A stretch of DNA of 64,000 nt from Streptomyces sp. NBC_01264 (GTDB lineage: Bacteria; Actinomycetota; Actinomycetes; Streptomycetales; Streptomycetaceae). The notes beneath the pieces were generated by a model. It saw only the letters and a list, made by a program, of their open reading frames with translations. It searched no databases and had not been told where the DNA came from. Positions 1 through 64,000 of this stretch are shown one piece after another (the stretch's first letter is position 1; every line of letters starts with the position of its first letter). The stretch is from assembly GCF_026340675.1 (NCBI RefSeq), contig NZ_JAPEOX010000002.1, positions 2,108,001 through 2,172,000 on the forward strand. The letters run 5' to 3'. The translations under genes and the position numbers were made by a program.

Positions 1-33
1 CGGCACGAAGGAAAGAAAGAAGGGAGAAGGCCG

Positions 34-759
34 ATGATGCTCACCGAATGGGAGATGGCCGGGCACCTGGTCGCGGCGCTCGGATTCGGGGCGGCCATCG
101 GCCTGGAACGGCAGTGGCGGGCCCGGATGGCGGGCCTGCGGACCAACGCCCTGGTGGCGGGCGGGGCCGCGCTGTTCGTACTGCTCTCGCAGTACGGGTT
201 CATGAGCGAGGTCTCGGAGGTCCAGTACGACGGCTCGCGGGTCGCCGCCCAGATCGTCTCGGGGATCGGTTTCCTGGGCGCCGGCGTGATCATGCGCGAC
301 GGGCTGAGCGTCCGGGGACTGAACACGGCCGCCACCCTGTGGTGTTCGGCGGCCGTGGGCTGCCTGGCCGGCACCGGGATGTTCGTCCTGGCGGCCTGCG
401 GCACGGTGGGCGTGGTGGGGGCGAACCTCCTGCTGCGCCCGCTGGGCCGGCGGATGGACCGCGAGCCGGGGGGCGGGGCCGAGGTGGCCACCGACTTCCA
501 CTTCGAGGCCGTGTGCCTGGAGGCCGAGGAGGCCCACATCCGGCACCGGCTGGTCGACGCGCTGGGCCGGCCGGGCTACCAGCTGCGCTCGATCCGCAGC
601 CAGGACGGCCCGGAGGCCGGCCTGGTGACGGTGTCCGCGCTGCTGACCGCCGAGGGCGAGGGGGGCCGGATGCTCGAGGAAGCCGTCAGCAACCTCTCTC
701 TCGACCCCTCCGTCTCGGCGGTCAGCTGGTCGGTGGTGCCCGACCCCTCCGCTGCGTGA
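34..759 (+). CDS. MgtC/SapB-family membrane protein
   Basis: A 241-residue protein. The N-terminal ~145 residues form several hydrophobic helices and contain the family-typical segment GAAIGLERQWRARMAGLRTNALV, with the conserved E-R-Q and G-L-R-T-N positions, followed by GIGFLGAGVI. The C-terminal ~90 residues are soluble and resemble the ACT-like tail of long MgtC proteins. MgtC family members sit in the cytoplasmic membrane and are linked to Mg2+ limitation and ATPase/acid homeostasis; the exact role here is inferred. GGGAGAAGG lies just before the ATG. An ATG one codon downstream is equally possible. It converges on the ngc operon and is not part of it. Confidence 0.85.
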   Translation: MMLTEWEMAGHLVAALGFGAAIGLERQWRARMAGLRTNALVAGGAALFVLLSQYGFMSEVSEVQYDGSRVAAQIVSGIGFLGAGVIMRDGLSVRGLNTAATLWCSAAVGCLAGTGMFVLAACGTVGVVGANLLLRPLGRRMDREPGGGAEVATDFHFEAVCLEAEEAHIRHRLVDALGRPGYQLRSIRSQDGPEAGLVTVSALLTAEGEGGRMLEEAVSNLSLDPSVSAVSWSVVPDPSAA

Positions 760-768
760 GCGGAGGCG

Positions 769-1701
769 CTACTTGAGGGTGGCGGAGGTCAGTCCCGCCT
801 GGATCTGCCGCTGGAAGGACAGGTAGACCACCAGCATCGGGATCATCGCGATGGTCACACCGGCGAACAGCACCGGCAGGTCCGTCTCGTAGCCCATCTG
901 GTACTGCAGCTGGATCAGGCCCTGGGTGAGCATGTAGCGCTCGGGGTCCGATCCGGTCTGCGGCTGCATCAGCACGGACGGCAGGATGTACTGGTTCCAC
1001 TGCCCCAGGACATTGAATATCCCGACGCTGATCAGGCCGGGCTTGGCCATCGGCATCATCACCTGGAAGAAGATCCGGGTGTGGGAGGCCCCGTCGATCA
1101 CGGCGGCCTCGTGCACGGCCGTCGGCAGCGTCCTGAAGAAGGAGTGCATGAAGAAGACGGTGAACGGCATCGAGTACGCCACGTAGACCAGGATCAGGCC
1201 CTGGAACGTGTTGAGCATGTCCAGCCGCTTCACCATGAAGAACAGCGGGACGAGCGCCAGGAAGACCGGGAACATGGCCCCGCTGACGAAGAAGTAGTAG
1301 ATCGGCCGGTTGCCCCGGAAGGGGTAGCGGGCCAGGACGTACGCGGCCATCGAGCCGAGCAGCATCGTCAGCGGGACCGAGAACACCATCACGATGAGGG
1401 TGTTGGCGAAGTAGCTGCCGATGCCCTTGTCCCAGGCGCGGGGGAAGGCGTCGAAGTGCCAGTTGGCCGGCCAGCTCAGGGCCGACTCACCGATCTGCAC
1501 ATCGGTCTTGAACGAACCGAGCACCAGCCAGATGAGGGGCAGGATGATCAATATCCCCCACACGGCGAGGAACCCGTGCGAGAAGACGTTGAGGACCATG
1601 CCCTCGGAACCGCTGTCGCGCTTCTTGCGGGGCTGCCCGGTGGCGGAGGCGCGCTTCTTCTCGGCTGCCGCCTCGCCCGGTGCTTTGACAACTGTGGTCA
1701 T
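769..1701 (-). CDS. ngcG: ABC sugar transporter permease, NgcG-like
   Basis: A 310-residue inner-membrane permease of the binding-protein-dependent carbohydrate importer class (MalG type). After a soluble basic N-terminus it has about six membrane helices. The cytoplasmic EAA loop reads EAAVIDGASHTRIFFQVMMP, with the conserved G at the expected distance. It is the last gene of a three-gene operon (binding protein, permease, permease), 12 nt downstream of the first permease. No ATPase gene is present; in Streptomyces these importers normally share the ATPase MsiK. The assignment to the N-acetylglucosamine/diacetylchitobiose NgcEFG system rests on the binding protein and gene order. Confidence 0.8.
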   Translation of the reverse strand: MTTVVKAPGEAAAEKKRASATGQPRKKRDSGSEGMVLNVFSHGFLAVWGILIILPLIWLVLGSFKTDVQIGESALSWPANWHFDAFPRAWDKGIGSYFANTLIVMVFSVPLTMLLGSMAAYVLARYPFRGNRPIYYFFVSGAMFPVFLALVPLFFMVKRLDMLNTFQGLILVYVAYSMPFTVFFMHSFFRTLPTAVHEAAVIDGASHTRIFFQVMMPMAKPGLISVGIFNVLGQWNQYILPSVLMQPQTGSDPERYMLTQGLIQLQYQMGYETDLPVLFAGVTIAMIPMLVVYLSFQRQIQAGLTSATLK

Positions 1702-1713
1702 CGTGGTCTCCCG

Positions 1714-2658
1714 CTAGAACTCGACGTGCTCGCGGCGAGTGGCCCGCAGCGTGATGGCGGAGAGGATCAGGGTGAGGACGAGCATCACGACCCCCATGGC
1801 GCAGGCGTAGCCGGCCTTGCCGAAGTAGAGGAAGTTACGCATCAGCACCGTCGCCATGACCTCGCTGTGGTGGTCCGGTCCGCCGCCGAACTGGCCCGAG
1901 GTCATGGTCGACACGAGGACGAACATGTCCATCGCGGCGATGCCCAGATAGACCGCGGAAGTCTGTACAGAATCCCACAGCAGGGGCAGCGTGACCTTGA
2001 AGAAGGTCTGGGCGCGCTTCGCGCCGTCGAGCAGGGCGGCTTCGTAGATGTCCTTGGGGATCGACTGCATCGCGGCCGAGAAGAGGACGAGGTAGAAGCC
2101 GACCCCGTGCCAGACCACGACGAGCAGCAGGCACCAGAGAACGAAGTTCGGCTCGTTGAGCCATTCGATGGGGTGGGCCGGATCGACCAGGCCCAGTTTG
2201 GTGAGGAATCCATTCAGCAGCCCTCCCTCGTCACTGCGGTACACGGCTCCGAAGAGCACCGCGAGGATGGCGAGGGAGAGGACCTGCGGGAAGAAGTAGA
2301 TCACCTTGTAGAGGGCGGAGCCCGCCACCCCCTGGACTCCGCCGGCTCCGCCGCGCCCACCGGCGTTCAGCATGAAGGCGAAGAACAGGGCGATCAGGAT
2401 GGTGATCGTCGGGACGAACACCAGGAGCAGCAGGTTGTGCAGCAGCGCGCCGCGGAAGACCTCGTCCTTCATGAGGGCCGAGTAGTTGTCCAGCCCGACG
2501 AAGTCGAAGGTCGGTGACTGACCCGTCCAGTTGGTGAAGGAATAGCCGAACGTCTGAATGTACGGCCAGATGACAAAGGTCAGGTACAACGCGAGGGGCA
2601 GGATGAGGAAGCCGGCGATGAAGCCGCCCCGCCCCTTGCTGTTTGCTACGTGGCTCAT
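1714..2658 (-). CDS. ngcF: ABC sugar transporter permease, NgcF-like
   Basis: A 314-residue MalF-type permease. Starting at the ATG at 2658 gives MSHVANSKGRGG, a short basic cytoplasmic tail followed by the first membrane helix; an upstream in-frame ATG at 2778 lies inside the ngcE gene and is rejected. The EAA loop is EAALLDGAKRAQTFFKVTLP. It should heterodimerise with the downstream permease and dock a shared MsiK-type ATPase. It lies 44 nt downstream of the binding-protein gene in the same operon. Confidence 0.82.
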   Translation of the reverse strand: MSHVANSKGRGGFIAGFLILPLALYLTFVIWPYIQTFGYSFTNWTGQSPTFDFVGLDNYSALMKDEVFRGALLHNLLLLVFVPTITILIALFFAFMLNAGGRGGAGGVQGVAGSALYKVIYFFPQVLSLAILAVLFGAVYRSDEGGLLNGFLTKLGLVDPAHPIEWLNEPNFVLWCLLLVVVWHGVGFYLVLFSAAMQSIPKDIYEAALLDGAKRAQTFFKVTLPLLWDSVQTSAVYLGIAAMDMFVLVSTMTSGQFGGGPDHHSEVMATVLMRNFLYFGKAGYACAMGVVMLVLTLILSAITLRATRREHVEF

Positions 2659-2702
2659 GGTGTCCGTCCCTGGTGTTTCCGGGTGCCCGGTGGACGCTGG
2701 TG

Positions 2703-4154
2703 TCAGCTGCGCTTGTTGTTCTTGGCGTTCGGGTCCTTCGTGGCCTTGTCTACCGCAGCCTGGGCCCGCTTGATCCATTCCTTGGGCTGGATGCGCTTGG
2801 CCATCAGCTCATTGGACGCGTTCTCGAGCTCGGTGCCCATCTCGCTGTACCAGTCGCCGTAGCGGTAGTTGAAGGTGTTGTCCCCGGCCGCCTTGAGCGC
2901 GGCGACGGCCGACTGGGTACCCGGGCGGAGCTTGACCGCCGGGTCCACGCCGTCCTTGAGGACGGTGAGGGAGTTGGCCTGCTGGGCGAACAGGGTCGAC
3001 CACTCGCGGGACAGCATCGAGCGGAGGAACTCCAGGCCACCGGCCTTGTTGGCGGCCTTCTCCGGGACGATGAAGGGCTCGCCGGCGCCGGCGCGGATGG
3101 CCTCGAACGGCAGCTTCGAGCCGGGCAGTACCGGCATCGGCAGGAACTGCATGTCGAAGTCGTCCGGGGTCTGCTTGAGCTGCTCGTTCTCCAGCCAGGA
3201 GCCGGAGGTGATGAAGGCGGCCTTGCCCTGGTTCCACTGGGTCTGGGACTCGGTGTGCGTCAGGCCGTTGGTGCCGGCCATCAGCAGGTCCTTCTCGACG
3301 ATCTCGTAGATCGCCTCGACGGCCTCCAGCGCGACCGGGTTGTTCGCGAAGGCGTTCGGCTCGAGGTTGTCGATCGCCTTCATGGCATCCAGGCCGCCCT
3401 TCTTGGCGATCAGGTCCATGATGGCGACGTTGATGTAGTACGGGTACTTGCCCTGGTGGGCCAGGCCGCCGATGCCGGCCGCCTTGGCCTTCTGGCAGAT
3501 GTCCATGAACTCGGGCCAGGTCTTCGGCGCGGTCCAGCCCTTCTCCTTGAAGAGCTTGCCCGAGTACCACAGGCCCCAGACCGTGTAGACGTACTGCAGG
3601 GCGACGAACTTGCCGCCGATCATGCCGCCTTCGATGGTCCCGGGCATCAGCGTGTCCCGGACCTTCTTGGCCGGGTCGTCGAGTGACGGGGCGTCGAGGA
3701 CGACGGTGAGGTCCGCGAGCTGGTTGCCCTTGGCGAGCACGTCCAGCTTGATCTGCTGGGCGCCGGAGTCGTCGACGACGTCCGGCGGGTTGCCGCCGTT
3801 GAAGCGCGGCTGCAGCTTGGAGGTGATCTCCTGGGTGGAGAGGTGCGAGGAAGTGGTGCCCCACTTCTTGTCGAACGCGGCTTCCCAGGCCTTGGCGTAG
3901 TCGTCGCCGTAGCCGCCCTTGAAGACGACCACGTCGAGCTTGCCGCCCTTGGCGACGCCGAACGGGTTCTCCTTGGTGACGGCCACCTTGGACTCGTTGC
4001 CCTTGGTGGTCTCGTCGGAGCCGGAGGCGCAGGCGGACAGGAAGCTCATCGTCGGTACCACGATGAGGCCGAGTGCCGCGGAGCGCTTGATCAGGTCCCG
4101 GCGGCCGAAGCCCTCGCCGTTGCTGTTCTCGCCGTGGGCGGAGGTGGATCCCAT
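2703..4154 (-). CDS. ngcE: Lipoprotein sugar-binding protein, NgcE-like (GlcNAc/chitobiose)
   Basis: A 483-residue solute-binding lipoprotein. The N-terminus combines a twin-arginine motif (GRRDLIKRS) with a lipobox LSAC, so it should be Tat-exported and lipid-anchored at Cys. The body is an SBP_bac_1 fold of normal length. The start is the ATG at 4154, preceded by GAGGAC; the longer reading upstream (to 4289) lacks a signal sequence. The sequence character, the two downstream permeases and a DasR-like site upstream together suggest uptake of N-acetylglucosamine or diacetylchitobiose. Substrate specificity is inferred from family resemblance. Confidence 0.8.
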   Translation of the reverse strand: MGSTSAHGENSNGEGFGRRDLIKRSAALGLIVVPTMSFLSACASGSDETTKGNESKVAVTKENPFGVAKGGKLDVVVFKGGYGDDYAKAWEAAFDKKWGTTSSHLSTQEITSKLQPRFNGGNPPDVVDDSGAQQIKLDVLAKGNQLADLTVVLDAPSLDDPAKKVRDTLMPGTIEGGMIGGKFVALQYVYTVWGLWYSGKLFKEKGWTAPKTWPEFMDICQKAKAAGIGGLAHQGKYPYYINVAIMDLIAKKGGLDAMKAIDNLEPNAFANNPVALEAVEAIYEIVEKDLLMAGTNGLTHTESQTQWNQGKAAFITSGSWLENEQLKQTPDDFDMQFLPMPVLPGSKLPFEAIRAGAGEPFIVPEKAANKAGGLEFLRSMLSREWSTLFAQQANSLTVLKDGVDPAVKLRPGTQSAVAALKAAGDNTFNYRYGDWYSEMGTELENASNELMAKRIQPKEWIKRAQAAVDKATKDPNAKNNKRS

Positions 4155-4287
4155 GCTCAAGTCCTCGCCTTCGTCAGAAGTGTGAAGGAGGAAGGAAAGT
4201 GCGACTGCTGCCGCCCAGCGGACATCACCGCAGGTCCCCGCCGTCCCCCCGTCCGGAGCCGCTCGTTTCGCGGTGACCCGGACGGGC

Positions 4288-4303
4288 ACAGGTATAGTCC
4301 ACT
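4288..4303 (-). promoter_or_regulatory. Candidate dre (DasR) operator upstream of ngcE
   Basis: On the minus strand the site reads AGTGGACTATACCTGT, an imperfect palindrome. It matches about 13 of 16 positions of the DasR-responsive element consensus (A-G/C-TGGTCTAGACCA-G/C-T). It lies 134 bp upstream of the ngcE start. DasR is the GntR-family GlcNAc-6P sensor that controls GlcNAc uptake in Streptomyces. The match was made by eye. Confidence 0.5.
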
Positions 4304-4408
4304 TCCGCTCCTGTGAGCAAGATCATGTACCGGTATGGGCCCCGGCTTTTCCGAGTTGAGACCTCACCGTCACCTGACCAGGACTGTCGGAGCCGCCCGC
4401 AAAAACGG

Positions 4409-4443
4409 AAGGGCCGTACCCCCTTAACGGAGGTACGGCCCTT
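4409..4443 (-). terminator. Terminator of acnA
   Basis: A perfect 12-bp stem (AAGGGCCGTACC / GGTACGGCCCTT) with an 11-nt loop lies 24 nt beyond the aconitase stop codon. It shields the downstream ngc operon from acnA read-through. The interval 4155-4466 holds only this hairpin and the ngcE promoter region. Confidence 0.8.
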
Positions 4444-4466
4444 TGGTGCCGGTATGCGCTGTGTGC

Positions 4467-7271
<2,805 letters not shown>

Positions 7272-7335
7272 GTAACCCTTACCAGCGGGGCGGCTGCGGC
7301 ACGTCCGGGGCAGATATCTCGATGTCGAGATAACT

Positions 7336-8475
7336 CTAGTACATGCCGGGGCCGCGGGACGAGGCACGCACCCTCAGGCCCGCCGGGACGACCCGCCGCC
7401 CGGGGGATTCCGCATGTCCGGATTCGATCAGCTTGACCAGGGACGAAACCGCCGTTTCGGCGATCCGCTCCGGATCGAAGGTGACGGTGGTCACGGCGGG
7501 TTCGTTCTCGGCGTACGCCGGATCCTCGCTGGCGCAGACCAGGAGGAGGCCTCCCGCCGCCGGTCCGGCGCCGGGGATGCCGATGCCGTGGCGCGCGGCG
7601 GCGGCCAGCACCTGCCTGCCTCCCGGGTCGTATACGCAGTAGACGGCGTCGGGGCGGTCCGGTCGCTCGTGCCGGTCCTGCCGATCCGGTCGGTCCTGCC
7701 GATCCGGTCGGTCCTGCCGATCCGGTCGGTCCTGCCGATCCGGTCGGTCCTGCCGATCCGGTCGGTCCGGTCCCGCGAAGGCTGCGTCGAAGGCGTGCCC
7801 GGCGTCGTCATGGGGGTCGAAGGGGATCACGAGCGGCTCCCGGCCCCGTTCGGCGCACCAGTGTTCATAGGCTGACGTGACCGCCCCGGTGTAGAACTCC
7901 CGGCCGTAGCCCGCGTGCAGCGCGATCCGCCGGGCGCCGGAGGCCGCCAGGTGGTCCAGTACCTCGCGGGCGGTGGCGGTGTGGTCGTTGTCCACCCATA
8001 CGTCGTCCGGCCGCGGATCGGCCGGGGGCCCGTCGAAGACCACCGGCAGCCCCCGCGCCCGCAGCGCGCGCAGCACCGGGTCGTCGGCCGGACTGTCCAG
8101 CAGCAGCATCCCGTCCACCGCCAGGGTGTGCCACAGCGGCTCGGCTCCGCGGTCGGCGGGCAGCGTGGTCAGGGCGTAGCCGTGGGCGTGCGCCGCCGAG
8201 GTGGCCGCGATGAGCAGCCGGGCGTAGTAGGCGATCCGCGCGAAGTCCCAGGCGAAGCCGGCGTACGTGGTCACCGCGATGCCCAGGCTGCGGTTGTGCG
8301 GGCCGCGCCGGGCCCCGTAGCCGAGGGCCCCGGCGACCTCGCGGACCCGGCGGCGGGTGGACTCGCCGAGGCGGCCGGTGCCGTTGAGCGCGTGGGAGAC
8401 GGTCGCGGTGGAGACCTCGGCGGCCCGGGCGATGTCGGCGAGGGTCGGCCCGGGGACCGGCGCGGGCGGGGGCAT
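7336..8475 (-). CDS. LacI-family transcriptional regulator with an 18-bp tandem repeat insert
   Basis: About 379 residues from the ATG at 8475 (GTG 8511 or an ATG at 8589 are possible longer starts; none has a good ribosome site). The N-terminal LacI HTH is clear ([20 protein letters not shown]), followed by a periplasmic-binding-protein-like sensor domain ending in [10 protein letters not shown]. Inside the sensor domain, between FAGPDRPD and [10 protein letters not shown], sits a (RPDRQD)n insertion encoded by five identical 18-bp units. The gene is divergent from the amidohydrolase gene and is a plausible regulator of it or of itself; the 8476-8603 spacer contains CCAACGTTTGG at 8586. The ligand is unknown. 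Confidence 0.8.
7674..7763. repeat. Five perfect tandem copies of an 18-bp unit
   Basis: The unit GGTCCTGCCGATCCGGTC is repeated five times without change over 90 bp, with a partial copy after it (7764-7772). It is in frame in the LacI-type regulator and encodes a charged RPDRQD hexapeptide repeat. Perfect identity points to recent or ongoing slipped-strand change in copy number; every copy gain or loss keeps the reading frame. Confidence 0.95.
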
Positions 8476-8603
8476 CGGGACGTGTCCGGATGCGCGAAGG
8501 GGGGCGGGCACGGCGCCATCGTACGGATTTCGTCGGCGGAGGCGGCTTCTGGTTAAGGCGTTAATCAAACAGCGTCCTGGCCACGCCAACGTTTGGAGTG
8601 TGC

Positions 8604-10571
8604 ATGCAGTCTTCTCCTTCCCCCCGGCCCCAGTCCTCGCCGTCTTCGCCGACCTCGCCGTCGCCCCTGTCGCGCCGGGGGCTCCTCGCGGCCGCCGGAG
8701 CCGCCGGCGCCGCGGGTCTGCTGGGCGCGGGGCCCGCCGCGGCCACCCCCGCCCCGCACGGCGGCGGGCGGAACTCGGCCGCGCTGGTCGTCCGCAACGC
8801 CTCGGTGTTCACCGGGGTCACCGGGCCCGGCCACCGGGGGCCCGTACGGGCCGTCGCGGTCGGCCGGGACGGGAAGATCCTGGCCACCGGGACCGACGCG
8901 GCGCTGCGCCGGTACGTGGGCCGGGACACCGAGGTGGTCGACGCCCGCGGCACCACCGTGATGAGCGGGATCCACGACGGCCACGTCCACCCGCTCGGAG
9001 CCGGCGAGCGCTCGCTGTCCCCCTCGTTGGAGAGCGCGGAGACCACCGCGGCCGAGCTCCTGGAGATCCTGACCGGCTTCCTCGCCGACACCGGCGGCGC
9101 GGGCGCCGAGCCCGACGGCTGGCTGGTGGTGGAGGACTGGAACCCGGTCGGGCTGCTCCCCACGGGCACCGCTCCGCACCACTCGGTGCTGGACAGGCTC
9201 CCGACCCGGCGTCCGGTCGTCCTGATCGGCGGCGACGGGCACAACCTGTGGGCCAACCAGCGGGCCCTGGACATCGCCGGGATCACGGCGGCCACGCCCG
9301 ACCCGGTCGGCGGCAAGGTGGTCAAGGGCGCCGACGGGAAGCCGACCGGCGTCCTCAAGGACGACGCCCAGGGGCTGGTGCGGCGGCTGATACCCGAGCA
9401 CACCCGCGCCGAACTGGTCGCGGCCTGCGCCGAGGTGCTGGGGACGGCCGCCGCGTCCGGGGTCACCACGATGATGGACGCCCTGGTGGGGCGGCACGAA
9501 CTGGAGCTGTACCAGGCGCTCTCCGCGGCGGGGAAGCTGCCGCAGCGGATCGTCCCCGCGATCCGGCTGGAGGCGGACCAGGCCAAGGACCCGGCGGGCT
9601 CGCTGGCGTACGCGCGGGGCCTGCGCAAGGAGTTCGGGGGCGTGCGGGGGCTCCGGTTCGGGATGATCAAGGTGTTCCTGGACGGGGTCATCGAGTACCC
9701 GGCGCAGACCGCCGCCCTGCTGGAGCCGTACCTCGACGGGAACGGCAGGCCCACCGCGAACCGGGGCGAGCTCTACACCTCGGCGGCGGACTACGGGCGG
9801 CTCAGCGCCGCCTTCAACCGGGCGGGCTGGCAGATGCACGCCCACGGGCTCGGAGACCGGGCGGTACGTACCGCTTTGGACGGATACGCGTACGCCCGGC
9901 GGGTCACGGGGCAGCGGGACGCCCGCAACGCGGTGGCGCACCTGCAGATCGTGGACCCGGCCGACCTGCGGCGCTTCGCGCAGCTCGGGGTCGCGGCGTG
10001 CATGCAGCTCCAGTGGGCCGCGCGGGACACCTGGACCGTGGAGGCGCTGCTCCCCTACATCGGGCCCGAGCGGCACCGGTGGCTGTACCCGGCGCGCAGC
10101 CTGGAGAAGGCGGGGGCACGGCTGACGGGTGGTTCGGACTGGCCGGTGGACGCCCTCCAGGTGTGGAACCAGCTCCGCACGGCGATCGACCGGCAGGGCG
10201 CGGAAGGGGCCGGCGAGCTGTACCGGGAGCAGGAGGCGCTGAGCCGGGACACCACCCTGCGCATGCACACCTCGGGGACGGCGTGGCAGCTCCGCCAGGA
10301 GCAGCTGACCGGCACCGTGGAGGCGGGCAAGGCGGCGGACCTGGTGCTCCTGGACCGGGACGTGACGCGCTGTCCGGTGGCCGACATCAGCGGGACGGGC
10401 GTACGGATGACCCTGGTCGGCGGCCGCGTCGTGCACGAGGCGGATTCGGCGTCGGGCCGGGCGGCTTCGGCCCGACTGGCCCGCGCGGCGGCGGCGGGCG
10501 CACGCCCGGCCTCGTACGCCTCGGTCCACGGCGGCGGCGGCAAGGGCCGGCACCACGCCTGCGGGCACTGA
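8604..10571 (+). CDS. Tat-exported amidohydrolase (YtcJ-like, amidohydrolase_3)
   Basis: A 655-residue protein. The N-terminal twin-arginine signal SRRGLLAAAGAAGAAGLLGAG predicts Tat export. The metal-dependent hydrolase signature HDGHVHP is at residues 124-130, and the C-terminal end of the fold is present (AGKAADLVLLDRD). This family hydrolyses amide or ester C-N bonds through a metal centre; the substrate is not predictable. The start is ATG 8604, with GGAG five nt upstream, preferred over GTG 8598. The tail after residue ~600 is Ala/Arg-rich and ends GGGKGRHHACGH. It is divergent from the LacI-type regulator. Confidence 0.85.
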   Translation: MQSSPSPRPQSSPSSPTSPSPLSRRGLLAAAGAAGAAGLLGAGPAAATPAPHGGGRNSAALVVRNASVFTGVTGPGHRGPVRAVAVGRDGKILATGTDAALRRYVGRDTEVVDARGTTVMSGIHDGHVHPLGAGERSLSPSLESAETTAAELLEILTGFLADTGGAGAEPDGWLVVEDWNPVGLLPTGTAPHHSVLDRLPTRRPVVLIGGDGHNLWANQRALDIAGITAATPDPVGGKVVKGADGKPTGVLKDDAQGLVRRLIPEHTRAELVAACAEVLGTAAASGVTTMMDALVGRHELELYQALSAAGKLPQRIVPAIRLEADQAKDPAGSLAYARGLRKEFGGVRGLRFGMIKVFLDGVIEYPAQTAALLEPYLDGNGRPTANRGELYTSAADYGRLSAAFNRAGWQMHAHGLGDRAVRTALDGYAYARRVTGQRDARNAVAHLQIVDPADLRRFAQLGVAACMQLQWAARDTWTVEALLPYIGPERHRWLYPARSLEKAGARLTGGSDWPVDALQVWNQLRTAIDRQGAEGAGELYREQEALSRDTTLRMHTSGTAWQLRQEQLTGTVEAGKAADLVLLDRDVTRCPVADISGTGVRMTLVGGRVVHEADSASGRAASARLARAAAAGARPASYASVHGGGGKGRHHACGH

Positions 10572-10651
10572 GGGGTGCGGGGGTTCCGGGGAGGAGCCCC
10601 CGCACCAGGGTGCCGCCGCCCCGTGCCGCCGCCACACCGGTCCGCCCCCGC

Positions 10652-11536
10652 TCAGCCCGCGAGGCCGTGGCGTGCGGCCCAGGCCGTGACGGCGGCGGCG
10701 ATCTCCCCGGGCCGGTCCTCCGGGCAGAGGTGGGCGGCGGCGCCGCAGTACTCGGTCTCCAGCGCGGAGATGTTCTCCTCGCTCCACGCCACCAGCTCGG
10801 GGCCGACCATCAGGGCGGGCGAGCCGTCGAAGTGGAGCAGGAGCTTGGGCACCTGGGGGCTGGCGGCCAGCCAGGCGTCGTACGCCTCGACCCGGGCGAC
10901 CACGTCCGCCGGTTCGCCGCCGATCGGCAGGGAGCGGGCGAACCGGAGCAGGGGGACCCGGCTCCCGGGGGTGGGGTAGGGGGCGGCGTAGACGGTGTGG
11001 TCCGCCTCGCTCAGCGGGTTCAGCACCGTCTTGCCGATGCTGTCCTCGATGAAGAGGTTCCGCTCCAGGATCATCTCCTCCCCCACCCCCGGGGTACGGA
11101 TCGCCTCGAACCGGACGCGGGCGGCGGGCGGGTACTCCTCCCAGGTCATCGGCCGCAGGATCGTCTCCATGAAGGCGAGCCCGCGGACCGTCCCCGGGTG
11201 CCGGGCGGCCCGGTCGAAGGCGAGCGCGCCGCCCCAGTCCTGGCCCACGAGGACGGCCTCCCCGATCCCCAAGGCCTCGAACCAGGCGTCGAGGTAGCGG
11301 ACGTGGTCGGCGAAGCGGTACTCCCCGCCGGGCTTGCCGGAGCGGCCCATCCCGATCAGGTCGGGGGCCAGGACACGGACCCCGCCCCCGATCCGGGGCA
11401 GTACGCCCCGCCACAGGTGGGAGGAGGTCGGGTTGCCGTGCAGGAAGACGAAGGGGACGCCGCCGTCGGGGGCACTGCCGGGGGCTCCGAGCTCCTCGTA
11501 GTACATGGTCGAGTCGAGTACGTCGATGACGGGCAT
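10652..11536 (-). CDS. Haloalkane dehalogenase (alpha/beta hydrolase)
   Basis: A 294-residue alpha/beta hydrolase. The nucleophile elbow is GQDWGG with D100; W101 next to it and N36 in HGNPTSS are the usual halide-binding pair, and the catalytic His is probably in AAHLCPED. These features and the length match the DhaA/LinB/DppA haloalkane dehalogenase group, which cleaves carbon-halogen bonds to alcohols. An epoxide-hydrolase relative is less likely because of the GQDWGG/HGNPTSS pairing. It is divergent from a MarR regulator across a 103-bp spacer that contains a perfect operator-like repeat. Confidence 0.85.
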   Translation of the reverse strand: MPVIDVLDSTMYYEELGAPGSAPDGGVPFVFLHGNPTSSHLWRGVLPRIGGGVRVLAPDLIGMGRSGKPGGEYRFADHVRYLDAWFEALGIGEAVLVGQDWGGALAFDRAARHPGTVRGLAFMETILRPMTWEEYPPAARVRFEAIRTPGVGEEMILERNLFIEDSIGKTVLNPLSEADHTVYAAPYPTPGSRVPLLRFARSLPIGGEPADVVARVEAYDAWLAASPQVPKLLLHFDGSPALMVGPELVAWSEENISALETEYCGAAAHLCPEDRPGEIAAAVTAWAARHGLAG

Positions 11537-11567
11537 GGGGACCGTCCCTTCCTGGTCGCATTCATTG

Positions 11568-11615
11568 GGGTCACTAACGTTTGTGACACCAACGAACTTA
11601 AATCGTTAGTGACCC
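11568..11615. promoter_or_regulatory. Inverted-repeat operator between dehalogenase and MarR genes
   Basis: GGGTCACTAACG (11568-11579) and CGTTAGTGACCC (11604-11615) are perfect reverse complements separated by 24 bp. They lie in the divergent promoter region, as expected for MarR autoregulation plus control of the neighbour. A related TTTGTGACACC sequence lies in the spacer. Confidence 0.7.
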
Positions 11616-11639
11616 GAACGCAAGGGGTACGATCCCGGC

Positions 11640-12131
11640 ATGACCACGGAAGAGGATCGGGGCGCCTCCGCCCTCCCGGCGCGACTGCGCGAACTGCCCA
11701 GCCGGCTGCTCTCACAGGCCTCGACGCACGCCACGCGGCTCGTCACCGAGGGACTGAACGGGGCAGACGCACACAAATGGCATTACGCCACCCTGGTCGC
11801 CCTGGACGAGTTCGGACCCGCGAGCCAGGCGGCCCTGAGCGGCCGCACCGACATTCACCGCAGCGACCTGGTCGCCGTCATCAACGAACTCGCCGCGCGC
11901 GAGCTGGTCGAGCGGACCCCCGACCCCGCCGACCGGCGGCGCAACGTCATCACCCTCACGGCCGCCGGACGGCGCCGGCTGCGCAAGCTGGAGCAACTGC
12001 TCGCCACGGCCCAGGAGGAGCTTCTGTCCCCTTTGTCCGCAAAGGAGCGCGAGCAGCTCGTCGCACTGCTCGGCCGGCTCGTCGCGCACCACGCACCCGG
12101 CGGCCCCACCATGGGAACTGACGACCGGTAA
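11640..12131 (+). CDS. MarR-family transcriptional regulator
   Basis: A 163-residue winged-helix regulator. The segment from LVALDEFGPASQAALSGRTDIHRSDLVAVINEL through RTPDPADRRRNVITLTAAG is the classic MarR HTH plus wing, with the D-x-R-D/R-R-N wing motif intact. The gene is divergent from the haloalkane dehalogenase, which suggests it represses that gene in the absence of a ligand. Confidence 0.9.
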   Translation: MTTEEDRGASALPARLRELPSRLLSQASTHATRLVTEGLNGADAHKWHYATLVALDEFGPASQAALSGRTDIHRSDLVAVINELAARELVERTPDPADRRRNVITLTAAGRRRLRKLEQLLATAQEELLSPLSAKEREQLVALLGRLVAHHAPGGPTMGTDDR

Positions 12132-12209
12132 CACCCGTCGGCGCCACGCCGCCACCCGTCTGCCACACCCAACTCGATCGACATCTCATATCTGAGATAC
12201 GGTGCACCC

Positions 12210-13739
12210 ATGGCAGACGACTACCTCGTACGCATCGGCAAGCTCATCCGTGATGCCCGGCAGCACCGGGGCTGGACACAGAGTCAACTCGCGGACGCCC
12301 TGGGCACCAGCCAGAGCGCCGTGAACCGGATCGAGCGCGGCAACCAGAACATCAGCCTTGAGATGATCGCCCGCATCGGGGAAGCCCTCGACAGCGAAAT
12401 CGTCTCCCTGGGCTACGCCGGTCCGATGCACCTGCGCGTGGTCGGCGGCCGCCGGCTGTCCGGCGCGATCGACGTCAAGACGAGCAAGAACGCGTGCGTG
12501 GCCCTGCTGTGCGCCTCGCTGCTCAACAAGGGCCGTACCGTCCTTCGCCGGGTCGCCCGCATCGAGGAGGTCTACCGCCTCCTGGAGGTCCTGAACTCCA
12601 TCGGCGTCCGCACCCGCTGGATCAACGACGGCGTCGACCTGGAACTCGTACCTCCGGCCCGCCTCGACATGGACGCCATGGACGCGGACGCGGCCCGCCG
12701 CACCCGCAGCATCATCATGTTCCTGGGCCCCCTGCTCCACCGGATGGACCACTTCAAGCTGCCCTACGCCGGCGGCTGCGACCTCGGCACCCGCACCATC
12801 GAGCCGCACATGATCGCCCTGCGCCGCTTCGGCCTGGACATCACCGCGACCGAGGGCATCTACCACGCCCAGGTCGAGGCCGGGATCTCCCCCGACCGCC
12901 CGATCGTGCTGACCGAGCGCGGGGACACGGTCACCGAGAACGCGCTGCTCGCCGCCGCCCGGCACGACGGCACCACCGTCATCCGCAACGCCTCCTCCAA
13001 CTACATGGTCCAGGACCTGTGCTTCTTCCTGGAGGCGCTCGGCGTCCGGGTCGACGGCGTCGGCACCACGACCCTCACCGTCCACGGCGTCCCGAACATC
13101 GACGTGGACGTGGACTACTCCCCCTCGGAGGACCCGGTCGAGGCGATGAGCCTGCTGGCCGCGGCCGTGGTCACGGAGTCCGAACTCACCATCCGCCGGG
13201 TCCCGATCGAGTTCATGGAGATCGAGCTCGCGGTCCTGGAGGAGATGGGCCTCGACCACGACCGCTCCCCCGAGTACACCGCCGACAACGGCCGCACCCG
13301 CCTGGTGGACCTCACCGTCCGCCCGTCGAAGCTCGAAGCGCCGATCGACAAGATCCACCCGATGCCCTTCCCCGGGCTGAACATCGACAACGTCCCCTTC
13401 TTCGCCGCCATCGCGGCCGTGGCCCAGGGCCAGACCCTGATCCACGACTGGGTGTACGACAACCGCGCCATCTACCTCACGGACCTCAACCGCCTCGGCG
13501 GCCGCCTCCAACTCCTGGACCCCCACCGCGTCCTGGTCGAGGGCCCCACCCGCTGGCGCGCGGCGGAGATGATGTGCCCGCCGGCCCTGCGTCCGGCGGT
13601 GGTGGTCCTGCTGGCGATGATGGCGGCCGAGGGCACCTCGGTCCTGCGCAACGTCTACGTCATCAACCGCGGCTACGAGGAACTGGCGGAGCGCCTCAAC
13701 TCGGTGGGCGCGCAGATCGAGATCTTCCGCGACATCTAG
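12210..13739 (+). CDS. XRE-type HTH fused to MurA (UDP-GlcNAc carboxyvinyltransferase) paralogue
   Basis: A 509-residue two-domain protein. Residues 8-66 are an XRE/Cro helix-turn-helix (LIRDARQHRGWTQSQLADAL). Residues ~72-505 form an EPSP-synthase-like MurA fold. The expected active-site features are present: K93-N94 in KTSKNACVALL and C190 in the loop GGCDLGTR, corresponding to the PEP-binding and catalytic Cys of E. coli MurA, so catalytic activity is plausible. Streptomyces carry this as a second MurA besides the housekeeping one. The HTH suggests either DNA binding or a regulatory role tied to UDP-GlcNAc. It is the last clearly chromosomal gene before the accessory element. Confidence 0.85.
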   Translation: MADDYLVRIGKLIRDARQHRGWTQSQLADALGTSQSAVNRIERGNQNISLEMIARIGEALDSEIVSLGYAGPMHLRVVGGRRLSGAIDVKTSKNACVALLCASLLNKGRTVLRRVARIEEVYRLLEVLNSIGVRTRWINDGVDLELVPPARLDMDAMDADAARRTRSIIMFLGPLLHRMDHFKLPYAGGCDLGTRTIEPHMIALRRFGLDITATEGIYHAQVEAGISPDRPIVLTERGDTVTENALLAAARHDGTTVIRNASSNYMVQDLCFFLEALGVRVDGVGTTTLTVHGVPNIDVDVDYSPSEDPVEAMSLLAAAVVTESELTIRRVPIEFMEIELAVLEEMGLDHDRSPEYTADNGRTRLVDLTVRPSKLEAPIDKIHPMPFPGLNIDNVPFFAAIAAVAQGQTLIHDWVYDNRAIYLTDLNRLGGRLQLLDPHRVLVEGPTRWRAAEMMCPPALRPAVVVLLAMMAAEGTSVLRNVYVINRGYEELAERLNSVGAQIEIFRDI

Positions 13740-13912
13740 GAATCAGGACGAACCCGTAAAATTCGGACCTGGCCTGATGTCCAGCCAATCCCCGGGCCGA
13801 CCTGCGGAAATACCCCTCCACGCCTTCCGGCGCCTTCCCGTCGTTTCCGACGCCTTGTGCAGCCGATGTGCAGCGCAGGAATCGAACACTGAAATACCGT
13901 CAGCTAGATCCG

Positions 13913-13948
13913 AGCCCCCGTCACTCCTCACGGAGAGTGGCGGGGGCT
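13913..13948 (+). terminator. Strong terminator downstream of the XRE-MurA gene
   Basis: A 14-bp GC-rich stem (AGCCCCCGTCACTC / GAGTGGCGGGGGCT, one G-U pair) with an 8-nt loop is followed by TTCCTATTTTCT. It ends transcription about 175 nt after the MurA-like gene and lies near the presumed left edge of the accessory element. Confidence 0.85.
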
Positions 13949-14154
13949 TCCTATTTTCTCCGTAAATGTCCAGGCCACAGCTTGGGTTGCTGTTGCTGAC
14001 GAATCGTTTGCCGCTACACACGGTGGTGCTACGGTGGCGCTCGCGGTCGAACATCACGCCCCCCGCGAGGGAGCCGGTGTGCAACCGCCCGGTGCCGAAC
14101 CGTTCAACCCGGCCGGCACCGAATCCAAAAACTTCAAGGGCCCGGACAACGCGA

Positions 14155-14213
14155 AAGGACCCCAGCATCCAGGGACGGGTACCACCGTCCCATTCCAAGA
14201 AGCTGGGGTCCTT
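14155..14213. repeat. Nested inverted repeats upstream of the wHTH replication-type gene
   Basis: The outer arms AAGGACCCCAGC (14155-14166) and GCTGGGGTCCTT (14202-14213) are perfect complements. An inner stem GGGACGG / CCGTCCC (14172-14178, 14185-14191) sits inside. The structure may be a terminator, attenuator or protein site 74 bp ahead of the next gene. The surrounding 13740-14286 contains no gene that I can support apart from this and the terminator at 13913. Confidence 0.6.
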
Positions 14214-14286
14214 CTGCGGTGAAGCGGCCTCCACCTCGCGTCGTCTGCCCTTGCAGGGGCTCGCGTCGCTGCCCACGGAGATACCC

Positions 14287-15678
14287 GTGAACACGCTTAG
14301 TTTGCCATGCCCGGACACCGAAACGCGAGCCGATCGCCCGTTTCGCGCTGTCGCATCTGCCACGCCCGCCGTGACCAGCCCGGCCCCCCGCCGCAGCCCT
14401 CGCGGCCCCGTGGAGTACCTCTTCACCCCCGTGCCCGACGCCCTCGTATTCGATCAGCGGGCCGCCGACGCCGTACGCACCTGGTGGATGTACGTCCACC
14501 GCATCAGCAAGCGCACCAACGCCGTCGAAATTTCCTGGCGCGAGCTGGCCGAGCAGTGCGGCCGTGACCGTCAGTGGGTTAAGTCTTGGGGCCACAAGGC
14601 CCACAACCTGGGTTGGGCCACCATCACCGAGGCGCCCGGCGGCGTGAACCTGATCGTTCTGCACGAAGACCGCGAGATCCACGTTGCCTACCGCCAGGTG
14701 GCCGGCGGAGACCGTGAGTTCTTCACCCACACCGACCACGCCACGCCCTCTGCCCGCGCCGAACGCGCGCAGAACCGTCCCACCCCCGGGATCATTTCTT
14801 CGGCTCCTTGGACCCGGATGAGAAATCACCAGGTGCCGGATGAGAAATCATCCGCTCTCCCACCTGCGGAAACGGGTTGCTCTACTACGCGGGCATACGC
14901 CCGCACACGCGAAACCCGCGCGCACGAGACCCCGCAATGCAACGCGGGCGGGGGTGGATCGGTGGAGCAGGCGGAGGAGCCGGTGGAGCCCTCGGTGAAG
15001 CTGGCCCGAGGAACCCGGCCCGCTGCGCGGCCGGTGAAGCGCCGGGAGCGTCCGATGCCGCCCCGCCCGCAGATCGACCCCCGGTTGCAGGAGCTGCGCC
15101 GCGAGCTGTCCCGCGCCAAGATCGCCGTTCGCTGGCACGGCATGGACTCCATCGAGACCGGCATGGTCCTGGAGCTGCTGGACGACCTCGGAGCCGAGCA
15201 GATGGCTTGGATCGCCTCGAAGACGACCGCCGCCGCTGTGGCGGCCGGGAAACAGCCCGCCCATCACGTCCGCGCTTACCTCGGGACCTGGGCCCAGCAC
15301 GCCCCCGTTGTCGGCTTCGGTGACCGCCAGGAGCTGCCGGTGATTTCCGCGAAATGCACGGTGCACCCCGCGATGTCGAACCCCTGTGAGCTGTGCGTGG
15401 CCGCGCGGAACCTTCCGGCCCGGTCGGACTTCCTTCAGGCCCCCGGCCTGGACGAGCCCGACCCCGAGGACACAGCGGAGGGTGCCGAGTTCGTCGCCAG
15501 CCTGCGCCGGAAGCGGGAGGTGGCCGCTGCCGAAGGCCGCCGGGTGGGTGCCCCGTCGCACTACGAGGTCCGCCGCCTGGACAACGCCGGGGCAGTGGCC
15601 TACGACCCCGCCCCGCTGCTGATCCGTGAGCCCACCGAGGCCGAGCGCCTGGTGGACCTGGGCGGGTGGTCGCAGTGA
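14287..15678 (+). CDS. wHTH protein, possible plasmid/AICE replication or regulatory protein
   Basis: A 463-residue protein starting at GTG 14287, with GGAG eight nt upstream. Residues ~40-140 look like a winged-helix domain (VRTWWMYVHRISKRTNAVEI through ELAEQCGRDRQWVKSW), of the kind found in helix-turn-helix proteins of Streptomyces plasmids and integrative elements. A basic low-complexity linker follows. The C-terminal part has a compact helical domain and a zinc-finger-like CTVHPAMSNPCELC segment near residues 355-370. I do not recognise a specific family. Its position at the start of the element and the HTH suggest a DNA-binding initiator or regulator. Confidence 0.6.
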   Translation: MNTLSLPCPDTETRADRPFRAVASATPAVTSPAPRRSPRGPVEYLFTPVPDALVFDQRAADAVRTWWMYVHRISKRTNAVEISWRELAEQCGRDRQWVKSWGHKAHNLGWATITEAPGGVNLIVLHEDREIHVAYRQVAGGDREFFTHTDHATPSARAERAQNRPTPGIISSAPWTRMRNHQVPDEKSSALPPAETGCSTTRAYARTRETRAHETPQCNAGGGGSVEQAEEPVEPSVKLARGTRPAARPVKRRERPMPPRPQIDPRLQELRRELSRAKIAVRWHGMDSIETGMVLELLDDLGAEQMAWIASKTTAAAVAAGKQPAHHVRAYLGTWAQHAPVVGFGDRQELPVISAKCTVHPAMSNPCELCVAARNLPARSDFLQAPGLDEPDPEDTAEGAEFVASLRRKREVAAAEGRRVGAPSHYEVRRLDNAGAVAYDPAPLLIREPTEAERLVDLGGWSQ

Positions 15679-15857
15679 CCCCGGAGCCCTGTGCGAGCTC
15701 GGCGTGCGCCGAGGCCGACCCGACGTCCCCGTGCGTGTGCCGCTGCGGCGGCTGGGGCCACGCCTCCAAGACGCAGCCACCGCTGTTCACCCGCGTGGCA
15801 GTCGGCGGGGACATGGTGAAGCCCCGGCCGCCGCAGGGCAGTAGCCGGGGCCCGTGA
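15675..15857 (+). CDS. Small Cys-rich protein
   Basis: Sixty residues from a GTG that overlaps the previous stop (GTGA). The N-terminal half has five Cys (EPCASSACAEADPTSPCVCRC) followed by GGWGH, compatible with a small metal-binding knuckle; the tail is basic. No family is recognised. Translational coupling to the preceding wHTH gene is the main support for it being real. Confidence 0.45.
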   Translation: MTPEPCASSACAEADPTSPCVCRCGGWGHASKTQPPLFTRVAVGGDMVKPRPPQGSSRGP

Positions 15858-15866
15858 AGAACTTCG

Positions 15867-16088
15867 CTACTCGGTGGCCGACGTGGGCTTCGCCTCCGGC
15901 TGCTCGACCTCGGCGACCAGCTTGGGCTCCCCGATCGCTTCGACTGCCAGCCGGTACCAGTCAACGGGCACGACAGCGACGGTCTCGGTCTTGTACTGCC
16001 GCGCGATCACGACGCCGTTGAAGTCGCGGACGTACCGAACGACCTTCGCCCAGTGCACCCGTACGTCGTTCGAGGTCATTTTCCACAT
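15867..16088 (-). CDS. Phd/YefM-like antitoxin or small DNA-binding protein
   Basis: About 73 residues. The core, from DVRVHWAKVVRYVRDFNGVV through ARQYKTETVAVVPVDWYR, matches the Phd/YefM antitoxin pattern: a W-x-x-V/L helix, a strand with an R-x-K/N turn, a V-V-P step, then a D-W-Y helix. No toxin gene is adjacent. Several starts are possible (16097, 16088, 16079); none has a clear ribosome site. Palindromes just upstream suggest autorepression. It could also be an orphan regulator. Confidence 0.55.
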   Translation of the reverse strand: MWKMTSNDVRVHWAKVVRYVRDFNGVVIARQYKTETVAVVPVDWYRLAVEAIGEPKLVAEVEQPEAKPTSATE

Positions 16089-16112
16089 GCGCCGCATCGT
16101 ACGGGTTGGGCG

Positions 16113-16147
16113 ACTCAACCGAAATGGTTGAGTCGGTTGACTCAACC
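16113..16147. promoter_or_regulatory. Paired palindromic operator for the Phd-like gene
   Basis: ACTCAACC-gaaat-GGTTGAGT (16113-16133) is followed directly by GGTTGA-C-TCAACC (16135-16147). The four half-sites share the word GGTTGA/TCAACC, the arrangement expected for cooperative binding by a small dimeric repressor such as a Phd-family antitoxin. Between here and 16520 the only other structure seen is the hairpin at 16450. Confidence 0.7.
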
Positions 16148-16449
16148 GACATTTTGAGTGCAGGCTCTACCCGAGCAACACCGCAGGACTAACACCGGGA
16201 GCAGTGGCCGGAGTTGAACCTAGAGGACTTATCGCACAAAACGTACCGACTCGGACAGCTCCGGATGGCCTCGGCGTGAGGGAGTCCCGAAGGTCGGCCG
16301 TTCTTTGAGAACTAAATCGGCTGACTGGCCTCGAACCACTCGCTGCACACGGCGGGCAGGCGGGCCGGAGATGCCAAGGGCGGCCCCAGTGGGGCGCTTC
16401 AACAGGCGACGGAGCAACACCGTCCCCGCCCACGCACGACAACGAAAAC

Positions 16450-16485
16450 GCCCCCGGCCGCTGCGCTAACAGCGGGATCGGGGGC
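16450..16485 (+). terminator. Terminator or attenuator before the small-gene operon
   Basis: GCCCCCG (16450-16456) pairs with CGGGGGC (16479-16485), with an inner CGCTG/CAGCG stem. It is located 34 nt before the first of a chain of overlapping small genes. It could stop upstream transcription or act as a leader attenuator. Confidence 0.55.
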
Positions 16486-16519
16486 TCCGACAGACACCCC
16501 TGCCACACAGGAGCACGTC

Positions 16520-16615
16520 GTGAACCGAACCGTACCCGCGGTCCCGCCCGTGGATCGCACCAGCCCCAGGACGAAGGCCGCCGCCGAGCGCATCGTGCGG
16601 GGGTGGACCCGATGA
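16520..16615 (+). CDS. 31-residue micro-protein, first gene of overlapping chain
   Basis: GTG start with GGAG six nt upstream. The peptide is basic and Pro-rich and ends RIVRGWTR. Its stop overlaps the next start (ATGA). Function is unknown; the good ribosome site and the overlap with the following gene support translation. Confidence 0.4.
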   Translation: MNRTVPAVPPVDRTSPRTKAAAERIVRGWTR

Positions 16616-16812
16616 GCCGCCGGTCCCGCGTCCGCGGCGTGATCGGTCAGCTGGAGATCGGCCTGGAGCACATCCCGCAGGCCCTCCCGCGCGACATCAC
16701 CCCGGCCCAGAAGCAGCACACCGCGCAGCTCAAGGAAGCGCGAGAGCGGCAGCGCGCCGCCGGGCGGCTGCACCACGACATCACCGTCCAGTTCTTCCGG
16801 GGGGAGTCGTGA
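16612..16812 (+). CDS. Small basic protein
   Basis: Sixty-six residues, basic and predicted helical (VIGQLEIGLEHIPQALPRDI, then AQLKEARERQRAAGRLHHDI). It overlaps both neighbours by four nt. No family is recognised; small basic helical proteins like this are common ahead of DUF2637 genes in Streptomyces elements. Confidence 0.5.
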   Translation: MSRRSRVRGVIGQLEIGLEHIPQALPRDITPAQKQHTAQLKEARERQRAAGRLHHDITVQFFRGES

Positions 16813-16910
16813 ACCCCGACGACAAGGCCGGCTGCGGCTCGGTCCTCGTAAATCTCGTCGTCGTCCTCTTCGTGGTCTGGCTGGCCCTGCACGTTGGGAC
16901 CGGCTCGTGA
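16809..16910 (+). CDS. 33-residue single-span membrane peptide
   Basis: GTG start overlapping the previous stop. Residues ~10-30 (GSVLVNLVVVLFVVWLALHV) form one transmembrane helix with a short charged N-terminus. It is flanked by GTGA overlaps on both sides, which supports it being translated. Function unknown. Confidence 0.5.
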   Translation: MNPDDKAGCGSVLVNLVVVLFVVWLALHVGTGS

Positions 16911-17047
16911 ACGATCACCGGCGCCTCGCCGACGCCATCCGCTTGACGGTCATCCGCCGCCGAATCCAGCAACTCCGCCAGCACCACCAGATCCACGGAC
17001 GCCTACGACTTGGCGGCCCCAGCACCACCGAAAGGAAGGTCCGGTGA
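16907..17047 (+). CDS. Small Arg/Gln/His-rich protein
   Basis: Forty-six residues, rich in Arg, Gln and His (VIRRRIQQLRQHHQIHGRLR), starting at a GTG that overlaps the previous stop and ending in GTGA overlap with the DUF2637 gene. It may bind nucleic acid. No family is recognised. Confidence 0.45.
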   Translation: MNDHRRLADAIRLTVIRRRIQQLRQHHQIHGRLRLGGPSTTERKVR

Positions 17048-18306
17048 CGGTCCGTCCAGAAATGACGAGGGCCCAGCAGGTTCTCGTGGGCGTCGTCGCC
17101 GTCGGCGCCGTCGTCATCGCCGGTATCGGCTTCGCGGGCTCGTACGGGGCAGTCCGCGCACTCGCGGCGAAGAAGGGGTTCGGGACCTTCGCGCTGTTCT
17201 TCCCGATCGGGATCGACGCGGGGATCATCGTCCTCCTGGCGCTCGACTTGTTGCTGTCGTGGATCCGGATTCCGTTCCCGCTACTGCGCCAGACGGCGTG
17301 GTTGCTGACCGCGGCGACAATCGCGTTCAACGGGGCCGCGGCCTGGCCCGACCCGCTCGGTGTCGGCATGCATGCCGTGATCCCGCTCCTCTTCGTGGTC
17401 ACCGTGGAGGCCGCCCGGCACGGCGTCGGCCGGATCGCCGACATCACCGCCGACCGCGACATGGACGGGGTCCGCTTCACGCGGTGGCTGCTCTCCCCGG
17501 TCCCCACGTTCAAGCTGTGGCGCCGGATGAAGCTGTGGGAACTGCGCTCCTACGAACAGGCCGTCGACATGGAGCAGGACCGCCTGATCTATCAGGCCCG
17601 CCTCGCCGCGAAGTACGGCCGAGCTTGGCGCCACAAGGCGCCGGTGGGGGCGCTGCTCCCGCTCCGCCTGGCCAGGGTCGGTGTACCGCTCGCCGACACC
17701 GCACCCGCCGGCCTCGCCGCCGCGGGGATCTCGATTCAGTGGCGCCCGGTGGCAGTGGCCCCAGTCCCCGACTTTCCTGCGGAACTCCCCCCGGGGTTCG
17801 AGGAGCACGCGGTGGCCGCCCTGGAGGTCGCGGCCTGGCGGGTGCCGGTCCTGGCCGAGGACAAGGCCGGACGGGGCCGGGAGGAGGTCACCGCCCGCGT
17901 CTCGTACGAAGACCCCGAGAAGGAGGGCCTGGACGACTGCGAGGACACCGGACAGGCCGACACCGGACAGGCCGAAGAACCTGCGGGAGAACCTGCAACC
18001 GGGCCGGAAGGTCAGGGCCGAAGTGACGATGCCGACGAGTCGACATTGCAGCAGGTGGCTTCGGCCCCGTCCGGCTCCGTCGCTCCGCCCCGCCAGGACA
18101 CCCGCGTATCCACCGCGCTCACCTTCGGCAACGAGATGCGGGCCGCGTACGCGGAACACGAGAAGCGAGAACTGTCCGCGGCCTGGTCCCGGTCCCGCAC
18201 CGACGCCGAACCGCTCACCGCGGCCGACTTCGTGACCAAGCACAACACCACCACGCGGAAGCTGCGGGAGGCCCTGAAGGCGTTCCCGGCTCCGACCACC
18301 GCCTGA
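17044..18306 (+). CDS. DUF2637 membrane protein (Spd-like)
   Basis: A 420-residue protein starting at GTG 17044, with AAGGAAGG upstream. Residues ~10-135 hold four or five membrane helices with the DUF2637 hallmark (GFAGSYGAVRALA, FPIGIDAGI, WPDPLGVGMHAVIPLLFV). A cytoplasmic region (RRMKLWELRSYEQAVDMEQ) follows, then an acidic linker, then a C-terminal HTH-like end (TAADFVTKHNTTTRKLREAL). DUF2637 proteins are recurrent in Streptomyces plasmids and integrative elements and are often counted among spread (Spd) proteins; the role in intramycelial spreading is inferred. It leads a membrane-protein operon reaching to 20252. Confidence 0.8.
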   Translation: MTVRPEMTRAQQVLVGVVAVGAVVIAGIGFAGSYGAVRALAAKKGFGTFALFFPIGIDAGIIVLLALDLLLSWIRIPFPLLRQTAWLLTAATIAFNGAAAWPDPLGVGMHAVIPLLFVVTVEAARHGVGRIADITADRDMDGVRFTRWLLSPVPTFKLWRRMKLWELRSYEQAVDMEQDRLIYQARLAAKYGRAWRHKAPVGALLPLRLARVGVPLADTAPAGLAAAGISIQWRPVAVAPVPDFPAELPPGFEEHAVAALEVAAWRVPVLAEDKAGRGREEVTARVSYEDPEKEGLDDCEDTGQADTGQAEEPAGEPATGPEGQGRSDDADESTLQQVASAPSGSVAPPRQDTRVSTALTFGNEMRAAYAEHEKRELSAAWSRSRTDAEPLTAADFVTKHNTTTRKLREALKAFPAPTTA

Positions 18307-18415
18307 CCCGAACACGCAACCGCCCGGCCGCAGAGCTTCACTTCGCAGGCGTTTCTCTGCGGCCGGGCCCGCCCCAGAAGGGACAGACCAAGCATGACGT
18401 ACATAGAGCCCCACC

Positions 18416-18775
18416 ATGGACGGGACCCGATTCCCGTCCTGCCCCCCCGACGCCCACCACGCCGTGGACTGGGCCCGGGTGAAGCGGTCGATCCGCGCGC
18501 TTCGCCCCGTCCGTTCGGCAGGTGTCGTGTCCGTCGGTCTCTTCGGGGCCGTGGTCTGGGCCGAGCGGGTCGCCGCGCCCGTGGCCGCCGCGCGGAGCGT
18601 GGACACCGCGTTCGCCATCGCCTTCTGGGTGTCGATGGTGTGCGCTATCGGTATGGCGACCGGCAGCCGGATGCGCAGGTGGTCCAGTGCCGTCCTGCTG
18701 TTCGCCGCGGTGGGCGGAACGCTCCTCGCCGCCCCGACCCGTCACCTGATCTCCGCGTGGATTGTGGGGGCCTGA
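18416..18775 (+). CDS. Small membrane protein of the Spd-like operon
   Basis: A 119-residue protein with three predicted membrane helices (VVSVGLFGAVVWAERVAAPV; FAIAFWVSMVCAIGMATG; SSAVLLFAAVGGTLLAA). It lies two nt upstream of the next membrane gene. No named family is recognised. By context it may assemble with the DUF2637 and downstream proteins. Confidence 0.6.
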   Translation: MDGTRFPSCPPDAHHAVDWARVKRSIRALRPVRSAGVVSVGLFGAVVWAERVAAPVAAARSVDTAFAIAFWVSMVCAIGMATGSRMRRWSSAVLLFAAVGGTLLAAPTRHLISAWIVGA

Positions 18776-18777
18776 CC

Positions 18778-19302
18778 ATGGATCTGATCGAGATCACCCA
18801 CGTCGTCACCCGGGCCGGCGCCGCCTTCGGTTTCTGCCTGATGGTCATCACCGGGGCCATCATTTTCTACGCCAACGGCCGCACCTTCACGGTGCTGAAG
18901 AACCGCCGGTTCTGGCTTCCCTGGGCCTCGTCCTTCCTGGTTATGGTGCTGTCCTCGGCGGTCATTGGCGGCATCGTCGGCAACGTGTCCGGTGCGTTCA
19001 CCGGCAGCGGCAACAAGCTGGGCCAGGAGATCGGCAGCGTCGCCATCGGGCAGGAAGGTGCCGGGGCGGTCGAGCTATCCACCGGCGAGGTGCTCGGCTA
19101 CTCCGGTTCGTGGATCGCGTTCACGCTGGTGATCCTGCTCGGACTCTTTATCTGGTTCGCAAAGGGCTGGGGGGAGCGCGCGCTGGCGATCTCCGGCGCC
19201 CTGACCGGCTCGACCTGGGGCATCGCCTCCTCCCTCGGCGGCCTCGCGTCGATGATCGGCGTCCCGCTGATGACCTGGGTGGGCGAAGGACTGATCGGCT
19301 GA
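18778..19302 (+). CDS. Small four-helix membrane protein
   Basis: A 174-residue protein with about four membrane segments, glycine-rich in the second and last, reminiscent of small pore or secretion-channel subunits, though no family is assigned. The region around GNVSGAFTGSGNKLGQEIG is probably a loop. The stop overlaps the next start (TGATG). It is probably a partner of the DUF2637 protein in a membrane complex. Confidence 0.6.
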   Translation: MDLIEITHVVTRAGAAFGFCLMVITGAIIFYANGRTFTVLKNRRFWLPWASSFLVMVLSSAVIGGIVGNVSGAFTGSGNKLGQEIGSVAIGQEGAGAVELSTGEVLGYSGSWIAFTLVILLGLFIWFAKGWGERALAISGALTGSTWGIASSLGGLASMIGVPLMTWVGEGLIG

Positions 19303-20252
19303 TGAGCGACGAGACCCTGAACAGGCCCGCACCGCTGATCTCGCGCACCGCCAACGGGGCCGGGCACTTTGCGGTCGCTCTCGCCCACTGGGCCGGCGGC
19401 CACACGATTTCGGAGGAGGAACTCCTGCGGCGCATCGTCAAGGCCCGCGCCGACAAGCACACCGAGGCAGTGGAAGAACACCAGCGGGAAGCCCGGCGTG
19501 CACACCGCAAGGCGACCAAGCTGCGCAGGATCGCCGCCGAAGACGGGGGCCTGGTCCCCGCGGCCCAAAGCGACCTGGACGCTGCCGAGCACACGGCCCG
19601 CCGTCACGAACTCGCCCTCGTGGCCCTGGGCGACTTCGAGATCCGCGACGTTGACCCGGGTCAGATACGGCATCGGCGCCACCGCATTGCGGCTGCCCGC
19701 TGCGCGTTGTTGGCGGTGCCCTTGACGGGGGTCGTGGTCGGGTCGTGGATGCTCGACGGAATCGTGTTCCTGCTGTCGACGGGGGGCGCGGTGGCGGCCT
19801 GCTGCATCCGCGGGAACCGCCCCTTCGAGCGGACCGTGCGGCCGGTCCCCGCCGAACTCCTCGCGGACACTGCCCGGCTTGCCCTGGAGCCCACCGAAGA
19901 CGAGGAGGAGCCAGTGGAGGAGATCGAAACTGCCGACCTCGGGGCCTGGAGGCAGACCCTCCGCCTGTTCGTGGAGCATGCGGTGGCCGCGGCGCACCTG
20001 GAGCGCAAAGGGGGCGTCCTCGCCGGGGATCTCCTCCAAAGACTCCAGGCGTCCGGCCTGTTTCTGGACAGGACCCCCGACGCGTTCCCCGCCGTCCTGC
20101 GGTCCGCGGACATCCCCGTGAAGAAGATCAGCGTGGACGGCGTGAAGGCCCTCGGCGTCCAGTACACGGACCTGACCGCGGCACTCAAGCGGCTACCCCA
20201 ACTCCCCGTCCACCTGGTCCCCGACCTGACCCAGAAGACGGGGGAGTCCTAG
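19302..20252 (+). CDS. Coiled-coil membrane protein of the Spd-like operon
   Basis: A 316-residue protein. Residues ~35-95 form a charged coiled coil (EELLRRIVKARADKHTEAVE, EHQREARRAHRKATKLRR). Two hydrophobic helices around residues 125-165 (ALLAVPLTGVVVGSWMLDGIV) form a hairpin. The C-terminal ~120 residues are soluble and resemble a wHTH/FtsK-gamma-like fold (VEHAVAAAHLERKGGVLAGD), which is only suggestive. It is the last gene of the membrane operon; an inverted repeat follows at 20271-20308. Confidence 0.6.
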   Translation: MSDETLNRPAPLISRTANGAGHFAVALAHWAGGHTISEEELLRRIVKARADKHTEAVEEHQREARRAHRKATKLRRIAAEDGGLVPAAQSDLDAAEHTARRHELALVALGDFEIRDVDPGQIRHRRHRIAAARCALLAVPLTGVVVGSWMLDGIVFLLSTGGAVAACCIRGNRPFERTVRPVPAELLADTARLALEPTEDEEEPVEEIETADLGAWRQTLRLFVEHAVAAAHLERKGGVLAGDLLQRLQASGLFLDRTPDAFPAVLRSADIPVKKISVDGVKALGVQYTDLTAALKRLPQLPVHLVPDLTQKTGES

Positions 20253-20270
20253 CCCCTCCCCCATTCGGCC

Positions 20271-20308
20271 CCCTGACCTCAGGTACCGGCGGTTCCCGCA
20301 GGTCAGGG
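20271..20308 (+). terminator. Inverted repeat after the Spd-like operon
   Basis: CCCTGACCT (20271-20279) pairs perfectly with AGGTCAGGG (20300-20308), 19 nt after the operon stop. It is probably a terminator. Nothing else is recognisable up to 20506. Confidence 0.55.
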
Positions 20309-20506
20309 CGTACCGGGTACCGCAGGAACCACCCCGCCCCCCTCTCCGGGGGAGAGGCTGCATAGCCACCCCTGACCGGTCTCCTGGCCGTGCTCCTCAG
20401 CCCTGGCTGAGGGGTCGCGGAGGCCCGACCGGCCGCCACCCCCGCGCCCGCCCTGGGCCGGGGGTTTCGCGTTACCCGAGAGGACGTCCTGCCCGAGAAG
20501 CCCCCC

Positions 20507-20848
20507 GTGGAGCACCTCCGCGACGCCGCCGAGTCGATCCGCAAATTCAACCTGGCCACCCTCCGGACGACCGCCCTGGCCGGCCCGCCGGACGTCTCCG
20601 ATGTCGTGCAGTCGCTCATCACGATCGTCCACCGCATCCCGCAAGCCCTGGAGCAGACCAGCGGCGCCCTCCAGCGCCACCACAGGGAGGGATCCATTCG
20701 CATGGACGACGGGAGTGACCCGCGCCCCGCGGTCCTCACCGCCGAGGAGAACCTGACGGCCGCCGAGGTGGACCTGACCGACGACATTTTGCCCCTGCTG
20801 AAAAAGGCCGGGGCCGCGACGGCACGCATGGGCACGACCCGGGTCTAG
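20507..20848 (+). CDS. Small helical protein of unknown function
   Basis: A 113-residue protein from a GTG start, largely alpha-helical by composition (LRDAAESIRKFNLATL; VQSLITIVHRIPQALEQTSG; DDILPLLKKAGAATARMG). No membrane helix and no recognised family. The ribosome site is weak, so the start is uncertain. Confidence 0.45.
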   Translation: MEHLRDAAESIRKFNLATLRTTALAGPPDVSDVVQSLITIVHRIPQALEQTSGALQRHHREGSIRMDDGSDPRPAVLTAEENLTAAEVDLTDDILPLLKKAGAATARMGTTRV

Positions 20849-20865
20849 TTCAGATTCGAACGAAA

Positions 20866-20875
20866 TTCTCGAGAA
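20866..20875. promoter_or_regulatory. Palindrome TTCTCGAGAA upstream of the Cys-rich gene
   Basis: A perfect 10-bp palindrome in an AT-rich spacer, 22 bp before a start codon. A nearly identical TTCTC-C-GAGAA occurs in the divergent promoter at 32037-32047, which makes both candidates for one element-encoded repressor. Confidence 0.4.
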
Positions 20876-20896
20876 AATTGGAATGAGGAGATCCAC

Positions 20897-21172
20897 ATGA
20901 CCGAGGTTGAGATCGAGACCTCCCCGGTACGTCCCGAGGGTGGCGGCACCGAGCCCCACGACCTGATGTGCACCCGCTGCGGCTGGACCTTCGGAATGCT
21001 GTGCCCAGAGTGCGGGCCCGGCTGCGGCTGCTCCACCGAGTGCTCCGGCTGGCGCCACAGCGAGTACCGGCAGGACGAGGACGACGAGCCCGGCGACTGC
21101 GGAGACGACGAGTGCGAGGGCTGTGACGACTGCTCGCCCTACGGGATGGCGTACGGAGAGGCGGGCTGGTGA
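20897..21172 (+). CDS. Cys-rich acidic protein, probable zinc-binding
   Basis: A 91-residue protein with GAGGAG eight nt before the ATG. It has eleven Cys: CTRCGWTFGMLCPECGPGCG forms a zinc-ribbon-like double knuckle, followed by an acidic C-D-D/E-C cluster (GDCGDDECEGCDDC). It probably binds metal. No named family is recognised. Confidence 0.55.
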   Translation: MTEVEIETSPVRPEGGGTEPHDLMCTRCGWTFGMLCPECGPGCGCSTECSGWRHSEYRQDEDDEPGDCGDDECEGCDDCSPYGMAYGEAGW

Positions 21173-21252
21173 CTGTCGCCGGCACCCACCGGCGGGATTT
21201 TCTCGCCGAGAGAGGCCCAGCACCGTACTGTGAGGTAGTGGAGAGGAGCACC

Positions 21253-21780
21253 ATGAGCGACACCATCGACCTGGTACCCGAGGACGAGGATGCGGTGGAA
21301 GTCACCGTGCGTCTGCCCCGCGCTGCTGCCTTGGCCGCCGAGCGCCACGACCTGCTCCCCCTCGCCCGTCTCCTCGCGGATGCCGCCTCCCCGGCCCGCG
21401 CGCACGCACGTCTCCTCCTGGTGGAGGCTGTGAGCGCGCTGGAGACGTCGCTCCCCCGCCGGATCCCGCTCCCGCCCCTGGCCCTCCCGCGCCTGCGGCC
21501 TCCCGTCTCGTACCGGGCCGAAGCATGCGCCGTGACCGATCTCGCGTACGAGTCGCTGGCCCGTATCGAGGGGCAGGTGTACGCCCTGGTTCCGATAGAG
21601 GAGCCGGAGGAGCCCGTGGACTGGGACGCGATGGAAGCTGAGGCGGACCGGCAGAAGGCCGCGGGCATGACCAGCGGGCCGGTATCGGGCGAGGACTTCC
21701 TTTCGATGATCGCGGGCGAGTCCGGGCGGACCCTGGAAGAGCTGCTGACAGACGCTGGGATGAGCCGAGGGGACATCTGA
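21253..21780 (+). CDS. Putative antitoxin partner of RelE/HigB-like toxin
   Basis: A 175-residue protein starting at ATG 21253, with GAGGAG upstream. The first half is helical and Leu/Ala/Arg-rich; the acidic C-terminus ends in a short helix (SGEDFLSMIAGESGRTLEEL). It precedes a RelE/HigB-like toxin by four nt, which suggests it is the antitoxin or a coupled regulator. No classical antitoxin DNA-binding domain is obvious, so the assignment rests on context. Confidence 0.5.
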   Translation: MSDTIDLVPEDEDAVEVTVRLPRAAALAAERHDLLPLARLLADAASPARAHARLLLVEAVSALETSLPRRIPLPPLALPRLRPPVSYRAEACAVTDLAYESLARIEGQVYALVPIEEPEEPVDWDAMEAEADRQKAAGMTSGPVSGEDFLSMIAGESGRTLEELLTDAGMSRGDI

Positions 21781-21784
21781 GCAC

Positions 21785-22078
21785 TTGCCTACGTACGAGT
21801 GGCTCAGCGCCTTCGGCCTGGACCTGAAAAAGCTCACCCCTGCTCAGCGTGCGGCCTTCGAAACCGCCATCGTGCTGTTCGTCGCCGACCTCAAGGCGGG
21901 GAATGGCTTCCGGGCGAGCCTGCGCGTGAAGAAGATGCAGGGCCATGACGGCATCTGGGAGATGAGCTTCGGCGCCGACTCCCGGGCCACCTTCGAGTAC
22001 GGCCCCGAGCAGGTCCCCGGCGAGGTGCACGTGAAGTGGCGCCGGGTCGGTACGCACGACGTCTTCAAGCGCCCCTGA
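21785..22078 (+). CDS. RelE/HigB-family toxin
   Basis: Ninety-seven residues from a TTG start at 21785. The pattern FRASLRVKKMQGHDGIWEMS followed by RATFEYG and a terminal GEVHVKWRRVGTHDVFKRP fits the ParE/RelE/HigB toxin fold: basic strand, the (G)-x-W-E-(L/M) strand, and a terminal H-D-x-F/Y-K motif. Such toxins are ribosome-dependent mRNA nucleases. It is followed by a strong terminator. Confidence 0.7.
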   Translation: MPTYEWLSAFGLDLKKLTPAQRAAFETAIVLFVADLKAGNGFRASLRVKKMQGHDGIWEMSFGADSRATFEYGPEQVPGEVHVKWRRVGTHDVFKRP

Positions 22079-22090
22079 GCCCACACGCGA

Positions 22091-22125
22091 CGAAACCCCT
22101 CGCACACAGCTGGCGGGGGGTTTCG
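22091..22125 (+). terminator. Terminator of the toxin-antitoxin pair
   Basis: CGAAACCCCTCGC and GCGGGGGGTTTCG form a 13-bp stem (one mismatch) around a 9-nt loop, followed by CTGTTTCT. Confidence 0.8.
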
Positions 22126-22221
22126 CTGTTTCTACGGCTCATCCTGCGTACCGATCGGTACGAGATTCAATCTTCTGTACGCTCGCCGGGCCCCCATCAC
22201 GTATTGCCAGAAGGACGCCAC

Positions 22222-23199
22222 GTGACCTATCCGCCGCCGTACCCTTACCCGCACGCGCCTGTACGGCGCTGGTGGCAGCACCCGGCACTGATCATTTCCG
22301 CGCTGATCGTCATACCGCCCGCAGGTATCGCCCTCGCCTGGCTGAGTCAGTGGAACCAGACGAAGAAAATCATCGCGACCGTACTCGCCGGCCTATGGTT
22401 CCTGACGCCCTTCCTCGGCGATCCACCGAAGAAGACTGAGACTGCCGCGAAGCCAAAGGCTGCCGCAGCCACGCCCGCGACATCCCCGAGCCCGACCGAA
22501 CCGCCCAGCTACGTCGGCCAGAACCTCAAGCAGGCGAAGACCGACGCCTACGCCGCCGGTTACAACTCGATCTCCCACGACGCGAGCCCTGGCAACGCCG
22601 GCCAGTGGGACGACGGCAACTGGAAAGTCTGCTTTCAGGCCCCCGCAGCGAACCCCGTGGGGAAGATGGCCACGCTCGACTTCGGTGTCGTGCGCAATGA
22701 GTGGCCGTGCCCGGCCAAGGACGGCGAGCCGATTCCCTATCCGAAGATGCCGAAGGTCGTCGGCCTGACCTTCGTCAAGGCGTCCGAGGCCCTCAAGCCG
22801 ATCAGCCTTCAGAAGATCGAGCCCCAGAGCGCGTACACCGACGTCACCCTCCCCGCCACAGTGGACGACTGGACCGTCTGCTTCCAGGAACCGGAAGAGG
22901 GCAAGGAGATCCAGTACCCCAAGACGACAACCGCGTACCTCAAGGTCGTGGCGCCTGGGACGGGGTGCCCAGCAGCGGAGTACACCAAGCTGCACCCAGA
23001 CCCGACTCCGCCGAGCAACGATGACGACTCCAGCAGCTCCTCGGGTGGCTCCTCCAGTTCTGGCGGGGGTGGCCAGACCGGAGTCGGCTTCGGCCGCTTC
23101 TGCTCCCCCGTCGGCGCCCGCGCCATCACCAGCGACGGCAGGCCCGCGAAGTGCTTCATGGGCAAGGACGGACGCGCCCGCTGGGGCTATGCGAGCTGA
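22222..23199 (+). CDS. Membrane-anchored PASTA-like protein
   Basis: A 325-residue protein starting at GTG 22222, with AAGGA upstream. A Pro-rich cytoplasmic start, two hydrophobic segments (ALIISALIVIPPAGIALAWL; IIATVLAGLWFLTPFLG) and an Ala/Pro/Thr linker lead to two tandem PASTA-like domains (SYVGQNLKQAKTDAYAAGYN and PKVVGLTFVKASEALKPISL), each with a W-x-V-C-F-Q step. A Ser/Gly-rich linker and a short Cys-containing module (GRFCSPVGARAIT) follow. It is probably exposed at the cell surface. The second domain is clearly related to that of the damaged gene at 55992. Confidence 0.65.
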   Translation: MTYPPPYPYPHAPVRRWWQHPALIISALIVIPPAGIALAWLSQWNQTKKIIATVLAGLWFLTPFLGDPPKKTETAAKPKAAAATPATSPSPTEPPSYVGQNLKQAKTDAYAAGYNSISHDASPGNAGQWDDGNWKVCFQAPAANPVGKMATLDFGVVRNEWPCPAKDGEPIPYPKMPKVVGLTFVKASEALKPISLQKIEPQSAYTDVTLPATVDDWTVCFQEPEEGKEIQYPKTTTAYLKVVAPGTGCPAAEYTKLHPDPTPPSNDDDSSSSSGGSSSSGGGGQTGVGFGRFCSPVGARAITSDGRPAKCFMGKDGRARWGYAS

Positions 23200-23209
23200 A
23201 CGAGCACCA

Positions 23210-23236
23210 GGCCCTCGCCCACAGCGGGCGAGGGCC
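23210..23236 (+). terminator. Terminator of the PASTA-like gene
   Basis: A perfect 11-bp stem GGCCCTCGCCC / GGGCGAGGGCC with a 5-nt loop, followed by TTCTTCGTTT. Confidence 0.85.
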
Positions 23237-23374
23237 TTCTTCGTTTCCAGCCTCCGCGGGGCAGGCATTAGCCGGTGCCGCGGACCCTGGCCGGTTCACA
23301 CCCTTGACGCTCTCGCAGCCCTCGACCAACCTCACACGCAAATACGCGCAATCCACTGGACAGGGGAGATCGCC

Positions 23375-23638
23375 ATGCAGCTACGGTTCGTCGGGATAGA
23401 CCCCAGCACCGGCGATGACGAGAGCCCGATGGTGTGGGTGGACGACGAAGAGAAGGAGCTGGTGGTCCAGGGCTGGAAGCCCGGCGAGGCGCTGCTGACG
23501 AAGATCGGCAGCACCGAGTGGGTCCCCGGCCACGCCGTCGGCATCCCCGACCACGAGAACGTGACCCGTATCCCGCTCCGGATGGCGGGAATCATCAGGA
23601 AGGCGCTAGACGATGCAGAACGTGCCGGGCTTCTCTGA
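23375..23638 (+). CDS. Small protein paired with the DUF6879 gene
   Basis: An 87-residue protein starting at ATG 23375, with GGGGAGA upstream. It contains FVGIDPSTGDDESPMVWVDD and ends in a helical RKALDDAERAGLL. Small proteins of this kind regularly precede DUF6879/XRE-DUF5753 genes in Streptomyces. It overlaps the next gene by 26 nt, so the two are translationally coupled. Function is unknown; a regulatory partner is likely. Confidence 0.6.
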   Translation: MQLRFVGIDPSTGDDESPMVWVDDEEKELVVQGWKPGEALLTKIGSTEWVPGHAVGIPDHENVTRIPLRMAGIIRKALDDAERAGLL

Positions 23639-24134
23639 ACTGCTGGCCGGTGCTCAGCACTCCGCGGTACACCTGGAGATGCGCGACTCCTACGGGGTCG
23701 ACAAGGAGAAAGGCCCCTTCGCGGCGTGGCGGGACGGTGTCCGGCTCGACCCCGACGACCGTGCGACGTGGTGGCGGCCCTGGCTCGACCTCATCTCTCA
23801 AGCCGTCGCCCGGGGTGTGGTGATCCGTCGCGCGCGCATCGTCTCCGAACCGGTCACCGAGTACATCCGCTTCGAGCACTCGGGCACGTTCACCAACATC
23901 GCGGCAGGCGAACAGGTCCGCTGGCTGCCCCGCCGTCAAGCGTCGGACATCGCGCTCCCCGGAAACGACTTCTGGCTGTTCGACGGCAAGATCGTCCGCT
24001 TCAACCACTTCACCGGTGACGGTGCGTCCGCCGGGCCGGAGATGCGCGAAGAGCCCGCCGTGGCCAAGCTCTGCGCAGACGCGTTCGAGTCGGTGTGGGA
24101 GCGTGGCATCCCGCACGAGCAGTACACCGTCTGA
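23613..24134 (+). CDS. DUF6879-family protein
   Basis: A 173-residue protein with the family pattern FSELLAGAQHSAVHLEMRDS, WRPWLDLISQAVARGVVIRR and LPGNDFWLFDGKIVRFNHF. These proteins are almost always next to an XRE-DUF5753 regulator, as here (16 nt downstream). They are thought to work with it in signalling or development, but no biochemical role is established. Confidence 0.75.
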   Translation: MQNVPGFSELLAGAQHSAVHLEMRDSYGVDKEKGPFAAWRDGVRLDPDDRATWWRPWLDLISQAVARGVVIRRARIVSEPVTEYIRFEHSGTFTNIAAGEQVRWLPRRQASDIALPGNDFWLFDGKIVRFNHFTGDGASAGPEMREEPAVAKLCADAFESVWERGIPHEQYTV

Positions 24135-24150
24135 CCCACACAGCACACCG

Positions 24151-24999
24151 ATGTCCGCCTCCCCGTCCTCCAGCGCCCAGACGGCCCGTCTCGCGGTCGC
24201 CGCACGCCTGCGCGAAATCATGCTGGACGCCGGCCTCCAAGGGCAGGAGCTGGCGGCCTTGTGCGGGTGGAACGGCGCCAAGACCTCCCGCATCATCAAC
24301 GCCAAGACCGCGCCGTCCGACAAGGACATCCGGGCGTGGTGCACCGCGTGCGGCGCGGACGGCCAGGCCGAGGATCTGATCGCCGCAAGCCGCGCGGTCG
24401 ACTCCATGTACGTCGAGTGGCGCAGGCTCACCCGTACGGGCCTGCGCCGACTGCAAGAGTCCGCGGTCCCCCTCTACGAGCGCACCCGCCATTTCAGGGC
24501 TTACTCCTCCCGCGTCGTGCCGGGCGTCCTACAGACCGAGGCATACGCAACCGCCCTGCTCGCCACCGTCGCCGACTTCCGCCGCACGCCCGACGACGTC
24601 GCCGATGCCGTGACGGCCCGCCTGGCCCGCTCCCGCATCATCCGCACCGGGAACCACCGCTTCGCGATCCTGGTGGAGGAAGGGGTCCTGTACTACCGCC
24701 TCGGCAGCGCCGAGACGATGGCCGAGCAGCTGAGACACCTCCTCTCGGCCATGTCGCTACCCGCCGTCTCCCTCGGCGTCATCCCGTTCACCGCCGAGCG
24801 CAGCATGTGGCCGACCGAGACGTTCAACGTCTTCGATGACGTACAGGCAAACGTGGAACTCCTGTCTGCTCAGGTGACCGTCACCTCGCCCAGCGAACTC
24901 GCCCTGTACGTCCAGGCATTCGACAGGTTCAAGGATCTGGCGGTGCACGGAGCACGGGCACGGGCCCTGATCTCCAGGGCAATCGACTCCCTGAGCTGA
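24151..24999 (+). CDS. XRE-family regulator with DUF5753 domain
   Basis: A 282-residue protein with the standard two-part layout. The N-terminal HTH (LREIMLDAGLQGQELAALCG then SRIINAKTAPSDKDIRAW) is followed by the DUF5753 domain (LYERTRHFRAYSSRVVPGVL, YATALLATVADFRRTPDDV, VLYYRLGSAETMAEQLRHLL). Streptomyces genomes encode dozens of these DNA-binding regulators, often with small DUF397 or DUF6879 partners. It may control the genes up to the RiPP-like locus, which begins 0.9 kb downstream on the same strand. Confidence 0.85.
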   Translation: MSASPSSSAQTARLAVAARLREIMLDAGLQGQELAALCGWNGAKTSRIINAKTAPSDKDIRAWCTACGADGQAEDLIAASRAVDSMYVEWRRLTRTGLRRLQESAVPLYERTRHFRAYSSRVVPGVLQTEAYATALLATVADFRRTPDDVADAVTARLARSRIIRTGNHRFAILVEEGVLYYRLGSAETMAEQLRHLLSAMSLPAVSLGVIPFTAERSMWPTETFNVFDDVQANVELLSAQVTVTSPSELALYVQAFDRFKDLAVHGARARALISRAIDSLS

Positions 25000-25147
25000 A
25001 ATTCTGCAATCGCGTGCAAACGCGTTGTTGGCGCCTGGCGCCGCTCCCTACCGTGGTGTTCGCCCCCTTAGCAGCGGGCCGCACCGCCACCTCCCCCGTG
25101 TCGCGCCTGCGGCCCGCTGCGCCCTCCGCCGGAGAGGAGCACCAACG

Positions 25148-25321
25148 ATGACCACGCCCTCCCAGCCCCGCAGTAGCAGCAGCCGCACCCCAGAGCCAGA
25201 GCAGCCCGGCGCCCCCTCCCGAGCCCTGCGGATACGGGGCGCGTCCGGCTGGAAGCGGTTCAGGAAACGGGCCGACATGCAGCTCCCCGCCGGCCGAGGC
25301 GAGCAGGATCCCCCGCGGTGA
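25148..25321 (+). CDS. Small basic protein
   Basis: Fifty-seven residues from ATG 25148, with GAGGAG upstream. Ser/Pro/Arg-rich, ending in a basic segment (ASGWKRFRKRADMQLPAGRG). The stop overlaps the next GTG start. No family is recognised; it heads a coupled set of three small genes. Confidence 0.5.
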   Translation: MTTPSQPRSSSSRTPEPEQPGAPSRALRIRGASGWKRFRKRADMQLPAGRGEQDPPR

Positions 25322-25536
25322 GCCGTTCAAAGAGCAGGCGCCCCTCCTGGCTGTATGAGGGGGCCCGTGTCCTCGACGCGGACGACCGGGAAGCAATCGT
25401 CCAGTTCATCGGCGAGTTCGAGGACCCCGCCACCCGCCGTGTCATCCCCGAAGCCGTGTTCCTGAGGCCCGAGGGCGGGGGCCGGGAGTGGGTCGTGCCG
25501 GACCACCAGGCGCTGCGAGAGGCGGACGCCCGATGA
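25318..25536 (+). CDS. Small protein of unknown function
   Basis: Seventy-two residues with an SH3-like beta pattern (YEGARVLDADDREAIVQFIG; TRRVIPEAVFLRPEGGGREW). It starts in GTGA overlap and ends in ATGA overlap with the next gene. This domain type recurs in Streptomyces accessory regions but has no known function. Confidence 0.55.
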   Translation: MSRSKSRRPSWLYEGARVLDADDREAIVQFIGEFEDPATRRVIPEAVFLRPEGGGREWVVPDHQALREADAR

Positions 25537-25700
25537 CCGACCGCAGCCACTTACCCGAACCCGGCTGGGGCATGATCTGCGCCCTCCTCGCCATCGGCCT
25601 CGCTGGTCCCGCCGTCTCCCTCTCCGGGGACGTCCTCGACCTGGCCGAGCCGGTTGCAGCGCCCCCTCCGGCCACCGCGCCGGACGTACCGCCCTCGTAG
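25533..25700 (+). CDS. Small membrane peptide
   Basis: Fifty-five residues in ATGA overlap with the preceding gene. One hydrophobic helix (GMICALLAIGLAGPAVSLSG) is followed by an acidic, Pro/Ala-rich tail (EPVAAPPPATAPDVPPS). Its position just before the putative RiPP precursor makes a role in export or immunity possible but unproven. Confidence 0.5.
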   Translation: MTDRSHLPEPGWGMICALLAIGLAGPAVSLSGDVLDLAEPVAAPPPATAPDVPPS

Positions 25701-25765
25701 GCCGCCCACATACTCCCTGCCCGTCCATGTCTCGCAGGCGCACGGCACGGCCAGGGTGCACCACT

Positions 25766-25802
25766 CCCCGCCCGAACCTTCCCGGCAGTCGGCCGGGCGG
25801 GG
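25766..25802 (+). terminator. Hairpin between the small-gene operon and the RiPP precursor
   Basis: CCCCGCCCG (25766-25774) pairs with CGGGCGGGG (25794-25802). It separates the small-gene operon from the precursor gene, which suggests the precursor has its own promoter or is reached through a partial terminator. Confidence 0.55.
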
Positions 25803-25882
25803 CCCTGCACCACCAGCACCACCAGCATGACCCCGCACCGCACCGGTACGGGGCTGACATTTTCGTGAGAGGAATGATCCCC

Positions 25883-26041
25883 ATGTCCCATGACATTCAG
25901 GTCAACGACCTGACGCGGCGCCTCGACCACTCCGTCCCGGACGGCGACTTCGCCCCCGCGGCGGCCGTCGCATCCCTGACCCGGCGCCTCGACCACTCGG
26001 TGCCGGACGGCGACTTCGCCCCGGAGGGGACCGCGGTCTGA
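25883..26041 (+). CDS. Putative RiPP precursor peptide with two 16-residue core repeats
   Basis: A 52-residue peptide starting at ATG 25883, with GAGAGGA spaced nine nt upstream; an ATG at 25874 lies too close to that site. After a short start (MSHDIQVND) it contains LTRRLDHSVPDGDFAP at residues 10-25 and again, identically, at 32-47. The copies are 22 residues apart, joined by AAAVAS, with a short EGTAV tail. The repeated block plus neighbouring HExxH and 2OG-Fe(II) enzymes fit a ribosomally made, post-translationally modified peptide with multiple cores. Asp, His, Asn or Pro in each core are plausible hydroxylation sites. I recognise no known precursor family. Confidence 0.6.
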   Translation: MSHDIQVNDLTRRLDHSVPDGDFAPAAAVASLTRRLDHSVPDGDFAPEGTAV

Positions 26042-26142
26042 CCTCGGCCATGCACTGACTTCGCGGGGCGTCTCGGCTGCTCATACCGGGGCGCCCCGTA
26101 CCCGTCTCCGCCACCCGCATACCCGACCAAGGAGAGTTCACC

Positions 26143-27069
26143 GTGCAGACCACCATCGCCACCCGTGTAGCCTCCGGCTCCTTCTTCGATCTCGGCCGAA
26201 GGGACCCGGCACTGATCCGTCTGCGCGAGGACGACGCCGAACAGGCCCTCCCGTTCGCCCTGATGGAACGCCTCGTGAAGTCCGGCATCCCCTACGCCGA
26301 GCACGCCCGCTCCTTGCGCAGTGAGCGCGTGCACGTGGCCGGGACCGGCTTCGACTGGTTCGACGGCGCGTTGCCCGGACAGATCGCCGACGAGATCAAC
26401 CTGACGGACTACGAGATCACCGCGCACACCGACGAGCGCCGCGCAGCACTGACCCGGGCATTGGAGCGGCTGGCCGCGGCCCACCCCGACGCCTTCGCCC
26501 GCGTGCAGGAGTTCGTCCGGGGCCTGCTGTGGGTGGGCCTCAAGCCCGGCATCCGCAACTCGTCGCTGACCAGCTCCAGTGACCCGGCGCTCCCGTACGT
26601 CATCGTGTTCTCCGAGAAGGCACAGCACCACATCCCGCCGAATACCGTCAGCGCCGAGCCGTCCCACTTCTTTCTCGCGGAGAACATCCTCCACGAGGGC
26701 ATCCACCAGTCGGTCAGCTTCCACGTCCTCCAGCACCAGGTCTTCGCCGACGGGTACTCCTCGAAGACCTCCCCCAAGATCGAGATCGCGTGGCGCGCTA
26801 CTCAGGGGGTCGCCCGAAACCAGTTCTGGGAGGTGGACCGGGCCTTCCACGCGACGTGCGTGTACAACCAACTGCTGCGGTTCCGCCGGACCGAACTCGA
26901 CCGCGACGACCTGACCGCGGGCGAGCGAAAGGGTTTCCAAGCCGCCTACGACGAGGGCATGCCGGCCGTCCGCTACCTCATGGACCAGCTCGAACTCCTG
27001 GAAGAGCACTTCACCGTGCACGGCCGGGAGCTGCTGGCCGACCTGCGCCACCAGACCGACCAGCTCTAG
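26143..27069 (+). CDS. HExxH-type peptide-modifying enzyme (putative peptide beta-hydroxylase)
   Basis: A 308-residue protein starting at GTG 26143, with AAGGAGAG upstream. The metal motif HEGIH is at residues 184-188 in NILHEGIHQSVSFHVLQHQV, and a conserved-looking H236 in VDRAFHATCVYNQLLRF is a likely third ligand. This arrangement fits the HEXXH peptide-modification family associated with RiPP clusters, members of which have been named alpha-ketoglutarate-dependent HExxH peptide beta-hydroxylases. It is not a secreted protease: no signal peptide or propeptide is present. It lies between the repeat peptide and a 2OG-Fe(II) oxygenase on the same strand. Confidence 0.7.
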   Translation: MQTTIATRVASGSFFDLGRRDPALIRLREDDAEQALPFALMERLVKSGIPYAEHARSLRSERVHVAGTGFDWFDGALPGQIADEINLTDYEITAHTDERRAALTRALERLAAAHPDAFARVQEFVRGLLWVGLKPGIRNSSLTSSSDPALPYVIVFSEKAQHHIPPNTVSAEPSHFFLAENILHEGIHQSVSFHVLQHQVFADGYSSKTSPKIEIAWRATQGVARNQFWEVDRAFHATCVYNQLLRFRRTELDRDDLTAGERKGFQAAYDEGMPAVRYLMDQLELLEEHFTVHGRELLADLRHQTDQL

Positions 27070-27091
27070 CCACCGGACAAGGGAGAGGCGA

Positions 27092-28303
27092 GTGCTCCAG
27101 CACCTCATCACACAAGATGACGACCTGCGCATGGTCCCCACCGACTACGACCAGCTGACCGCCGCTGTGGAGAAGCTCCGCGAGGAGCTCCGGACGCTGC
27201 CCGAGGAGACGGACGCCGATCGGGCCCGGCTTTTGTCCCGGTGGACCGGAATCGGCCTGCTGAGCCTGGGCCACCACGGCGACGCGCGCACGTTCCTGCG
27301 GCAGGCCCTCGACCTGGCCATCGCCAACGGCAACTCCCGGGCCGTCATCGCCACCGAACTCAACCTCGCCGACGCGTACCGCTACGCCGGTGGGGCAGAG
27401 ACCGCGGGCGCGCTCTACCACAAGGCCCTGGACGCCGCCCAAGACCAGCACCCCGAACTCGTCGACTTCGCACTCCAGCACCTCGGCAAGCACTTCCTGG
27501 AACAAGGCGGCCTCGACCAGGCGCGCACCCACCTACGGGAAGCGCTGCGGCTGCGGACCGCCAAGGGCGACGCCGGGCTGATCGAATCGACTCAGGCCGC
27601 GCTCGACCGCGTCGAACTGCTGATCAGTGAGACGACACAGTGGAGCAAGGGGTGGACGGCGTGGCTCCAGTCCCACGCCACGGCCCGGACGCCAGCCCGG
27701 TGGGAGGAAGAGTTCCCGGCCCTCCGGGAAGCCGTACACGGTCTCACCACGCACCAGCGGGTGCGGCCCCGCCACCTGCGCGATCAGCCGTTCCCCGCCG
27801 AGCTGCTCGCCGCCATGGCGGAGGAGGCTGAGAAGGCCCTGTCCGGTGGCGGGTACCTGCACAACGGCAAGTGGAACGCGGCCGTCAGCGAGGCAGCGGG
27901 CCGGTTCGCGGGGCAAGTAGATCTCGCCGCTGTCGTAGCGCAGTCCACCGGCCTGGAAGTCGAGCAGCCACACACCGGCGTCTACGTCGCCTACCTGGAG
28001 GAGGGGCAGTTCCTCGACTTCCACGTTGACGAGTTCGGCTTCGGCGAGGCCAACCTGATTGTGTGCCTCCAACACGAGCGCCCCACCGCGGGAGGCGTGA
28101 GCTGTACCGTTTTCATCAACGCCGACGGCTACCTGAAATGCGACCTCGCACCGGGAGAGGGAGTCGTATTCGACGGAGCACTCACACCACACGGCCGGAC
28201 GCCCCTCGGTCCCGGAGAACGCGTCATCCTCGTCAGCTTCGGCTTTCGCGCACGCGATCAGGCCCCGCGTAAGGTCAACCGGCTGCCAACGGTCCCCAGC
28301 TGA
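27092..28303 (+). CDS. TPR protein with C-terminal 2OG-Fe(II) oxygenase domain
   Basis: A 403-residue protein starting at GTG 27092, with GGGAGAGG upstream, 22 nt after the HExxH gene. Residues ~45-180 are tetratricopeptide-like helices (GDARTFLRQALDLAIANGNS; GGAETAGALYHKALDAAQDQ). The C-terminal ~180 residues form a double-stranded beta-helix oxygenase with H311-x-D313 (FHVDEFGFGEANL), distal H367 and the 2OG-binding R377 (HGRTPLGPGERVILV). The TPR part probably binds the peptide substrate or partner enzyme. Together with the HExxH protein it could install two distinct oxidations on the repeat peptide. Confidence 0.75.
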   Translation: MLQHLITQDDDLRMVPTDYDQLTAAVEKLREELRTLPEETDADRARLLSRWTGIGLLSLGHHGDARTFLRQALDLAIANGNSRAVIATELNLADAYRYAGGAETAGALYHKALDAAQDQHPELVDFALQHLGKHFLEQGGLDQARTHLREALRLRTAKGDAGLIESTQAALDRVELLISETTQWSKGWTAWLQSHATARTPARWEEEFPALREAVHGLTTHQRVRPRHLRDQPFPAELLAAMAEEAEKALSGGGYLHNGKWNAAVSEAAGRFAGQVDLAAVVAQSTGLEVEQPHTGVYVAYLEEGQFLDFHVDEFGFGEANLIVCLQHERPTAGGVSCTVFINADGYLKCDLAPGEGVVFDGALTPHGRTPLGPGERVILVSFGFRARDQAPRKVNRLPTVPS

Positions 28304-28364
28304 CGGAGCCCGCCCGTCACCCCTCAGACTCCCTGCCCATCCGAGTCTCGCTAAGGACCCGCGC

Positions 28365-29052
28365 ATGCCGATCAGCCCCGACCACACCCGCACCTTCGGC
28401 CGCGTCGCCGTCACCCTGCCCGGTCTTGACGAGCCCGGCCTGTACCTCTCCGCCGTCGACACCCTCGACAGCCCGCGCGGCATCGTCCAAGACTTCACGT
28501 TCGGGGACGCGGACCTGCGCGCCCTCGACCTCGCGGACGCCCGGCTCGCCACCGGCCGCATCACGGGCCTGCGGTCCAAGCGGACCGAGTTCGAGGCCCT
28601 GAACCTGCACGGCGTGGAGATCACGAACTGCGACCTTGGGGCGGTCCGCTGGACGGAGAGCAAGCTCACCCGCGTACACCTGCGGGACTGCAAAATGATG
28701 GGCGCAGCCTTTGACGGCCTGGTCCTCGACGACGTCTTGTTCGAGGGCTGCAAATTCGACCTCGCCACCTTCGAGAAGGTCCGCGTCACCGGGCCCGTTG
28801 CGTTCATCGGCTGTGTCCTGACCGAGGCCACGTTCACCGACTGCGACCTGTCCGACGCGGTGTTCACGGACTGCAAGCTCCGGCTGACCGAGTTCGGCGC
28901 CGGCCGCTACCGCGGCACAGACTTCCGCGAAAACGACCTCCGCGATCCGCGGCATCGCTAACCTCGCCAAAGTTCGCATCGACCACGGCCAGCAGGCCGA
29001 CCTCGCCGAGGCCCTCGTGAATGAACTCGGCATGACCCTCGGCGACGACTGA
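28365..29052 (+). pseudogene. Pentapeptide-repeat protein with a late frameshift
   Basis: AAGGA precedes the ATG. Residues 45-195 contain a right-handed pentapeptide beta-helix (A(D/N)LXX type: DADLRALDLADARLATGRIT; CDLSDAVFTDCKLRLTEFGA). The frame stops at 28961 after DLRDPRHR, but another frame continues without a break to a TGA at 29052, encoding IRGIANLAKVRIDHGQQADL and NELGMTLGDD, the usual end of this family. Loss of one CG dinucleotide in the CGCG run near 28941 would explain the shift (DLRAIRGI restored). The truncated 198-residue product may still fold. Some pentapeptide proteins protect DNA gyrase, so an immunity role next to the RiPP genes is conceivable. Confidence 0.7.
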
Positions 29053-29065
29053 GTCAGGAGAACCA

Positions 29066-29097
29066 GCCCCGCCCCCAGCACCACCGGGGAGCGGGGC
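29066..29097. terminator. Bidirectional terminator between pentapeptide and FN3 genes
   Basis: GCCCCGC (29066-29072) pairs with GCGGGGC (29091-29097) between two convergent genes, about 15 nt from one stop codon and 10 nt from the other. Confidence 0.6.
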
Positions 29098-29106
29098 CCG
29101 TGCTGT

Positions 29107-30363
29107 CTACGCCGGGGCCGTCGTCCCCTCCAGGACACTGGACGGGTGGCTCTCGCCCGAGGTGTTGACCGCAGTTACCTGGAGCCGGTAGGTCTGGCTG
29201 GGCTGGTACCCCGTAACCGTCGCCGACGTCGCCGGGGCCTGCACCGCCATCTTGAACCCGCTCGACGCCTCGTAGATCCGGTACTCCCGGACCGGCGGCC
29301 TCACGGGCGTGTCCATGTTCCACGTAACGGGAACCGTGGTCGATGTCGCCGAGGAAGAAAGCCGGAGGCTCGTCGGCTGCGCGGGGGCCGAAGTCCGCGG
29401 GAGGACGGTCGTCAACGAGCTGGCGAACGGCGAGTACGAATTCCCGCCGAGCTGCTCCGGCCGCACCGCGCGCACCTTCAGCTCGACACGGTCGCCGGCC
29501 CGAAACGGGTTGTCGAAGGATGCCCGCACGGGTGCCTGCGAGTCCACGACGGCCGGTTGCGCCGCGGTGCCGAGGAGCTGATCGCCATCCATGAGACCCG
29601 GCGTCGATGCCATGCCCGGCCGCGGATTCGAGTTGCCGTAAATCTGATAGGACGCGGCTCCTTGGGTCGCGGTGAATTCCAGATGCCAAATGCCCGGGTT
29701 CCCGCTCGCCGGGTTCGGGGCCGGGCGGCCCTGCTGGAACGACAGCGGCCCGGGGGTCGCCAGCGGCGCCGCCTGCCCGTAGGCGACTGGCGGCAACGCG
29801 CTCGGGGTCTGGATGTTGAGCACCGCCGACTTGGGGCCAGGGGTCCCGTCCAGCCCGATCGCCTGGAGCTGGATGGCGTAGGCCGTGTTCGGCTTGATGG
29901 GCGTCCAGATCGGAAGATCCTGCGGGGCCGGCGGAGTCGGCGGAGGAGCTGGTACGTAATAGCCGCCCAGCACGGTGTTCTTGTCCGGCGTGGTCAGGGT
30001 CAGGCTCGGCACGGTCGGCACCGTGGGAGCCGGTACCGGCTGCCCTTCAGCGGGCATCGGCAACGAACCCACGTACACGTGGTAGCCGCGGACCTGAACC
30101 ACATCGACGCCCTTGGATCCCATGCCGCCCGGCGAGGGCGTAGGAGCGAGGGCGCCGGTCAGCATGCTCCAGGACAGTTGGAACTCACGCTCGGCCGCGT
30201 ACCCGCCGGGGATCGGATCTCCCTTGCGGACCTGGCGGTGCGGCGGGGAGACCGCGGCGCTGTCAGCGCTGGCGGTGTACCAGGTAGGCGTGGGGATCGG
30301 TACGGGCGTCTGCCCGGTCTCGTCGCGTACGAGCGGATCGCCAAGCGTGGCGCGTGGGGACAT
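29107..30363 (-). CDS. Fibronectin type III repeat protein, cytoplasmic
   Basis: A 418-residue protein starting at ATG 30363, with AAGGAG eight nt upstream; in-frame sequence further upstream belongs to the repeat-rich region. It has no signal peptide. After an N-terminal beta-rich domain (SWSMLTGALAPTPSPGGMGS; VDVVQVRGYHVYVGSLPMP) there are FN3-like modules, the clearest being the last (PVTWNMDTPVRPPVREYRIY, followed by TVTGYQPSQTYRLQVTAVNT). FN3 modules in bacteria often mediate binding at surfaces or in phage tails; here no secretion route or structural genes are visible. Function unknown. It lies downstream of an XRE operon and the iteron-like region. Confidence 0.6.
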   Translation of the reverse strand: MSPRATLGDPLVRDETGQTPVPIPTPTWYTASADSAAVSPPHRQVRKGDPIPGGYAAEREFQLSWSMLTGALAPTPSPGGMGSKGVDVVQVRGYHVYVGSLPMPAEGQPVPAPTVPTVPSLTLTTPDKNTVLGGYYVPAPPPTPPAPQDLPIWTPIKPNTAYAIQLQAIGLDGTPGPKSAVLNIQTPSALPPVAYGQAAPLATPGPLSFQQGRPAPNPASGNPGIWHLEFTATQGAASYQIYGNSNPRPGMASTPGLMDGDQLLGTAAQPAVVDSQAPVRASFDNPFRAGDRVELKVRAVRPEQLGGNSYSPFASSLTTVLPRTSAPAQPTSLRLSSSATSTTVPVTWNMDTPVRPPVREYRIYEASSGFKMAVQAPATSATVTGYQPSQTYRLQVTAVNTSGESHPSSVLEGTTAPA

Positions 30364-30404
30364 TGGAGGTTCTCCTTCGGTACGTAGGTAGTGGTCGGGT
30401 AGGT

Positions 30405-30663
30405 GGTGGCCTGGGATCGCGCAAATGCGGCGGACCGGCCTGTTGACACGGTCGTACTGGTGGCCTGGAGTTACGGCGTCCTGGTGGCCTGGTGCGGCAC
30501 GAGGGAGTAACTCCCTGGGTATCCAGGCCACCAGCTGGCACCAGAGCCCGGAGGTGACCCGGGACCGGGTAACTCCGTTTGTTCTGAGATGAATTGGAGC
30601 CCGTACAGCCGGGCCGCACACCTCATACGGAGTAATCGACCCAGCAACTCCGTCCAGGTGGCC
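30405..30663. repeat. Iteron-like cluster of direct and inverted repeats
   Basis: CTGGTGGCCTGG occurs at 30457-30468 and 30481-30492, its 10-bp core GGTGGCCTGG also at 30405-30414, and the exact reverse complement CCAGGCCACCAG at 30523-30534. A second word, GTAACTCC, occurs at 30507-30514 and 30569-30576, with its complement GGAGTTAC at 30467-30474 and a variant GCAACTCC at 30644-30651. The words are nested so that large cruciforms can form. This 329-bp space has no gene. It lies upstream of the FN3 gene and downstream of an XRE gene; it could be an operator array, a partition site or an origin. Confidence 0.75.
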
Positions 30664-30692
30664 CGCGCGTGGAAACAGGGTCATGTGAGCAC

Positions 30693-31277
30693 TCAGTCCA
30701 CGATCGCCCCCCGGAAGGGATTCCCGTTCGGGGGTGCAGGCTGGGTGTGCGACCTGCGGGGGTACATCGCCGCGGACAGCTGATCGGCCAGGTGGCCGTC
30801 ATGGCTGCGGTAGCCGGGATGGTCCGACGCCTCCACCTCGGGCAGGCTCTTGTCCCAGTACCCCGGCTGCCGGGTCCTCTCCACGGCCTTCCGCGCCACC
30901 TGGGCGGCGTGCCGCTTGGCCCGCACCCGCTCCCGCCGCAGGGACCCCTCCGGAGCCTCCTCCAGATACTCCGGCATCCGGCCGCCCTCGATGGCCTGGG
31001 CGGCGGCCGAGGTCACCGCGGCCACGTACTCCTCGGTGCTGTCCTCGGCCAACGTGATCGTCATACTCGCGGGCCGCCGCTCGCCCAGACCGAACAGTTC
31101 CCGCAGCTTGCGCAGGACACCGCTGGACGGGGCCCGCCCGCCGGCCTCAAGACGAATTTCGTGGCGGCGTCCAACGCCGATCTTCGCGGCCATCTCGGAA
31201 TGGCTCAGCCCCGCCTCCAGCCGGGCCTCGCGCAGCTGCTCGGCGAAACTCTCGGGCCCGACCTGATCCATGCTCAC
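30693..31277 (-). CDS. XRE-family HTH protein
   Basis: A 194-residue protein from a GTG in GTGA overlap with the preceding gene (ATG 31271 also possible). The HTH is at residues ~10-65 (FAEQLREARLEAGLSHSEMA then IGVGRRHEIRLEAGGRAP). The C-terminal part is helical and charged (EAPEGSLRRERVRAKRHAAQ). It is probably the operon's autoregulator. The repeat arrays at 30405-30663 and 32037-32058 flank its operon and are candidate binding sites. Confidence 0.7.
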   Translation of the reverse strand: MSMDQVGPESFAEQLREARLEAGLSHSEMAAKIGVGRRHEIRLEAGGRAPSSGVLRKLRELFGLGERRPASMTITLAEDSTEEYVAAVTSAAAQAIEGGRMPEYLEEAPEGSLRRERVRAKRHAAQVARKAVERTRQPGYWDKSLPEVEASDHPGYRSHDGHLADQLSAAMYPRRSHTQPAPPNGNPFRGAIVD

Positions 31278-31747
31278 CGAGCCCCCAGGGGCTGGTACAC
31301 GGCATTGCCGTCCACTACGGGTTCGGGATGCATCCTGTCGAGGTCGGCCTCACGCTGCGGGTCCGCTGTCCGCTCCCACGACCGCAGCGCGGTAGGTGCC
31401 AACGTCCGAACCCCAGTCACCCTGCCGTCGTCGGCGTACGAGATGACCGTGCCGTCGCTCACCACCAGGCCGTCATGCCCGCGTACGCGTACCGCCGGGC
31501 GGGGGGTCTCGACCATGGTCGATTCGACGGCGGCGGCCATCCCGCGCAGCAGCGGCGTGGTCCCCTGCTCCACATCGCGCCAGGTAGGACGGCGCCCGGC
31601 CTGGCCCTGGACCGCATCCCACGGCGTCGGTACCCGGCGGGGAGGAGCCGTGCCTCCCACCGGGGCCTGCTCCGGGTCTGGCTCGGACCGGGCGAGGATC
31701 GCAGCCCGGCGCTGCTGACGGGACCGGGCCGGGTTACCCCTGCGCAT
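31274..31747 (-). CDS. Hypothetical protein in the XRE operon
   Basis: A 157-residue protein. It has a basic N-terminus (RRGNPARSRQQRRAAILARS) and a middle region with GMAAAVESTMVETPRPAVRV, then a small beta domain (VVSDGTVISYADDGRVTGVR). It overlaps both neighbours by one to four nt. No family is recognised. Confidence 0.5.
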   Translation of the reverse strand: MRRGNPARSRQQRRAAILARSEPDPEQAPVGGTAPPRRVPTPWDAVQGQAGRRPTWRDVEQGTTPLLRGMAAAVESTMVETPRPAVRVRGHDGLVVSDGTVISYADDGRVTGVRTLAPTALRSWERTADPQREADLDRMHPEPVVDGNAVYQPLGAR

Positions 31748-31992
31748 CAGACGATATCGGAGTACGCGGACCGCGGCGCCTCCGAGCGGAACGCCTCTTC
31801 CCGCAGGCCGTCGAACATGCCGCCCTGAGACGGGGTCAGCGCCATTGCCTGCGGGCTGGAAATGCGGTCCTTGTTGAAATACGCCATCACTGCCCGCTCG
31901 TGCGACTGGCTGCGCATGTCGGCGACGTTGGCGCCCCCGCCCATGGGGTTGTCGGTGGGGAGGATTCGGCGGACCGTAACGGTGTCGTTCAT
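31747..31992 (-). CDS. Small protein, first gene of the XRE operon
   Basis: An 81-residue hydrophilic protein (MNDTVTVRRILPTDNPMGGG; EAPRSAYSDIV at the end). AGGAGCAC lies just before the ATG at 31992. The stop overlaps the next ATG. It is divergent from the 32102 gene across a palindrome-containing promoter. No family is recognised. Confidence 0.5.
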   Translation of the reverse strand: MNDTVTVRRILPTDNPMGGGANVADMRSQSHERAVMAYFNKDRISSPQAMALTPSQGGMFDGLREEAFRSEAPRSAYSDIV

Positions 31993-32036
31993 GAGGTGCT
32001 CCTAGGATTCGTGGCCTGAATGACTATCGAAAGCCA

Positions 32037-32058
32037 TTCTCCGAGAAAGAATTCTCGG
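32037..32058. promoter_or_regulatory. Overlapping palindromes in the divergent promoter
   Basis: TTCTC-C-GAGAA (32037-32047) overlaps CCGAGAA-agaa-TTCTCGG (32041-32058). The site sits between divergent genes starting at 31992 and 32102 and shares the TTCTC/GAGAA half-site with the palindrome at 20866. It is probably an operator of an element-encoded repressor such as the XRE protein of this operon. Confidence 0.55.
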
Positions 32059-32101
32059 CGCGATACTGGGACTACGAAGTCCACGAACACAAGGAGTGCG
32101 A

Positions 32102-32452
32102 ATGCGCTGGAGACTGAATGACACCAAAGTGAAAGCACAGAAGAGCAACACCTACAGGGAGACGACGGAACCTCAGCACCACGTCAATGCGGAGCTGTTC
32201 CATGCTCCGCACCCGTCGGAGATCAGCGGCGGCAATCCCGGCTCATACACCAACATCCCGGATATGGACCGCGACATGATGGAAATTCACCCTGCCATGC
32301 TGTCCGAGTCCGTGCAGTTCTATGGCGGCATCAACACCGGCTACCGCCCTGCCGGTGGATCCAGCCCGTCCTCTCGCAACAGCGGGACGGAACAGCAAGT
32401 CCAGGAGGACCAACACATGCCGGCGGGCTACGACCACAATTACTACCGCTAA
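32102..32452 (+). CDS. Hypothetical hydrophilic protein
   Basis: A 116-residue protein starting at ATG 32102, with AAGGAG five nt upstream. Low-hydrophobicity, rich in His, Asn, Ser and Gly (TTEPQHHVNAELFHAPHPSE; ending AGYDHNYYR). It has no membrane segment and no recognised family. It is divergent from the XRE operon and followed by a strong terminator, so it is a self-contained unit. Confidence 0.55.
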   Translation: MRWRLNDTKVKAQKSNTYRETTEPQHHVNAELFHAPHPSEISGGNPGSYTNIPDMDRDMMEIHPAMLSESVQFYGGINTGYRPAGGSSPSSRNSGTEQQVQEDQHMPAGYDHNYYR

Positions 32453-32458
32453 AAAGGC

Positions 32459-32492
32459 AGGGCGCCCGTTGGCCAACGAAGCCGGGCGCCCT
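32459..32492. terminator. Terminator between 32102 and 32545 genes
   Basis: A perfect 10-bp stem AGGGCGCCCG / CGGGCGCCCT follows the TAA of the 32102 gene, with a run of A on one side and TTA on the other. It could serve both convergent genes. Confidence 0.75.
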
Positions 32493-32544
32493 TACGTACG
32501 GCGAGGACAGGAACGACAAAGCCGTACGTTGCTTTTGGTGGTGG

Positions 32545-32880
32545 CTATACGGCCACCGCGCGCGGCCCCATGGCCTTCCAGCTGCCAGGCCGGGCCTCGG
32601 TGGGGCGCTTGATGGTGGTGGAGCTGGTGGGCTCGCCCTCGTGCTTGCCGTACGAAATATCCACGTACGGCCATGCCACGTGCAGCTCCCGCATAATTTC
32701 CGTGCTCATGTGGGCCGGGAACTCGGCGAACTGACCACGTTCATTCCACGAGAACGTCCCAGCCGGAAAACGGGAGACGATATCGGTGGGCTCGGCATCC
32801 TCGGGATAGTGGAGATGCCCGGGGACGTGCTGATCAGTGGAGAGGAAGATGAGGGGCTGGGTGCGCTGGTTGGATGTCAT
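32545..32880 (-). CDS. Hypothetical protein
   Basis: A 111-residue protein starting at ATG 32880. It reads MTSNQRTQPLIFLSTDQHVP, continues with SRFPAGTFSWNERGQFAEFP and AWPYVDISYGKHEGEPTSST. It is beta-rich and soluble. No family is recognised and the ribosome site is weak. Confidence 0.45.
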   Translation of the reverse strand: MTSNQRTQPLIFLSTDQHVPGHLHYPEDAEPTDIVSRFPAGTFSWNERGQFAEFPAHMSTEIMRELHVAWPYVDISYGKHEGEPTSSTTIKRPTEARPGSWKAMGPRAVAV

Positions 32881-32972
32881 GTGGCCAGCCAACCGCAGCC
32901 ATTTTCGCGGGTGATACTCCCGGCCGGCCCGCCCCGGATGCGTCCGCGGCACCCTGCGGTGAGGCTGGCTCT

Positions 32973-33191
32973 ATGGACCCCCGCATCGTCATCCACGCCC
33001 CATCAGCCGAAGACCCTCATGTGGGTCGGCGCGTCCACGTGGACGGCCAGATCCTTGGGCTCGCCCGCAACGAGATGGACCTGCGTGAATTCCTGCGGCG
33101 GGTGAAGCTCCCCGACTGGGATGTAGTGGACGTCACCGACGCCGGCCTGTTCCGCTGGATGGGTGGGGGTCCGGAGACCTGGGAGCAGTAG
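32973..33191 (+). CDS. Small hypothetical protein, intact member of a duplicated pair
   Basis: A 72-residue protein (RIVIHAPSAEDPHVGRRVHV, LGLARNEMDLREFLRRVKLP, ending GGGPETWEQ). Its promoter-proximal half is repeated about 1 kb downstream at 33893-34056, where the start codon is lost. The family is unknown; this short two-domain type is common in Streptomyces accessory DNA. Confidence 0.55.
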   Translation: MDPRIVIHAPSAEDPHVGRRVHVDGQILGLARNEMDLREFLRRVKLPDWDVVDVTDAGLFRWMGGGPETWEQ

Positions 33192-33233
33192 AAGTCCGCG
33201 GTAAGTAACGACCCACGTTCCCGCCGCGGAGAG

Positions 33234-33839
33234 CTACGGTGCCACGACCGGCGCGGCGGGGCTGTCAAGCAACGGCCGGGCCGCCGCAGCGAACTGGCGA
33301 CTGGCTCGCCCGAGGTTCGCTTGTACGGTCTCCCAGTCGACAACGGGGTCACGGTCGAGGCTACGCTCCGCGTTGACACTCAGATTCATGGCCACACACG
33401 CCTGATACAGGGCGGCCGCAGCCACCGCCAGGTCATCAGGTCCGTGCAGGTTCAAGACCGCACGTGGCTCCTCCATCTGATGCAGCACCTCGGTTTGATG
33501 GCTCAGCTCCTCCCACCGCATCACCCTTATGCGCCGGTTATGGGCCGCCCTGCGAAACCGCGGGGTGTTTCCGGAGTCGATGATCCACAGCATGTCGCGC
33601 GCGATCTCCGCCTGCTGCTCGAACTGGCGGCTCAGGGACTCCAGCACGATGCACGCGTGACGTCGGTCCGACCGTAACCACTGAAGGTCGCTCGCCTCGG
33701 TCTGGCCAGTCCCCACGACTTGCGCCGCGTCAGCCTGGGCCCGTGCGGCCCTGGCCTGGATGCGGGCGCCCACGACACCACCGAGGGCGCCAATGGCGCC
33801 GACTAGGACACCGATCAGGGCTATAAGGATCTCCTTCAT
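33234..33839 (-). CDS. Membrane-anchored hypothetical protein
   Basis: A 201-residue protein starting at ATG 33839, with AGGA upstream. One N-terminal transmembrane helix (ILIALIGVLVGAIGALGGVV) with a Gly-zipper character is followed by a long cytoplasmic helical domain (LESLSRQFEQQAEIARDMLW; MRWEELSHQTEVLHQMEEP). No family is recognised. Confidence 0.6.
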   Translation of the reverse strand: MKEILIALIGVLVGAIGALGGVVGARIQARAARAQADAAQVVGTGQTEASDLQWLRSDRRHACIVLESLSRQFEQQAEIARDMLWIIDSGNTPRFRRAAHNRRIRVMRWEELSHQTEVLHQMEEPRAVLNLHGPDDLAVAAAALYQACVAMNLSVNAERSLDRDPVVDWETVQANLGRASRQFAAAARPLLDSPAAPVVAP

Positions 33840-33892
33840 GCAGGCGATCCTGTCAGGGTCAGTCCGGCACTTGCCTCGTTTCGCCAAAGAGG

Positions 33893-34056
33893 AAGACCCG
33901 CCCCGGATGCGCCCACAGCCCAGCCCGGCGAGGCTGGCCATCCCCGCATCGTCATCCACGAACCTGACGCCGACGGCGGCCGTCGCGTGCACGTCGACTC
34001 CACCATCCTCGGCCTGGCGTACAGCGAGATGGACCTGCGGGAGTTCCTGCGCCGGG
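33893..34056 (+). pseudogene. Degraded duplicate of the 32973 gene
   Basis: The sequence closely matches 32928-33095, including the upstream CCGCCCCGGATGCG leader and the coding words PRIVIHEPDADGGRRVHVD and MDLREFLRR. At the place of the original ATG (TCTATGGAC) there is only CAT, so the start codon is missing, and the 3' half is replaced by unrelated sequence. A GTG at 33987 could start a remnant that runs into the next gene, but this is probably not functional. Confidence 0.65.
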
Positions 34057-34117
34057 CCGTCGCAGGTCAACGAAAGTCCGCTGCTACATGGGGTCATGAA
34101 CTGCTAGGTTCCGTCCC

Positions 34118-34834
34118 ATGTCCGCAAAGAAGCACACCTGCGTCCTCTGCTCGACGCAGGTGCGGAAAGCCACCGGCGAACATGCCCTCCCCGAGCAGGT
34201 CCTCAAGCTCCTCGGCGACGCCAACGATCGCTCCTTGGGCAAAGATGCGTACGACATGCATGCCCTGACGTATCGAGGGACCAAGGGGCAGGAAGCCAAG
34301 AAGCTGGACAACGCACTAAGCGCTATCCGGGTGCCCTGCTGCGTTGACTGCAACCAGTGGCTAAACGAGACCTACGAAAAGCCAGCGGCCGAGCATCTTC
34401 CAAAGCTAATCGAAGGACAGGCGCTATTCACGTCCAATCAGGACGAGCTCGCTCCGTTGTCGCGGTGGATCATCAAAACGGTGTTGATGTGCAACCATCC
34501 GCGAGTCCACTACTCGGGGATGACATGGAAGGCCAAGGCGGATTTCCCTTACAGCGAACATGTCCCTAATCTGCTGAACGACCTGCGAAAACTCAGAGAA
34601 CTACCCCATCACCTCTCACTCTGGGCAACCTTTGCCATCAACGGTGAGCTCGCCACTCTTCTTCCCGGCCCGGACGCGACGATCAAAATGGGCGTAAATA
34701 TCAGAAGGCCCGATGGCCTCCTACAGCTCACTGTGACGGACTCCAGCGACGTTTCGGTCATGCACGTAGACGGCCGCTTGCCACCCGTCCGCAAGCTGTG
34801 GCCCGTGTGCGCAGGGTGCACTTCCTGCTCCTGA
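34118..34834 (+). CDS. HNH-like zinc-finger protein, putative endonuclease
   Basis: A 238-residue protein. The pair CVLC (residues 8-11) and CCVDC-N (about residues 76-81), with GEHALPEQVL between them, has the layout of HNH/zinc-finger nucleases of abortive-infection type (C-x2-C, E-H-x3-P, C-x2-C-N). The C-terminal two thirds are helical (LSRWIIKTVLMCNHPRVHYS). The local GC content is visibly lower than in neighbouring genes, which suggests separate transfer. The nuclease assignment is by motif only. An anti-phage role is possible. Confidence 0.55.
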   Translation: MSAKKHTCVLCSTQVRKATGEHALPEQVLKLLGDANDRSLGKDAYDMHALTYRGTKGQEAKKLDNALSAIRVPCCVDCNQWLNETYEKPAAEHLPKLIEGQALFTSNQDELAPLSRWIIKTVLMCNHPRVHYSGMTWKAKADFPYSEHVPNLLNDLRKLRELPHHLSLWATFAINGELATLLPGPDATIKMGVNIRRPDGLLQLTVTDSSDVSVMHVDGRLPPVRKLWPVCAGCTSCS

Positions 34835-34856
34835 CGCACTACGGCTCTCAAATAGG

Positions 34857-34876
34857 GACCCCCGAGTTCGGGGGGT
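34857..34876 (+). terminator. Terminator after the HNH-like gene
   Basis: ACCCCCGA-gt-TCGGGGGGT, a tight GC hairpin 23 nt beyond the stop. Confidence 0.7.
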
Positions 34877-35059
34877 ACACCGGGAAGGGCTTCGCTCTGC
34901 CACGAATACGAGCACGGGAACCTGTAGCCGCCACCGCCCCGCACCTGCACCTGCACCTACTGGAGCCAGGGGTGGCGGTCGACGCTCGCGCCGGCGACTG
35001 AGGCAGTGCCCTCGGCGATAAATAGCCTGGCCTGCGCCTTTGTTCGGCAGCGGCACGAG

Positions 35060-35089
35060 GGTGGCGCCCCTGCGGGGAGGGGCGCCACC
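35060..35089 (-). terminator. Terminator of the 35103 gene
   Basis: A perfect 12-bp stem GGTGGCGCCCCT / AGGGGCGCCACC with a 6-nt loop, 14 nt downstream of the minus-strand stop codon. Confidence 0.75.
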
Positions 35090-35102
35090 GCTAGATCGGG
35101 GG

Positions 35103-35537
35103 TCAGTCGGAAGTCGCGACGAATCGCTTCAGAATCTCCTGCATGACCGCGGCGAATTCCTCGGCTGCGCGGAAACCGTCGAACCAGGCGACGCATTCAT
35201 TTTCGTAGTCAAAATCGGCGGGAGCGGCCTGGATGATGTGCTCGCGGGCGCTATCCCAGTTGAGGTAGCGGGCAGCTCCGCCTTGCAGGTTCTTGCGTCG
35301 CCCTCCACCCATGACGCGGTCGTGCCATCCGCCCATGAGCGGCCGGGAGTGATGCCGGGCGAAGCGGATCTCACGGGTATCCGGATCGGCCACGAGAATC
35401 TCGCCGTAGTCCAGGCCGCGGACGGGCTGCTTCGTCTTCCCCTGCCACCACGGGTGGACGACGACGGCGAACTTCAAAGCCTTGGCTTCCACGTCCCCGT
35501 GAGCCAGATAGCTGATGATCTCTTCCAACTCGGCCAT
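35103..35537 (-). CDS. Hypothetical protein
   Basis: A 144-residue soluble protein starting at ATG 35537, with TTGGAGA upstream. It begins MAELEEIISYLAHGDVEAKA, contains LDYGEILVADPDTREIRFAR and ends with a helix (WFDGFRAAEEFAAVMQEIL). No family is recognised. The 218-bp space to the recombinase gene on its right holds no gene that I can support. Confidence 0.55.
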   Translation of the reverse strand: MAELEEIISYLAHGDVEAKALKFAVVVHPWWQGKTKQPVRGLDYGEILVADPDTREIRFARHHSRPLMGGWHDRVMGGGRRKNLQGGAARYLNWDSAREHIIQAAPADFDYENECVAWFDGFRAAEEFAAVMQEILKRFVATSD

Positions 35538-35755
35538 GAAAATCTCCAAAAAAGAAGCCAGGGCCAGCGATGCCGGCCGAGGCGGTGGCGGTACGTCAGC
35601 TGATGGCAGCGGAACGGGCATCCAGCCCCGCGAGGATGTCTCAAGATCAGATTCCCGCGCCGAGCAGAACGTACAGCTCGCCTGCGTCAGCGCAGGTCGG
35701 TCTTCGCGAACGTGCACGCCGTCCCTGCCAAGCGTGATAGGGGCGTGGCGGCCGG

Positions 35756-36871
35756 TCACTCGGGGCCACTGGCTCGCTGGGCCGGGACCTTGGCCATGGC
35801 GTTCCCGCTCCACTCGTCGCGGGGGCGGATATAGCCGTCGGCGACCTTCGAGTTCGGCGACCAGCGACCCTGTTTGCGGATGGCCGCGGCGGAAGCGCCG
35901 TTCTCGTCGGCGATGGTTGCGCCGGAGGCGCGCAGGCCGTGGGCGGTGAGCTTGTTGCCCTCCTCGTCAAAGTCGACGCCGGCCGCGGCGGCGAGCCTCT
36001 GCACGATGTCGTTGACGGACTCCGCGGTGAGTGCGTCACCGATGTTCCCCCAGCGGTCGATACGGCGGAGGATCGCCCCGCTGGTGATGCCTCGCACGGC
36101 CAAGGCATCGCGGTACTCGACGTAGGCCGTGACGGGGTCCAGCGCATCATCCCGGGCGGGCATGGGCACCCATTCACCTTCGGCGGCCTGGTCGGTCTTG
36201 GACGCGGCGAAGTACAGCCGCAGACCCTTGCCGGGGACCACCATGGCGTCCGCGAGGACGCGGGCGGAGAGTTCGCTGCGGCGGGTCATGGCCCAGGTGG
36301 ACCAGACGACGACCAGGCGGTTCCGAAGGCCCGTCAGGGTGCTCGTGTCGCACTCCTGGACCATGGCCACGAAGCCCTTCAAGTCGACGGTCGCCGACTT
36401 CTTCACACGGCGGCCGGCCTGCGCCTGGCCGCGCTTGTGCGCCTTGATGAGCGCGCGGGCGGGCTTCGGGTTGGGGTGGAGTTCTTCGGGGATTTCCGCC
36501 CAGGAGTGCAGGGCGAGGACCGCGGCGACGGCCTGACCGAGCGCGGAAGCGCCGTAGGGATTTCCGGTGCGCTCCGAGATCGAGGCCGAGAGGACGCGGG
36601 TCCACTCGGTGAGCGTCTGGGTGGTCATCGGCACGAGGGTCCGGCCCTCCGCCGAGCACCAGCCGGCGGCCCGTTGGTGCCACGCGGTGTATTTCCGGTA
36701 GGTCTCGGCGGGGATGGCAACCTTGAGAGCTTCGACCGTTTCAGGGCTTACCTGATAGTCCGCTGCGGTTCGGGCGAGAAAGTGTGGATAGATCGATTGC
36801 TGGATTTGATCACTCTGAGCGACGGGGAGTAGCTCCGCGTCGATAATCTCCAGCTCGCCCATTTGTCCCAT
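35756..36871 (-). CDS. Second tyrosine recombinase (phage-integrase type)
   Basis: A 371-residue protein starting at ATG 36871 (36862 also possible, with GGGACAA before it). An N-terminal SAM-like/core-binding helical domain (WHQRAAGWCSAEGRTLVPMT) precedes a catalytic domain with the first Arg in MTRRSELS, the H-x-x-R box in AHGLRASGATIA, and the nucleophile in VADGYIRPRD. All catalytic residues appear present, so it is probably active. It differs strongly from the integrase at 49647. It could resolve dimers, drive another recombination event or mark a second inserted unit. Confidence 0.8.
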   Translation of the reverse strand: MGQMGELEIIDAELLPVAQSDQIQQSIYPHFLARTAADYQVSPETVEALKVAIPAETYRKYTAWHQRAAGWCSAEGRTLVPMTTQTLTEWTRVLSASISERTGNPYGASALGQAVAAVLALHSWAEIPEELHPNPKPARALIKAHKRGQAQAGRRVKKSATVDLKGFVAMVQECDTSTLTGLRNRLVVVWSTWAMTRRSELSARVLADAMVVPGKGLRLYFAASKTDQAAEGEWVPMPARDDALDPVTAYVEYRDALAVRGITSGAILRRIDRWGNIGDALTAESVNDIVQRLAAAAGVDFDEEGNKLTAHGLRASGATIADENGASAAAIRKQGRWSPNSKVADGYIRPRDEWSGNAMAKVPAQRASGPE

Positions 36872-37019
36872 TCTGTCGTTCCCGGTAAGCACGGTTACCA
36901 GGACTGAGCCGTACCTTACTAAGGAAGTTGGCGACCCGTCAGCCCATCTCGGACCTTGGGCAACCGGATCGCCAACTCCCACATTTGCGGAACCGGCTCC
37001 CGCCCCATACCAGGCGCGG

Positions 37020-37337
37020 TCACTCCCGGTCCAAGTAGCCGCGCAACCATCGGGCGAGCGTGCGCTGCTGCTCCTCGGTCAGGTCGCCGGCCGCGGCGCT
37101 GAAGAACTGTCCGGCTTCGACGTCCGCCCACCGGACCCGCTGCCAGAGCACACCTCCAGTCGCCATGGGTGTGATCAACCAGCGCGCGAACTCGTCGTCG
37201 AATGCCGGCCGCGACACGAGCTGACCTATCTGCCGACCTCCGTCGGGCCGTACGTGCTGGACGAAGCGCTGATGGTTCATGCGCTGCCGCGTAAGGGGCC
37301 TGGTTTTGGGAGCGGATTCCGCCTGCGTAGTCGTCAT
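37020..37337 (-). CDS. Hypothetical protein upstream of the second recombinase
   Basis: A 105-residue protein starting at ATG 37337. It contains QRFVQHVRPDGGRQIGQLVS, LITPMATGGVLWQRVRWADV and a terminal helix TEEQQRTLARWLRGYLDRE. An in-frame GTG at 37541 would add a low-complexity tract containing an 11-nt poly-G run and is less likely. GGAAA-TG-TTTCC, a small palindrome, lies about 30 nt upstream. No family is recognised. Confidence 0.5.
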   Translation of the reverse strand: MTTTQAESAPKTRPLTRQRMNHQRFVQHVRPDGGRQIGQLVSRPAFDDEFARWLITPMATGGVLWQRVRWADVEAGQFFSAAAGDLTEEQQRTLARWLRGYLDRE

Positions 37338-37559
37338 GGCCTGATGATCGGCGTCCGATTTTCTGACGGAAATGTTTCCGGTGCGCCCTCGCAGCCGGCG
37401 CGGCCTCGCCGGGAAGCCTCCCGCCGCCCGCACCCCTTCACTGTGTGAAGGGTGCCGCTCCGCAGCTGCCCCCCCCCCCTGCTCCCCCGCGGACGGTCTG
37501 CTCCCCCGGGTCCGGGCGACCGGCCGGAGCGGTGCACTCACCCCGGCCAGTCCCCCGCG

Positions 37560-40500
37560 TCACACCCTGGGCGCCACCACCTCCGCCACGCTCGCGCCGA
37601 GCATCGTCACCAGGGCTGTGGATGCCGCCAGGCTCATCAAATCTCGCCGCAGCCTCACGGGGACCCCCGTCCTGATGGGGACCGGCCCCACCTCCGGCCC
37701 GGCAACCTCCGCGCGCTCCAGCCTGATCTCCGCCATGACCTCTTCGAAGGTCCGCACAGACGGGGCCGCGGCGCCCAACGCCTCCCGCTCCGCGTCCAGC
37801 AGGACCCACAGTTCGTCCAGTTCGGCGGACACCTCAGCCCACGTCAGGCTCGGGGCGTCCTGGTCCACCTGCTGCTCCTGGTGCTCCTCGACGTCGGCGA
37901 CGACGGCCGCCGCGCGGTTCGCGGCAGAGATCGCGGCGTAGTCGATGACGTCGTCTTCCTCCTCGACGGCCGGGGCGGGGGCGATGACGGGGGCGAACCA
38001 GTCGCGCGGCTCGGTGCCCTCCAGCCACAGCTCCTCGGGCGCGGCCCAGCTCCCCGACCCGCGCGAGTCGTCATCCCATAGCACCAGGCAGCCCTTTCCG
38101 GTACGGCTGGTGAGGATGTGCCCCGACCGCTGGTCCAGGGACACGCGGCTGCCCGACTCCCAGTACGCCCGGCCGGTGTCCGGCTGGGCGCTGCGGTACG
38201 GCGTAGCGAAGGTGCGGGCCGGAGCCTGGTAGGGGGTCGCGATCGGCAGCGACGTCCCCACCGTCAGCTCGGCGCGGGCCGTGGCGGCCTCGATGGCGGG
38301 CGGCTCCACGAGGGAGACGAACCCCGCCCCGCGGTCGAGGCTGACGGCGATGCCGCACGCGTCCAGCCGAGTCACGGTCACCTCAGACGGCCGGGACTCC
38401 CCTGCCGCGTTGCGCCATGCCAACGCCCGCTGCTGCCGGGTGAGGGGTGCGAGGCCCCGTACGGACGCCTGCGGCCACTCCTCCTCATCCTCGAACTCGG
38501 GGTCGGCGGTGGCTTCCAAGGGCTTCCAGTCAGCCCCGACGTGCCTTTCGAGCAGGGCCGCCATGTGGCCCGGCGTCGCCTTCGGCTGGGCGTCCAGCTC
38601 GGCGCGCAGACGCTCGGACACGGTGGCCTTCTTCTGGCGCGCGGGGTCGGCGGCTGCCGGTGCTGCGGGCTCGCGGTCCCAACGCACCGCCACCCGCTTA
38701 AGGGTGTCTGAGACGACCTCCCAGGGCCCGGCGGTGGTGTAGTCGTTGCGCGAGGCCACCCCCAGGGCGGAGGCAATGGAGGCGTCCCGGATACCGAGGG
38801 GCTTGCGCTGTGTGCCCTGGCTCATGGACGGCCCAGAGCGGCCGAAGTTGCCCAGCTTTTCGCCCGTGCAGGCGCACGTCAGGTAGCTGCGCAGGGTCCG
38901 CGCGACGCCCTCGGCCTCGACGCACAGCCACACGTACCGGTGACCGCCCTTGCGGCAGGCGTCGGCGTCCTCGCCCTGGCGCTCCTCGGCGTGGAGTACG
39001 GGGGCGTACAGGCCCGGCGTCGGCTGCGCCTTGACCGGGATTTCGGCCGTGTCGGCAAGCGCAGAGTCCTGGCCCGACTCGCCGGCCGGACCCTCGCAGA
39101 TTTCCTTCCCGATTTCTGCCGTGTCGGCGTAGGCCTCGGGGTACGTCTCGTGCAGGAACCTCTCCAGGTGCGGCAGCCACTCGATGCCAAGCGCCATCGC
39201 CAGCAGCGCCGCGGCGACGACCGGCGCCACGACATCCCCCACTTGCTGGCAGACGCTCGTCCTACTGCCCACGACGGGCCACGACTCCGGCACCGTGATG
39301 AGCCGCATGATCTGAGCGAGGGTGAACCGCCCGCCCTTCTCCCCCACGTCCACGCTGCGGATGCGGGACGTGAAGGCCGTGTACGGGCGCTCGTCGCTGA
39401 TGGTGACGATGTTCCCGCCGCCGGACCGCTTGCCCACTCCCCGGGTGTAGACCGGCGTCCCCTCCGGCAGGCCGGTAGCCGTCGCGGCGCCCGTCCGCAG
39501 CCCCGGCGCCTCCATGGTCACCTCGGTCACGCTGTCCCGCCGCGCCACCATGAGCGCCCGCACCCGCTGGGTCGGCGAGCCGAAGTCGGCCGCGTCCCGC
39601 ACCATCCACTCAGCCATAGCCCAGCCCATGAGCTGGAAATCCGCGGCAGCCTCTCCCCTGATCTGCTCCGGCAGTTTGCTGCTCTGCTCGACGGCCACCC
39701 ACTCCAGTGGCGCCCCCGCGGCCTGCAACCCGAGACCCCATATCGCGAGTTCGAGCATGAGGTGGCCCGTGCTGCCGGTGTAGTCGTCCATGTCCGCCCG
39801 GACGTCGCCCCACGACATGCCGTTCGGCTCCTTGTAGGACAGCTCCACCCCGAAGTCCGGGGCGACGTCGTGCCCGTCACCGAAGGGGATCGCCCCCGCT
39901 GCGCGACGTGCGGAGTCCCATGCATCGCTCAGGATGTCGATGTTGTCGGCCAGTCTCCCGGCCCGCTTGCCGCTGTCTGTGTAGTCCGTGCACGGCGGGG
40001 TCACGATCAGCCCGCGCACCTGCCTGAACACCGGGTCGGACGGGTCCAGCGTGGTCACGTCCGCCTGTATCGCGAAGAACCCGGCCGCCCGCAGCGTCTT
40101 CACACAGTCGGGGTCGTTGTCGATGTTGATGACCTCGACGTCACGACCCAACTTCTGCCGCAGCACCTCACACAGCCCCATGACCATGCCGCCCGGACCC
40201 GAGAACAGGTTCAACACGAGCAGCGGCGCACCATCCGGGCGCGGCTCCATGAACTGGGCCAGCTCGGGGAACCGCTTCACGGCATCGCTCTCGACCGCCC
40301 GCAGCGGCGACGGCTCCGGCTCGGCGAAGGGGTCGTAGGCGTCCTCCTCGCACTCCCCCGCCTGCTCCTCGGCAGCCTCACGTTTCAGGGCCAGCCGCAG
40401 CGGACGGGGCAGGGTCGACGGCGCGGCCTCCACCGGCTCCTCCACCTGGTGCTCCTCGACGGCCTCGCCGCGGGCCACAGCGTCGGCCAGGATGGCGCGC

Positions 40501-42971
40501 TTGACCGCGGGCAGGTTCGGGAACGAGTCCCCGCCGGTCCGGCAGATGTTCTTGGGGTCCTCGCCTTCGAAGACCAGCCGGGCCCCGTCCGAGTGCTCGT
40601 GCTGCGCCGAGAACGTCCCTGCCAACTTCCGCAGCACGTAGGTGTGCCCGATGATCTTGGCGACGCACGGGAACGTGTTCTTGGCGCTAAACACGATGTC
40701 GCCGACCTTGGCCGCCGTCGCCTTGCGCTTCGGCGCCATGCTGCCGCGTCCCACCGTGCTCTCCCCCATGCTCGTGCTGCTGCTCTTCTGCGCCGACTTC
40801 GCGGCCTTCCCCTCCTGCTTCGCCCGGACCGCTTCGGCCTCGGCGTACAGGGCCGCCACGACGTCGGGGCGGGGGTTGTGCTCCCCCGCGTCCAGGGCGG
40901 CCGTCACCATCTCGGCCACGAGGTCGCAGTACCGCTCTTCCCAGTCCAGCCGCGTCCCCATGGCCCCGTTCGTCTTCCCGCACAGCTCGTACGCCGTCTC
41001 CCACGGGTTTCCGATGTGTCCCTGTGCCTCCGCCAGCGGCCGGGCGAGGTGCAGCGCACACACGCCAACCGTGCCCATGACCGAGCCGTCCGCGGCCACG
41101 ATGTCCGCCACGAACCGCGCGGGCGCGTTCTTGTTCCAGCACGCCCCGATACAGAGCCCAGCCTCATCCCACGCCCCCGGGCCGCACTCCATCGCCGTCT
41201 TCCCGTGCACCCCGTACTTCTCCCGCACGCCGTCGGTGCCGGTGATGACCCAGCGGTCGAGCGGGATATCCCTCAGCCCGGCAACGGTCAGCTTGTGCAC
41301 GGCTCGCTTACGGAACATGCCGTCCACCGCGCCGCTCGTACCGGCCTCGCCGAACCAGCCGTTCGGCCGGTGCTCCCAGCCCCATCGGGTCTTGATCGCG
41401 ACACCAACGCGCCCGTACCGCTCGAACCGCCAGACGTCCGCCTCCAGCTCGGTCTCCACCAGCCCCGCCGACCACGCCACGCGCTCCACGTTCATGTGGC
41501 CGTACCGGGCCACCACACCGGCCGCCCACGTCCGCGACGCCGAGTCGGCACGGCACCACGCGAGCGCCGCCGTCAGGCTGTTGTCCTCGCTGATCTCAGC
41601 CCACCAGAACGAGCTTTCTGCCGCGGCTCCGCGGCCCACGCACCACTCCCCCGCGGTCCGCTTGTAGGACGGCGACCAAAGCCGGTAGCCGTGCCCGGAC
41701 TCGGTCGTGAACGACCAGTCGAACCCGTCGTTCTCCTCCTGGTGGTGCTCCCCCTCGTACGGCTCGACGCGCTCACCGGCCGTCAGCTCCTCCGGGAACT
41801 GGAGCGCCCACGCGGCCAATTCCTCCATGCGCTCGATGTCGAACCGGGCATGCCGCAAGTGGTGGTTGGCGCGCATGTAGGCGTGGTCCTCGGACATGCC
41901 GGGCGACGTCTGGACCCACCCGCAAACGCAGGAGATCCGATGCCCATCCGCCAGCGCGACGACCGACGTCGTGTGGATCAGCTCGCGCTCCGGCTGCTGC
42001 TCCTCGACGTCCGCCACGTCATCCCCCATGCTGATCTGATCGGCGCACTCATGGCGCACAGTGTTTTCGGACTGACCCGAGAGACGCTCACGGCCGGACG
42101 CAACAGCGTCCGCGTCGACAACCGGCCCGCCCATATCGGCGCGCACTGCGGCCATGTCCTCGCGGCACACACAGTCGAATCCGCCGTCGCACCTGTTGCA
42201 GGCGACTTCGTGCGTGACCTCTCCGGCCCACGCCTTGAGAATGTCCGCGGGAGTCTTGTCCTGCTTCGGAGCCTTGCGCGGCTTGAGCTTGACCTGACCC
42301 TTTCCAAAGGGCTTCCACTCCGGCGCACCCTTGTCGCGCTTGGCTACGGCCTTTTCGAAAGCCGCTACCTTTTTGGCGCGCTCCTCCAAGAGGACGTCCG
42401 ACGTGCAGTCATCGGGCAGGCGGAAGAGATTGAACGACAGACCGCCGTCCTCGGACGTGAACGCTTCGCGTACGTCGGTCGACTCGAACGGCACTCGGCG
42501 CGGCTGGTGACCCTGCTCCTCCGCCACCGCCTTTTCCGCCGCGCGCTGCAAGCCGTTCCACTGATCGGCAGTCTTTTCCGGCACCGGCGCGGTCGGAGCG
42601 GTCGGAGCGGCAGGCTTCTCCACCTCGACCGATGCAGGCTCGGGCACGCCAACCGGCACCGGAACGGGGCGACCGTCCAGAGCGCAACGACCAGCCTCGG
42701 TCACGCGGACAATGCTGGCCCGGAACGGGCGGGAAAGAATTCCCTCCCTGATCAACCGGTCGACGGAATCCTTACGAACGGCTCCCCTACGTTCGCCCTT
42801 GATTTTGGTAATTCGCACATCGACCTCACGCGAATATGCGCGTACGAGATCCGAATTGGTGTCGGGCATGTACGACTCGTACGAGACGCGCAACAGTCCC
42901 CATGCAGCTCTCTGCACAATCGCCCGTTGGGTCGATGTCAGGGCATAAGTGTGCCCTGCGGGTGTGGCCAT
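37560..42971 (-). CDS. 1803-residue polyvalent protein with C5-cytosine DNA methyltransferase core
   Basis: A very long multidomain protein. The N-terminus has a winged-helix-like segment (RDSVDRLIREGILSRPFRA-type, residues ~10-95). Middle regions contain Cys/His-rich modules (HRISCVCGWVQTSPG; CNRCDGGFDCVC). At residues ~915-1260 there is a C5 methyltransferase: motif I NLFSGPGG (F923), motif IV VTPPC with catalytic C994, and a motif X-like QVGDVVAPVVA near 1246. The motif VI equivalent reads VEQSS instead of ENV, with Glu retained. The C-terminal 550 residues add beta-rich modules. Acidic EEHQ/VEE linkers separate the parts. Typical C5 enzymes are ~350-450 residues. Such polyvalent proteins of mobile elements are thought to protect incoming DNA. 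Confidence 0.75.
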   Translation of the reverse strand: MATPAGHTYALTSTQRAIVQRAAWGLLRVSYESYMPDTNSDLVRAYSREVDVRITKIKGERRGAVRKDSVDRLIREGILSRPFRASIVRVTEAGRCALDGRPVPVPVGVPEPASVEVEKPAAPTAPTAPVPEKTADQWNGLQRAAEKAVAEEQGHQPRRVPFESTDVREAFTSEDGGLSFNLFRLPDDCTSDVLLEERAKKVAAFEKAVAKRDKGAPEWKPFGKGQVKLKPRKAPKQDKTPADILKAWAGEVTHEVACNRCDGGFDCVCREDMAAVRADMGGPVVDADAVASGRERLSGQSENTVRHECADQISMGDDVADVEEQQPERELIHTTSVVALADGHRISCVCGWVQTSPGMSEDHAYMRANHHLRHARFDIERMEELAAWALQFPEELTAGERVEPYEGEHHQEENDGFDWSFTTESGHGYRLWSPSYKRTAGEWCVGRGAAAESSFWWAEISEDNSLTAALAWCRADSASRTWAAGVVARYGHMNVERVAWSAGLVETELEADVWRFERYGRVGVAIKTRWGWEHRPNGWFGEAGTSGAVDGMFRKRAVHKLTVAGLRDIPLDRWVITGTDGVREKYGVHGKTAMECGPGAWDEAGLCIGACWNKNAPARFVADIVAADGSVMGTVGVCALHLARPLAEAQGHIGNPWETAYELCGKTNGAMGTRLDWEERYCDLVAEMVTAALDAGEHNPRPDVVAALYAEAEAVRAKQEGKAAKSAQKSSSTSMGESTVGRGSMAPKRKATAAKVGDIVFSAKNTFPCVAKIIGHTYVLRKLAGTFSAQHEHSDGARLVFEGEDPKNICRTGGDSFPNLPAVKRAILADAVARGEAVEEHQVEEPVEAAPSTLPRPLRLALKREAAEEQAGECEEDAYDPFAEPEPSPLRAVESDAVKRFPELAQFMEPRPDGAPLLVLNLFSGPGGMVMGLCEVLRQKLGRDVEVINIDNDPDCVKTLRAAGFFAIQADVTTLDPSDPVFRQVRGLIVTPPCTDYTDSGKRAGRLADNIDILSDAWDSARRAAGAIPFGDGHDVAPDFGVELSYKEPNGMSWGDVRADMDDYTGSTGHLMLELAIWGLGLQAAGAPLEWVAVEQSSKLPEQIRGEAAADFQLMGWAMAEWMVRDAADFGSPTQRVRALMVARRDSVTEVTMEAPGLRTGAATATGLPEGTPVYTRGVGKRSGGGNIVTISDERPYTAFTSRIRSVDVGEKGGRFTLAQIMRLITVPESWPVVGSRTSVCQQVGDVVAPVVAAALLAMALGIEWLPHLERFLHETYPEAYADTAEIGKEICEGPAGESGQDSALADTAEIPVKAQPTPGLYAPVLHAEERQGEDADACRKGGHRYVWLCVEAEGVARTLRSYLTCACTGEKLGNFGRSGPSMSQGTQRKPLGIRDASIASALGVASRNDYTTAGPWEVVSDTLKRVAVRWDREPAAPAAADPARQKKATVSERLRAELDAQPKATPGHMAALLERHVGADWKPLEATADPEFEDEEEWPQASVRGLAPLTRQQRALAWRNAAGESRPSEVTVTRLDACGIAVSLDRGAGFVSLVEPPAIEAATARAELTVGTSLPIATPYQAPARTFATPYRSAQPDTGRAYWESGSRVSLDQRSGHILTSRTGKGCLVLWDDDSRGSGSWAAPEELWLEGTEPRDWFAPVIAPAPAVEEEDDVIDYAAISAANRAAAVVADVEEHQEQQVDQDAPSLTWAEVSAELDELWVLLDAEREALGAAAPSVRTFEEVMAEIRLERAEVAGPEVGPVPIRTGVPVRLRRDLMSLAASTALVTMLGASVAEVVAPRV

Positions 42972-43260
42972 CTGAGAAAAACCCCCATCGCGAGTCGACG
43001 TGTCCGGTCGGCCCGGTCCTACGCGGGCATGCCTCCATTATCGCAATTTCGCAGGCCCAATTCCAGGGCGGGGGGCACCCTTAAGCCGATTTTTTCGGGA
43101 TTTCTCTACCTGGAGCCTCAAATAGAAATTCAGAATTCAATTCAAGGCCGTGGCCTCAAAGCAGTGACAATTCCGCAGGCAGTATCAGCGGGGGTAGTGG
43201 CATCGCCGCGGCGCTGCTGGTAGCGTCGGGCCCGATCGCGAGATTGTGTCCGGGATCACC

Positions 43261-43308
43261 AAGAGCGCCGGGTCCTACCCCCTCCTTCGGGAGGAGGCCG
43301 GCGCTCTT
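43261..43308 (+). terminator. Strong orphan hairpin/terminator
   Basis: AAGAGCGCCGG (43261-43271) and CCGGCGCTCTT (43298-43308) form an 11-bp perfect stem, capped by a CCTCC-ttcg-GGAGG tetraloop hairpin and followed by TCTCG. No gene ends just upstream on the plus strand; the interval 42972-43473 contains no coding sequence that I can support. It may end a small RNA transcribed from about 43150. Confidence 0.7.
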
Positions 43309-43473
43309 TCTCGTGCCCGGGGCTGACCGCCTCCGCCGCTATCCGGGCGGGGCGTCGCCGTGCCTCCCTCGCCGGCCTAGCCGATGCCGAGAAAGTGGTC
43401 GACCGGGGCCCAGGTGAAGGCGGTTACGCCGAGCCGGAAAAGTCGGCCCTGACGCAGCCTTAGAGTCACCGCC

Positions 43474-43890
43474 ATGGCGATAACCCTGTACCACTTCACC
43501 AAGCCCGAGCACTGGCCCGCGATCGACGCCTCCGGCTGCCTGGAACCCCGCTGGGGCGCCGCGGGAGGGTATGTACCGAAGACCGTGCACCTCAGCGACT
43601 CGCAGGATCGCGAACTCCTTCCGTGGGCGTTCCGGGCGGACTACCCCATCCGCTTCCAGGTGCAGATCCCGGAGGCGGACGCGCACGAGTGGCACCCCTG
43701 GGGAAAGAAACACGTTCCGATCAACGCCCACCAGTCACTCGGCATCCCTGTACGACGCCCTGACGGATGGCACCTGTCCCAGTGGAACCAGGGCAGCGCC
43801 CACTGGCGTGTGGTCGAGCGCCTCATTCCGCGGTTGGAGTGGATCGAGGTCGTTGACCTGGAGCACAACATCGTCTTGTGGAAGGCCTGA
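43474..43890 (+). CDS. Small protein with ADP-ribosyltransferase-like N-terminal pattern
   Basis: A 138-residue protein. It starts ITLYHFTKPEHWPAIDASGC followed by LEPRWG and KTVHLSDS. The Y/L-H-F-T helix and turn followed by G-x-L-x-P and a strand ending in L-S/T resemble the opening of small ADP-ribosyltransferase-fold proteins (including the HFTP start of DarT). The later H-x-P-I-N and WRVVERLIPRLEWIEVVDLE segments form the rest of the small domain. No catalytic Glu assignment is possible by eye, so the fold call is weak. Confidence 0.45.
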   Translation: MAITLYHFTKPEHWPAIDASGCLEPRWGAAGGYVPKTVHLSDSQDRELLPWAFRADYPIRFQVQIPEADAHEWHPWGKKHVPINAHQSLGIPVRRPDGWHLSQWNQGSAHWRVVERLIPRLEWIEVVDLEHNIVLWKA

Positions 43891-43975
43891 ACGTTTCTTG
43901 AGTGGCCGGCCGCGGAGCCGAGGGCTGACCGGTCGGCGCACCCATCCGACAAGGCGGACTCCCTGCCGCACCTCC

Positions 43976-44230
43976 GGTGAGTTCCGGACGAGCTGTTCTC
44001 GGAAGCCCTCGGACGGCCTCACCGGAACTCACCAGAACTCACTCGCTCCAGCTGGCTGATATGGCTCCAAGCACCAAGTGGCAGAGCTGACTGCGTGCCA
44101 GACTCCCGCCATGACCGAACGGAACCGGCCAACATTCGGCCCAAGTGCCTAGAGGTTCTTAGAGGTATTTAGAGCCTGCTGGAGAGCACTCCCCGAAAAC
44201 AGCTGGTGGACACCGTTTACCCCTTGGTGG
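43976..44230. repeat. Repeat-rich region, candidate replication origin
   Basis: GGTGAGTTCCGG (43976-43987) has a perfect inverted partner CCGGAACTCACC (44022-44033), followed by a further AGAACTCAC. At 44150 there is a 10-bp-phased array TAGAGGTTCT-TAGAGGTATT-TAGAGCCTGC. Near 44210-44250 GGACACCGTT occurs twice and GGTGGACA twice. The interval 43891-44366 has no gene. It lies beside the prim-pol/ATPase replication genes, and helically phased iterons are typical of plasmid-type origins. Confidence 0.55.
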
Positions 44231-44366
44231 ACATGGGAGGACACCGTTCCTGGCGGGATTCGCCGCGGACAGTCGCCAGCCCCCGCCGCCGGTCCTAATC
44301 TCCAGTCAACCCCGGGGTTCGGGACGTACTCACCCTCATCACACCCTCAACGAAGGGGACTTCGCC

Positions 44367-44600
44367 ATGCCCGCTTGGCCTCGAATTATCTGTCCCGTCT
44401 GCCGCCGATCCGTCGCGGTCAGCCCGGACACCCGCCGGATCGCCGACCACAAGCACCCGCGCCCCCGCGAGCGAGCGCTGGACCTGATCTTGTGCCACGG
44501 CTCGGAGAGGGAGGTGGAACTGGGCGGCGTGTTGTTCCTGCCCTTCGAACGGGATGAGACGCCCGCGGCCGCGGCCGGCGAGGTGCTTGAGCTCTTCTGA
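44367..44600 (+). CDS. Small zinc-knuckle protein
   Basis: A 77-residue protein starting at ATG 44367, with GAAGGGGAC upstream. It has CPVCRRSVAVSPDTRRIADH followed by KHP, a C-x2-C...H-x-H metal-binding knuckle of the type seen in small proteins of phages and integrative elements. The C-terminal half is beta-rich (EREVELGGVLFLPFERDET). Function unknown. Confidence 0.6.
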   Translation: MPAWPRIICPVCRRSVAVSPDTRRIADHKHPRPRERALDLILCHGSEREVELGGVLFLPFERDETPAAAAGEVLELF

Positions 44601-44803
44601 CGGCAGGGACAGTCCGACCGTCGGGCATGGGCGGGGTCGAATCCCGCTACAATCAGGGGGAACGCGCACCGTGGGTCGTGCCCGAGCCCTAGCGTTGCTA
44701 CGTGGATCAGGTTCTCTGAAGCCAGCACATCCCAGCACTACGAAGCCGATTCGGCAGGTGAGACGTAGGCGGCGGGACACTTCCATCTCCTGTGGAGTTG
44801 TCC

Positions 44804-44965
44804 ATGCCCATGTGGCTGCTTGCTGTTGTCGTCCTCGTTCCCCTCGCCCTCATTGCCCTCTGCGTCTTCGTCGCGGTGCTGCACCCGGACTCGAAGCGGG
44901 CAGGGCGAGCCGTTGAGGTGCTGCGCGAGCTGCTGCGCTTCCTCAAGCCGTTCTCGCGTATCTAA
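44804..44965 (+). CDS. 53-residue single-span membrane peptide
   Basis: ATG 44804 with GGAG upstream (ATG 44810 also possible). One long membrane helix (WLLAVVVLVPLALIALCVFV) is followed by an amphipathic basic helix (RAGRAVEVLRELLRFLKPFS). It is too short for most gene callers. The amphipathic tail is toxin- or holin-like in appearance only. Confidence 0.5.
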   Translation: MPMWLLAVVVLVPLALIALCVFVAVLHPDSKRAGRAVEVLRELLRFLKPFSRI

Positions 44966-45034
44966 GGGCCGTTACCCGCACCGGCCTGTTCGCGCGATTC
45001 GAGGTGACGTTCGCGAGCGGGCCGGAGCAGGTAG

Positions 45035-47458
45035 TCAGGTCGCTGTTCCGAGGATGTGCTGAGGAACGTGGTCGCAGGCGTCCACCTTGGCCTTGCGGGC
45101 GTCGCGAACGCGGTTCTTGACGGTGCCGATCGAGACCTTGAAGTCCGCGGCAATCTCCTCGTACGCCTCCCCGTCAAGCGCACGCTTGACGATCGCGGCG
45201 TCCTGCTGCGGAGTGGTGGACGGCTTCCGGCCGCCGGTGCCGGGGGCGGGGCCCTTGCGCTTCGTCGGCTCTGGCTGATTCGTCGGCGCCTCCGCCGGCG
45301 GCACCGGCTCGGAGATTTCCGGGGACTCGGGTGCCGCGGCCCGGAGTTCGGCGGCGTGCTCCCGGAGGCAGTGCACACACACCGCGTGTCGCGTGTTGAG
45401 CTCGAGACCATCCTGGTGGCACCGTTCGCAGGTTCCAGGGGCCCACAAGCCGGGCGCTTGCGTGGTCGCCCAGTCATCGAGCACACCGGCCACCATCAGC
45501 AGCTTGTCCGGCGAAGTGTTGGCGAGGGTGGGCATGCCGTCGCGGGGAGCCCACACCGACCCGGTGTCAGTTTCGGAGCTCAGAGTCTGCTGATTTCGCG
45601 AAGGGAGCGCCGAAGGGGGCGCACCCCTGCGACCCGCGCTCTTCGCTCCCTTCGCCTCCTTCGCTCCCTTCGTGGGGTTCTTGTCGACCCAACAGTCAGC
45701 CGGGCGGCGGGTGTCGGGCTGCGGCTCGGTGAGATGCCAGACCCAACCGCCTTCAAAGGCGCCCTGCGCCTTGCCTGACTTGATCCCGGCCTTCCGCTTG
45801 GCGCGCTTGAGCTGGTCGTTCGACACTCCGAGCGCCTTGGCGATCGACGGGATCTCGCTCGCCGGGATCTCGCGGAACTCCCCGGCCCCGTGCTCCAGGA
45901 AGTACTCGCCCAGAACGCCGGCCAAGTCGGTGGCCTCCTCGCGCTGCTCCGCGTTCTGGCGCGGGGCTGTCAGCGCGTCGTCGGCTGATACCTCCGACTC
46001 GCCGTCGATGACGATCAGGCCCACGCTCACCGGTAGGCCGTCCTCGGCGAGCACCGCGGCCGAGTCGAAGTGGTAGGCGAGATCGGGCATCTTCTCCGGC
46101 GCGTAGCTGTTCTTTTTCTGGCTGACGACGTAGGCGTTCTCCTCCACCTCGGCGAAGACGAACCCGACGCGGGCGCAGTCGCTGTACGAGTGGGCGCCGG
46201 ACATGCGGGCGGTCGAGTCCTCGCCGTGCTTGCGGTTGAGGTGCATGACGCTGATCAGCGTGGCTGCGGTGGATTCGCAGACGGGTTGGAAGGCGTCGAA
46301 GACGCGGCGGATCGACTGGGGGTCGTTGTGCTTGACGTCGGCGCCGAGGCAGGACATGACGGGGTCGAGCAGGATGAACGCGATGTCGTTCGCGCGGATG
46401 AATGCCTCTAGCGACGCGGCGTCGTAGGGGAACTGGGGCACCATGTCGTCGCGCTCCGGCGTGCGTGCGGCGATCTTGAAGACGCGTTCGAGGTCGGCGC
46501 GGGCGGCTTCAAGGCGGGGCTTGACGATGTGTTCGTAGGAGTCCTCCGCGCAGAAGACGGCGACGTTGCGCGGCTCGCCGTAGTAGATGCCGGGAAGTGT
46601 GCCGAGCGTCAGCGGCGCGGCGATCTGCTGCTGGATGAGGGTGGACTTCCCGAGGCCGCCCGGACCGGCGACGTACCCGGCCTCGCCGGTGGGGATGATC
46701 TTGTGGGTGGACGTCTCCCATAGCCAGTCTTTGCGCAGGGTGCGCAGGCTGCTGAACGGGACGCCGTAGATCTCGCGGAGGACGGACTGCTCTCCCTTCG
46801 CGGACACCCCGCGCGAAGGGAGCGAAGAGCGCGAAGGGAGCGAAGAGCGCGGGTCACTAGGCTCCGCTCCCTTCGGTGCTCCCTTCGGGAAACTGACGTC
46901 CTCGCCGTCCGAATCTGACATGCCGCCGCAACCTTGTAGGGCGGTCAGTACTTCATCGGGGAGTCCGGCGAGGTGTTCGTGGACGTCGTCCGCCCCGTCG
47001 GCGGCCCGCAGGAGGTCCGCGGTTAGTTCGGACAGCTTGGTGACGTCGCCGTAGGCGAGGTGGGCTAGGACGCGGGCCTTCGTAAGTTTCTGCTTGGCGC
47101 CGGCCGGGAGTCCGGTGTCGGTGGAGTGGACCACTAGGGTGGGCGTCCCGCCCCAGTCGGTCTTGGCGGAGTGCTCGGAGGTGGCGCCGGGCCGCTGCCA
47201 GTACCGGACTCCGGAGCGGGTCTTCTTCACCATCTTCCAGCCGAGGCAGTCGCCCAGCAGATACTCCCAGTCCAACAGTCCGTCCAGGACACCGAGGGGC
47301 GAGTTCGCCGAGGCCGCGCGCATCGCCGTCTCCGCCGCCGCCCAGCCTTCGGGCAGTGGCGTGGGCGCCGGGACCGTGGCGCTCTTCCTCTGGGCCTCCT
47401 CGACAAGATCCGGGGCTAGTTCGAGGGCGCGCTGGGTGAGGTGTGCGAGCGAGTACAT
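45035..47458 (-). CDS. RecA/DnaB-type replication ATPase of the element
   Basis: An 807-residue protein starting at ATG 47458 (TGATG overlap with the prim-pol gene). After a ~270-residue N-terminal region comes a RepA/DnaB-like AAA_25 domain: Walker A GPGGLGKSTLI, then EPRNVAVFCAEDSYEHIVKP, Walker B FILLDPVMSCLGA, and a sensor VMHLNRKHGEDS. The C-terminus holds a Cys4 knuckle (CERCHQDGLELN, CVHCL) and a terminal HTH (EEIAADFKVSIGTVKNRVRD). It probably acts as replicative helicase for the element with the upstream primase. A 25-bp inverted repeat brackets the ATPase domain. Confidence 0.8.
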   Translation of the reverse strand: MYSLAHLTQRALELAPDLVEEAQRKSATVPAPTPLPEGWAAAETAMRAASANSPLGVLDGLLDWEYLLGDCLGWKMVKKTRSGVRYWQRPGATSEHSAKTDWGGTPTLVVHSTDTGLPAGAKQKLTKARVLAHLAYGDVTKLSELTADLLRAADGADDVHEHLAGLPDEVLTALQGCGGMSDSDGEDVSFPKGAPKGAEPSDPRSSLPSRSSLPSRGVSAKGEQSVLREIYGVPFSSLRTLRKDWLWETSTHKIIPTGEAGYVAGPGGLGKSTLIQQQIAAPLTLGTLPGIYYGEPRNVAVFCAEDSYEHIVKPRLEAARADLERVFKIAARTPERDDMVPQFPYDAASLEAFIRANDIAFILLDPVMSCLGADVKHNDPQSIRRVFDAFQPVCESTAATLISVMHLNRKHGEDSTARMSGAHSYSDCARVGFVFAEVEENAYVVSQKKNSYAPEKMPDLAYHFDSAAVLAEDGLPVSVGLIVIDGESEVSADDALTAPRQNAEQREEATDLAGVLGEYFLEHGAGEFREIPASEIPSIAKALGVSNDQLKRAKRKAGIKSGKAQGAFEGGWVWHLTEPQPDTRRPADCWVDKNPTKGAKEAKGAKSAGRRGAPPSALPSRNQQTLSSETDTGSVWAPRDGMPTLANTSPDKLLMVAGVLDDWATTQAPGLWAPGTCERCHQDGLELNTRHAVCVHCLREHAAELRAAAPESPEISEPVPPAEAPTNQPEPTKRKGPAPGTGGRKPSTTPQQDAAIVKRALDGEAYEEIAADFKVSIGTVKNRVRDARKAKVDACDHVPQHILGTAT
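45631..46855. repeat. 25-bp perfect inverted repeat within the ATPase gene
   Basis: The 25 bases at 45631-45655 are exactly reverse-complementary to 46831-46855. Their centres are 1.2 kb apart, bracketing the ATPase domain. Both copies are part of local low-complexity repeats encoding Ser-Leu-Pro-Ser-Arg (right copy) and Ala-Lys-Gly-Ala-Lys (left copy) tracts. Confidence 0.9.
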
Positions 47459-48147
47459 CACGACAGCTCTCCCAGGACGTGGCACAGCCGCGGGATCGCG
47501 GTCTTGCGGTTGAGCGTGCCGGGGACCCGGAGCATCCGGGCGAGGTCGCCGACTTCGCTGCCGTAGTGCCAGCCGAGCGATTCCGCGGCGCGGTGCAGGA
47601 TCTGCTGCCATGACTCGGACAGGGCCGCGAACTCCGCGAAGACTTCGGGCTGGTCGGCAATGACGAGTCGCCCGTCGAGGCGCCAGTACGGGTACAGGCC
47701 CCCGCCGGAATGGACCCAGACCGTGGGGTCCGGGAGGCCGGCCTGCGCGACGACCTTGCGGGCTGAGTCCTCATCCGGCGGGAGGGGGAGCCCGGACGCG
47801 GTGGCCTTGTGACCTTCGGTGCCGAAGTCGAGATCCGCCCACAGCGCGACGGCCTCGGCGCTCTGGTCCTCGCCGCCCCGCTGTTCGTGGGGCAGGTGGC
47901 TGCGCACGGTCAGTACGCGGTGGTAGATGCTGTGCTGGCCCATGCGGTTGAGCTGGTCGACAAAGGCGGCGGCGGCTTCCACCTCCGTGAACTCCCGGCC
48001 GCCCTTGTGGTCGGGGAACCCGCAGATCTGGATTCCCCCCTTGGTTCCGGCGTAGTACCAGGTGAGCCACTCGCGGACGGCGGCCGGGTCGTATTCAGCC
48101 GCACTGAGCGCTTGCTTAGGGATGTCGGTTTTGGGGTACGATGTCAT
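47458..48147 (-). CDS. Archaeo-eukaryotic primase/prim-pol domain protein
   Basis: A 229-residue protein. The AEP catalytic signature appears as WADLDFG (the D-x-D-like metal site) and VHSGGGLYPYWRL (the S-G-G-G-x-H/Y motif), preceded by a DQLNRMGQHSIYHRVLTVRS segment typical of RepB-like plasmid primases. It is probably the initiator primase of the element and is translationally coupled to the ATPase gene. The two together form a prim-pol replication module like those of many AICEs. Confidence 0.75.
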   Translation of the reverse strand: MTSYPKTDIPKQALSAAEYDPAAVREWLTWYYAGTKGGIQICGFPDHKGGREFTEVEAAAAFVDQLNRMGQHSIYHRVLTVRSHLPHEQRGGEDQSAEAVALWADLDFGTEGHKATASGLPLPPDEDSARKVVAQAGLPDPTVWVHSGGGLYPYWRLDGRLVIADQPEVFAEFAALSESWQQILHRAAESLGWHYGSEVGDLARMLRVPGTLNRKTAIPRLCHVLGELS

Positions 48148-48217
48148 GAGTGACTGGGCTCCTACTCGGTCATCGCGGATTCCTTGGTTGGTTGCCGCGG
48201 TTGGTGTTGTGACTGGC

Positions 48218-48244
48218 GAGGCCCTGGACCTAGTCCGGGGCCTC
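48218..48244 (-). terminator. Terminator between 48247 gene and prim-pol gene
   Basis: GAGGCCCtGGAC-cta-GTCCgGGGCCTC, a 12-bp stem with one mismatch, directly beyond the minus-strand stop at 48247. The prim-pol gene probably has its own promoter or is reached by read-through. Confidence 0.65.
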
Positions 48245-48246
48245 AG

Positions 48247-48693
48247 TCATGTCCGGGCGCGAATGCGGGCCGGGACCCGGTGCGGCAGGGCCTGCCACTG
48301 GGCTCCATGGCGCGCCATCCGCTCGAAGCGGCCCACCGTCCACTCTCCGCGGCGCAGGCCGCCGAGCTGGCGCAGCAGGTGGACGTGGTGGGCCCGGCGT
48401 AGGCCGTCCTCGACCGCGTGTCCGGCTTCGTCCAGGTGGCGCACCCGAAGGTCTAGGCGGGGTCGCTTCTCGCTCGGGGCGAATCCGATGATCTGCAAGG
48501 CCGTCACGGGCCCCACAAAGGCCGCGGGGAGCATGAGCGGCACACCGGGAACGCCGGGCGCCGGGATGGTTCCAGGGCGGCGCGTGAGGGCGGCCACGGC
48601 CTGAGCGGGGGTCATGTCCGCGGGCAGCCCGTAGGGGTTCACCGGCTCGGCGGCTACCGCGGCGGCATCAGCAGAGACAGTGTCAGTCGACAC
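48247..48693 (-). CDS. Hypothetical protein
   Basis: A 148-residue protein starting at GTG 48693, with AAGGAG six nt upstream. After a Pro/Ala-rich N-terminus (NPYGLPADMTPAQAVAALTR) comes a beta domain (LQIIGFAPSEKRPRLDLRVR) and a basic helical tail. No family is recognised. It sits between the XRE gene and the replication genes. Confidence 0.5.
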   Translation of the reverse strand: MSTDTVSADAAAVAAEPVNPYGLPADMTPAQAVAALTRRPGTIPAPGVPGVPLMLPAAFVGPVTALQIIGFAPSEKRPRLDLRVRHLDEAGHAVEDGLRRAHHVHLLRQLGGLRRGEWTVGRFERMARHGAQWQALPHRVPARIRART

Positions 48694-48761
48694 GCATTGC
48701 TCCTTCTCCACCTCCGTCCGGGTTTGCAGCCGGCCGGAAGCGTTTCGTTTCCGGGGGTTGG

Positions 48762-49076
48762 TCAGGCAGGGGTGGGCTCGGAGGCGTCGCGCCGGGTCCA
48801 CCCCTGCGGTGGTGCGCTGTCGGTGTCGGTGTCGCACTCCAGGTCGCGCAGGGCCCGGAGGACGGGGTCGGTGGGGTCCGGCTCGTACAGGCCGCTGACC
48901 GGGAGGCCGACAGCCTCAGCGATCAACTTGACGATGGCCGCGGGCGGGACGGACTTGCCGACCTCGTAGTTCCAGACCGCCGACGATGTCCGGCCGACGA
49001 GCGAGCCCAGCTGGGGCATGCCGAGTCCGGCCTGGAGGCGCGCGGCGGTCAGGCGGGCGGGGCTGAATGTGGGCAT
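48762..49076 (-). CDS. XRE-family HTH protein
   Basis: A 104-residue protein starting at ATG 49076. It has a complete HTH (LTAARLQAGLGMPQLGSLVG then RTSSAVWNYEVGKSVPPAAI). The short acidic C-terminus has no sensor domain. It is a candidate repressor of the replication and excision genes, being placed between them. Confidence 0.75.
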   Translation of the reverse strand: MPTFSPARLTAARLQAGLGMPQLGSLVGRTSSAVWNYEVGKSVPPAAIVKLIAEAVGLPVSGLYEPDPTDPVLRALRDLECDTDTDSAPPQGWTRRDASEPTPA

Positions 49077-49262
49077 GGCGGATCTCCCGAGTTGGCCGTG
49101 GTGACGAACTGGGATCAACAAACCATGCGCGATTTTTAGTGCGTAAATGTTAGATAGCGGGTTTAACCGAATGGCCTAAGTCCCGCGCCAGCAGCCGCAC
49201 CTCGTGCGGCCGTATGGGCAGTGGCCGGGTAACCCGCGGCGCCTGGTGAGCCAGCGGCCCCG

Positions 49263-49475
49263 TCAGGCTGCGGTCTTCCGCTCAGCCCACCACGATTCGA
49301 CATCGGCCCAGTCGTACCGCAGGTACTTACCGATACGCACGCCGGGCGGCCCCACCCCCGAGTGCCGCCACTTGTAGAGCGTCTCGACGTCAACTTGTAG
49401 CTATTCTGCGACCTGTTGGGTCGTGGCCTTGGGCCGCGGCCCCTGTGTTCCCGTCGGCCCCTTTGCCGCCGCCAT
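49263..49475 (-). pseudogene. xis: Excisionase (MerR/Xis-type HTH) interrupted by an amber codon
   Basis: The full 71-codon frame starts at ATG 49475 and reads PKATTQQVAE, then TAG at codon 25 (49401-49403), then LQVDVETLYKWRHSGVGPPG, VRIGKYLRYDWADVESWWAE and RKTAA before TGA. The residues around the stop are exactly those of the HTH_17 excisionase family, where Tyr/Trp-Leu follows VAE, so a single TAC to TAG change is likely. No good internal start lies between the TAG and the recognition helix. The product should therefore be inactive unless the amber is suppressed. Confidence 0.8.
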
Positions 49476-49646
49476 GATCGCCTCCCGGTCGCCCTCGCGT
49501 GCCTCCTGGCACCACATGCCGCTGACCGTAGGTATGGCAATTTTCCACATCAAGCGATCTATTTTTCATTCGCTCATATAGCGGCGTACTCCCGCCAACT
49601 CACCGCCATACCATCCGATTCCACCTCATACCGTAGGAGTGCATCC

Positions 49647-50924
49647 ATGCCGTACGACCGCTGGCACCTGTCCCGCCCGCCCGCCGAGGCGGAGGTGTGC
49701 AAGGAGCACGGCAAGGTCCCTTCGAAGGACCACAACGTCGGGATGCGGTGGCAGGCCCGCTGGCGGGACCCGGACGGCGTCCAGGAGACAGAGCTGTTCA
49801 AGACCGAGACCGCGGCCAAAAAGCATGAGAACGCCATGCGTGCCGCGGTGGACGACGGCTCGTACATCAACCCCGAGGGCGGGGAGGTCCGCGTCGCGGA
49901 GTGGGTGAAGATCTGGCTGGCCGGCCTAGTCTTCGACAACCCGCGGACCATCGAGCGCTACGAGCAGCGGATGCGGTTGCACGTGATCCCGACCCCGATG
50001 GGGAAGATGCGCATCAAGGATGTGTCGGCGACGGCGCTACGGGACTGGCTCACTGGCCGCCGCGAGCTGCTGGAGGACGCGACCCTGCGGCTGGTCTTCG
50101 CGAACCTGCAATCCGCGCTTGACCTCGCGGTCGATGACGAGTTGATCCGCAAGAACCCCTGCCTGAACCGGTCGGTGCAGGCGGTGAGGCCGAAGCGGAA
50201 CAGCACGGCCGCCAAGGAACTTGCGCTGACGTGGATGGACATGGAGAAGATCCGTACCGAACTGCCCGACCGTTACAAGGCGATCGTGGACGTGGGCCGT
50301 GGGCTCGGCATGCGCCAGGGCGAGATCTTCGGGTTCGGGCCTGATGACATCGACTGGGACCACGAGGACGGCCCCATGGTCCACATTCAGCGGCAGGTGG
50401 CGCACGAGAAGGGTTCGAAGCTCGTGTTCGACAATCCGAAGGGCGGGACCGAGGACGATCCCCGGGACCGGTGGGTGGAGCTGAGTCCGGCCGTGGCAGA
50501 CGCGCTGTTGGAGCACATGGAGAAGTGGCCCCCGATCACGGTGACGCTGCCGTGGCGGAAGGGCGACGGCGAGCCGGTCACCGCGCGGATCTTCTTCTAC
50601 GGCCGCGAGAAGAAGCCGATCCAAGCGAACTGGTTCAACTCATACGTGTGGAAGCCCGCCCTGGCCGCGGTCGGCCTGATCAAGGCCCTGGACCCCGAGG
50701 AGCCGGGCCGGCGGTGGGAAAAGTCGCGGGACAAGATGCTGCACGCGCTCCGGCACCTGTACGCGTCGATGATGCTGGCGGGCGGAGTCGACATCTTCAC
50801 CCTCGCTGACCGCCTCGGGCACAACGACCCCGCGTTCACGCTCAGGACGTACGTGCACCGTGTCGCGGGTGCCGGGGCGAAGGTTCGACGCGCCGTGCAG
50901 GGTATGTACGGGCGTGCCGCATGA
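49647..50924 (+). CDS. int: Tyrosine integrase of the element
   Basis: A 425-residue phage-type integrase starting at ATG 49647, with GGAG seven nt upstream. N-terminal DNA-binding residues (WQARWRDPDGVQETELF) are followed by a core-binding SAM-like domain and a catalytic domain with R223 (LGMRQGEI), H366-x-x-R369 (HALRHLYAS), a second His (LGHNDP) and the nucleophile Y402 (LRTYVHR). All key residues are present, so it should be active. It is divergent from the broken excisionase gene and sits at the right end of the element, as expected for an integrase next to the attachment site. Confidence 0.92.
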   Translation: MPYDRWHLSRPPAEAEVCKEHGKVPSKDHNVGMRWQARWRDPDGVQETELFKTETAAKKHENAMRAAVDDGSYINPEGGEVRVAEWVKIWLAGLVFDNPRTIERYEQRMRLHVIPTPMGKMRIKDVSATALRDWLTGRRELLEDATLRLVFANLQSALDLAVDDELIRKNPCLNRSVQAVRPKRNSTAAKELALTWMDMEKIRTELPDRYKAIVDVGRGLGMRQGEIFGFGPDDIDWDHEDGPMVHIQRQVAHEKGSKLVFDNPKGGTEDDPRDRWVELSPAVADALLEHMEKWPPITVTLPWRKGDGEPVTARIFFYGREKKPIQANWFNSYVWKPALAAVGLIKALDPEEPGRRWEKSRDKMLHALRHLYASMMLAGGVDIFTLADRLGHNDPAFTLRTYVHRVAGAGAKVRRAVQGMYGRAA

Positions 50925-51094
50925 CCACGATCTCCGCGGATCTTTCGGTGACGGAGGGTAGTGCGGGGCTGCTGGGGCTCCGGGTTCGGAGGTATTCGAA
51001 CACTGTGGAGCGCATTCCGGGAGCTCCCCGGCTTGTGCAGTATTCGTGCAAGATGATCTTGCCGGGGGTGCGCCGTAGCAGGTCAGAGCGTTAG
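50921..51094 (+). CDS. 57-residue ORF coupled to the integrase
   Basis: Starts at an ATG that overlaps the integrase stop (ATGA). The peptide is basic (LRVRRYSNTVERIPGAPRLV). No family is recognised. It may be a chance frame across the attachment region, but the overlap gives it some support. Confidence 0.3.
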   Translation: MTTISADLSVTEGSAGLLGLRVRRYSNTVERIPGAPRLVQYSCKMILPGVRRSRSER

Positions 51095-51138
51095 TCGAGA
51101 AGTACAGGGACATCTGACCGCCCGAGGAAGAACAGCCC

Positions 51139-51183
51139 TCACGCCCCTTCCGACCCGATGACCACGGGCCGGGAGGGGCGTGA
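51139..51183 (+). terminator. Terminator downstream of int
   Basis: TCACGCCCCT (51139-51148) pairs perfectly with AGGGGCGTGA (51174-51183), with an inner CCCG/CGGG stem. It separates the integrase from the helicase-DarT operon. Confidence 0.65.
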
Positions 51184-51297
51184 CGCGTCCCTCCCCCGGT
51201 GACCGGGATCCTGGCGTAAAACCATCTCGATCATCCGGGCAGAACAGGCATCCTTCACAGAGGCGCTGACGGTGCCTCGGGGACGAAGGGGTGGGGG

Positions 51298-52683
51298 ATG
51301 GGACTTCCGGAGCCGGTGGGGCGGCAGTCGGACGTGGCGTACTTGCCGACGAGCGGCCATCAAGTGGTGCTCGGTACGGCGGGAACCGGCAAGACCGTGA
51401 TGGCGATGCTACGGGCGCGCTTCCTGTCGGAATCAGGAGCGACGGCATCCGGCAAGACGCTGCTCGTGACCTACAACAACGCACTCGTCGCCTACCTCAA
51501 ACACCTCTCGGGCGAAACCGACCGGCTCGACATCCGCACCTACGCGCTGTTCGCCCGCGGCTTCCTGAACCACCACGGTGCGATGAAGGGGCAGGCGATC
51601 ATCTCGAGCGGCAAGCGCCGCGAGCTGATCCGGTCCGCGCTCGAGGCCGTGGCCTCGACGTACAAACCGAGCAAGTTCTTCGAGAGGGATCCCGGGTGGT
51701 TCGAGGACGAGATCGTCTGGATCTCCGGGATGGGCCTGCGCACCTGGGAGGCCTACGAGTCCATCGACCGCCTGGGGCGCCGGACCCCTCTCAACGCGTC
51801 CCTGCGCGAGGCCGTCTGGAAGATCGCCGAGGAGTACCGGCTGCGGCGCGCCGCGGCCGGCCACTCGTACGACTGGGATGACCTGGCCACCTCCGTCCGG
51901 GACCATCAGGCCGCGGACGACGGCCCGCGCATGTACCGGCACGTGATCATCGACGAAGGTCAGGACCTGTCACCGGAGGAGATCCGCTCGCTCGCGGAGG
52001 TCGTCGACCCCGCCGGCTCGGTGACCTTCTTCGGCGACTACGCCCAGCAGATCTACGGGCAGGGCATGTCGTGGCGGGCCTGCGGCCTGAAGGTGACCAA
52101 GATCGAGATGTTCAAGGACAACTACCGCAACTCGACCGCGATCGCCGAGTTCGCCATCGCCCTGAGCGAGATGCCCTTCTTCGGCAGGACCGACGAGCTC
52201 GTACCTCCCGTCGCCCCCCGCGCCAGGGGCTCGTTGCCCACGCTGGTCGCGTGCACCGACCGTGCGCAGGAAGTGTCGGTGGTCCAGTCGATCGCCCGGC
52301 AGTGGGGGCAGGTGGGGACGGTGGCCGTGATCGGCCGCACCTGGGCCGATGCGGAGGAGGCCTGCGCGGGGCTGAAGGCCCAACGGATAGAGAAGAGCGC
52401 GAGGTTCGCCTGGAGTGACGCGCCGGGGGTGTACTACACCACCTACCACTCCGCCAAGGGCCTCGAGTTCGACACGGTGGTCATGCCCTTCTGCTCCGAG
52501 GACACCGTGCCCCACCCGGAGGTGGTCAAGTCCCTGGGCGCGGACGACGCGGACGAGCGGGAGTCGAAGCTCCTGTACGTCGGCATCACCCGCGCCAAGT
52601 CGGACCTGGTCATCACCTACAGCGGCGCGAAGACCCACCTCCTGCCCGAAGGCACCGGCCTGTACGCGGAGATGCAGCCGTGA
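51298..52683 (+). CDS. SF1 (UvrD-like) helicase of the DarT operon
   Basis: A 461-residue compact superfamily 1 helicase. Walker A GTAGTGKT is at residues 26-33. Walker B is HVIIDEGQDLSPEE, motif III is FFGDYAQQIYG, motif V is TYHSAKGLEFDTVVMPF and motif VI is LLYVGITRAKSDL. It is shorter than UvrD (~720 residues) and lacks large 1B/2B insertions. It is the first gene of a three-gene operon; its stop overlaps the start of the DarT-like gene (GTGA). It may sense or process foreign or damaged DNA and present single strands to the ADP-ribosyltransferase. Confidence 0.8.
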   Translation: MGLPEPVGRQSDVAYLPTSGHQVVLGTAGTGKTVMAMLRARFLSESGATASGKTLLVTYNNALVAYLKHLSGETDRLDIRTYALFARGFLNHHGAMKGQAIISSGKRRELIRSALEAVASTYKPSKFFERDPGWFEDEIVWISGMGLRTWEAYESIDRLGRRTPLNASLREAVWKIAEEYRLRRAAAGHSYDWDDLATSVRDHQAADDGPRMYRHVIIDEGQDLSPEEIRSLAEVVDPAGSVTFFGDYAQQIYGQGMSWRACGLKVTKIEMFKDNYRNSTAIAEFAIALSEMPFFGRTDELVPPVAPRARGSLPTLVACTDRAQEVSVVQSIARQWGQVGTVAVIGRTWADAEEACAGLKAQRIEKSARFAWSDAPGVYYTTYHSAKGLEFDTVVMPFCSEDTVPHPEVVKSLGADDADERESKLLYVGITRAKSDLVITYSGAKTHLLPEGTGLYAEMQP

Positions 52684-53399
52684 CCCGCGGCGGCGGCCTC
52701 ACGCTCACCGAGGCCCTGCGCCGGAGCAAGGCCACCCGGCTCGCCCACTTCACCCCCGCCCGCAGCTTCCCGCACATCCTGCGCGACGGGGCGATCCGCA
52801 GCAGCAAGGACCTCGCCGAGCGGGCACCCGGTCAGTTCACCCCCACCGATCGCCGGCGGTTCGACAACCAGCCCGACAAGGTCTGCTGCACCTTCCAGTT
52901 CCCCAACAGCTACTACCTCGCGCAGGCCCGGAACAAGTCCGACCACCAGAACTACCCGGACTGGATCTGCCTGTTCCTGGACGCGGAACTGGCCCTGCGC
53001 GAAGGCACTCTGTTCGCGCCCTGCAACGCGGCGACGCAGAGCGGCGCCCGGCTGCGGCCGGGCCCGGACGCCCTGCTGGAACTGTTCGCCGCCACGAGCG
53101 GCACCTGGCCGCGCGGAGCCGGCCATCTCGAAGGGGCGGCCACCAACTTGCAGGCGGAGGTCCTCGTACCGGGTCCCATCGAGTTGAGGCACGTACTGGC
53201 CGTCGCCATGCCCAGCCATGAGGCGGTGGCCAACGAGCTGACGCGGCTGAGAGTCCTCAACGTGGAAGTACCTCCCTTGACCTGGCTCGTGGAGCCGGTG
53301 CTGTTTGATAGGAACGAACTGAGCGACCGCGTGCGCAAGGGACCTCCCCTCACCGAGTCCGCTTGGGTACCGCCGCAGAGTGATGGGGGGAACCGGTGA
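52680..53399 (+). CDS. DarT-like (DUF4433) ADP-ribosyltransferase
   Basis: A 239-residue protein from GTG 52680. The family's opening LAHFTPARSFPHILRDGAIR (H23) is followed by basic residues in FTPTDRRRFDN. Near the C-terminus the catalytic-loop signature NLQAEVLVPGPIEL places the likely catalytic Glu at residue 160. DarT enzymes transfer ADP-ribose from NAD+ to thymidine in single-stranded DNA and act as toxins or in phage defence. It is coupled by GTGA overlaps to a helicase upstream and an ADP-ribosylglycohydrolase downstream, where a macrodomain DarG would normally be. Confidence 0.72.
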   Translation: MTRGGGLTLTEALRRSKATRLAHFTPARSFPHILRDGAIRSSKDLAERAPGQFTPTDRRRFDNQPDKVCCTFQFPNSYYLAQARNKSDHQNYPDWICLFLDAELALREGTLFAPCNAATQSGARLRPGPDALLELFAATSGTWPRGAGHLEGAATNLQAEVLVPGPIELRHVLAVAMPSHEAVANELTRLRVLNVEVPPLTWLVEPVLFDRNELSDRVRKGPPLTESAWVPPQSDGGNR

Positions 53400-55123
53400 C
53401 CGCACAGAGGCCGCCAGACCTGTTGGACCGGACCCGCGGCCTGCTGTTCGGGGCGGCCGTCGGCGACGCCTTGGGCTGGCCGCAGGAACAGCGCAGCGCC
53501 ATCGTCGGAGGGCAGGCCTCGCGCAGCACCACCCCCGGTCTCGGCTTCCGCCCCTGGGTGCGCTGGGCCGGCGGGCAGTACACCCGCTACCGGGACCCGG
53601 TCGGCGCGGGCGAGTACAGCGACGACACCCAGCTGCTGCTCGCCACGGCGCGCGCCTGCCTCCACGGAGACGACTGGTTGAGCCGGCTCACCGAGGTCGA
53701 GCTCCCCGCGTGGCCGCTCTACCAGCGAGGCGGTGGCCGGGCGGTGCTCAGCGCATGCCGCAGCTGGCAGGCGGGAACCCCGCCCTGGCACGGCCAGCGC
53801 GCGAAGGTCGGCGCCTACTTCAACGCCGGGGCGAATGGCGTGGCCATGAGGATCGCGCCCCACGCCGTCCACACTCTGGCCGACGACTCCCCCGAGCGGC
53901 TGATCTCGCGCGTGGTCGCCGACGGGGTACTGACCCACGGGCATCCGCGCGCCCTGCTCGGCGCGGTGGTCTATGCCCTGGCAGCCCGGCACACGCTCCG
54001 ACGGGAGGGCGCCGGCGAGTACGGGGACGTCGTACTCGCCGTGGCCGGCATGGCGCAGTGGCGCGATCCCGCGCTCGCACACGCCGCCCTCCCCGAAGGC
54101 TGGTCGGCCGCCTTCACGGACGCGACCGGCGCTTCGTTCGCCACCACGTGGACGGAGACCGCTCGGGAAATGGACGAGCTGCTCGCCACGGCGCGGGCAT
54201 CGCTGGCACGGGCCGGCCTCGCCGACGACGCGCAGACCCTCGCGGCACTCGGCTGCTTCGACGCGAAGCGCAACGGTGCGGGAACCGTCTCCGCGGCCGC
54301 CGCCTGCTACCTGGCGGCGCGTGCCTCCGTACGCCCGTCCACAGGTCTGCTCAGGGCAGCGTTCCTCGACCGCGCCGACACCGACACGCTCGCCTCGATG
54401 ACCGCCGCGCTGCTCGGCGCGCTGCACGGCACGGACTGGATCGCACCGCTCCTGCGCGAGGTCCAGGACGAGGCCTGCCTCGCGCGGACGGCAGCCGCGC
54501 TGGTCGAACCGCCCCGCGCGGCGGACGCGGCCGAGAAGACGCCGGAGGTTCAGCGGGCCCACTGGCTGGCCTCCCTTGCGGAGAAGGGGAGCACGGAGCG
54601 GTTCGTCGACGGCCGCGCCGTGGCGCAGGTACGGCACTACGGTCTGGACAGCAAGAGCCAGGACGTCACGCGCTTCGTCCTGACCCTGGACGACGGTCAG
54701 ACGCTGCACGTGGACCGCGCGGTGAAGCGCGGAGGGTCCCCGGCCCCGGTGCGGGAGGAGCCGCCCGGTGCACCGGCCCCGGCCGTGACCCGCATGGTGA
54801 TCCACGTGCGCGATCTCGCGGAGACCCGCAAGTTCTACGGCGAGGTGCTCGGGCTTGCGGTGCAAGGAAGCGGGCCCGCCCTCTATGTGACGCCCTGGCT
54901 CGCGCTGCTGGAGACGTCCGGCCCGCTGGACACGCCGACGGCGGGTCCGTTGCAGTTCACCGTGCAGACCTCGGACCCGGCACGCATCACAGCCATGGTG
55001 AAGCAGCACAACGTGCGGGTCACCCCGCCGGGCCCCCGCGACGTCCCCGGTTCCCTCCGGGTGATCGACCCGGACGGGCACGAGGTCCTGGTGTGGCCGG
55101 TGGAAGGGCGTCCCGCGGCATAG
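53396..55123 (+). CDS. ADP-ribosylglycohydrolase fused to a VOC/glyoxalase-like domain
   Basis: A 575-residue protein from GTG 53396. Residues ~8-440 are an ARH/DraG-type hydrolase: GLLFGAAVGDALGWP near the N-terminus, the metal-binding SDDTQ (D76-D77-T78), and the second metal site DTDT (D328/D330) in RADTDTLASMTAALLGALHG. Residues ~455-570 form a VOC domain (MVIHVRDLAETRKFYGEVLG; DPDGHEVLVWP). ARH enzymes remove ADP-ribose from protein or nucleic acid; here it is the likely antidote to the coupled DarT-like toxin. The VOC fusion is unusual; VOC domains in antitoxic settings often bind small ligands. Confidence 0.8.
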   Translation: MTAQRPPDLLDRTRGLLFGAAVGDALGWPQEQRSAIVGGQASRSTTPGLGFRPWVRWAGGQYTRYRDPVGAGEYSDDTQLLLATARACLHGDDWLSRLTEVELPAWPLYQRGGGRAVLSACRSWQAGTPPWHGQRAKVGAYFNAGANGVAMRIAPHAVHTLADDSPERLISRVVADGVLTHGHPRALLGAVVYALAARHTLRREGAGEYGDVVLAVAGMAQWRDPALAHAALPEGWSAAFTDATGASFATTWTETAREMDELLATARASLARAGLADDAQTLAALGCFDAKRNGAGTVSAAAACYLAARASVRPSTGLLRAAFLDRADTDTLASMTAALLGALHGTDWIAPLLREVQDEACLARTAAALVEPPRAADAAEKTPEVQRAHWLASLAEKGSTERFVDGRAVAQVRHYGLDSKSQDVTRFVLTLDDGQTLHVDRAVKRGGSPAPVREEPPGAPAPAVTRMVIHVRDLAETRKFYGEVLGLAVQGSGPALYVTPWLALLETSGPLDTPTAGPLQFTVQTSDPARITAMVKQHNVRVTPPGPRDVPGSLRVIDPDGHEVLVWPVEGRPAA

Positions 55124-55148
55124 CGGGACCGATGGGAGTCCTCCGGCC

Positions 55149-55790
55149 TCAGCTCGGGTAGTTGGTGCGCCAGGGCTCGTAGTACGGGTTGTCCTCGCAG
55201 CGGTCCATGATCTCCACCTTCTTCACCGTGTCCACCGGGCAGACGGCCACGATGAAGGAGCGGGCGATGCCGCCCGGGAAGGCCACCTCGACCTGGGAGG
55301 CGTACTTGTGGGTGTCGCCGATGGTCTGGTTGACGTCCACGCCGCCCGGGGCGTCGATGTAGTAGTTCCAGCCGCTCTTCCAGGACTTGTAGAGGTCGTG
55401 GTTGTACGTGGTGGAGACGTACGGGGAGGGCTGGTTGACCAGGACGTAACTCTCGATGTCGTACTGGCCGTTCACGGTGTCCCTGGGCAGGAAGCCCTCC
55501 TCGAAGACCACCGACGGCGGGCGGCCGTCCGAGCGGTAGAGCTGCTTGCAGTTGATCCGCCAGGACGGGGAGGGAGTGATGCGCTGCACCTCGACGCGTT
55601 CGTCGGCGGCGGCGAAGAGGTGGTTCTGGACCCGGGGGCAGGAGTTCGCGGGAGCCGCCGCGGCCGCGTGGAGCGATCCGGGGGCGGAGGCGGGGGCCGA
55701 CGCGGCGGCGGAGGCCGGGGGCAGCAGGGCGGCGGCGAGGGCGGTCGCGAGCACGGTGGCGCGACGGCGCAGGGCGCGGAGGGTGATCAT
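55149..55790 (-). CDS. Secreted Scabin/pierisin-type ADP-ribosyltransferase
   Basis: A 213-residue protein with an N-terminal signal peptide (LRRRATVLATALAAALLPPA). The mature part has the R-S-E layout of the pierisin/Scabin group: Arg in LYRSDGRPP, the S-T-T step in SPYVSTTYN, the W-N-Y-Y-I-D-A-P-G-G segment with DVN, and the Q-x-E catalytic loop in YASQVEVAFPGGI. Streptomyces relatives (ScARP, Scabin) ADP-ribosylate guanine in DNA and nucleosides. Paired Cys suggest disulfides. It converges on the glycohydrolase gene, 25 bp from its end. The start is ATG 55790; GTG 55799 is possible. Confidence 0.75.
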   Translation of the reverse strand: MITLRALRRRATVLATALAAALLPPASAAASAPASAPGSLHAAAAAPANSCPRVQNHLFAAADERVEVQRITPSPSWRINCKQLYRSDGRPPSVVFEEGFLPRDTVNGQYDIESYVLVNQPSPYVSTTYNHDLYKSWKSGWNYYIDAPGGVDVNQTIGDTHKYASQVEVAFPGGIARSFIVAVCPVDTVKKVEIMDRCEDNPYYEPWRTNYPS

Positions 55791-55991
55791 GGGCCCCACC
55801 CTGGTGTCTCCGCGCCGCCCCCGGGAGCATCCTCACTCGTTGGTGAGCGTGTCGAAGTCCCCCTCGATTTCCTTGAATCGGGAGGGAGTTGGTGGTGGAA
55901 CGATCCTGCGGGGAGCCGGGGCGCGCCAGGGGCCCCGGGTAGGCTCCTGCGCCGAGGCGGTTCCACGCCGCCTGATCTTGGGGGGTCATCT

Positions 55992-56652
55992 CGTGTTCGT
56001 CAAGGCGGTGCTTCCCGGGCCGGTCGAGGCGCGCGGTGCCTACGGCGACGTCCCCCTCCCCGCCGACCACGGCCAGTGGGCGGTCTGCTTCCAGACCCCG
56101 GCGGCCGCCGCCCCCGTCGCGGGCGGCACCTCCGTCGAGATCTCGCTCGTCGCACCCGGGATCCCCTGCCCGGCCGCGGCCGGCGCCTCCCTGCGTCCGC
56201 CCAAGGGTTCGAGCCCCGTCAGGACCCCGGTCCCCTCCGCGGACCCGGGCCATCCGAAGCCGAAACAGCCGAAGTCCGGCCCCACCCCGGCCCCCGGGCC
56301 AAAGGACGTCAGCTACCGCAACTGCGCCGAGGCCAGGGCCGCCGGCGCCGCCCCCATCCGGCGCGGCCAGCCCGGCTACGGCAGGTACCTCGACCGGGAC
56401 GACGACGGCATCGCCTGCGACACGTGGGCGACAAGGAGCCGGAGAGGGGCCCGCGCTGCGGCGATATTCGGCCTGATGCCCCGGCAGCCCTCGCCCCCGG
56501 CGGTCGGTCGCCCCCAGAATCGCCCTTTCGGCACAGTTCTGAGGGCGGGGCCATGGCATCAGCAGCGCGAGCACCACGGACGGGCACGAGCGAGCGTACG
56601 GAGATCCCCCGGCTGGAGGGCGCCCCGCTGTTCGGGTCGCTCGCCGACCTGA
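55992..56652 (+). pseudogene. Damaged PASTA/excalibur surface protein gene
   Basis: Begins at GTG 55992 with GGGGGG upstream, but enters directly into the second half of a PASTA-like domain (LPADHGQWAVCFQTPAAAAP, LVAPGIPCPA) without a signal peptide. A Pro/Lys linker leads to an excalibur calcium-binding domain (YRNCAEARAAGAAPIRRGQP, RDDDGIACD). Past that the frame runs on with non-domain sequence for about 75 codons, overlapping the P450 start by 100 nt. Loss of the signal and first domain, and probably a 3' frameshift, make it a likely pseudogene. Its W-x-V-C-F-Q domain is related to that in the 22222 gene. Confidence 0.6.
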
Positions 56653-57944
56653 AGTCGGACGCCCTCGGTACGTACCGGCGGGCGCAGCGACTGCACGGCG
56701 ACGTCGTGCGGATCACGGCCGGTCCGCCGGGGCTGCGCACCGAGCTGCACTGCGTGTTCTCGGCGGAGGGGGCGCAGCAGGTCCTGGCCTCGCAGGCGGC
56801 CAACTTCCGCAAGGACAACGCCCTCTACCAAGAGGTCCGCGAAGCCCTCGGCAACGGACTGCTCACCAGTCAGGACGAGGACTACCTGCGCCAGCGGCGG
56901 CTGGTGCAGCCGCTGTTCACCAAGCGCCGGGTGGACGGGTACGCGGACGCGGTGGCGACCGAGACCGCTTCCACCCTCGCCGCCTGGGAGGCGGCCGCGG
57001 ACGGGATCGTCGACGTCGCCGAGGAGATGATGACGCTCGCGCTGCGCGCCGTCGCCCGGATCCTCTTCGGGACGGACGTGGACGCCACCGCCGATGTCGT
57101 GGACCGGTCCTTTCCCGTCATCACCGCCTACGTGATGCGCCGCGGCTACTCCCCCGTCAACCTCCCCCGCGACTGGCCCACTCCGGGCAACAAGCGGGCG
57201 GCCGCCGCGATGGACGAGCTGTACGCGGTGTGCGACGGGATCATCGCCGAGCGCCGCCGCAGTGCGGGGGACGGCGAGGACCTGCTGTCGCTGCTGGCCG
57301 CCGCGAGCAGCGACGCCGACGGGGAGTTCGACGCCACCGAGCTGCGCGAGCAGGTCCTGATCTTCCTGCTCGCGGGGCACGAGACGACCGCCACCTCGCT
57401 CGCCTTCTCCCTCCACCTGCTGGCCCGCCATCCCGAGATCCAGGACCGGGCCCGCGCCGAGATCGCCGGGGCCCTGGGGGACCGTACGCCCGTGGCCGCC
57501 GACCTCGACCGGCTCCCGTACCTCACCCAGGTGCTCAAGGAGGCCATGCGGCTCTACCCGGCGGCCCCCGTCCTCGGCCGCCGCTCGGTGGCCGCGGCCG
57601 AGGTCGACGGGCACATCATCCCGGCCGGCGCCGATGTGATCGTGGCGCCCTGGGTGACCCACCGCCACCCCGACTACTGGCCGGACCCGGAGCGTTTCGA
57701 CCCCGACCGGTTCACCCCGGAGGCGGAGGCGGCCCGGCCGCGCTACGCCTGGCTGCCCTTCGGCGGCGGTCCGCGCGCCTGCATCGGGCAGCACTTCTCC
57801 ATGCTGGAGTCGGTGATCGCGCTGGCGATGCTGCTGCGGGCCTACGAGTTCGAGGCGGTGGACACCGAGGTCTCCGTCGTCGCCGGGATCACCCTGCGCA
57901 TCACAGGCCCGGCGCGCTGCCGGATCCGTCGGACGGGGGTCTGA
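56553..57944 (+). CDS. Cytochrome P450
   Basis: A 463-residue haem monooxygenase. The I-helix is LLAGHETTATSL, the ExxR is in LKEAMRLYPAAP, and the haem-binding loop FGGGPRACIGQHFS supplies the axial Cys. The layout resembles class CYP102/CYP4-like or CYP125-like bacterial forms more than the small CYP105 group. The start is ATG 56553, with GAGGGCGGGG upstream. No ferredoxin gene is next to it; the 57955 exporter converges on it. Substrate unknown. Confidence 0.92.
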   Translation: MASAARAPRTGTSERTEIPRLEGAPLFGSLADLKSDALGTYRRAQRLHGDVVRITAGPPGLRTELHCVFSAEGAQQVLASQAANFRKDNALYQEVREALGNGLLTSQDEDYLRQRRLVQPLFTKRRVDGYADAVATETASTLAAWEAAADGIVDVAEEMMTLALRAVARILFGTDVDATADVVDRSFPVITAYVMRRGYSPVNLPRDWPTPGNKRAAAAMDELYAVCDGIIAERRRSAGDGEDLLSLLAAASSDADGEFDATELREQVLIFLLAGHETTATSLAFSLHLLARHPEIQDRARAEIAGALGDRTPVAADLDRLPYLTQVLKEAMRLYPAAPVLGRRSVAAAEVDGHIIPAGADVIVAPWVTHRHPDYWPDPERFDPDRFTPEAEAARPRYAWLPFGGGPRACIGQHFSMLESVIALAMLLRAYEFEAVDTEVSVVAGITLRITGPARCRIRRTGV

Positions 57945-57954
57945 GAACCCGGGA

Positions 57955-59517
57955 TCAGGCCCCCGCCGCCGGTGCCTGGTTGCCCTGGAGGCGGGCCAGG
58001 TCCGAGGGCCGCACCTGGATGACGAAGAGCGCGATCAGCGCCGTGACCAGGGTGAACGCGGCTGCCGCCACGAAGGCGGCGCTGACGCCCGAGGTGAGGA
58101 CCTGATCGCTCCAGGGCTTCGGGTACTGCTTCGTCCTGGCGAAGAAAGCCTTCTGTTCGGGTGTGGCGGTGCGCAGGAAGGAGCCCACCTGGTCCTTGGC
58201 CTCGTTGCGGCTGGCCGTGCCGAAGACGGTCACCAGGATGGACAGGCCGAGCGAACCGCCCACCTGCTGCATCGCGTTCAGGAGTCCGGAGGCCGCGCCC
58301 GATTCCCGGTCGGGGACGTTCGAGAGGGCCATCAGGGTCAGGGACACGAACTGCATGCCCATGCCCGCGGCGAACAGCAGCATCGGTCCGAGGATGCTGC
58401 CCAGGTACGTCGAGTGGATGTCGGTCTGCGTGAGCCAGGCCAGGCCGGAGGCCGAGAACAGGGAGCCGGCCACCATGAAGGGCTTGGGCCCGAACTTCGG
58501 CAGTCCCTGGGAGGTGATGCCCGCGGTCACCGCGATCATCGCGCTGACCGGCAGGAAGGCGAGCCCGGCCCGCAGCGGGCTGAAGCCGAGCACGTTCTGT
58601 ACGAAGAGGGTCAGGAAGAAGAACATGCCGAAGATCGCGCAGGCGAAGAAGAGCATGATCGCGTACGTGCCGGCCCGATTGCGGTCGGCGAACATGTGCA
58701 GGGGGGTGATGGGCTGGGGCGAGCGCCGTTCGTTGACGACGAAGAGGCTCAGCAGGACCACGGCCGCCGCGAAGGACCCGAGCGTCAGCCCGTCCCGCCA
58801 GCCGTCCTGGGACGCGCGGATGAATCCGTAGACCAGGGCCACCATGCCGAGGGTGGAGAGCAGGGCGCCGGCGAGGTCGAAGTGGCCGGGCCGGCGGGGG
58901 GATTCGCGGATCGCCCTCGGGGCGACCAGGGCGATCAGCAGCGCGATCGGGACGTTGACGAAGAGCACCCAGCGCCAGTTGAGCCATTCCACGAGCAACC
59001 CGCCCGCCAGCAGCCCGATCGCGCCGCCGCCGGCCGAGACGCCGGCGAAGACGCCGAAGGCCCGGTTGCGTGCGGGGCCTTCGCGGAAGGTGGTGGTGAT
59101 CAGCGCGAGGGCGGTCGGGGAGGCGATGGCGCCGCCGACGCCCTGGAAGGCGCGGGCGCCCATCAACTGGCCCGCGTTCTGGGCGAATCCGCCCAGTAGC
59201 GAGGCCAGGCCGAAGAGCAGGACGCCGAAGATGAAGACGCGCCGCCGGCCGAGGATGTCACCGGCGCGTCCGCCGAGCAGCAGCAGCCCGCCGAAGGTGA
59301 GGGTGTAGGCGTTGACGACCCAGGACAGGCTCTCGGTGGAGAAGCCGAGTGCGGTCTGAATGTGCGGCAGCGCGATGTTCACGATGGTGATGTCGAGAAC
59401 GACCATGAGCTGGCACGAGGCGAGCACGAACAGAGCTAGTCCGTGACGGCCTTCGTTGCCCTGGACCTTGCCGTCGGTCCCGGTGCTGGTACTGCTCGGC
59501 GTAGCGTTCGGGTCCAC
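57955..59517 (-). CDS. MFS exporter, DHA2 (EmrB/QacA) family
   Basis: A 520-residue, 14-helix drug/H+ antiporter. Hallmarks are the first-helix LDITIVNIALPHIQTALG, motif A LGGRAGDILGRRRVF, and motif C-like GPARNRAFGVFAGVSAGGGA. The start is GTG 59517. The protein is probably an efflux pump for toxic compounds or metabolites. It is divergent from the S9 peptidase gene across an AT-rich, palindrome-bearing spacer. Confidence 0.9.
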   Translation of the reverse strand: MDPNATPSSTSTGTDGKVQGNEGRHGLALFVLASCQLMVVLDITIVNIALPHIQTALGFSTESLSWVVNAYTLTFGGLLLLGGRAGDILGRRRVFIFGVLLFGLASLLGGFAQNAGQLMGARAFQGVGGAIASPTALALITTTFREGPARNRAFGVFAGVSAGGGAIGLLAGGLLVEWLNWRWVLFVNVPIALLIALVAPRAIRESPRRPGHFDLAGALLSTLGMVALVYGFIRASQDGWRDGLTLGSFAAAVVLLSLFVVNERRSPQPITPLHMFADRNRAGTYAIMLFFACAIFGMFFFLTLFVQNVLGFSPLRAGLAFLPVSAMIAVTAGITSQGLPKFGPKPFMVAGSLFSASGLAWLTQTDIHSTYLGSILGPMLLFAAGMGMQFVSLTLMALSNVPDRESGAASGLLNAMQQVGGSLGLSILVTVFGTASRNEAKDQVGSFLRTATPEQKAFFARTKQYPKPWSDQVLTSGVSAAFVAAAAFTLVTALIALFVIQVRPSDLARLQGNQAPAAGA

Positions 59518-59570
59518 TTTTTCGACGCTAAACCTGTATCAGGGGTGTCACCACTCGAACGGCCTAGTCT

Positions 59571-59614
59571 ATGTGGCATATACCGTGTGATATATATCGT
59601 GTAGTATTTCACAT
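59571..59614. promoter_or_regulatory. AT-rich palindromic operator between MFS and S9 peptidase genes
   Basis: Nested inverted words ATGTG (59571-59575) / CACAT (59610-59614) and TGTGA (59586-59590) / TCACA (59609-59613) surround TATATAT, and CGTGT is repeated at 59584 and 59599. This is the most AT-rich stretch of the right flank and lies in the divergent promoter region. It probably contains the -10 boxes and a regulator site. Confidence 0.5.
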
Positions 59615-59628
59615 GGCACACTCATTCC

Positions 59629-61719
59629 ATGGATCGCATGGATGACTTCCTCAGGCTCTCCGCGAGCACAGCCCGGTTCACCTACGGCGCGCCCCGCGCC
59701 TTCTCCTTCGGCGACGAAGGCCGGCTCCTCTGGTTCCTCCGCTCCACCGGCCCCACCGATCCCTTCGACAGCCTCTGGGTCCTGGACACCGCCACCGGCG
59801 CCGAAACCCGGCTCGCCGACCCGCGCGAACTGTCCCCCGAGCCCGCGCCCCTCCCCGTCGTCGAGCGCCGGCTGCGCGAACGCTCGCGGCTCGTCGCCGC
59901 CGGGATCGGGTCGTACGCGCTCTCCGCCGACGGCCGCACCGCGGTGTTCGCGCTCTACGGCCGCCTGTACGAGGTCACCTGGGCAGCGGACTCCGCGGCG
60001 CCCGCGCAGCCCAAGGAACTCCCCACCGCCGGGCCCGTCTTCGACCCGCGCCCCGGCCCCGACGGCTCGCGCGTCGCCTACGTCACCGGCGACGCCCTGC
60101 ACACCGTCCCCGGCGGCCGGATCAGCCCCGACGACGGAGCCCGCTGGGGCGTCGCGGAGTTCGCCGCCGCAGAGGAACTCGACCGGCACCGGGGGTACTG
60201 GTGGTCCCCCGGCGGTGAGCGCCTGCTCGCCGCCCGCGTCGACGAATCCGCCCTCCAGCGCCGCTGGTTCGCCGACCCGGCGCACCCGGAGCTGCCGGCC
60301 GAGGACTTCGCGTACCCCGAGGCGGGCGGCCCCAACGCCGACGTGCGGCTCTGGGTGCTCGGACCGGGCCCGGACGCCGCCGTGCGGCTCGACTGGGACA
60401 CGGAGACCCACCCCTACTTCTCCGACGCGCAGTGGGACTCGCCCGCCGAGATCCTGCTCACCGTGCACGACCGGCTCCAGCGCAACGTCCTGCTGCTCTC
60501 GGCCGACCCCGACACCGGCCGCACCCGGGAGCTGTCGCGCACCACGCACCCCCAGTGGGTGGACCCCCTGCTCCCCGGCACTCCGGCGCGCCTGGCCGAC
60601 GGCCGGATGCTCACCTCGGCCGACACCCCCGGCGGGGCCGCCCGGGCGCTCGCGCTGGACGGCGTACTCCTCACCGGGGACGGGCTCCAGGTCCGCAGGG
60701 TGGCCGGCACCCACGGGAACCGCCTGCTGATCGAGGCCGGCCGGCGCGACCCCTCCGAGCAGCAGGTGCTCCTGCTGGACCCGGACACGGGCGAGCTGAC
60801 CCCGCTCGCGGACGGGCCCGGGGTGCACTCCGTCCTGGCGGCCTCCGCCGGGGCGCTGCTGCTGGGTTCCGCCGACGCCGACGGGATCCGGCGCGTCCTG
60901 CGGACCTCCGACGGGCGCGAGCTCACCCCCGTGGACCTCGCACAGCCGCTGCCGTACCGGGTGGTCCCGGTGCTGGAACGGGTCACCGAGCACGCGGTGC
61001 CCACCGCCCTGGTCCTGCCGCGCGGGCACGTCCCCGGCACCCGGCTGCCCGTCCTGATGGACAGCTACGGCGGCCCCGGCATGCAGGACGTCAGCGCCGA
61101 GCCGCGCCGCTGGCAGCACCGCCAGTGGTGGGCCGACCAGGGCTTCGCCGTGGTCACCGTCGACAACCGCGGCACCGCGTACGTCTCGCCGCGGCACACG
61201 CACGCCATGTACCGGGGCTTCTCCGAGGTCACCCTGGAGGACCAGGTCGCCGCCCTGCAGGCGCTCGGGGCGCGCCACGGGGACCTCGACCTGACCCGGG
61301 TGGGCATCCGCGGCTGGTCGTACGGCGGGTACCTCGCCGCGCTCGCGGTGCTGCGCCGCCCGGACGTCTTCCACGCGGCGGCGGCCGGGGCCGCGCCGAC
61401 CGACTTCCGGCAGTACGACACGGCGTACACCGAGCGGTACCTGGGTCTGCCCCAGGAACACCCGGAGGTGTACGAGCGCGACAGCCTGCTCGCCGACGCC
61501 GCGGGGCTCCGCCGGCCGCTGCTGCTGGTCACGGGTCTGGCCGACGACAACGTCCACCCCTCGCACACCCTGCGGCTCTCGCAGGCCCTGACCGACGCGG
61601 GCCGCCCGCACCAGCTCCTCGCACTGCCGGGCGTCACCCACATGACCCCGGGCGGGGCGCGGGAGAAGATCATGGCGCTGGAGCTGGAGTTCTTCCGCAA
61701 GGAACTGGGCCTCGCCTGA
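59629..61719 (+). CDS. S9-family (prolyl oligopeptidase / DPP-IV-like) peptidase
   Basis: A 696-residue protein. The N-terminal two thirds form a beta-propeller (DPP-IV N-type), and the C-terminal alpha/beta hydrolase carries the triad S564 (GWSYGGYL), D639 (GLADDNVHP) and H671 (GVTHMTPGG). The EE-type substrate-binding segment WGVAEFAAAEELDRHRGYWW matches the DPP-IV family. It cleaves dipeptides or small peptides, probably after Pro or Ala, in the cytoplasm because there is no signal peptide. There is no Shine-Dalgarno before ATG 59629 or 59638. The downstream Opp transporter on the other strand suggests a peptide-use neighbourhood. Confidence 0.9.
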   Translation: MDRMDDFLRLSASTARFTYGAPRAFSFGDEGRLLWFLRSTGPTDPFDSLWVLDTATGAETRLADPRELSPEPAPLPVVERRLRERSRLVAAGIGSYALSADGRTAVFALYGRLYEVTWAADSAAPAQPKELPTAGPVFDPRPGPDGSRVAYVTGDALHTVPGGRISPDDGARWGVAEFAAAEELDRHRGYWWSPGGERLLAARVDESALQRRWFADPAHPELPAEDFAYPEAGGPNADVRLWVLGPGPDAAVRLDWDTETHPYFSDAQWDSPAEILLTVHDRLQRNVLLLSADPDTGRTRELSRTTHPQWVDPLLPGTPARLADGRMLTSADTPGGAARALALDGVLLTGDGLQVRRVAGTHGNRLLIEAGRRDPSEQQVLLLDPDTGELTPLADGPGVHSVLAASAGALLLGSADADGIRRVLRTSDGRELTPVDLAQPLPYRVVPVLERVTEHAVPTALVLPRGHVPGTRLPVLMDSYGGPGMQDVSAEPRRWQHRQWWADQGFAVVTVDNRGTAYVSPRHTHAMYRGFSEVTLEDQVAALQALGARHGDLDLTRVGIRGWSYGGYLAALAVLRRPDVFHAAAAGAAPTDFRQYDTAYTERYLGLPQEHPEVYERDSLLADAAGLRRPLLLVTGLADDNVHPSHTLRLSQALTDAGRPHQLLALPGVTHMTPGGAREKIMALELEFFRKELGLA

Positions 61720-61735
61720 GCGGTGACGACGCGGA

Positions 61736-61770
61736 AGGGCCCCGGAGCGAGATCGTCGCTCCGGGGCCCT
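61736..61770. terminator. Bidirectional terminator between peptidase and opp operon
   Basis: A perfect 15-bp stem AGGGCCCCGGAGCGA / TCGCTCCGGGGCCCT with a 5-nt loop, between two convergent units. Confidence 0.9.
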
Positions 61771-61813
61771 CCCCCGTACCCGGGTTCCCCGCCGGTCCCC
61801 CGGGTGTCCGCGG

Positions 61814-62839
61814 CTATGCCAGGTGGCAGGCCACCTCACGGGAGGCGACCGTCCGCAGCAGCGGCCGTTCGGTGCGGCAGATCTCCTGCGCCACGGGGCA
61901 CCTGGGGTGGAAGGTGCAGCCCGGGGGCGGGGCGGACGGGCTCGGCGGGTCGCCGAGCAGGACGATCCGCTCGCGCCGCCGCTCCGCCGCCGGGTCGGGC
62001 AGCGGGACGGCGGACAACAGCGCCCTGGTGTACGGGTGCTGGGGGTTCTCGTAGAGCGACTTCTTGTCGCCCGTCTCCACGATCCGGCCGAGGTACATGA
62101 CGGCGACCCGGTCGCTGACCCGTTTGACGACCGAGAGGTCGTGCGCGATGAACACGTAGGCCAGGCCCAGTTCGGCGCGCAGCCGCTCCATCAGATTGAC
62201 GATCTGCGCCTGGACGGAGACGTCGAGTGCCGAGACCGGTTCGTCGGCGACGATCAGCCGGGGGTTGGTGGCGAGCGACCGGGCGATGCCGATGCGCTGC
62301 GCCTGGCCGCCGGAGAACTCGTGCGGGTAGCGGTCGATGTGCTCCGGGATCAGCCCGACGAGCTCCATCAGTTCGGCGGCCCGGCGGCGGGCGTCCGCCG
62401 CGGCCGACCCCTGCACCAGCAGCGGATCGGAGATGATCCGGGCCACCGTCTGGCGGGGGTTGAGCGAGGAGTGCGGGTCCTGGAAGACCATCTGGAGGTT
62501 CCGGCGCAGCGGGCGCAGGGCGCGCTGGGAGAGCCGGCTGATGTCCCGGCCGTCGAACTCCACGCTTCCGGAGGTCGGTTCCAGCAGCCGCACCAGCATC
62601 CGTCCGGTGGTGGACTTCCCACAGCCCGACTCCCCTACGAGTCCCAGGGTGCGGCCGGCCTCCAGGTCGAAGGAGACTCCGTCGACGGCGCGCACGGGCG
62701 CCCCCCGGCGTCCGGTCGCGGTGCGTCTGCCGGGGAAGGACATCGTGAGGTCGCGGACGCGCAGGAGTGGGGGCGGGGTTTCCCCGCGGGCCGCCGGGAC
62801 CCGGTCGGTGCGGGTGTCCGGCTCGTTCGCCGTGGTCAT
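61814..62839 (-). CDS. Peptide ABC transporter ATP-binding protein, OppF-like
   Basis: A 341-residue ATPase starting at ATG 62839 (ATGA overlap with the upstream gene). It has Walker A GESGCGKSTTG, signature FSGGQAQRIGIARSL, Walker B RLIVADEP, and the oligopeptide-type C-terminal Fe-S-like Cys segment (APPPGCTFHPRCPVAQEICR). It forms a heterodimer with the OppD-like protein to energise peptide or nickel import. Last gene of the operon. Confidence 0.9.
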   Translation of the reverse strand: MTTANEPDTRTDRVPAARGETPPPLLRVRDLTMSFPGRRTATGRRGAPVRAVDGVSFDLEAGRTLGLVGESGCGKSTTGRMLVRLLEPTSGSVEFDGRDISRLSQRALRPLRRNLQMVFQDPHSSLNPRQTVARIISDPLLVQGSAAADARRRAAELMELVGLIPEHIDRYPHEFSGGQAQRIGIARSLATNPRLIVADEPVSALDVSVQAQIVNLMERLRAELGLAYVFIAHDLSVVKRVSDRVAVMYLGRIVETGDKKSLYENPQHPYTRALLSAVPLPDPAAERRRERIVLLGDPPSPSAPPPGCTFHPRCPVAQEICRTERPLLRTVASREVACHLA

Positions 62840-63924
62840 CGGGTCACCTCCCGGACGGCTCCGGCGAAGTGGCAGGCCGTCTCGCGGCCGGCGTCGCCGT
62901 AGGGCCGCAGTTCCGGCCGTACGGTGGCGCAGCGCTCCCGGTCCTCCTCGCCGCTCGCGGCGGCCACCGCGCAGCGCGGGGCGAAGGCGCACCCCGGGGC
63001 CGGGGCGAGCAGGGAGGGCGGGGAGCCGGGGATGGCGCGCAGCGGTTCGTCGTCGGCGTCCGCGTCGTCGACCAGTCGGGGCATCGACTCCAGCAGCCCC
63101 CGGGTGTAGGGGTGCGCCGGGTCGGCGAACAGGTCGTCCACCGGGGCTTGTTCGGCGGCCCGGCCGCCGTACATGACGAGGACCTCGTGGGCGACGCGGG
63201 CGACCACGCCGAGATCGTGGGTGATCATGACGACGCCGAGTCCGCGCTCCTGCTGGAGGCCGGCGATCAGCTCCAGGATCTGCGCCTGCACGGTGACGTC
63301 GAGCGCGGTGGTGGGCTCGTCGGCGATGAGCAGGTCGGGCTCGCACGCCAGCGCCATGGCGATCATCGCGCGCTGGCGCATGCCGCCGGAGAACTGGTGC
63401 GGGTACTCCCCCGCCCGGCGGGCGGGTTCGGGGATGCCGACCTCGCCGAGCATGTCGACGGCGCGGCGCTTGGCGGCGGCCCGGCCGGCCCGGAAGTGGA
63501 CCCGGAAGTGCTCGGCGATCTGCTCGCCGACGGTGTAGTAGGGGTGCAGGCTGGAGAGCGGGTCCTGGAAGATCATGGCCATCTTGCGGCCGCGCAGCTT
63601 CGAGAGCTCCTTCTCGGACTTGGTCGTCAGCTCCTGTCCGTCGAGGGCGATGGATCCGCCGATCCCGGCGCCCCGGTGCAGGCCCATGACGGCGAGGGAG
63701 GTGACGGACTTGCCCGAGCCGGACTCGCCGACGATGCCGAGCGTGCGGCCGGCCTCGACGGTGAAGCCGAGGGAGTCGACGGCGCGTACGGTGCCGCGCG
63801 GGGTGGTGAACGTGACGTACAGGTCCCGGACTTGGAGCAGCGGCGGCTTCGGCTGCGCCGGTACGGGCTGCGCCGGTTCGGGGTGTGCTGGTTCGGGCCG
63901 GTGGGCTTCGGAAGGCGGAGCCAT
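62836..63924 (-). CDS. Peptide ABC transporter ATP-binding protein, OppD-like
   Basis: A 362-residue ATPase starting at ATG 63924. Walker A is GESGSGKSVTS, the signature is FSGGMRQRAMIAMAL, Walker B is LLIADEPTTALDV, and the C-terminal Cys segment PAPGCAFAPRCAVAA is typical. The N-terminus has a short repeated Pro/Glu/His tract (EPAHPEPAQPVPAQPKP). It overlaps both neighbours by four nt or less. Confidence 0.92.
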   Translation of the reverse strand: MAPPSEAHRPEPAHPEPAQPVPAQPKPPLLQVRDLYVTFTTPRGTVRAVDSLGFTVEAGRTLGIVGESGSGKSVTSLAVMGLHRGAGIGGSIALDGQELTTKSEKELSKLRGRKMAMIFQDPLSSLHPYYTVGEQIAEHFRVHFRAGRAAAKRRAVDMLGEVGIPEPARRAGEYPHQFSGGMRQRAMIAMALACEPDLLIADEPTTALDVTVQAQILELIAGLQQERGLGVVMITHDLGVVARVAHEVLVMYGGRAAEQAPVDDLFADPAHPYTRGLLESMPRLVDDADADDEPLRAIPGSPPSLLAPAPGCAFAPRCAVAAASGEEDRERCATVRPELRPYGDAGRETACHFAGAVREVTR

Positions 63925-64000
63925 CAGTACCTCACCCTCGGGTCGATGACGGCGTACAGGAGGTCGACGGCGAGGTTCGCGACGACGATGAAGAAGGCGG
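63924..64000 (-). CDS. Peptide ABC transporter permease, OppC-like (C-terminal end only)
   Basis: The window ends inside this gene. The visible 24 codons read AFFIVVANLAVDLLYAVIDP followed by RVRY and stop, the standard C-terminus of DppC/OppC permeases. The stop overlaps the OppD start, confirming the operon. Confidence 0.8.
   Translation of the reverse strand, partial: AFFIVVANLAVDLLYAVIDPRVRY

Follow-up and report, generated by a model that had tools for sequence, protein, structure and literature searches.

A tandem-repeat peptide linked to an HExxH enzyme and a TPR-oxygenase in Streptomycetaceae: a probable RiPP-like peptide-modification cassette

A comparison of loci from Streptomyces and its relatives supports the conclusion that a short precursor peptide, an HExxH enzyme and a TPR-oxygenase are encoded together as a conserved unit. 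The reading that we favour for this unit, and to which we assign a probability of roughly 0.7 when the proposal is taken as a whole, is that of a RiPP-like peptide-modification cassette. It draws on four things observed in this analysis: the peptide itself, its co-occurrence with the enzymes, an intergenic hairpin, and the fold of the model of the HExxH protein. The window, that is, the whole stretch of DNA that was analysed, comprises 64,000 nt of a contig of Streptomyces sp. NBC_01264, and coordinates are relative to its start. Four genes, for the precursor, the HExxH protein, the TPR-oxygenase and a pentapeptide-repeat protein, all lie on the + strand, as judged from open reading frames and sequence; the features of the region are as follows.

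23613..24134, + strand: DUF6879 protein, an optional upstream neighbour (PF21806, 5.7e-59)
24016..24999, + strand: XRE-type HTH and DUF5753 regulator, an optional upstream neighbour with an uncertain start codon (PF19054, PF13560)
25883..26041, + strand: precursor peptide gene, 52 aa, with two LTRRLDHSVPDGDFAP units (ORF, sequence, relatives)
25910..25957, + strand: first 16-residue block, with the core motif LTRRLDHSVPD (repeat comparison, conservation)
25976..26023, + strand: second 16-residue block (repeat comparison)
26063..26099, + strand: GC-rich intergenic hairpin in the gap between the precursor and HExxH genes (fold, covariation)
26143..27069, + strand: HExxH enzyme, 308 aa, a probable alpha-ketoglutarate/Fe(II) peptide hydroxylase (structure match, alignments, TIGR04267 below cut-off)
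27092..28303, + strand: TPR domain and probable 2OG-Fe(II) oxygenase domain, 403 aa (Pfam, PADLOC, invariant residues)
28365..28961, + strand: pentapeptide-repeat protein, 198 aa, a neighbour (Pentapeptide_4, 6.7e-22)

The initial annotation had described a 52-residue gene with two identical 16-residue blocks, and this description is accurate: the blocks start at residues 10 and 32, a spacing of 22 residues (66 nt), and a purine-rich AGAGGA stands upstream of the ATG. The DNA copies of the repeat, taken over 59 nt, are 88% identical, whereas the 16 residues are identical, and over the 48 nt of the blocks there are 4 synonymous and 0 other differences. Between-copy differences in 21 loci total 60.3 synonymous and 46.7 other, which corresponds to 0.215 per synonymous site and 0.064 per other site (pN/pS ratio 0.30).

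The distribution of the unit was determined by comparing the window genes by tblastn with 30 fetched loci, some of which overlap (L060 and L002, for example), and with later additions. Both enzymes are present in 22 Streptomycetaceae loci, 20 from genomes (window counted) and 2 from plasmids, and in 21 of these 22, again with the window counted, the peptide is encoded directly upstream of the HExxH and TPR-2OG genes, a recurrence of the block that is more than chance. The one exception, L036, has both enzymes and no peptide that could be found. No other ORF family of at least 60 aa is common to all 22 loci within about 7 kb (L045 and L046 are shorter). Separate searches of 394 Streptomycetaceae genomes for HExxH relatives and for the peptide found the former in 27 and the latter in 20, with both in 19 (Fisher p = 4e-25, a value overstated through relatedness). 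The sole peptide genome without the enzyme, G358, has a weak peptide match (E 7e-4). Eight of the HExxH genomes lack a window-like peptide: three have partial copies (G027, G111, G143), three have distant relatives (G042, G156, G229), one has a single-copy precursor instead (G070), and in one, G189, which is the same as L036, no peptide was found. The co-occurrence of the repeat with the enzymes across genomes, which had been put forward as a check, is therefore borne out, and a short conserved precursor linked to a modifying enzyme, an arrangement expected of a RiPP cluster, is present both at the level of loci (21/22) and at that of precursor genomes (19/20).

The HExxH gene is rare in the phylum as a whole (2 of 396 genomes at E <= 1e-5), and in the window's genome it is single, matching itself alone. 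In L035 and L041, both within the set of 22, the TPR-2OG frame is interrupted, with two tblastn pieces in different frames and a stop, an interruption that can be read as error or as decay. Five more loci (L051, L052, L053, L055, L056) have broken or partial copies, and in plasmids L103 and L104 the HExxH gene is annotated at only 178 codons. Because of these broken, partial and interrupted copies, the unit is considered to be accessory and often damaged.

In order to characterize the peptide family, a profile was built from 22 precursors and 7980 candidates were scored, which gave 152 proteins at E <= 10, of which 120 were listed. The motif occurs in all 120 listed precursors, partly by construction, in that the profile includes it. 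A copy was counted wherever 10 consecutive residues shared 5 or more identities with LTRRLDHSVP, and thresholds of 5, 6 and 7 agree. Two copies are present in 88 of the listed precursors, one in 31 and three in 1, so the suggestion that the peptide is multi-core describes most listed precursors and fails for the remaining single-copy ones, which show that the repeat is not essential; copy number also varies among TPR-2OG-type loci, the plasmid locus L072 having a single block copy. Seven single-copy precursors, all of them metagenome predictions with E 0.002-0.017, end at most 5 residues past the motif Pro. Thr is present in all 210 motif copies; Asp is retained in 209 of them, His and Pro in 208 each, and Leu-1 and Leu-5 in 206 each. 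An alignment of 26 diverse precursors confines conservation to the motif, which for the family is LT[RQ]RLDHxVP[DE], with Thr-Arg-Arg-Leu-Asp-His nearly constant. Most TPR-2OG-type peptides also have a GDFAP tail, which is absent from the peptides of L004, L079 and L080. For 61 of 119 precursors the longest contig has the same size as that of a separately found HExxH match, as compared with 0-2 when the sizes are shifted. In the open-licence literature, where absence is weak evidence, no paper was found for the motif RLDHSVPDG; the one paper with RLDHMVP, TRRLDH or TQRLDH is unrelated by its title, and no paper was found on HExxH enzymes with Kitasatospora and RiPP.

Distant HExxH relatives occur in Streptacidiphilus (L054), Paenibacillus (L004), Brevibacillus (L079), other Bacilli and metagenomes. 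The L004 and L054 proteins are 33% and 29% identical to the window protein and 28% identical to each other. An HExxH relative was found in 1 of 104 Paenibacillus-family genomes, which is L004's own, and in 4 of 398 genomes of its class, with L004's own included and one other partial. In both L004 and L079 the precursor gene is followed, in this order, by those for the HExxH protein, an MFS transporter, an accessory protein and a PGA_cap (CapA-type) protein; L080 has the precursor and HExxH genes without the other three. No 2OG gene was seen in L004, in L080 or on the 6-kb contig of L079, and the pairing of two oxygenases may therefore not be general. L054 encodes a 2OG protein that is 44% identical to the window oxygenase domain, together with a single-copy precursor, an accessory protein, the HExxH protein, a second 2OG-like protein, an M13 peptidase, a TPR protein, an aldo/keto reductase and an MFS protein. 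As to genes for leader removal or export, the M13 peptidase is found in L054, and an MFS gene lies directly after that for the HExxH protein in L004 and in L079 and about 4.5 kb away in L054. The accessory protein of L054 is 54% identical to that of L004 over 120 residues and 50% identical to that of L079 over 117 residues; it has no Pfam match and contains LxxRLDELVP-like repeats. When it was searched against 297 Streptomycetaceae genomes, its source genome alone matched, and it is therefore absent from the window's genome and no general house-keeping protein of the family. A short protein, P0252, combines the peptide motif with a stretch resembling the accessory protein.

The hairpin between the precursor and HExxH genes was aligned in 19 of the 22 loci (L036, L042 and L072 were left out). 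All 19 have a stem of about 14 bp, and 97.4% of cells pair. Changes on both sides of the stem affect 5 pairs and 18 cells, as compared with 2.4 and 4.1 in shuffles, of which 0/500 reach the observed values, and slid controls give at most 4 cells. Single-sequence z values against simple shuffles range over the 19 loci from -1.6 to -5.3, and the window's hairpin, at -1.6 like some others, is not striking on its own. A stem of other sequence stands at the equivalent place in Bacillota (z -3.5 in L004, -6.2 in L079, -4.0 in L080), and L054 has no hairpin between precursor and enzymes (z +1.0). The element is probably an attenuator or RNA-stability element, a candidate for setting the peptide above the enzyme in amount. 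No known RNA element was found by Rfam between 25000 and 26300, and a hairpin 5' of the precursor was dropped as a feature, not being consistent among loci.

If the motif were a docking element only, the peptide would be an unmodified partner or regulator, such as an adaptor or a sensor switch, and the enzymes would act on another cellular protein. Product cores are usually less conserved than LT[RQ]RLDHxVP[DE], and the conservation of the motif beyond that level is what docking would explain. The accessory protein of L004, L079 and L054, which has substrate-like repeats and is no short precursor, the existence of L036, and the failure to find a protease or exporter common to the 22 window-type loci also fit it. 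Against this, the covarying hairpin between peptide and enzyme is what an excess of substrate would need, tandem copies of one unit fit a substrate better, and the MFS gene lies beside or near the HExxH gene in three relatives. On balance we consider docking alone unlikely, and retain modification of the peptide as the preferred reading.

The assignment of the HExxH protein bears on a second alternative, in which this protein would act as a zinc protease to cleave or mature the peptide, leaving the TPR protein as the sole oxygenase. HEGIH at residues 184-188 and a downstream His, as annotated at the outset, were recovered, His 236 being conserved in at least 90% of an alignment of 61. In a fold search with the predicted model, the two best matches, far above the rest, were 8s5f (the HExxH domain of ChlB) and 22ob (SjiH, known by its title), and the HExxH motif is present together with the ChlB HExxH-domain fold. 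The best-conserved residues outside HExxH are TS, HxPP, WR and DR; the metzincin pattern HExxHxxGxxH was rejected for the window sequence, HEGIHQSVSFH, which has no Gly at that place, and Bacillota relatives have HEAVHQAVNMN. An ordinary protease had been named as a finding that would overturn the proposal; the modelled fold is instead that of an alpha-ketoglutarate-HExxH peptide hydroxylase, which makes the protease alternative very unlikely, and the protein is probably an alpha-ketoglutarate/Fe(II) peptide hydroxylase. TIGR04267 gives 18.8 bits for the window protein, below the curated cut-off of 40, and matches 60 of 61 aligned relatives at E <= 0.1 (best 1.6e-9). An HExxH profile run against PDB sequences reached ChlH at E 0.089 with one alignment, a match lost with a larger one.

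The initial annotation had also assigned TPRs and a full H-x-D...H...R site to the third protein. TPR_12 is matched at E 6.9e-9 (Pfam), and an alignment of 21 sequences, the window's included, shows no variation at H311, D313, H367 and R369, which upholds the metal triad and leaves R369 as a candidate for the Arg that binds 2OG, but the family match lags behind, 2OG-FeII_Oxy_3 (PF13640) reaching 17.5 bits against a cut-off of 27. PF13640 matches 4 of 12 relatives at E <= 1, and the PADLOC '2OG' model matches the TPR protein at E 9.7e-5. The protein is probably a 2OG-Fe(II) oxygenase, a prediction made from sequence. Its predicted model is poor (pLDDT 59), and nothing credible was found for the oxygenase domain in the PDB. 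The second 2OG-like protein of L054 also has the H-x-D...H triad (12 sequences).

For the favoured modification cassette, we infer the chemistry, its site, the order of steps, release and export as follows. A precursor with one to three copies of the motif, each copy serving as recognition element and core, would be oxidized by the divergent alpha-ketoglutarate-HExxH enzyme, most likely by placing a beta-hydroxyl on the near-invariant motif Asp and/or His. The HExxH enzyme of ChlB hydroxylates Asp and His, and other HExxH relatives hydroxylate Phe, Gln and Pro, according to PMC12636437 and PMC13060819; it is because of the ChlB activity that the Asp-His pair is the likeliest site. A further oxidation in the Streptomyces/Kitasatospora version would be the work of the TPR-2OG oxygenase. 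It may act on the added GDFAP tail, a candidate site because the tail is found in most TPR-2OG-type peptides and is missing from those of L004, L079 and L080, and the TPR domain may hold the repeats. With the hairpin 3' of the precursor, peptide would be produced in excess of enzyme. Release of the product would fall to host proteases, or to the nearby M13 peptidase in one relative, and its export to the MFS transporter in some relatives.

The pentapeptide-repeat protein was correctly placed on the same strand as the cassette, and the previously annotated end at 29052 lies 91 nt past its gene. Its proposed role in self-resistance did not hold up, and an antimicrobial peptide from which this protein shields the producer by DNA mimicry at gyrase is highly improbable: the gene does lie 61 nt downstream of the cassette and has weak Qnr-type matches (QnrAS, 37 bits against a cut-off of 490), but 0/30 other loci have a pentapeptide relative, though most carry the three-gene unit. 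The protein is probably outside the conserved unit, to go by this comparison of sequences. An anti-phage system was considered and rejected, PADLOC giving only the generic 2OG match for the TPR protein and none for the HExxH and pentapeptide proteins.

Upstream, the DUF6879 gene is present in 6 of the 22 loci, window included, and XRE/DUF5753 copies that are 49-59% identical occur in L041, L043, L045, L046 and L048; the two proteins are a possible regulator pair. A location on a mobile element, as had been proposed, is plausible, given a phage-integrase match at 49647-50924, another below cut-off at 35756-36982, DUF2637 at 17044-18306, four plasmid records with relatives, and an IMG/VR contig, but direct repeats marking the element ends were not found (only 15-nt matches, probably chance). 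No tRNA gene was found within the window. The evidence suggests that the window cassette is on an integrated element.

The presence of the same core beside an HExxH enzyme in Bacillus relatives suggests a family of peptide natural products that is still undescribed. A bolder extension, which we regard as doubtful, would unite the LT[RQ]RLDHxVP[DE] peptides of Actinomycetota and Bacillota in a single RiPP family whose almost invariant core is both recognition site and product, like the precursor of a cofactor or metallophore. On this reading a metal-binding site would arise from neighbouring beta-hydroxy-Asp and beta-hydroxy-His residues, and the accessory protein, as a mimic of the substrate, would serve the enzyme as regulator or chaperone. 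That the motif is so constant in two phyla suggests selection on the product itself rather than on a variable scaffold. The alpha-ketoglutarate-HExxH enzymes would also be extended into a clade whose window member falls under the curated family cut-off, and which cut-off-based searches would therefore pass over. A 52-residue peptide and two enzymes provide a cheap and specific test system for co-expression.

Several known systems resemble this one in part. ChlB (PDB 8s5f) is a fused radical SAM and alpha-ketoglutarate-HExxH protein that needs a cyclophane, whereas the window enzyme is stand-alone and only 13% identical over the aligned part, the precursor differs, and no radical SAM domain was found among the scanned neighbours of the window cassette. 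SjiH (PDB 22ob), described here from its entry title, is alike in being one of the two best structure matches; open-licence papers in which its name occurs look unrelated. PflC/PosC and PesO (nitrilobacillin) are, in the portions of PMC12636437 and PMC13060819 that cover them, likewise stand-alone HExxH proteins, which hydroxylate Gln or Pro, but their clusters also use an MNIO and their precursor motifs are poly-Gln/ARMD and R(V/T)DN. The biphenomycin cluster (PMC12707348) differs in precursor and in second oxygenase, and MNIO and B12-radical SAM genes are a further difference, none having been found among the window-type neighbours scanned. The likeness is that two different alpha-ketoglutarate oxygenases, the JmjC-type BipG and the HExxH-type BipH, hydroxylate one RiPP precursor, so that a RiPP cluster with oxygenases of two types has a precedent.

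The small accessory protein encoded at one Streptacidiphilus locus (L054) and at two Bacillota loci (L004, Paenibacillus; L079, Brevibacillus) contains LxxRLDELVP-like repeats and looks like a mimic of the substrate. Its copies are 50-54% identical between Actinomycetota and Bacillota, and a Pfam scan matched none of the three to a family. In both Bacillota loci a PGA_cap (CapA-type) protein, assigned by Pfam, comes next.

L054 10002-10466, accessory protein
L004 9890-10465, accessory protein
L004 10466-11767, PGA_cap protein
L079 3037-3423, accessory protein
L079 1541-2839, PGA_cap protein

The window holds a probable integrated element in the region 13900-51000, which encodes, alongside DUF2637, the following:

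35756-36982, phage-integrase match, below cut-off
37560-42971, 1803-aa protein with a C5-methylase piece
45035-47611, AAA_25/sigma-70 region 4 protein
49647-50924, phage-integrase match

Partial, broken or shortened cassette copies in several genomes and two plasmids (L051, L052, L053, L055, L056, L103, L104) suggest that the cassette is frequently lost. On plasmid NZ_CP108701.1 (L072), the cassette is followed by a gene with a defence annotation:

L072 10122-10721, annotated as a Shedu SduA-domain defence protein
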